DNA of 21,550 nt, taken from positions 1 to 21,550 of the IMG/VR virus record IMGVR_UViG_3300032053_000613; one strand, written 5' to 3'. The DNA is from a virus. The notes beneath the pieces are model-generated. The model made no database searches. It saw only the letters and a list, made by a program, of their open reading frames with translations, and was not told the DNA's origin. Within the stretch, counting starts at the first letter, position 1, and every line of letters begins with the position of its first letter. A program made the position numbers and the translations under genes. This document shows positions 1 to 21,550 of the stretch, one piece after another.

Positions 1-99
1 TTCTCCAGTGGAGACTTTTTCAATCTTGGAAGGTGCTTCGACAATGACTTCAGCAATGCATTGTTTGACCAGACCTTTGAATGCATTTTTGGTGAACAT
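1..99 (-). CDS. Unknown protein, N-terminal 33 residues only (runs off left edge)
   Basis: An ATG at 97-99 opens a frame that stays open to the window edge, beginning MFTKNAFKGLVKQCIAE and continuing with an acidic, serine-containing stretch. It starts one base after the stop codon of the preceding 95-residue gene, so it is very probably the next gene of the same late operon. In T4 the gene after the prohead protease is the scaffold gene 22, so a scaffold or prohead-core protein is a positional guess only; 33 residues are too few to recognise a family. No clear Shine-Dalgarno sequence is seen, which suggests translational coupling. Confidence 0.6.
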   Translation of the reverse strand, partial: MFTKNAFKGLVKQCIAEVIVEAPSKIEKVSTGE

Positions 100-100
100 A

Positions 101-388
101 TTATTCTGATGGGTTGGGAGGATTGGATTTTACAAAATCGGCGGCATTATTTACTTTGACAGAAATCTTCCGAAGCTCATTATGTGCAGCTTCAATAACG
201 CTTCGATATATTTTCATCGCTGCATCATGCGGCGGCGTATTTGCCTCAAGCATCTGTTTATAAAGATGAAGCACATTATGGGTTAAAGTATCAGCATGTT
301 GCCTCAACCATTTTTCTTCTGATTCTGGAGTCAACACCTCTTGAAACCGGAAGACATTTTCTTTAATTAGTTTGAATTTTTTCTCCAT
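101..388 (-). CDS. Small unknown protein downstream of prohead protease (95 aa)
   Basis: The chosen start is the ATG at 386-388 (protein begins MEKKFKLIKE), because it lies one base after the stop codon of the protease gene and is preceded by a GGGA-type weak ribosome site. A longer in-frame ATG at 427 would overlap the protease gene by 38 bases and looks less likely. The product is mostly helical, charged and soluble, without cysteine motifs, signal peptide or membrane segment. Its place between the protease and the next head gene suggests a prohead-core or capsid accessory role, but that is inference from position alone; I do not recognise the family. Confidence 0.7.
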   Translation of the reverse strand: MEKKFKLIKENVFRFQEVLTPESEEKWLRQHADTLTHNVLHLYKQMLEANTPPHDAAMKIYRSVIEAAHNELRKISVKVNNAADFVKSNPPNPSE

Positions 389-389
389 A

Positions 390-2129
390 TTATCCCAATT
401 CTGTGAGAATATTACGAACGATGTCATCCGTACGTTCCCAACGATTACTTACTGGATTGCGAACTATGCCTTCGGCAAGAGCAATCTGCCCCTGTGCGCC
501 AGAGGTAAGTCCCATGAATGCACCTTGGGTTGATGGGTTTGACACGAAGTCAAAGGCAATCAATTCAAAGTCATCACCGACGATAGCAGAGTTTTCGGAA
601 ATCTTCTTGAGGGAACCGAGTCCACGACTAGAGATGCCAAGTTTGATGCCATTGCGAAACAACTCCCGAAGAATGTTTCCGTTTGGAGTAGTGAGAACTT
701 CAACCGTTCCCATCAAATCATCACCCTGCCAGTGCATCTCAACTACGTTGTGAGATACATTCTTGAGGTTGACAACTGATGAATTTCCAGACCATAAACA
801 TTTATTATTATTGCGACAATAAAACGTTCCGTTTTTTACTGTAACACAATGAACCGTGCTATCGTAATCTACTTCTTCTATTTTAATAAATCTAAAATCA
901 AGATGAATTGCTTGAGAAGTTTTTATCCATAATCTATATAATACAGATTTATTTTTTGCTTCTATTAATCTTCCGGCAAACATATAATCTTCAGTTGTTA
1001 TTTGTTCTTTAATAACTCCCGTCATGCCGAGTTTTAATATAACTTCATAAAAATCTTCTATTAATTTCTTAGAAACCGAGAATATAGAAGACCTATCATA
1101 TTCTCCAACAACTGATCCATCTCCGTTTAAATACCAATCATAAAGATTTTGTAATAAATCTGTGGATGCATCTTTTATATCTTGAGGAATATATTTCGTA
1201 TATTTATTTCCCAATTTGGAAAGATATGTCCATAAACGAGCATCACATGTTGAAAATATAATTCCATCATCTCCTTTATCCCACTCATTCCAATTCAATT
1301 CAGGAGACAATTGCTTTAATATTTCTCTAAATTTATTAGCAATTTCTCCTTTGTTTTGAGTAATAAATATTCCATATCCGTTTACATTTTCTCTATTCGT
1401 ACAATGTCCTTCGGCAAGATAAAATCCCAGAAATGAAAACCAAGCAGATGCATTTAAGATTAAATCGGTATTACACTTCTCCTTATTTTCTAAACTACTA
1501 TGCAACATAGTTTCTACTGATGAAATGATAAATGTGTCATATTTTTTACCATTCCAATTTTCCGTTATAGTTGGAATTGATAAATGAGAAACATTTGTTT
1601 TTTTCGATATATCTAAAATTTCCTGTGCAGTTTTTTCAACAAATCCACTATTTCTATCAGAACGTGTATTTAGTATAAATCTATGATTTGGAGTAACCAA
1701 AATATCTATATTTTTTCCTTTTATGGAAATCATTTTACCTTTATATGGTTCGTTTATAATTCTTTCTATTGGATTATATTCTAATGTATTAGTATCTGTA
1801 TTTAATGTGGGAATTAACTCTCCAATTTTTACAGTTTTAATATCTTTCCACCCTTCATAAGTCATTATATCACAACAACTTACGCATTCAGGGTGGTCCA
1901 GTTCACCCATGGCTCGGCGGTCCTTGATAAAAGTTGTGGCATACTTCTCGGCTTCACGAATAAGAATTTGATCGGGGTAGATACGACCATTCTGATTCTT
2001 CTTGCCCTTACGTTGCAATATCCCCGAAACCCTAAATGGTTGGTTGGGATGTTCCGTGGACTCCCGCAGCATAATTGGGTCTGCTTCAAATGTAATACAT
2101 TCTACTAATAGTTTTTTATCGTTATTCAT
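390..2129 (-). CDS. 21: Prohead core protease, gp21-like, interrupted by an intein (579 aa precursor)
   Basis: The exteins form a T4 gp21-type prohead protease, the serine protease that matures the capsid shell and digests the core. Residues 1-81 carry the NGRIYP segment and the GELDHPE motif with the probable catalytic His79. Residues 450-579 carry VNLKNVSH, TPNGNILREL and the GISSRGLGS motif with the catalytic serine. Joining them gives 211 residues, close to the roughly 212 of T4 gp21, and restores the family motif HPE-SSVVNL. Residues 82-449 are an intein (separate entry). I chose the ATG at 2127-2129 because it forms an ATGA overlap with the upstream stop; an in-frame GTG at 2171 would add 14 unlikely residues. 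The protease can presumably act only after splicing, since the intein separates His from Ser. Family identity is established knowledge; activity is inferred. Confidence 0.93.
   Translation of the reverse strand: MNNDKKLLVECITFEADPIMLRESTEHPNQPFRVSGILQRKGKKNQNGRIYPDQILIREAEKYATTFIKDRRAMGELDHPECVSCCDIMTYEGWKDIKTVKIGELIPTLNTDTNTLEYNPIERIINEPYKGKMISIKGKNIDILVTPNHRFILNTRSDRNSGFVEKTAQEILDISKKTNVSHLSIPTITENWNGKKYDTFIISSVETMLHSSLENKEKCNTDLILNASAWFSFLGFYLAEGHCTNRENVNGYGIFITQNKGEIANKFREILKQLSPELNWNEWDKGDDGIIFSTCDARLWTYLSKLGNKYTKYIPQDIKDASTDLLQNLYDWYLNGDGSVVGEYDRSSIFSVSKKLIEDFYEVILKLGMTGVIKEQITTEDYMFAGRLIEAKNKSVLYRLWIKTSQAIHLDFRFIKIEEVDYDSTVHCVTVKNGTFYCRNNNKCLWSGNSSVVNLKNVSHNVVEMHWQGDDLMGTVEVLTTPNGNILRELFRNGIKLGISSRGLGSLKKISENSAIVGDDFELIAFDFVSNPSTQGAFMGLTSGAQGQIALAEGIVRNPVSNRWERTDDIVRNILTELG
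783..1886 (-). mobile_element. LAGLIDADG intein inside the prohead protease (368 aa)
   Basis: The element starts at Cys82 (CVSCCDIMTYEGWKDI, splicing block A) and ends at Asn449, followed by Ser450 of the C-extein. Block B is visible as LVTPNHRFI with the TxxH histidine. Two LAGLIDADG endonuclease motifs are visible, LGFYLAEGH and YDWYLNGDGSV, each with its acidic residue. Blocks F and G read YDSTVHCVTV and CLWSGN. The penultimate residue is Gly instead of the usual His, a variant I recall in other phage inteins. The coding DNA is clearly more AT-rich than the flanking exteins, which fits a separate origin. It interrupts the gene directly after the catalytic-His motif HPE, a conserved site typical for homing. 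It should self-excise and its endonuclease should cleave intein-free alleles. Confidence 0.93.
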
Positions 2130-2989
2130 GCGCTTGTGTCCGTCATGGTTTTCTTGAGTCTTACCTGCCACTCATCATTGTTCTCGTTAGGAGTCATATT
2201 CGCTATGTCAAAACGAGTGCTTATTGACCCTGCCCGACTCATCTTAGCCAAGATTGCCGTAAGTATATTCTTGTCAAGACGTATCTTCAATGCGTTGACT
2301 GGTATTTTCAAGTCATACATAGCAACGGATTTGCCATGTCCTAAATTCTTCATCCATCCAAGACCTTTAACAAAGTCTCGAAGTGCTGTCTCTGGTTTGA
2401 GTAACAAATCTGGCATCCACGGTTTGATGTCTTGAATGATGCTATCAATTGAATAAGCATCATAATGGTCTGTGCCATCATTTTCTTTCACTGCCAATTC
2501 ACCGGGAGTTCCTCCCGCAGGTGCTTGCGCCATCTGCTGATGCTGTGCTGCATTCGGGTCTTCCTTCGGTTGAACTGGTGCAGGTGCCGATTGAGGTTGT
2601 TTGTCTCCTGGCTTATTACCCTTCTGAGGCGATGGTTGTCCCGTTGCCACTCCAATAACTTGAATCTTGAACCCCGGCTTCAGAAAGTATTCTTTTGGTT
2701 TCGGCGTCGAATTATCATACGCCACTACGACATAATTATCATAGTAGTCATCCAGACTTACCTTGGAAACGTCAAATTCGTAATCCTTTACGTATTGCTT
2801 GTATCCACGGGAAGCTCGGGCACGAACACGCTTTCCATTCAGTTTGGTGCCGATTGCTTGTTCAAATTTTTGTTTAACTTGCTCGGACGTTCCGTCCATG
2901 GTACGTTTAAAATTTGCAAAGTCTCTCCCAAGGTCATATAATTGTTCTGACCCTTGCTGTTCAACAATGCGTTTTAGCAAAATATTCAT
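2126..2989 (-). CDS. Unknown head-region protein with Pro/Gln-rich linker (287 aa)
   Basis: I do not recognise this protein. The N-terminal part (about 1-115) is charged and includes a YKQYVKDYEFDVSKV segment followed by probable beta strands ending near FKIQVIGVA. A low-complexity Pro/Gln/Ala/Gly linker covers about 118-165. The C-terminal part (about 170-287) looks like a second folded domain with regular helices (IDSIIQDIKPWMPDLLLKP). There are no cysteine motifs or membrane segments. It starts 14 bases after the upstream stop and overlaps the protease start by ATGA. Lying between portal and protease, where T4 has its small core genes 67 and 68, it is plausibly a prohead or head-assembly protein; that is inference from position. 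The two-domain, flexible-linker layout suits a scaffold or decoration role but does not prove it. Confidence 0.85.
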   Translation of the reverse strand: MNILLKRIVEQQGSEQLYDLGRDFANFKRTMDGTSEQVKQKFEQAIGTKLNGKRVRARASRGYKQYVKDYEFDVSKVSLDDYYDNYVVVAYDNSTPKPKEYFLKPGFKIQVIGVATGQPSPQKGNKPGDKQPQSAPAPVQPKEDPNAAQHQQMAQAPAGGTPGELAVKENDGTDHYDAYSIDSIIQDIKPWMPDLLLKPETALRDFVKGLGWMKNLGHGKSVAMYDLKIPVNALKIRLDKNILTAILAKMSRAGSISTRFDIANMTPNENNDEWQVRLKKTMTDTSA

Positions 2990-3003
2990 ATCACTTGTGA
3001 ATA

Positions 3004-4449
3004 TTATTTCTTTTTCTTGCCTTCGTAAAGTTTGTCGGCAGAGCGTTGCATTTCCTTCTTACCCGCTGGCGTCAAAGTATATCCAAGTGCTTCTGACCCC
3101 TCAACACCCGCCACACTTCCACCCTTCTTTGCAAATGCACCGGGGATGTTGTATCCCGGCGTGCCGGGACTTGACCCACCACCACCACTTGTGGTAGTCA
3201 TTTCGAAAATAGGTCCGTCAACATTGTCGGCATTCATCAGAACATCGCCACTTTCCGCCTTCCATGCATGTCCCATATCACAATAGTTGTAGGGACTCGC
3301 CTGTTTGTGTTTGTATCCTTTACGATTACACACGGGGCAAATTCGATGTCCATCTGGTGGAAAACTGGATGGGTCTCGGGACATGGCATATATTTCGTCT
3401 GTCTTTTTCTTGAAAGCATTTGGACCAGTTACAGGACCAGCCGCAGCACATCCCGTCATTTCTTTGACATCGGATTGCACATCACTCCACTGCTTTGTTT
3501 TTGGGTCGAGAACTTTCCACGCACCATCGGTGGTTTTCCATACAAATCTGCTGATAGGATGAGTAACTTGGAGTTGATATACAGTTCCTTGTGGTCCACC
3601 CTTACTCTTGACAATGCGCCATTGCTTGCCACCCGGGCTTCCCCAAGTCTTGTCGGCAATGCTCAACACATGATTATCACTCTCTGCACCATTTCCCGTT
3701 TTACCAAAGTCTTGGTATCCTTCTTTTACTACACTCTTGACGATGTGGCGAATAATTTCTTGCAGCGTGGACGCTTTGACTGAACCTTCCTTGAGAGGTT
3801 TGATAGTCTTGATAAAAGTCATTAGTTTGTTGCTTCCCATCTTTTTCGCTTGCTGATACAAATCGATGATGTCATCTGCTGGAAGAGTTCCATTCTTACC
3901 CATCTTTTTCTTTGTCCTGACGATGATGGCATCGGCGGGGTCCATTTCCTTTGGTTCGTAATCACCCTTACGGGCACCCGTTCCTGAGAAAGTTATATCA
4001 CCAGAAGTAGCACCTGCCATGCGGTCTTCTGGTTCATTGCTATCGGGTTCGGCAGTTGCGAGACCACCTTCTTCCCCCTTGGATTGGCCTGTCTTTTGAA
4101 GATAGATTCCCATGAAGGAGTTCGCCTTGCCTTCGGGATACTTGTCATCACCAATGGTCCACTTGCGAATTTGTTCTGAGTTGTTTAATACTCTTACTAA
4201 ACTTTCCTGCCATACCCACAGGAAAATTTCTTTATCAACAAAATAACACATTACTTGGTCATCCAAATGATATGCGGAATCATCATCACTCCATTCATAT
4301 CCAGCCCCCGTGAGTAGGGATTCATATTTTTGGGGTGCTTTCTCATTACCACCGGAATGGAGGAGTTGTTGCACGCCCGGAATCTTGTCAACAGGTCCAA
4401 CGCCGTAGATAGGAATCAACTGTTTTAGAACTTCAAGATTTATTTTCAT
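3004..4449 (-). CDS. Unknown head-region protein with CxxC...CxxxH zinc motif (481 aa)
   Basis: Not recognised. The N-terminal 100 residues look globular (YGVGPVDKIPGVQQLLHSGG, then a Trp/Phe-rich segment FLWVWQ). A polar linker around 120-170 is rich in Gly, Asp and Glu. The middle contains lysine-rich helices, and a putative zinc-binding cluster appears near residues 369-391 (CPVC ... CDMGH). A Gly/Ser-rich stretch (TTSGGGGSSPGTPG) follows, before a basic tail ending KKKK. The start overlaps the previous gene by 17 bases and has a GAGG ribosome site. Its size and modular make-up are unlike T4 gp67 or gp68, which occupy this map position in T4. A structural or assembly role is inferred from context only. 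Confidence 0.85.
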   Translation of the reverse strand: MKINLEVLKQLIPIYGVGPVDKIPGVQQLLHSGGNEKAPQKYESLLTGAGYEWSDDDSAYHLDDQVMCYFVDKEIFLWVWQESLVRVLNNSEQIRKWTIGDDKYPEGKANSFMGIYLQKTGQSKGEEGGLATAEPDSNEPEDRMAGATSGDITFSGTGARKGDYEPKEMDPADAIIVRTKKKMGKNGTLPADDIIDLYQQAKKMGSNKLMTFIKTIKPLKEGSVKASTLQEIIRHIVKSVVKEGYQDFGKTGNGAESDNHVLSIADKTWGSPGGKQWRIVKSKGGPQGTVYQLQVTHPISRFVWKTTDGAWKVLDPKTKQWSDVQSDVKEMTGCAAAGPVTGPNAFKKKTDEIYAMSRDPSSFPPDGHRICPVCNRKGYKHKQASPYNYCDMGHAWKAESGDVLMNADNVDGPIFEMTTTSGGGGSSPGTPGYNIPGAFAKKGGSVAGVEGSEALGYTLTPAGKKEMQRSADKLYEGKKKK

Positions 4450-5344
4450 GCTTTGCCTCTGATTGTTTACGTACTTCTTTCAGCAATTCATAGGATAGCA
4501 TCAATACCATGACATGATTGTCCTTGACGATTTTGCCGGGGTTGATCTTATCCAATTGGTTTACAACTTCACGGATTTTGATTTGCATCACGTCCGAATC
4601 TTTAATCTTACTAACCATCTCCATGAGAGATGTCTTAATTTCTAAAACCTTTTCCTTCACGAACACATCAAAATTATTCGTATTGGCTACGTTACAAATA
4701 TATTCACGCAAAACCGACTTTTGTTCGTCATCGAGCACACTATCGTATTTCTCGTTGAGTTTTTCGCATAAAAGTTTGTAAGTAAGAAGACGTATATCCT
4801 CGGTTTGGGTCTGATAATAATTGATGAGATCGTCTTCAGAATGTTGAGCTTTTGGTTTATCAACGATATGCTCAACTATGCAGTTTTTAGCCTGATACAC
4901 TTCGTTGACATCAAATTTACATTCCGAGGATGTTATGTCTTCAAAAACTTTGTAAATGGATGCCAACACTCGATAGTTCCGAACGGGTGCTCTTAGCATT
5001 TCTTCAATCGGATAGGCATCTTTGACTTCTTTGATTAAATCAAACTTGAGTTGGGTGAGTTTCTTGTTGTTAAGCTTCTTGCGTGCTTCAACTACTACGG
5101 AAAAAAATCGCTCGGCGTGCGGGTCGTCCTTAATCTTTTCGTTCAGGAGGGTGCTATATAGTTGCCATTCTCTTCCAAGTTCCGTGTTCTCACGAAAATA
5201 TTTGTAGAGGATGTCTTTGGCGGCGGACTCTTCTTTACCCGCAATAATATCTGCCGTCACCTGTTTTGTCAGGAGTTCGAACAGAATGCCGGTATTTCTG
5301 AATTTTGAATGGCGCATTCTTTTCTGTGAGTGATTTGTTGCCAT
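4433..5344 (-). CDS. Unknown mostly helical protein downstream of portal (303 aa)
   Basis: The protein begins MATNHSQKRMRHSKFRN and soon shows the segment TGILFELLTKQVTADII, which I recall as typical of an uncharacterised protein found near portal genes in marine T4-like phages. That memory is not a database result. The rest is charged and almost entirely helical with probable coiled coils (about 90-120 and 230-300), without cysteine clusters or membrane segments. The start ATG is at 5342-5344; a GGAAAG sequence lies farther upstream than is usual. Its 3' end overlaps the next gene by 17 bases. Position in the head cluster directly after portal suggests a portal- or core-associated role (inference). 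Confidence 0.85.
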   Translation of the reverse strand: MATNHSQKRMRHSKFRNTGILFELLTKQVTADIIAGKEESAAKDILYKYFRENTELGREWQLYSTLLNEKIKDDPHAERFFSVVVEARKKLNNKKLTQLKFDLIKEVKDAYPIEEMLRAPVRNYRVLASIYKVFEDITSSECKFDVNEVYQAKNCIVEHIVDKPKAQHSEDDLINYYQTQTEDIRLLTYKLLCEKLNEKYDSVLDDEQKSVLREYICNVANTNNFDVFVKEKVLEIKTSLMEMVSKIKDSDVMQIKIREVVNQLDKINPGKIVKDNHVMVLMLSYELLKEVRKQSEAKHENKS

Positions 5345-5353
5345 AAATTATTT

Positions 5354-5446
5354 TTATGCTTTCCAATGAGACAGGGAACTGGTAAAAGAATAAAATAATT
5401 CTTTCCCGCAATCAATACAATTTCTTTTATAAATAGGAGACCACAT
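5354..5446 (-). pseudogene. Probable relic of a homing endonuclease N-terminal zinc finger (30-codon ORF)
   Basis: In the 177-base gap between portal and the next gene, an ATG at 5444-5446 opens a 30-codon frame containing YKRNCIDCGKELFYSFTSS and ending at TAA 5354-5356. The CxxCG followed by a Tyr/Ser segment resembles the first half of the zinc ribbon at the start of many phage homing endonucleases, including the one at 14162-14903 here (KCPNCGTTLTYSTTG). The second CxxC half and any nuclease domain are missing. It may be the stub left when an endonuclease was deleted. A very small functional protein cannot be excluded. The rest of the gap is AT-rich with nothing else I can support. Confidence 0.4.
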
Positions 5447-5521
5447 ATTTCAACTTAATTATAAATATGGATTTGGATTGTTAAAAACCAAATTACCTAT
5501 ATTTTTACATCTACATGCGAC

Positions 5522-7576
5522 TTATTCTAAAATATTCTTCTCATCCATCAAGGATGCTGTATTATTAGTGCGACTTTCTTTAATCAGTTCCTTGGCCGTA
5601 TCTTTATGAGTCTGACCCAAAAATCTCGCCAAGCTACTGAATAAAGTAGCATCAACCTTTTTTAATTGAGGTTTCATTTTCTGCTCTCGCAGACGCAATG
5701 GAGATCCATCCTCAAAATTGTGTCCAATAGCACTTTTTTTCTTGCCTTCGCTATTTTTATTTGGGTTGTCGTGCATTTGGTGACGACCCAACGGGTCTTC
5801 ACGTCTTACATCTGATTTATGTTCCCCACTTTGGTCACGTTCACTTGTATCCCGGTCACTTCGGTCACGGTTATCCACGATCTTCGTTTCTTTGACTAAA
5901 TCATCGGAACTTCCTTTTAGACCACCCTTCTCACCCCCTGGACCACCCTTTTCACCTCCCAAGTCGCCCAAGTCGCCCAAGTCGCCCAAGTCATCCAAAC
6001 CGCCTCCACCACCACTTGACCCGCCGCCCTCTTCAGAATCCTTACCACCCTTGCCGCCAATCTTTTTAAACGGCTTGGCTGGGTCATCTCCATCCTCTTC
6101 GATAGAGGTAAAGCGGTAACGCTGCTTGGCATCTTCCACAACTTCATCTTTTACAATCTTGATGTCGTCTTCGGACATGTTGAAGATATTTTTGTAAATC
6201 CAATTAAAGGAGAAGAACTTGTTCTCAACCATGTCGGTTGCTGCTGAAATCTTGTCGGACCAAATCTCTATCTTCTCCTTCTCGAAGATGGTAGATGGGT
6301 TGGTAAGTTCGAGTTCAAAATCAACCAGTGATTCATCACGGTATCCCTGAGCATATAAATGGACAATGGCAATCTTGGTCAACTCGGAACAAATAATACG
6401 CTGAATGCGTTGAATGGTGCGAGCAAACCGAACGTCCTCAGAAGCAAGAGTTGCTTTGCCAGAAATGCCTTCTTCATAACCGAGGAATGCCTTCGGAATC
6501 TTCAGTGCTGCCATCAGCTTATTACGAAGATATTCAATGTCCTCGGTTCCAGTCCATTCCATACCGCCGAGAGTGTCAATCTTGGTTCCACTATCACCAC
6601 CACGAACGGGGATGTAATAATCTTCAACCATGTTCTGAAGATTGAAACGGAGGTTATACTCACCCGTTTGTTCATCCATATATGGAACTTTCTTCATCTT
6701 ATCCATCATCTTCTGCATATAGTTATCGACTTCAGCAGGAGGAATGTTTCCAATATCAGTATAGAAAATGCGCTTCTCAGGAGCACGCATGATACGATGA
6801 ATCAACATTGCGTCTTCCATTAAACTTAATTGTTTCCATACTCTTCTAGCACCCTCCAACATACTCTTTCCATATGGAAGAAAGTTGCTGTCGGATATGA
6901 GGCGGAAGTGTGCCATTTCATAATTTTCAAGACTTTCTGCTTGTGCTGTATCAGTTGGACGAAGCTGAAACTTAACATATCTCTTATTTAATGGGTCTGC
7001 ATTTTCAATGCGCTCAACATTATAAGATGATATTGGCTCTACCATGTATATACCATACTCAGGTGTAACATATAATTTAAGATAAAAATCTCCATATTTA
7101 GTCATATTACGAACCCATGCCCACATATTAAATTGAATATTAAGAATGTCAGTAAAAAGATTTTCTAAGATCATCTTAACATTGTTGTTATTAGAATGAA
7201 CTGTTAACATCTTACCCATCTCATTAAACGTGAGGCATTCATCTGCGTAAATATCTAATGCAGAGGATAGTATGGGATCAAGATCCATTGTATCATAATC
7301 ACGGAATAAGTCCATTCTTGCTGCTTGGTAAGATAGAGCAAAGTCTCTGGTATAAGCATTATAAGCGGTAGAGCGGATACGATTAAAACGGTCTCGTAAT
7401 GAATTACGATCCGTGGCATACATGATATTATCAGTATCCTTTATTTTTAACTGTTTGCCACCAACATTACGAACGATAACGTCTGTAGAAAATAGTCTCT
7501 TTAATCTTGCATAAAGAGATTGTTTCTTAACGTCTAAAATTTCGTCGTCAAAAGGTTTTAATTTTGGATTTGCCAT
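5522..7576 (-). CDS. 20: Portal vertex protein, gp20-like (684 aa)
   Basis: T4 gp20-type portal, the dodecameric ring at one vertex through which DNA enters and leaves the head. Residues 1-480 carry the family pattern: AYTRDFALSYQAARMDLFRDYDTMDLDPILSSALDIYADEC (split here only for description, near 72-114), NMTKYGDFYLKLYV, RVWKQLSLMEDAMLIHRIMRAPEKR and the KIPKAFLGYEEGISGKATLA segment near 370-390. T4 gp20 is about 524 residues; the extra length is a C-terminal tail (about 500-684) rich in Gly, Asp, Lys and Glu with GDL repeats. It follows terminase as in a T4-like packaging cluster, although T4 itself has tail genes 18 and 19 between 17 and 20. A small hairpin lies 34 bases ahead of the start. 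The 5' half of the gene is more AT-rich than the 3' half. Identity is confident from motifs. Confidence 0.93.
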   Translation of the reverse strand: MANPKLKPFDDEILDVKKQSLYARLKRLFSTDVIVRNVGGKQLKIKDTDNIMYATDRNSLRDRFNRIRSTAYNAYTRDFALSYQAARMDLFRDYDTMDLDPILSSALDIYADECLTFNEMGKMLTVHSNNNNVKMILENLFTDILNIQFNMWAWVRNMTKYGDFYLKLYVTPEYGIYMVEPISSYNVERIENADPLNKRYVKFQLRPTDTAQAESLENYEMAHFRLISDSNFLPYGKSMLEGARRVWKQLSLMEDAMLIHRIMRAPEKRIFYTDIGNIPPAEVDNYMQKMMDKMKKVPYMDEQTGEYNLRFNLQNMVEDYYIPVRGGDSGTKIDTLGGMEWTGTEDIEYLRNKLMAALKIPKAFLGYEEGISGKATLASEDVRFARTIQRIQRIICSELTKIAIVHLYAQGYRDESLVDFELELTNPSTIFEKEKIEIWSDKISAATDMVENKFFSFNWIYKNIFNMSEDDIKIVKDEVVEDAKQRYRFTSIEEDGDDPAKPFKKIGGKGGKDSEEGGGSSGGGGGLDDLGDLGDLGDLGGEKGGPGGEKGGLKGSSDDLVKETKIVDNRDRSDRDTSERDQSGEHKSDVRREDPLGRHQMHDNPNKNSEGKKKSAIGHNFEDGSPLRLREQKMKPQLKKVDATLFSSLARFLGQTHKDTAKELIKESRTNNTASLMDEKNILE
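5961..5996 (-). repeat. Tandem 9-base repeat encoding GDL units in the portal tail
   Basis: Three exact copies of a 9-base unit (plus strand AAGTCGCCC) at 5961-5987 are followed by a degenerate copy at 5988-5996. On the coding strand they encode GDLGDLGDL plus a DDL unit in the Gly/Asp-rich tail of the portal protein, near residues 527-539. Because the unit is a multiple of three, copy-number change by slippage would keep the reading frame. Confidence 0.85.
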
Positions 7577-7610
7577 TTTTTTAAACTTTCTATTTTATGT
7601 ATATGTGTAT

Positions 7611-7625
7611 GGGGAACAATTCCCC
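7611..7625 (-). promoter_or_regulatory. Hairpin (6-bp stem, TTG loop) in the portal leader
   Basis: The minus strand reads GGGGAA-TTG-TTCCCC, a perfect 6-base-pair stem with a three-base loop, 34 bases before the portal ATG, in the 164-base gap between terminase and portal. No T-run follows it on the minus strand, so it is not a classical intrinsic terminator. It closely resembles the hairpin at 14035-14063 (shared core CAGGGG-N-ATTGT-N-CCC). It might be a processing, pausing or translational control element; the function is unknown. The rest of the 7577-7740 gap is AT-rich and holds no gene I can support. Confidence 0.5.
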
Positions 7626-7740
7626 TGTTATAAATATATTTGTATATATTGATAAAATCTTATATTTTGTCAGCAGTTATAGTCAATTCAGAACCTTTAT
7701 CTGAATATGTTAATATCTTGATATGATGTTGAATTTTAGG

Positions 7741-10674
7741 TTATGATAAAAGCCATCTAATATCTTCTATTCCTTGATTACCCATTCCTTGTCGTCCAGT
7801 TTTCATTTCCCACGCCTTTCTACCATCTTGAATTTGTTTTTGTTTATAAACAGGAGTAATATCTAAAGGTTTAGTCATATGCATTTGTTCAATGGAAGTA
7901 CGAGTTAAATCTATGCCTTCCTGTCGCAGGCGTAAAGCCGTATCTCTTACCCATAGACCAATACCTAATGCCATAATTAAATCATCATTATATGGTTCCA
8001 TTGCTTGGGCTTTACCATTTTTCCAAATAAATGTATCTAACTCTGATAAAGTTCTCTTAGAATAGATTTCGACTGCTTTTTCTCTAAAATACATATCAAT
8101 ATTGTTAATAACAAGTGGACGGGTTTTCACATTTGTACTAAACCCAGGAACTAATTTCTTTTCTTCAGAATCATAACGATTGGTTAATTGTCGTTGAACA
8201 TCAACATATTTTAGATCAGTAGAACTATAAAATGTATTTTTATATTCTCGATCAATAATCGCTTGCAGAGTTGCCCAACCCACATTCTCTCGTTCAACAA
8301 TAAGAATCGCATTATTATATTCAGTTGCTAATGCAACCAAGAAATTACCATAATCTTTTGTACCAAGAGTTCCTTTATATTCAGCACATTGAATAGGAGT
8401 ATCTCCTGTAATATCAAGAACGTGTGCCGCCGAAAAATCTCCCCCGTCACCTCTTGCGACATCTCCAGAAACAATGTAAGAATGTGAATAATCAGGATAT
8501 TGCCATATCCATAATCCTTTATCAACTCCTCTAATTTCTATTGGATCTTTCTGTTTATTTTTCTTATAAAATTCTACAATAGACAATTCAACAACGTTAT
8601 CACCAGATGCAAGGAAATTACAATCAAATTCTTGTGCTGCTTTTTTAGGATTTCCTTGCTTATCACCCTCAATACGTCTCCATTCTTCATCACGTTCAGG
8701 ATGTAATTGCCAAGGTAAAATTATAGGATGAAATCCATTTTTTCCAGTTTTTCCATCATTGTTTTCCTCTGCACTTTGCCACATTCTATGAAAGAAATTA
8801 CCAACTCCTCTAGGAGTCGATAATATTATCGCATTACCACCAGTGTTATGGTTGACATATCCTTCACAAACAAACCGCTCCACAACCGGAACTTTCAAAT
8901 CATAACTGAAATCGTTGCGGAGGTATCGAATTGAGATTACCTCGTCAAAAAACTCGGAGGTATCTTTCTCATATTGCATTTTCAACAACTTGTAATTTTT
9001 CGAGGGATGTAACTTGTTTGAAACATCCAACAAGGCTTCAACTGATGTAATACTTAACCCCTTTCCATTATACCACAAATATCTATCATAAAAACAGTTG
9101 TGTTTCTTTGAAAAATCTCTAATAGACATTCCACTTTCCAAGATGAGATTCTTTACGAGTGTTTTGTCAGGAAAAATTCGTTTAATAGATTTTCTTGATA
9201 GTTTTTGCCATCCTTCTTGTTTTCTTTTCAATCTAAATCCTACGGTAGAATAAAACGAATGGGCGTCAAATCCACCAATAAACAACTCAAATCCATAAAA
9301 TGTTCGTGTTTTATCTTTGATAACGGTAGATTTTGTGGATTTCCACGTTACATCTCGTATGTAACAGTTGATTCCCATATTCAACAACATTGCTCTTACG
9401 TTAGAAAGTAGTTCGTAAGAAACAGAGGTAAGTTTAATTCCCTTCGCTCCCAATGAGCATCCATCCCCATCGAACAATCCTTGGAGAAATGCGACTTGCT
9501 CTTCTTGTGACGCCGACAAAATTCGAGTTGGGACTCGCTTAGTATGTGCCGTTCCTTCACATCCTATCCACTTCAGAAGTTCTTGAACCCACGCAGATTG
9601 AATGTAATAATGTCGCTCATCACTATTTTTGAATCCAAGATTTTTTAACCAATTGATTATTTCCTCATCTGTATTGGTAATACCAACGGTTCCTTTTGAA
9701 AAATGACCTTCTGCTGTCCACAGTCCAGCTAAATAGCAAGTGTCGGTTGGAGATATATCATACCTTTTACTATTAATACGAATGTCCGGAACGAATTTAG
9801 AAAAATCTATGGCTTTTCCGAATACGTTTTGATTATATTTACACAAAACAAAGTCTTTATTTTCCTCCATATTATCTACAGACTTCCAACCATTTTTAGT
9901 CATTAGAGGATGATTTTTTGTCGCCACTAACCTCCCACCGCTCTTAAACCGAACTTCATAGAGATCAGATTTTTCCGACATATAAAAAGAAGACGCATAA
10001 ACTAATTTATCTCCATCATGAACCCTTAACGCTATATCATTGAATCCAATTTTAATTTGATTATTTACAAATTGTTCCAATCTCATCAGACCCTTTTCGG
10101 TTAGTATCAATTGGGATTTATCCAGACAAGATAATGTGGGGGCGGCAGATGTCCACAAATCCTGAGCATCATCAATAAGTGCAGCTTCGTCAATAATCAG
10201 AAGTGAAAGTGCTTGACCAACACCAGACTTTTTGGTCGTGGATGCTGCTTTGATTTGAGACCCGTTGGCAAACTTTAAGGAAAGGCGATTATCTTCAATG
10301 CACTTGACCTTTAACCAAGTCGGAAGTTCTTTTTGGGCATCACGAACCTTGGTAACAACGTCTTTGGCATCGTCTTGTTTCAACGAAATCAGGAGGATGT
10401 TCTTATCCTTATTGAAAATCATCAACCATAATGAATATGAAGCTACTAAAGTTGAAATTCCCATTTGCCGGGATTTTAAAATAATATTAAATTGATAATC
10501 ATGAAATGCTTGTAAGGTTTCTTCTTGAAATTTAAAAAGATCAAATAAAATAGTGCCTCGTATAGGATGCTTAATCTTTACGTAATGCTTCATAAAGTAA
10601 ACAGGAGAGGCAGCGCACTTCGAGAACTCCTGCTTGATAATTTCTTGATAAGAGACGGTCTGTTTATCAGGCAT
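7741..10674 (-). CDS. 17: Large terminase subunit, gp17-like, interrupted by an intein (977 aa precursor)
   Basis: T4 gp17-type packaging motor with ATPase and nuclease. The N-extein (1-182) has the Walker A variant SRQMGIST near 68-75 and Walker B LLIIDEAALID near 158-167. After the intein, the C-extein (611-977) starts TGGNAIILSTPRGVGN, holding the ATPase coupling motif. It then has the RNase H-type nuclease acids in SGDVARGDGGDFS, LIVERENVG and NDDLIMAL. Spliced length is 549 residues, near T4's 610. I prefer the ATG at 10672-10674, preceded by GGAA, with 8 bases of overlap with the upstream gene; the in-frame GTG at 10701 would overlap by 35. The C-extein DNA is noticeably AT-richer than the intein and most of the N-extein. 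The motor needs splicing to work, because the intein splits Walker B from the coupling motif. Confidence 0.95.
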   Translation of the reverse strand: MPDKQTVSYQEIIKQEFSKCAASPVYFMKHYVKIKHPIRGTILFDLFKFQEETLQAFHDYQFNIILKSRQMGISTLVASYSLWLMIFNKDKNILLISLKQDDAKDVVTKVRDAQKELPTWLKVKCIEDNRLSLKFANGSQIKAASTTKKSGVGQALSLLIIDEAALIDDAQDLWTSAAPTLSCLDKSQLILTEKGLMRLEQFVNNQIKIGFNDIALRVHDGDKLVYASSFYMSEKSDLYEVRFKSGGRLVATKNHPLMTKNGWKSVDNMEENKDFVLCKYNQNVFGKAIDFSKFVPDIRINSKRYDISPTDTCYLAGLWTAEGHFSKGTVGITNTDEEIINWLKNLGFKNSDERHYYIQSAWVQELLKWIGCEGTAHTKRVPTRILSASQEEQVAFLQGLFDGDGCSLGAKGIKLTSVSYELLSNVRAMLLNMGINCYIRDVTWKSTKSTVIKDKTRTFYGFELFIGGFDAHSFYSTVGFRLKRKQEGWQKLSRKSIKRIFPDKTLVKNLILESGMSIRDFSKKHNCFYDRYLWYNGKGLSITSVEALLDVSNKLHPSKNYKLLKMQYEKDTSEFFDEVISIRYLRNDFSYDLKVPVVERFVCEGYVNHNTGGNAIILSTPRGVGNFFHRMWQSAEENNDGKTGKNGFHPIILPWQLHPERDEEWRRIEGDKQGNPKKAAQEFDCNFLASGDNVVELSIVEFYKKNKQKDPIEIRGVDKGLWIWQYPDYSHSYIVSGDVARGDGGDFSAAHVLDITGDTPIQCAEYKGTLGTKDYGNFLVALATEYNNAILIVERENVGWATLQAIIDREYKNTFYSSTDLKYVDVQRQLTNRYDSEEKKLVPGFSTNVKTRPLVINNIDMYFREKAVEIYSKRTLSELDTFIWKNGKAQAMEPYNDDLIMALGIGLWVRDTALRLRQEGIDLTRTSIEQMHMTKPLDITPVYKQKQIQDGRKAWEMKTGRQGMGNQGIEDIRWLLS
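8845..10128 (-). mobile_element. LAGLIDADG intein inside the large terminase (428 aa)
   Basis: It begins at Cys183 (CLDKSQLILTEKGLMRLEQF, block A) and ends at His-Asn (GYVNHN, block G) followed by Thr of the C-extein, so all three splice-junction residues are canonical. Block B is LVATKNHPLMTKNGW with TxxH. LAGLIDADG motifs are LAGLWTAEGHF and LQGLFDGDGCS. Block F is YDLKVPVVERFVCEGYVNHN. Removal joins APTLS to TGGNAI, restoring the unbroken terminase motif; this TLS/TGG point is, as I recall, a known intein site in phage terminases. About 100 residues between the second endonuclease motif and block F include a RDFSKKHNCFYDRYLWYNGKG segment (in two parts RDFSKKHNCF and YDRYLWYNGKG) that may be an extra DNA-binding helix-turn-helix. 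Its base composition is less AT-rich than the adjacent C-extein. Confidence 0.95.
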
Positions 10675-11320
10675 AGATTTCCAATTTGAATTTAGTAGCA
10701 CCAGCCAAGTATTTCTTCTTGGCAGCTTCCTTTGACTTTTTGAGGAACGTAATTCTCTTCTTGGCGAGTTTTAAGTCTCGCTTTGCTCCATCCAAAATCT
10801 CTTTAGGATTGTTGTGCTTCCATCGTTCAATAAAACCTTCGGAGTTACAGAGCATGGTCACATCGCCGGAATCTTGGTCGAAGAATTTGATTACCTCTTC
10901 CAATTTACTCTTGATGTCCGTGATTTCCCCCAACTCGTAAGAAAGTAATTTGTATCCCTCGTAGTAGTCGTAGATACCGAGGATACGCAGTTTGGTTTCA
11001 TAATCAATCAAACAAGCGGAACATAATCCAGTGCGATTGAAAAGTTGTTGGTCAACCTTGGTGCCCCAATTGATGTTCTGTCCGCACTTACACTTCTGGC
11101 GAATCATCTCCCGAATCATGTCGCCTTGGGTTTTGGTAAGACATACTGTCTTCCCATTTACTTTTTTATAACATTTCTCATTTACTTTCCATTCTTCTCC
11201 CTCATTATGATACTTATCTTTTTCCAAAACTCGCATTGATAACTGGGTAAAAGGACGAACTCCATCGAGATAATTTTGCACGATCTGCAAATTTGATTTT
11301 CCTCTATATTTCTTTTCCAT
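10667..11320 (-). CDS. Unknown zinc-ribbon protein upstream of terminase (217 aa)
   Basis: The ATG at 11318-11320 follows a good ribosome site (AGGAAGAAGG). Residues about 80-105 carry a four-cysteine zinc-ribbon pattern, CKCGQN ... GLCSACL. The region around 130-150 has YDYYEGYKLLSYELGEI, followed by charged helices and a lysine-rich coiled-coil C-terminus (about 180-210). Its 3' end overlaps the terminase start by 8 bases, implying co-translation. The gene ahead of a large terminase is often the small subunit, and helix plus coiled coil would not contradict that, but the zinc ribbon is not a feature of T4 gp16 and I see no diagnostic motif. I leave the function open. Confidence 0.8.
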   Translation of the reverse strand: MEKKYRGKSNLQIVQNYLDGVRPFTQLSMRVLEKDKYHNEGEEWKVNEKCYKKVNGKTVCLTKTQGDMIREMIRQKCKCGQNINWGTKVDQQLFNRTGLCSACLIDYETKLRILGIYDYYEGYKLLSYELGEITDIKSKLEEVIKFFDQDSGDVTMLCNSEGFIERWKHNNPKEILDGAKRDLKLAKKRITFLKKSKEAAKKKYLAGATKFKLEIYA

Positions 11321-11560
11321 AACCTTCTTCCTTTCCTACACAAAACCATTTCTTGTGTGTTTTTCGTTTCCCTAAACATAATGCCGAAACTTTTCCACTG
11401 TCAAAATTAAATCTTTTTGCAAATTCTGATTGAGAAGATATTATTTCGTCATTTGTAACTTTATTCTTAAACCTAAAATATCCAGAAAAATTTAGGTTTG
11501 TATCTCCAGTAAATCTTTTACCATAATTATATTTCGTATTCTATAAACACCAGTATTCAT
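11304..11560 (-). pseudogene. Broken homing endonuclease: GIY-like start and C-terminal NUMOD-type helix-turn-helix in different frames
   Basis: An ATG at 11558-11560 starts MNTGVYRIRNI, which looks like the first strand of a GIY-YIG domain, but this frame stops after 22 codons at 11492-11494. A second frame is open from a stop at 11541-11543 to TAG at 11304-11306 and has no start codon. It reads YGKRFTGDTNLNFSGYFRF and later SEFAKRFNFDSGKVSALCLG then KRKTHKKWFCVG. The last part matches the helix-turn-helix (NUMOD1-like) tail of phage homing endonucleases; compare NLAKFCRESGLSFANMAAVS near the end of the gene at 20353-21159. The catalytic middle is missing and the pieces are out of frame, so this is a decayed gene. 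Its tail overlaps the first codons of the 217-residue gene. Confidence 0.6.
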
Positions 11561-11561
11561 A

Positions 11562-11717
11562 TCAGTTTTCTTTCTTATTAGATTCTATTTCAACTAATAT
11601 AGTGCCGGTTGGCATCTGAATTGCTTTTAATGGAAGTTTATTAGTTTTCCACCAGTTCCACGCAGTTCGATACGTTATACCTTGTTCTTTGGCCCATTTT
11701 GATAATTTTACTTTCAC
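11562..11717 (-). CDS. Orphan IS607-type helix-turn-helix protein (51 aa, GTG start)
   Basis: A GTG at 11715-11717 opens a 51-codon frame ending at TGA 11562-11564. It reads KLSKWAKEQGITYRTAWNWW, then KTNKLPLKAIQMPTGTILVE. This is the N-terminal MerR-like DNA-binding domain of IS607-family serine recombinases (TnpA), including the LPTGTILV-type end. The catalytic serine-recombinase domain that should follow (YARVSS motif) is absent; only EIESNKKEN and a stop follow. No TnpB gene is seen in the window. The next start (ATG 11560) lies one base beyond its stop, in the broken endonuclease. It is either a truncated IS607 remnant or a stand-alone DNA-binding protein. No convincing ribosome site precedes the GTG. 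The remaining 50 bases up to 11767 hold nothing I recognise. Confidence 0.65.
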   Translation of the reverse strand: MKVKLSKWAKEQGITYRTAWNWWKTNKLPLKAIQMPTGTILVEIESNKKEN

Positions 11718-11767
11718 AGAGTATAACTATACATAGTTTTCCATAAAATACAACATTTTTCTATACT

Positions 11768-14032
11768 TTATGAATAGACAGTTTTTATTCCGGATGGGTC
11801 AATCGAAATTCTTCGTCCAAATGGTCCGGTGAAAGTTCCATCCACCACTGCACTACCCGTGTATTTAACGGCAATTGCTCTAGCGGTCTTGGTTGTGGCA
11901 ACTGTTCCCGCCGTTGTGGTAACATTCACATAGTTTCCATTGATGTTGCTTATCTCCGAAACGTTTGTGTAACAAACCGCCCCATCTCCAGTTGCTGGGT
12001 CTGGTGGGAAGCTTGTTGGAAACCGCCATCCAAGCAGACGAGTTCCCACCGATGGACAACTTCCAATATTCGGGATGTATAAACTCTGAGATATCGTCAA
12101 ACTTCCAGATACGAATGTAAGGAGAGTTGGGTCTGACAATCCACTATTGGCATACAAACTCTCTCCATTGGCATCAAATGTTTGAATGGTTGACAGGTCG
12201 GAATACACCAATGTTGAGTTGATATCATACAATTCCGCCTTTAGTTGAAACGATTCATTGGCGATATTTATTTTGAATGGTATCTTAGTAAACAGAACAT
12301 CGGGTGAAAACCCATAGTCACCATAAACCTTCAAGGACATCTCTGAAAGAGTCACGTTGCAGTGATAGGGCACAATAACCAATGTTCCATAGTAATCAGA
12401 ATTTGGAGTGAAATACAACATCTGCTTGTCTGCAAACACCTTCACCGTTGCATTTTCATTGGTAGATACCGTTCCCAGTTTTAATCCGTATGAACTTAGG
12501 TAATCTTTTTCAATCTGAAGTCGTGGACTTGAACTGGTAAAGAAGAAATCTATTTTGGCATCGTGGGTTGAAAATAACTTTTCCATTACCACGTTGGTAG
12601 AGAGCACATACAGAGATCCCGCCTTCAAACTGATGAAATTGGAGTTGTATGCCGAACCAGTCATTCGGTTGAATGATTCGCTGTCATATGGATAATAAAC
12701 ATAGTCATTGACCGAATTTATTGAATCTGCCTTGGCGATGGCATACTTTGTGCCATCCATCTGAGAATATTGCGGCGTGGTAATCTTTACTGCGTCAATA
12801 TAAGGTTTGACGGAATGTGAAAGATGTATGACATTGGAACTGGTGAACCAATATCTTTGGATATGAGATTGATTGTAAAACGAACCTATCAGAGCATATG
12901 TCTTATTGTTCGTAATTGGGTCAACCAATAATTCTAATGCGTTAAGTGGTTCATCTGCAATCAACTGAAAGTCGCCGGGATAGACCATACTCTTACGATA
13001 GAGTTTGTGACGTGAAATGAATCCTGAAAAAGGTTGTATGTTTCTATAAACTATTTCAGCATATGACTGCTTGATATAAGTAGTTGTCCCGGTAGATATA
13101 TCCACAAATTTAAGGTAATCATCGGAAGCGGTGTTGTAAGCAGTCCACGTATAAGATGTTGTGAATACCCCAAGATTGATATTGGTGACAAATTGGTCTT
13201 TACCCACCGTGTAGTAAAATGGTTCACTGACTTGCATTGTCTTGCTGTCAATGACGTTCTTAATCTTGAACGAAGCAGTCTGATGAATATTCTTGGTGAG
13301 ATAGGAGTGCGGGACTTGAAGCGTGGTACTCATAATCGAAATGGACTGTCCTTCCATTTGTGTATTAAACGAGGTCGTCGGATATAGGGTCGGTCCTGCC
13401 ATTGAATCGGGGACATTTAGGAGGATGCGATAGTCAATATCCGTCTTCTTTGAATTGATATATCTTCGGTTGACATCCTTTTTAGGATTAACTGGTAACG
13501 TAAAGAAGCTTCCGCTAAAGTTAACAGTCTTAGTAAACAGATCAGCAGTGTTGTTGGTGACGACGGGATAAAGAAGACCTCGGCACTCAATCGTTGGTTT
13601 ATTATAGAAACGGACCTTGGAGACGTTCTGCAACGTTTTATCAATGGCAATGTTTCCAATCCACCTAACCGTCTCACCCTTGACCGTGGTGCCTACCAAG
13701 ATGAGTTTACCGGGACCGTTATAAGTCTCCTCAAAGATACTGACGGAAATAACGAAGTTTGCTACATCTGAATAGGATACATTGCTGTGGGGGCGTTCTG
13801 TGTAGAGAGAATTACCATTTGAGTCAAGACACTCCACTTGAATCTCAGTTCCCGCCTTGAGGAGAGATGACCCGTTGAAGGCGACGGGGTTCTTTCCACC
13901 CGTAAAAACGGGGTTGAACTCCGCAATAACGAAGTATTTTGAGAGGTAGCTGGTATCTTCGATGTCGGGTTTGAGGACATCTAGTCCCAATGACACTCCT
14001 CGCTTTCCGAATGATGATAAAAGTTGTGCCAT
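11768..14032 (-). CDS. Large virion-type structural protein (754 aa)
   Basis: A long beta-rich, Ser/Thr/Asn/Tyr-rich and cysteine-poor protein, typical of phage tail, fibre or baseplate components. The N-terminus begins MAQLLSSFGKRGVSLGLDVL and continues with beta-strand-like segments throughout; a Gly/Thr-rich stretch (TTTAGTVATTKTARAIAVKY) lies close to the C-terminus, which ends FGRRISIDPSGIKTVYS. There is no signal peptide, membrane segment or enzymatic motif. I recognise no named family, so the exact role (fibre, neck, baseplate wedge) is open. The ATG at 14030-14032 lies two bases after a strong 13-base-pair hairpin and has no visible ribosome site, so the hairpin may take part in its expression. 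Confidence 0.85.
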   Translation of the reverse strand: MAQLLSSFGKRGVSLGLDVLKPDIEDTSYLSKYFVIAEFNPVFTGGKNPVAFNGSSLLKAGTEIQVECLDSNGNSLYTERPHSNVSYSDVANFVISVSIFEETYNGPGKLILVGTTVKGETVRWIGNIAIDKTLQNVSKVRFYNKPTIECRGLLYPVVTNNTADLFTKTVNFSGSFFTLPVNPKKDVNRRYINSKKTDIDYRILLNVPDSMAGPTLYPTTSFNTQMEGQSISIMSTTLQVPHSYLTKNIHQTASFKIKNVIDSKTMQVSEPFYYTVGKDQFVTNINLGVFTTSYTWTAYNTASDDYLKFVDISTGTTTYIKQSYAEIVYRNIQPFSGFISRHKLYRKSMVYPGDFQLIADEPLNALELLVDPITNNKTYALIGSFYNQSHIQRYWFTSSNVIHLSHSVKPYIDAVKITTPQYSQMDGTKYAIAKADSINSVNDYVYYPYDSESFNRMTGSAYNSNFISLKAGSLYVLSTNVVMEKLFSTHDAKIDFFFTSSSPRLQIEKDYLSSYGLKLGTVSTNENATVKVFADKQMLYFTPNSDYYGTLVIVPYHCNVTLSEMSLKVYGDYGFSPDVLFTKIPFKINIANESFQLKAELYDINSTLVYSDLSTIQTFDANGESLYANSGLSDPTLLTFVSGSLTISQSLYIPNIGSCPSVGTRLLGWRFPTSFPPDPATGDGAVCYTNVSEISNINGNYVNVTTTAGTVATTKTARAIAVKYTGSAVVDGTFTGPFGRRISIDPSGIKTVYS

Positions 14033-14034
14033 AA

Positions 14035-14063
14035 GTATTCAAGGGCACAATGCCCCTGAATAC
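14035..14063 (-). promoter_or_regulatory. Strong hairpin (13-bp stem, TTG loop) abutting a start codon
   Basis: The minus strand forms a 13-base-pair stem with one G-T wobble (GTATTCAGGGGCA paired with TGCCCTTGAATAC) around a TTG loop. Only two bases separate it from the ATG of the 754-residue structural gene, where the ribosome site should be. There is no T-run, so it is not a standard terminator. Its core matches the hairpin ahead of portal at 7611-7625. It might block ribosome binding until melted or bound, or be a processing site. Confidence 0.6.
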
Positions 14064-14072
14064 ATATATCCA

Positions 14073-14165
14073 TCACTCAAAAATAACCTTACTGAAGTTG
14101 CCCTCTCGCTTGATCTCTATCTGCTTATCCACCGCTTCATCGTTGTCAAGTTTAGAGTGACTCAA
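14073..14165 (-). pseudogene. Displaced remnant of the SbcC/gp46 C-terminus (30 codons)
   Basis: This frame, open from 14192 to TGA 14073-14075, encodes LSHSKLDNDEA then VDKQIEIKREGNFSKVIFE and stops. The true end of the SbcC-like gene 0.9 kb upstream reads ISHIDAMKDA then VDHHIEIHHNGTDAKVVFE and stops. Both have the SH of the ATPase H-loop and end in V-FE with matching spacing, apart from one residue. The remnant starts exactly where the endonuclease gene 14162-14903 ends. Its codons are richer in G and C (GCG GTG, AAG CAG, GAG GGC) than the present gene end, more like the body of the SbcC gene. A TTG at 14163-14165 could start a 30-residue peptide, but a relic is the simpler reading. Confidence 0.65.
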
Positions 14166-14903
14166 AACTTCACGAGTTGCTGCCTGTAGGCGTCATACCT
14201 CCAAAATTCACACCCAAGATGGTCCTTGATCTGTCGCATTCTCTCCACATCCTTCTCCCGCAGAGCACCATAGATGTAATGTCTCGGTTCATCATATTCC
14301 ACCACGATATTCAGTACGGGCTCGTAGTAATCAACGAAATACCCAAGATGTTCTATGAAATGCTGTCTGTTCCCAAACCACCCACGTTCCTTTTCCAATT
14401 GGTCGAAGTATTGCTGTTCGCTCTTGCCTATGTTATTCACCCGTCCATTATTGCTTCGTTGAAGAAATAATACCCGAAGGCAAGCTGCTACACGCATTTT
14501 CCGACGTGCTTCGGAGTCGTGTCGTTTTCCAAAAAAGGGATTGAGTTTATCATACCGATGAATACCGTACATCGGATTGCCATTGCCACGGATTTTCGTT
14601 TTATGAGCATTGGTATGCTTGAATCCGATATGAGAAGCAGACATTTTCTTCCGTGATTCTGGATTCGGATGTCTCCCCAAAAAAGTACAAGACCGACATA
14701 GATTTCCTTTTCTATTGGCAAGGTTTCTATTCCCAGTAGTAGAATACGTAAGTGTTGTTCCGCAGTTAGGACACTTTCTCGTAGTATTTTCGCATCCGCT
14801 CACGGTTGACTCGCTCTTTGTTGCGACTATACCACCCCCGCCTCCACCTACGCTTCGCTTCAAGTTGTTCATTTTCTGTCTCGTATTTCTTTTTTCGTCC
14901 CAT
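14162..14903 (-). pseudogene. Homing endonuclease (zinc ribbon, NUMOD3, EDxHD/Vsr-like nuclease), frameshifted near 14777
   Basis: The true start is the ATG at 14901-14903, preceded at 5 bases by a canonical AAGGAG. It encodes MGRKKKYETENEQLEAKRRW and RNKERVNRERMRKYYE, a typical DNA-binding N-terminus of phage homing endonucleases. That frame stops at 14766-14768. Dropping one A from the AAA at 14775-14777 joins it to the long frame at KCPNCGTTLTYSTTG, a zinc ribbon closed by CRSC. NUMOD3-like NPESRKKMSASHIGFKHT and FFGKRHDSEARRKM follow. The C-terminal domain has FVDYYEPVLNIVVEYDEPRH, KDVERMRQI and EFWRYD, the pattern of Vsr-like EDxHD (DUF559-type) nucleases. Corrected length would be about 246 residues. 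The ATG at 14872 in the long frame gives a glycine run that looks like out-of-frame translation. The gene may be dead, need ribosomal frameshifting, or contain a sequencing error. Confidence 0.75.
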
Positions 14904-14908
14904 ATGGA

Positions 14909-14914
14909 CTCCTT
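14909..14914 (-). promoter_or_regulatory. Canonical Shine-Dalgarno (AAGGAG) that fixes the endonuclease start
   Basis: The minus strand reads AGAAAGGAG, five bases, then ATG at 14903. Most core genes in the window have weak or no such site, so this marks the frameshifted upstream frame, and not the ATG at 14872, as the real start of the homing endonuclease. Confidence 0.75.
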
Positions 14915-14954
14915 TCTATAAGTATATTACTCCAAGCAAAAAACTCCAACAATT

Positions 14955-17900
14955 TCACTCGAATACAACTTTTGCATCTGTTCCATTATGATGAATTTCA
15001 ATATGGTGGTCAACTGCATCTTTCATAGCATCTATATGAGATATGATGATAATAAAATCAAAGTCATTCTTCAATACTGACAATAGGGTATGCATAGAAG
15101 CCATATTATCAGGGTCGAGACACCCCCAGCCTTCATCAATGAACAATGCGGTCGTCTTGGGCAGATTGGAGATGTTTGTAAGGGCAACCCGAATGGCGAC
15201 AGACGCCACGAATCGCTCATAACCAGAGGTCAGTTCAATTGGCCATCGACCATACTCATAAACGACGTAGGGAATGATGTTCTTGCCATCGGTCTCAAAC
15301 TGAATGGTATAGTCAACCACTTGACTGAGAATGGAATTAACTTCTTTCTCAATCTCGGGCACAGTATTGCAAATGACTTGATACGGGATACCGTCACGTC
15401 CCACCGACAACATGTAGTGCTGATAAGAGTCGGATTCGTTTTCCAACTCCGCGACTTCCTTCATGGTTTTTGTCACCATCGCAATAGTGCTGCGAAATAG
15501 TTCCCGCTTTCCAGAAATGTCCATCAAGGAGCGATTCTGACGCTGGAACTCAATATCCAGTCGGGTAAGCGTATTGCGGTATATTCCAATCTTCGCCCGC
15601 ACCTTCTCATTCTGCATCACCGACACTTCATTACGGTGATAAAGTTCAATTTGGCGAGTCGCATCCTTCAACACTACGTCCAACTTCTCCAACTCGTTCG
15701 TTGTAACGATGATGTTGCGACTAAGAACCGCACCCTCGTCCTTGACCTTGCTGCGGTCTGTCAGTGCCTTGGTATAGGTTTCATACACCTGTTCAACCCA
15801 AGTGAACTTGGCGAGTTCCTCCCGAAGGTTGTCCAACTGTTCCAACATCTTATCCGCTTCTTTCTTATCTTCGGACAGTTGCTTCTTTGCTCTGCTCGCA
15901 TCCTTGACAAAATCGTTGTTGATGCAGAATTTGCAGTTGGGGTCATATTCATGCTTATCCAGACGAGCGACCTTCTCCAACTTGCCCTTAATCTCAACCT
16001 TCTTGAGGTCCATCTTCTGCTTGACTTCGTTAATCTTGTCGGATAGAGACTTGTAGGTCTTGTGACTCTCAACCAAATTGGACTCTTCAATCTTCTTGAT
16101 TTGTGCATTGAGGTCTGCGACTGTCTTTTCTTTCTCGGCAAGCAGAGTCTTAAACCCTTCCAATGCCTGCTTTTTCTGCTTGACCGAAGTCTCAGCAGTG
16201 GTCTTCTTGGTTTCCAAAGCGGGAAGATTGGTCGGAACATCTGCATCTAAACGAATCAAATTAGCAGTTTCCGCAATGATTTGGTCGTTGACATCCGCAA
16301 TTTGCTTCTTGAGACTGTCAACTTCCCCTTGATTCTCATCAAAGAGGGAGATGGCATGTGCCAGTGCATTCTCGTTTTGCTGAATCTCGTGAGGATAGTT
16401 CTTGTCCTTATGGAGTTTTAGAATGGCATTCAACTCCTTATTGCGTTCACCCGCCGACTCCTGTAAACGATCAAAAACGTTCAGACCAATAAATTGAACC
16501 ATGAGGTCTTTTCGCTCACTGTTGCCCATGTCAATGAATGACGATAGATTCTTGGCACTCTGAAACGATGCTGCTGTGAGGATAAAATCCTCATACGTCC
16601 CGATGTAATCACGGATAATATCGTTTGTATCACGCCTTGCTGTACCATGCAATTCCTCTTCGACTCCGTTGGTAAGATTCCAGAACTTAACGTCCACCTT
16701 AACATTTCCCGAGCGAGTGGTTGAACCTTTACGCTCAATGAAGTAGCGAACACCCGAAATCTCAAACTCCAATTTACACTTGAATGAAGTCTTTTGCACG
16801 TTCATAACGTGGACTCCTTTGAATCCACGGTCAAATTTATCAAAGAGGCAGAAAATAAGTGCCGACAAGATACTTGACTTGCCCGATTTGTTTGGACCGA
16901 AGATTCCATAGACTCCTGCCATGGACGTAAAATCAATGACATTGTTCTCACCATAAGTGAACATATTGTCAAACTCAAAACGGATGGGTTTCCACTTGAG
17001 ATTTCGGGCGAACTCGTCACGCTTGATAAGCAAATTCGTATCCCGATTGATTTTCAAAATCTCATCAATCTTCTTCTGGTCCGTGATTTGAATCTTCTTC
17101 TGCAAGAACTCCGTAATGAGACGATTTTGATAATCAACGTTTGTCAAGTCGGTTAAAACGATGTCTTTGCAGAGTGGAATAATGTCCTTCTTGTCTCGCT
17201 CTTGGTCCATGCGGACATAGGCAGTTTCTACTACAAATGCCATTTCCTTAATATCAGCAATAACCTTTTTGACTTCGGAAGCAATACTGTCGTAACACTT
17301 GAGACGAAGACGAACCTTCTTAGGGAGGTCTTTCAAGTCAGTCGTGAGTTGACCCTTGTTCACGTTAACGGTAAAGTATCCAAAATCATTCTTGAGTTCG
17401 TGGAACTGGTAAGTGCGTGTCTTCAAGTCCCACATTGAATATCCGTGACCACGCAGACCTTCACCGTGGTTCTGCTGAATCATGCTGCCAACGTAGTGTA
17501 TGCAAGGTTTATGGTCGTCAGGCGCATAGTCCTGCATATCTTGCTTCTTATGTATGTCCCCGAGCAACGCAATATCGTTGTAGTCAAATAACGGGTTCAT
17601 AATGGCGGGGTTGCTGATGGAATACCCCGTCTCCAACGATGCCTTGTCCACTGCCCCGTGGAACATGGCAATGATATGCTCATACTGATTGCGATAAATA
17701 TCGGGAATGGTATTGCCCGCTATGTAACGCTCGGGCGCATCGAAGACGCCCATGTTGTTCCAAAGGATGTTGCCAAATCCGTATAAACCCGTAGTCTTGA
17801 GATAGAACAAGTTAGGATGATTTAGTGAATCAACTAGTGGAGTCAAGCTATCCAAGCGACTCTTGTTGGACAGCGTAGCATCGTGGTTTCCCGCAATAAG

Positions 17901-18161
17901 AACGAGTGGGCGAATGTCGGCAAGTGCCTTGAACAAATCTGTCGCCATCTGAATACATTCGGGACTCAAATCCGATTTGCTATGAAACACATCACCAAGC
18001 AACGCCACAACTGTTTCGGGCGGGGATTTTTTGATCTCTTCGTAGAGATTGGCAAACACTTCCTTGTATTCATCATGCCGTTTATTAAGCCTGATATGCA
18101 AATCAGCGATTTGCAAAATATTGGTGTATTTCGGAAATGGGGAGTTGAGTAAAGTCATCAT
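14955..18161 (-). CDS. Fused SbcD-SbcC (Mre11-Rad50; gp47-gp46) recombination nuclease (1068 aa)
   Basis: One uninterrupted frame carries both subunits of the recombination exonuclease, which T4 makes as separate gp47 and gp46. Residues 1-270 are the Mre11-type phosphoesterase: IADLHIR (18-24), LLGDVFH (54-60), IAGNHD (89-94), AMFHGAV (165-171) and LLGDIHK (199-205). From about 390 follows the Rad50-type ATPase: Walker A GPNKSGKSS (422-430), long charged coiled coils (about 560-740 and 750-910), a zinc hook CKFC (743-746), signature LTSGYERF (977-984), Walker B ALFIDEGWG (1005-1013) and H-loop ISH (1040-1042). It should resect DNA ends for recombination-dependent replication. The start is ATG 18161, overlapping the upstream stop by ATGA; the adjacent ATG 18158 is equally possible. 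The last roughly 50 codons are AT-richer than the rest and may have come with the downstream homing endonuclease. Confidence 0.95.
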   Translation of the reverse strand: MMTLLNSPFPKYTNILQIADLHIRLNKRHDEYKEVFANLYEEIKKSPPETVVALLGDVFHSKSDLSPECIQMATDLFKALADIRPLVLIAGNHDATLSNKSRLDSLTPLVDSLNHPNLFYLKTTGLYGFGNILWNNMGVFDAPERYIAGNTIPDIYRNQYEHIIAMFHGAVDKASLETGYSISNPAIMNPLFDYNDIALLGDIHKKQDMQDYAPDDHKPCIHYVGSMIQQNHGEGLRGHGYSMWDLKTRTYQFHELKNDFGYFTVNVNKGQLTTDLKDLPKKVRLRLKCYDSIASEVKKVIADIKEMAFVVETAYVRMDQERDKKDIIPLCKDIVLTDLTNVDYQNRLITEFLQKKIQITDQKKIDEILKINRDTNLLIKRDEFARNLKWKPIRFEFDNMFTYGENNVIDFTSMAGVYGIFGPNKSGKSSILSALIFCLFDKFDRGFKGVHVMNVQKTSFKCKLEFEISGVRYFIERKGSTTRSGNVKVDVKFWNLTNGVEEELHGTARRDTNDIIRDYIGTYEDFILTAASFQSAKNLSSFIDMGNSERKDLMVQFIGLNVFDRLQESAGERNKELNAILKLHKDKNYPHEIQQNENALAHAISLFDENQGEVDSLKKQIADVNDQIIAETANLIRLDADVPTNLPALETKKTTAETSVKQKKQALEGFKTLLAEKEKTVADLNAQIKKIEESNLVESHKTYKSLSDKINEVKQKMDLKKVEIKGKLEKVARLDKHEYDPNCKFCINNDFVKDASRAKKQLSEDKKEADKMLEQLDNLREELAKFTWVEQVYETYTKALTDRSKVKDEGAVLSRNIIVTTNELEKLDVVLKDATRQIELYHRNEVSVMQNEKVRAKIGIYRNTLTRLDIEFQRQNRSLMDISGKRELFRSTIAMVTKTMKEVAELENESDSYQHYMLSVGRDGIPYQVICNTVPEIEKEVNSILSQVVDYTIQFETDGKNIIPYVVYEYGRWPIELTSGYERFVASVAIRVALTNISNLPKTTALFIDEGWGCLDPDNMASMHTLLSVLKNDFDFIIIISHIDAMKDAVDHHIEIHHNGTDAKVVFE

Positions 18162-18718
18162 AATTCTGGAATGGAAAGTAATTGTCGCATGGGATGAAGT
18201 TCTGAATAGGGGCACTCATAATTAACCCATTCTTTTCGAGAAACTCTAGGTTTGGATAGAAGTTCCGGCTTGAGCAGACACCCCAAAAAATCAATTGTTG
18301 CGGACTTTTTTTCTCGGTCATCGTTTGATAAATAGGAAAATACGTACATGTCTTCGTGAAGAGTCAGCTGCCGTCCATTCATTTCACATCTAACCATAAT
18401 TACACCATAGAGGGCGAACGCTACCTTTATGTTGACGGTTTTTTTTCGAAAGACAGTATCTTGTCTATCCCCGCCTTCAATGTACGATAAATCAATGGGT
18501 GATCCGGTAAGGTTTGTAAATGCCATTTCCCCCAATCGTCCAGATCGTTCTACCTTTCTGGGATCATCCGACGTATTTTTGTATCCTTTTCCCCACAGTC
18601 CTTTTTTCTTATTCGCCCACATGTTGTGAGAAGATTGTTCACACCGAAGATAATCATCCCCCTCTACAACAACTCTCCACGCCTCAATACCAGTTCCATT
18701 ATAGTTTGATATGGTCAT
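18158..18718 (-). CDS. Unknown protein, possible PD-(D/E)XK-fold nuclease (186 aa)
   Basis: The gene overlaps primase upstream and the SbcD-SbcC fusion downstream by ATGA each, so it belongs to a DNA-metabolism operon. Residues 60-100 show a pattern like the core of PD-(D/E)XK nucleases: GRLGEMAF with Glu64, then GGDRQD with Asp87, then TVNIKVA with Lys98. The acidic residue expected two places before the lysine is Asn96 here, so it might be inactive or a DNA-binding derivative. A second half with FLGCLLKPELLSK and a Trp/Tyr/Cys-containing tail is unassigned. The fold call is inference from spacing and motif shape; I do not recognise a named family. Confidence 0.85.
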   Translation of the reverse strand: MTISNYNGTGIEAWRVVVEGDDYLRCEQSSHNMWANKKKGLWGKGYKNTSDDPRKVERSGRLGEMAFTNLTGSPIDLSYIEGGDRQDTVFRKKTVNIKVAFALYGVIMVRCEMNGRQLTLHEDMYVFSYLSNDDREKKSATIDFLGCLLKPELLSKPRVSRKEWVNYECPYSELHPMRQLLSIPEL

Positions 18719-19653
18719 AATCCAAGTTCGTATTTTAGTAAATCCTCAAATTCCAATGGTTTGGCATTGCGAATCAGTTCATGAGTTTTCTCAAACCCAA
18801 GCACCGAGGGGTCTTTGCCATTCAATCTAACAAGGCAGACTTCAATGCCGAGTTTCATCATCATTTTACAATTCTTGATGGCATCATCAATTGCGTCATT
18901 ATCAAGAATCATGTTGACACGTTTCGTCTTATTAACAATCATTTTCTCCCGCAACTTCGACGATGGATATTTCCCAAATAGCGGCACAGCATTGTTGCGA
19001 ATCGCAAGGGCATCAAATACACCTTCGCACAAATTAAGAGGTTCGTTGTAGTTGACAAAAATTTCAAATCCCACGATGTCCATTGACGCTTCGGGTTTCT
19101 TGTGGGGGATTGTTCCTTCACTCTCGTAATAGCGTCTGCCCATGAAGAAATTCAGATTACCCTTGGCATCGTAGGATGGAACGATGACATGATACTCATA
19201 TGGATCATTAAATCCACAATAACCAATATTATAACGAACAATGTCAGTTAAAGTTACTCCCCTATTTTTGAGATACACCATTGCATTTTTATATTCTGGA
19301 TCTTTGTCTCGGGATATGGATAGAGGAATAAATCCGCTGGGTAATACGAGTTCTGTTGTCTTATTTATTTGTGAAATTGCATAATTTCTTTTTATGCTAC
19401 CTGTAAGTTTTTGAACTTGATCATAGTATGATTTTGAAGCATTGTAGGTTTTTAGAAGTCCATATAAATTAGCAGAATAATTACATACCCAACAGTGTGC
19501 CAAGAACGGGGGATCTAGTTTAATTTCAAGTTTTCTTTTATAATGTCCACATTTACAAAAATAGAGTGCCTGTGTTCCACCTTTTCGTATAAACGAATCT
19601 TGTCTCAATACCCGATCTAATATCTGTCTAAGTTGGGATTGTAATAAAGTCAT
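18715..19653 (-). CDS. DNA primase, gp61/DnaG-like (312 aa)
   Basis: It makes RNA primers for lagging-strand synthesis with the replicative helicase. The N-terminal zinc ribbon is seen as CKCGHY (Cys33, Cys35) and CWVC (Cys54, Cys57). A middle segment (110-170) with YLKNRGVTLTDIVRYNIGYC is typical of phage primases. The Toprim catalytic part shows LNLCEGVFDALAI (Glu210, Asp214) and MILDNDA (Asp251, Asp253), the metal-binding EGxxD and DxD motifs. Length fits the T4 gp61 class (about 340). No helicase domain is fused. The ATG at 19651-19653 lacks an obvious ribosome site. The 3' end overlaps the following possible nuclease gene by ATGA. Confidence 0.92.
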   Translation of the reverse strand: MTLLQSQLRQILDRVLRQDSFIRKGGTQALYFCKCGHYKRKLEIKLDPPFLAHCWVCNYSANLYGLLKTYNASKSYYDQVQKLTGSIKRNYAISQINKTTELVLPSGFIPLSISRDKDPEYKNAMVYLKNRGVTLTDIVRYNIGYCGFNDPYEYHVIVPSYDAKGNLNFFMGRRYYESEGTIPHKKPEASMDIVGFEIFVNYNEPLNLCEGVFDALAIRNNAVPLFGKYPSSKLREKMIVNKTKRVNMILDNDAIDDAIKNCKMMMKLGIEVCLVRLNGKDPSVLGFEKTHELIRNAKPLEFEDLLKYELGL

Positions 19654-19725
19654 TCTAAACTAAGATAACATGTTTTCACCTTGGACTCAAGTTATTATAA
19701 CAAAATTCGAGATTTGTGAATTTCT

Positions 19726-19827
19726 TTAAGAACTACTCCTAATTTTTTCATTTCTTCGCAAGATTTTATCTCGATTTCGTTCGTAGTATCGTTTGGATTT
19801 TGTTCTATCACATTGATATGTTACCAT
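19726..19827 (-). pseudogene. Possible relic of a homing endonuclease N-terminus (33 codons)
   Basis: In the 198-base gap between primase and the T5orf172 gene, an ATG at 19825-19827 opens a frame with KSKRYYERNRDKILRRNEKI ending at TAA 19726-19728. Basic YYxRNRDKIL-type repeats are common at the start of phage homing endonucleases. A competing frame from GTG 19809-19811 to 19695 encodes a 38-residue acidic helical peptide (including EEMKKLGVVLKEIHKSRI). Only one of these is likely real, and possibly neither. Neither start has a good ribosome site. Confidence 0.25.
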
Positions 19828-19851
19828 ATCCGACCAAAAACTCAACTTATT

Positions 19852-20175
19852 TTAATCTTCAAGAGTTTCGTTCAATCTTACTTTGGCGATTTCGAGGTCA
19901 ACCTCGTACCATTCCTTTTTTCTGGATAATGCGAACGGTTTCATCAATTCAACAATCATTTTTTCTGCTCTGTAGCAATCTGGATGAAAAATGTGGTATT
20001 CTACTTTGTATTGCCGACGAGGATCACCTGTTTGGTAAACATGTAAGCGAGATTTTATGTCTTCGGTAACGCCTATTTTCACCCATCCTTTATGTGCCGG
20101 ATTTGTGATGATATATAAATAACCTGGTTTCAAGGAGTGTAAATTTTTTGGTATTTGGGGTCTGCGTGCATACAA
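19852..20175 (-). CDS. T5orf172/GIY-YIG-type small nuclease-like protein (about 107 aa)
   Basis: The protein has GYLYIITNPAHKGWVKIGVT with the paired tyrosine and KIG strands, followed by RLHVYQTGDPRRQYKVEYH, an AEKMI helix and the closing KEWYEVDL strand. This is the T5orf172-type branch of the GIY-YIG superfamily, found in phage proteins of DNA-modifying or mobile character. The arginine of the fold may be R43 (KSRL), and the helix glutamate is E in AEKM. No ATG is available: candidate starts are TTG 20173-20175, giving 107 residues and a 46-base overlap with the upstream gene, or TTG 20131-20133, which forms a TTGA overlap with that gene's stop and gives 93 residues. The domain is complete with either start. 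Confidence 0.75.
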   Translation of the reverse strand: MYARRPQIPKNLHSLKPGYLYIITNPAHKGWVKIGVTEDIKSRLHVYQTGDPRRQYKVEYHIFHPDCYRAEKMIVELMKPFALSRKKEWYEVDLEIAKVRLNETLED

Positions 20176-20339
20176 TCATCGCACACATATTCTTCAGTTC
20201 CACGAGCAAATTCTTTCCAACTTCCCTCGGCAACGAGATAATAACCACCAGTAACAATTGCGCCCGTTGTCTTGCACTTATCAATGATTCCCTCTACGGA
20301 TTTTCCGCAGCGGTCACACGTTATCTTGATGTTCTTCAT
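20130..20339 (-). CDS. Small zinc-ribbon protein (69 aa)
   Basis: The ATG at 20337-20339 starts MKNIKITCDRCGKSVEGI, 13 bases after the stop of the GIY-YIG gene. CDRC (residues 8-11) and CDDC (near 54-57) form a four-cysteine zinc site around a beta-rich middle with GAIVTGGYYLV. The same frame is open farther upstream, but that part is antisense-like shadow of the endonuclease in another frame. Small treble-clef or zinc-ribbon proteins of this type are common in T4-like phages and have no assigned function. Its end overlaps the T5orf172 gene. Confidence 0.75.
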   Translation of the reverse strand: MKNIKITCDRCGKSVEGIIDKCKTTGAIVTGGYYLVAEGSWKEFARGTEEYVCDDCMHADPKYQKIYTP

Positions 20340-20352
20340 ATACCAATAAATA

Positions 20353-21159
20353 TCATACCGCCGTCCATCCTCTATGATGATTTCGTCTTTTTGAAGAAAC
20401 CGCCGCCATATTTGCAAATGACAACCCCGATTCTCTACAAAATTTTGCCAAATTTGTGAATCTAACAATTTCCCCGGATGGGGATTTGAACTCCCATTCT
20501 TTAGAGTTATTATATTTACCAGATGCCCATAACTGTTTTTGAATAACCGATAATTTTTCTTTTTGTTCAGGATGTTCCTGATAAAACTTAGTAATCCGCT
20601 TTGCGTTCGCAGCAATTGCCTCCGGGGAAGAGTTTACTGTCCGCATCCGTTTTCGGTGTTCTTCTAAAAATTTAGAATCCGTTAAAAACTTATTTTTTAA
20701 TGTTTTTGCTTGTCGTTCTCGAACAATTTTCCAATCCACGCTGTTTCTGCCTTCCCAATATTTCCGTTTGTAATCCGGATCATTTTGATATGATAAGGCT
20801 CTAATTCTATTTTGCTCTATTTGTTCGGGCGTCCACTTATATCCACTATTTCCTTCGCCACCATATGATAAATTACATAAAATTCCCGATGGACGAATAC
20901 CATATTTCTTGATCAGAGCAGATTCCCACTCAAATGCATCCGATTCTGAGATATTCTCTATTATTTTGGAATAACCAATGGAATACCCAAGTCCCAAAAT
21001 CTTTTTTATTTTATTGAAAAGATACTTATTCCCGTTGGAAACATTTCCTTTTTTAGCGGACTTTTCATGAGAATACATTCTGCCTCCAACTCCCTTTCCA
21101 ATGTAAAAAGGATTCCCATTTCTTGGGTCTATAAGTTGATACACATAAAAATTATTCAT
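20353..21159 (-). CDS. GIY-YIG homing endonuclease (268 aa)
   Basis: The N-terminal domain (1-100) reads NNFYVYQLIDPRNGNPFYIG then KGVGGRMYSH, the GIY-YIG signature with conserved arginine (GGR), and the helix AFEWESALIKKYG supplies the catalytic glutamate. The middle is charged, with NUMOD3-like segments (WTPEQIEQNRIRA, SSPEAIAANAKRI). The C-terminus has EFKSPSGEIVRFTNLAKFCR followed by a helix-turn-helix and NHHRGWTAV, a NUMOD1-type DNA-binding tail. The ATG at 21157-21159 overlaps the stop of the RuvC-like gene by ATGA; an in-frame GTG at 21168 is less likely. It should cut endonuclease-free relatives in a neighbouring gene to spread. No frame damage is seen, so it may be active. Confidence 0.9.
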   Translation of the reverse strand: MNNFYVYQLIDPRNGNPFYIGKGVGGRMYSHEKSAKKGNVSNGNKYLFNKIKKILGLGYSIGYSKIIENISESDAFEWESALIKKYGIRPSGILCNLSYGGEGNSGYKWTPEQIEQNRIRALSYQNDPDYKRKYWEGRNSVDWKIVRERQAKTLKNKFLTDSKFLEEHRKRMRTVNSSPEAIAANAKRITKFYQEHPEQKEKLSVIQKQLWASGKYNNSKEWEFKSPSGEIVRFTNLAKFCRESGLSFANMAAVSSKRRNHHRGWTAV

Positions 21160-21550
21160 ATGACGCACGCAATTACTACTGCATCATACATATCTGCATT
21201 TTTTGCATTCCATTCATTTTTATTATTCTTTTTTTCGAATTGTAATACTTCGGGATGTATCTTGGGGAGTTCTTGCCGAACGTATTCTTTGCCGGTCATA
21301 CCCTTGACTCGGGCCTTACCAAAAACGGTCTTGCGGGCAGTGGTCGCATTTATCAATCGGACCCCTATTTTGAAGTGTTCGGAAACTATGTATTCAAAGA
21401 CAGCATTGAAACGGGCAAGTTTGATGACGACTTGTTGACTGGTTCTCCCCATCATAAAACCGGAGAGAGCAGACTCCAAGTTGATTTGAGTCACTTTTGG
21501 AATAAGTGGATGGGCGTCCATGACAGATATAACTCGTAACGCCTTTTCTT
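21156..21550 (-). CDS. RuvC-like Holliday-junction resolvase, C-terminal part (runs off right edge)
   Basis: The frame is open to the window edge and continues upstream of the ATG at 21521 (residues before it read EKALRVISV), so the start lies outside. Visible RuvC-fold features are QINLESALSGFMMGRTS with the second catalytic acid (Glu), then ATTARKTVFGKARVKG, and the C-terminal NADMYDAVVIA with the DxxDA metal-binding pair. The first catalytic aspartate must lie beyond the edge. Such enzymes resolve branched DNA before packaging, the role T4 gives to gp49. The protein ends only a few residues after the DxxDA motif, and its stop overlaps the start of the GIY-YIG gene, so the extreme C-terminus may have been altered by insertion of that gene. 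Confidence 0.8.
   Translation of the reverse strand, partial: EKALRVISVMDAHPLIPKVTQINLESALSGFMMGRTSQQVVIKLARFNAVFEYIVSEHFKIGVRLINATTARKTVFGKARVKGMTGKEYVRQELPKIHPEVLQFEKKNNKNEWNAKNADMYDAVVIACVI

Follow-up and report, generated by a model that had tools for sequence, protein, structure and literature searches.

A free-standing homing endonuclease, which combines NUMOD3 with a Vsr-like fold, very probably homes into the gp46 (SbcC-like) gene of phages and replaces the 3' end of that gene each time, although the steps of cleavage, resistance and repair are inferred. The DNA analysed here, called the window, is a stretch of 21,550 nucleotides (IMG/VR virus record IMGVR_UViG_3300032053_000613, positions 1 to 21,550) with phage genes for a portal, a terminase and a prohead protease. 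A megablast search of the window against annotated phages gave no match; annotated phages hold distant SbcC relatives only (Microcystis phage Mel-JY01, 37%), and a search of genome contigs returned a single distant locus. The SbcC-protein relatives of the window were drawn from IMG/VR, and every locus compared (designated L001 and so on) is a metagenome contig. Mobile elements are unusually abundant in the window: a LAGLIDADG intein is present in each of the prohead protease and large terminase genes (390-2171 (-) and 7741-10701 (-)), and a GIY-YIG gene (20353-21168) and a T5orf172 gene (19852-20175) are also found.

The replaced and the stranded gene end

The endonuclease gene lies directly behind the gp46 stop (Table 1), and the same order is found in L007, L017, L035, L103, L102 and L136. 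In the window, the present gp46 protein ends in ...ISHIDAMKDAVDHHIEIHHNGTDAKVVFE-stop at 14955, and the frame at 14073-14165 (-), beyond the endonuclease gene, translates to ...VLSHSKLDNDEAVDKQIEIKREGNFSKVIFE-stop. An earlier note on this DNA, based on the letters alone, had claimed that the SbcC end is echoed beyond the endonuclease, which is borne out: window DNA past the endonuclease aligns locally to the gene ends of relatives with a score of 111, compared with a shuffled maximum of 35. The contrast in base composition on which that note relied also holds, with a G+C content of 33.9% in the tail (14955-15119), 45.0% in the gene body and 43.9% in the stranded core.

Table 1. Parts of the window locus, listed from the gp46 gene to the DNA behind the stranded end
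Feature	Position	Strand	Evidence or remark
SbcD-SbcC fused gene (gp47-gp46-like), whole	14955-18215	(-)	
SbcD-SbcC gene body, native sequence of the phage	15150-18215	(-)	PHROG 77 + 100; Pfam Metallophos/SMC_N; 98% amino-acid identity to L001 over residues 900-1000
Surrogate gp46 3' end, ALFIDEGW...HHIEIHHNGTDAKVVFE-stop, acquired with the endonuclease	14955-15149	(-)	Change point, identity drop, G+C, grouping of tails
Spacer with ribosome-binding site AAAGGAG	14904-14954	(-)	Aligns with the L015 spacer
Short ORF MGRKKKY...RMRKYYEKVS, 45 aa	14766-14903	(-)	Overlaps the nuclease ORF
Free-standing endonuclease ORF: zinc ribbon (CPxC), NUMOD3, C-terminal Vsr-like PD-(D/E)XK fold	14162-14872	(-)	
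Stranded native SbcC gene end, ending VDKQIEIKREGNFSKVIFE-stop	14073-14161	(-)	Likeness to native ends firm over 14073-14138, weak from 14139 to about 14161
Native intergenic DNA	14033-14072	(-)	Also behind the native gene end in L001

The native origin of the stranded end is seen directly in the relatives without the endonuclease. L001, the closest such phage, shares 98% amino-acid identity with the window over SbcC residues 900-1000, and both L001 and L016 (91% identical overall) lack the endonuclease and have a gene end reading SHLDALKDAVDKQIEIKREGNFSKVIFE-stop. Their terminal residues equal those of the window's stranded frame at 19 of 19 positions, as had been predicted for relatives without the endonuclease, and the bases that follow their gene stop (TATATGTATTCAGGGGCA.TGTGCCCTTGAATACTTATGGC) match the window DNA downstream of the stranded frame. 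When the final 21 codons are compared, the stranded frame agrees with the L001 gene end in 20/21 residues and 57/63 bases, whereas the present gene end of the window agrees in only 12/21 residues and 36/63 bases. Neither of the two results that would have refuted the earlier note (an AT-rich tail on endonuclease-free relatives, or a better match of the stranded frame to an unrelated small protein) was seen.

A group I intron or an intein would give the stranded end a different meaning, that of a second exon, with the surrogate stop bypassed by splicing. Two inteins are present elsewhere in the window and an apparent split intein interrupts gp46 in L156, but the region 13900-15400 has no Rfam match (E ≤ 1) and neither the gene nor the endonuclease has an Intein_splicing match. 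Moreover, the protein is already completed by the surrogate end, with a stop before the endonuclease's own ORF, and only about 16 codons of the stranded end survive, in decayed form, in L017 and L136. Splicing is accordingly judged extremely improbable.

The replacement of the tail is equally a matter of direct observation, and it extends further upstream than the stranded piece. Amino-acid identity between the window and L001 drops from 98% in residues 900-1000 to 75, 68 and 61% beyond. A change-point fit for this pair places the break after residue 1005 (window 15149) with a log-likelihood gain of 22.3, compared with 3-8 for control pairs; the difference rate is 0.161 before the break and 0.380 after it (Fisher p 1.5e-10 for the amino-acid differences across the break). 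The break falls at the codons for Walker B and the D-loop and precedes the H-loop, which is the point at which the stranded piece starts in the window and in L035; in L017, L136 and L086, the stranded piece starts about ten codons later. Thus, the endonuclease cassette with a replacement 3' end envisaged in the earlier note stands, but not its junction at the H-loop codons, since the swap starts at Walker B (residue ~1005). Likewise, a start at the H-loop SH, which had been ascribed to both ends, applies to the stranded piece in the window and L035 and not to the co-replaced segment, which starts upstream.

The surrogate tail is under protein constraint, because dN is 0.29 with dS saturated. 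In pairs without an endonuclease carrier, conservation of the last 29 residues exceeds that of the body by 4.7 points, whereas in pairs with one carrier it falls 14.5 points below it. The donor of the window tail was not found, the best match reaching 68% nucleotide identity over the tail.

Trees built from the two parts of the gene disagree. In the gene-body DNA tree (1800 columns), the window pairs with L001 (100/100) and the carriers, which in the close group are the window, L035, L007, L017 and L015, are scattered; forcing the carriers into one clade is rejected (AU p 3e-70). In the tail DNA tree (168 columns), the carriers' tails form one group with L031 and L011 (91/94), and the stranded ends fall on the non-carrier side, that of the window beside L001 and that of L035 beside L067/L003. 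The tests on the tail tree are weak because the tail provides 168 columns only, and a clade of the window with L001 is rejected there at no more than a modest p of 0.044. L031 and L011 have carrier-like tails without the endonuclease; by inference, they may represent the source lineage or may have lost the endonuclease as L086 did.

Recurrence, decay and loss in other phages

The layout of the window recurs in other phages. L035 has a surrogate tail, an endonuclease of the same family (7298-8170), 1.5 kb of cargo and a complete stranded end, which is intact over 29 codons (ISHLDVLKDAVDKTIEIKKEGNFSFVNYE-stop at 9719; score 124 versus a null maximum of 33) and is followed by the same intergenic DNA as in the native L005. 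The L035 cargo (8213-9674) comprises an endonuclease-VII-like HNH gene and an N6/N4 methyltransferase, with a terminator-like hairpin after the methyltransferase and before the stranded end. L017 retains a decayed stranded end of ~16 codons (score 38 versus a null maximum of 32).

Joint transfer of tail and endonuclease is documented by L127 and L136, two distant phages (SbcC ~40% to the window) with shorter stranded remnants. From Walker B to the endonuclease stop, a stretch that takes in the tail, the spacer and the endonuclease, their DNA is ~97% identical overall (88-98% per 60-base block, mostly 92-98%), compared with 36-82% per block in the gene body upstream and about 52-67% past the endonuclease stop. 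Each keeps its own stranded end, ITKENGFS(R/K)IDNSK-stop, followed by a diverged next gene. The endonuclease gene of L127 has a large internal deletion, and that of L136 a frameshift. As the ~97% block lies within otherwise diverged genes, tail and endonuclease move as one cassette.

These comparisons also bear on whether the tail was imported at all. The endonuclease gene could have been plainly inserted near the gene end, the present tail being a tandem-duplicated or fast-diverged copy of the native end that evolved in place. The tail and the stranded end are homologous, both ending in V-FE-stop, and no donor sequence has been found, as such an origin would allow. However, the change at Walker B is abrupt and lies well upstream of the start of the stranded end, the tails of unrelated carriers cluster, and the near-identity of the L127 and L136 cassettes within diverged genes is not what a local origin predicts; nor is the likeness of L007 to L017, which are 89% identical in the last 29 residues and 74% in the body. 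Evolution in place is therefore considered very unlikely, and import of the tail is the preferred reading.

The element can also be lost. In L086 (7189 onward), a replaced gp46 tail is followed by a native remnant, with no endonuclease. Compared with L071, L086 is 84% identical in the body and 63-66% in the tail, and 13 bases past its gp46 stop lies a fragment, KKENGYSKIDFR-stop, that equals the native end of L071. L086 is a scar of a lost element. Since every locus is a metagenome contig, a chimera of two phages created by assembly could in principle produce a foreign tail next to a native one, but the same layout is found in independent contigs from different samples and distant phages (L035, L017, L127, L136 and L086), always with the same gene, order and orientation and with remnants that are decaying. 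Chimeric assembly is given almost no credence.

Stranded ends are not universal among carriers. None in L007, L015, L103 or L102 stood clearly above shuffled controls, and thus the downstream arm is not always kept. When ~50 distinct loci were scanned up to 2.5 kb from the gp46 stop, stranded ends were found only in L086 (68 versus a shuffle score of 36) and in the already known L017 (44); a candidate in L058 (42 versus 30 in the same scan) was dismissed on inspection. When the surroundings of other endonuclease-family members were searched for duplications upstream and downstream, L035 was the sole clean case.

Several further loci carry additional genes around gp46. The cargo of L103 (1895-5193) consists of an EcoRI-like restriction enzyme, a D12 methyltransferase and a TnpB-like gene, and that of L015 (3175-4918) of a methyltransferase and an unknown 229-aa gene. 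L015 also contains, at 2164-3130, an endonuclease-like ORF of another kind with a C-terminal scrap of a window-type endonuclease behind it; here a second element has overwritten an earlier one at this site. In L002 (8229-8700), a different HNH-like endonuclease gene directly follows gp46, whose end is of the native type, and a stranded copy is absent; the end of gp46 has the appearance of a mobile-nuclease hot spot. In L156 (5194-8029), the SbcC gene is broken at the Walker A codons by what resembles a split intein, whose two halves flank a GIY-YIG endonuclease gene ('fractured gene').

The endonuclease and its proposed mode of homing

The endonuclease is annotated as a homing endonuclease by PHROG and matches NUMOD3 in Pfam (E 3.8e-9), with a weak match to DUF559 that is below the cut-off. 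An AlphaFold2 model of the protein has a mean pLDDT of 75.5 and about 90 in the C-terminal domain. The structural matches of this domain span Z 12 to 7 and include RAP (Z 11-12), Vsr (1cw0, Z 7.6), I-Bth0305I (3r3p, Z 7.4) and Hjc folds, whereas a sequence search against the PDB returned zinc-ribbon matches only and none to I-Bth0305I. The invariant residues D181, E192-Y-D-E195 and H198 suit, by inference, a Vsr/PD-(D/E)XK active site.

A short ORF (14766-14903 (-)), absent from the earlier note, lies ahead of the endonuclease ORF and overlaps it. In the AlphaFold2 model, residues 1-27 of the nuclease ORF are disordered; they overlap this MGRKxKY ORF, and in the region of overlap the MGRKxKY frame is the better conserved of the two (57% identity versus 32% for the nuclease frame). 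Between the short ORF (MGRKxKY...RMRKYY) and the nuclease ORF, the +1 offset of the overlapping frames is identical in 12/12 homologues (window, L007, L017, L035, L015, L102, L103, L136, L111, L137, L152 and L154), and the two are in frame in none. The overlap reflects either a programmed +1 frameshift or conserved overlapping ORFs.

The homing element would thus consist of two linked parts, the surrogate gp46 3' end and the endonuclease gene directly behind it. In a co-infecting phage without the element, the endonuclease would cut gp46 in its 3' part, and the cut is inferred to fall near the start of the stranded piece, at the ISH codons in the window and L035 and at the LEI codons in L136 and L086. 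The break would then be repaired from the element-bearing genome, and the surrogate end and the endonuclease would be copied in the process. One side of the break would pair with the gp46 body, with exchange near the conserved Walker B codons, and the other would pair with the DNA behind the endonuclease, namely the stranded gp46 fragment and its flank. The surrogate end, which is assumed to lack the cut site, would complete the gp46 protein of the recipient, and the recipient's former gene end would be left stranded and could serve as the downstream homology arm for the next round.

The cleavage site, the resistance of the surrogate end and these repair steps are inferences. The presumed cut-site DNA was checked for special recoding in carriers and the result was not decisive: it matches L001 at 24-28/42 positions in carriers and at 27-35/42 in some non-carriers. 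Resistance by recoding remains unproven because the cut-site DNA of carriers is not clearly more altered than that of some non-carriers.

It is also possible that only ordinary co-conversion took place, in which case the donor gene end was carried over by chance, with a duplicated end that is incidental and plays no role in rescue or subsequent homing. With phage T4 endonucleases, flanking DNA is usually co-converted (PMC2988022), and some carriers (L007, L103 and L102) have no stranded end. Conversely, four lineages or more (window, L035, L017 and L127/L136) have the duplicated-end layout, besides the L086 scar, and, if the cut falls inside gp46, survival of the recipient gene can be inferred to need replacement of the target. 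Chance co-conversion is thus regarded as unlikely, though with more weight than the other alternatives, and homing by end replacement remains the preferred reading.

Comparison with known systems

The closest parallel is found in yeasts. WHO elements of Torulaspora and Lachancea home into FBA1, replacing its 3' end each time and leaving older 3' fragments downstream (Coughlan et al., 2020; PMC7282813). Shared with the phage element are the placement of a free-standing endonuclease gene immediately after an important gene, the former 3' end of the recipient as a downstream fragment (window, L035, L017, L127 and L136, with a scar in L086), conflicting trees for the 5' and 3' parts of the gene, and clusters of successive elements. 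WHO elements, however, use intein-derived endonucleases with zinc fingers at the yeast nuclear FBA1, whereas the phage element uses a NUMOD3/Vsr-fold nuclease at the SbcC gene. Cleavage and allele-specific resistance have been demonstrated for WHO elements, whereas both are inferred for the phage element. The phage element works like a WHO element but does not belong to the WHO protein family, as it combines NUMOD3, a zinc ribbon and a Vsr-like fold.

In fungal mitochondria, mobile ORFs (Allomyces atp6; Glomus atp6, atp9, cox2 and nad3) carry foreign C-termini and leave the native end behind (PMC3630166). These also combine an imported C-terminal segment with an endonuclease ORF, and the downstream native C-terminus is the one closer to relatives. 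They differ in having LAGLIDADG or GIY-YIG nucleases in organelle genes, as opposed to a Vsr-like nuclease in a phage genome, and in some of them the endonuclease continues the reading frame of the host gene, whereas in the phage element the surrogate end has a stop, and the endonuclease a ribosome-binding site, of its own.

Among phage endonucleases, the Seg and Mob enzymes of T4-like phages are likewise free-standing, lie beside conserved genes and spread by repair-driven co-conversion in mixed infection, although they sit between genes or split genes (PMC2988022). Review and survey articles on phage endonucleases cover co-conversion, intronless homing and split genes (PMC2988022; PMC10448857). 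In the literature searched, no description of a surrogate end with a stranded native end was found for T4-like free-standing endonucleases, nor any end-replacing element in viruses; most subscription papers lay outside that search.

The I-Bth0305I / EDxHD homing endonucleases share the C-terminal Vsr-like PD-(D/E)XK fold and an association with a phage recombination gene, here SbcC. For I-Bth0305I / EDxHD, the recombination gene that is neighbour or target is RecA. The phage element shows no sequence match to these enzymes and only a middling structural one (Z 7.4), and its accessory domains, a zinc ribbon and NUMOD3, differ from theirs.

By bringing a replacement end, a free-standing endonuclease can target the conserved coding DNA of an important gene without an intron or intein. 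This strategy had been described for nuclear DNA in yeasts and mitochondrial DNA in fungi; the same layout is now seen with an unrelated phage nuclease in several independent cases and a scar, and the ends of conserved phage genes may therefore differ in history from their bodies. Engineered home-and-rescue gene drives have a comparable design (PMC7968924), and for the synthetic biologists who build them the phage element offers a testable system with fast genetics and mixed infections. On balance, the somewhat likelier reading is that the element is the first end-replacing ('home and rescue') element in prokaryote viruses, in which an endonuclease of unrelated fold has converged on the strategy of WHO elements, aims at highly conserved codons in phage SbcC and has repeatedly swept through distant phage lineages with methyltransferase-type cargo, leaving scars after loss and making gp46 ends a patchwork of successive homing events. 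The end-replacement route itself has precedent in the yeast WHO elements and the fungal mitochondrial mobile ORFs, and the phage element differs from these known cases in nuclease family, host gene and domain of life.
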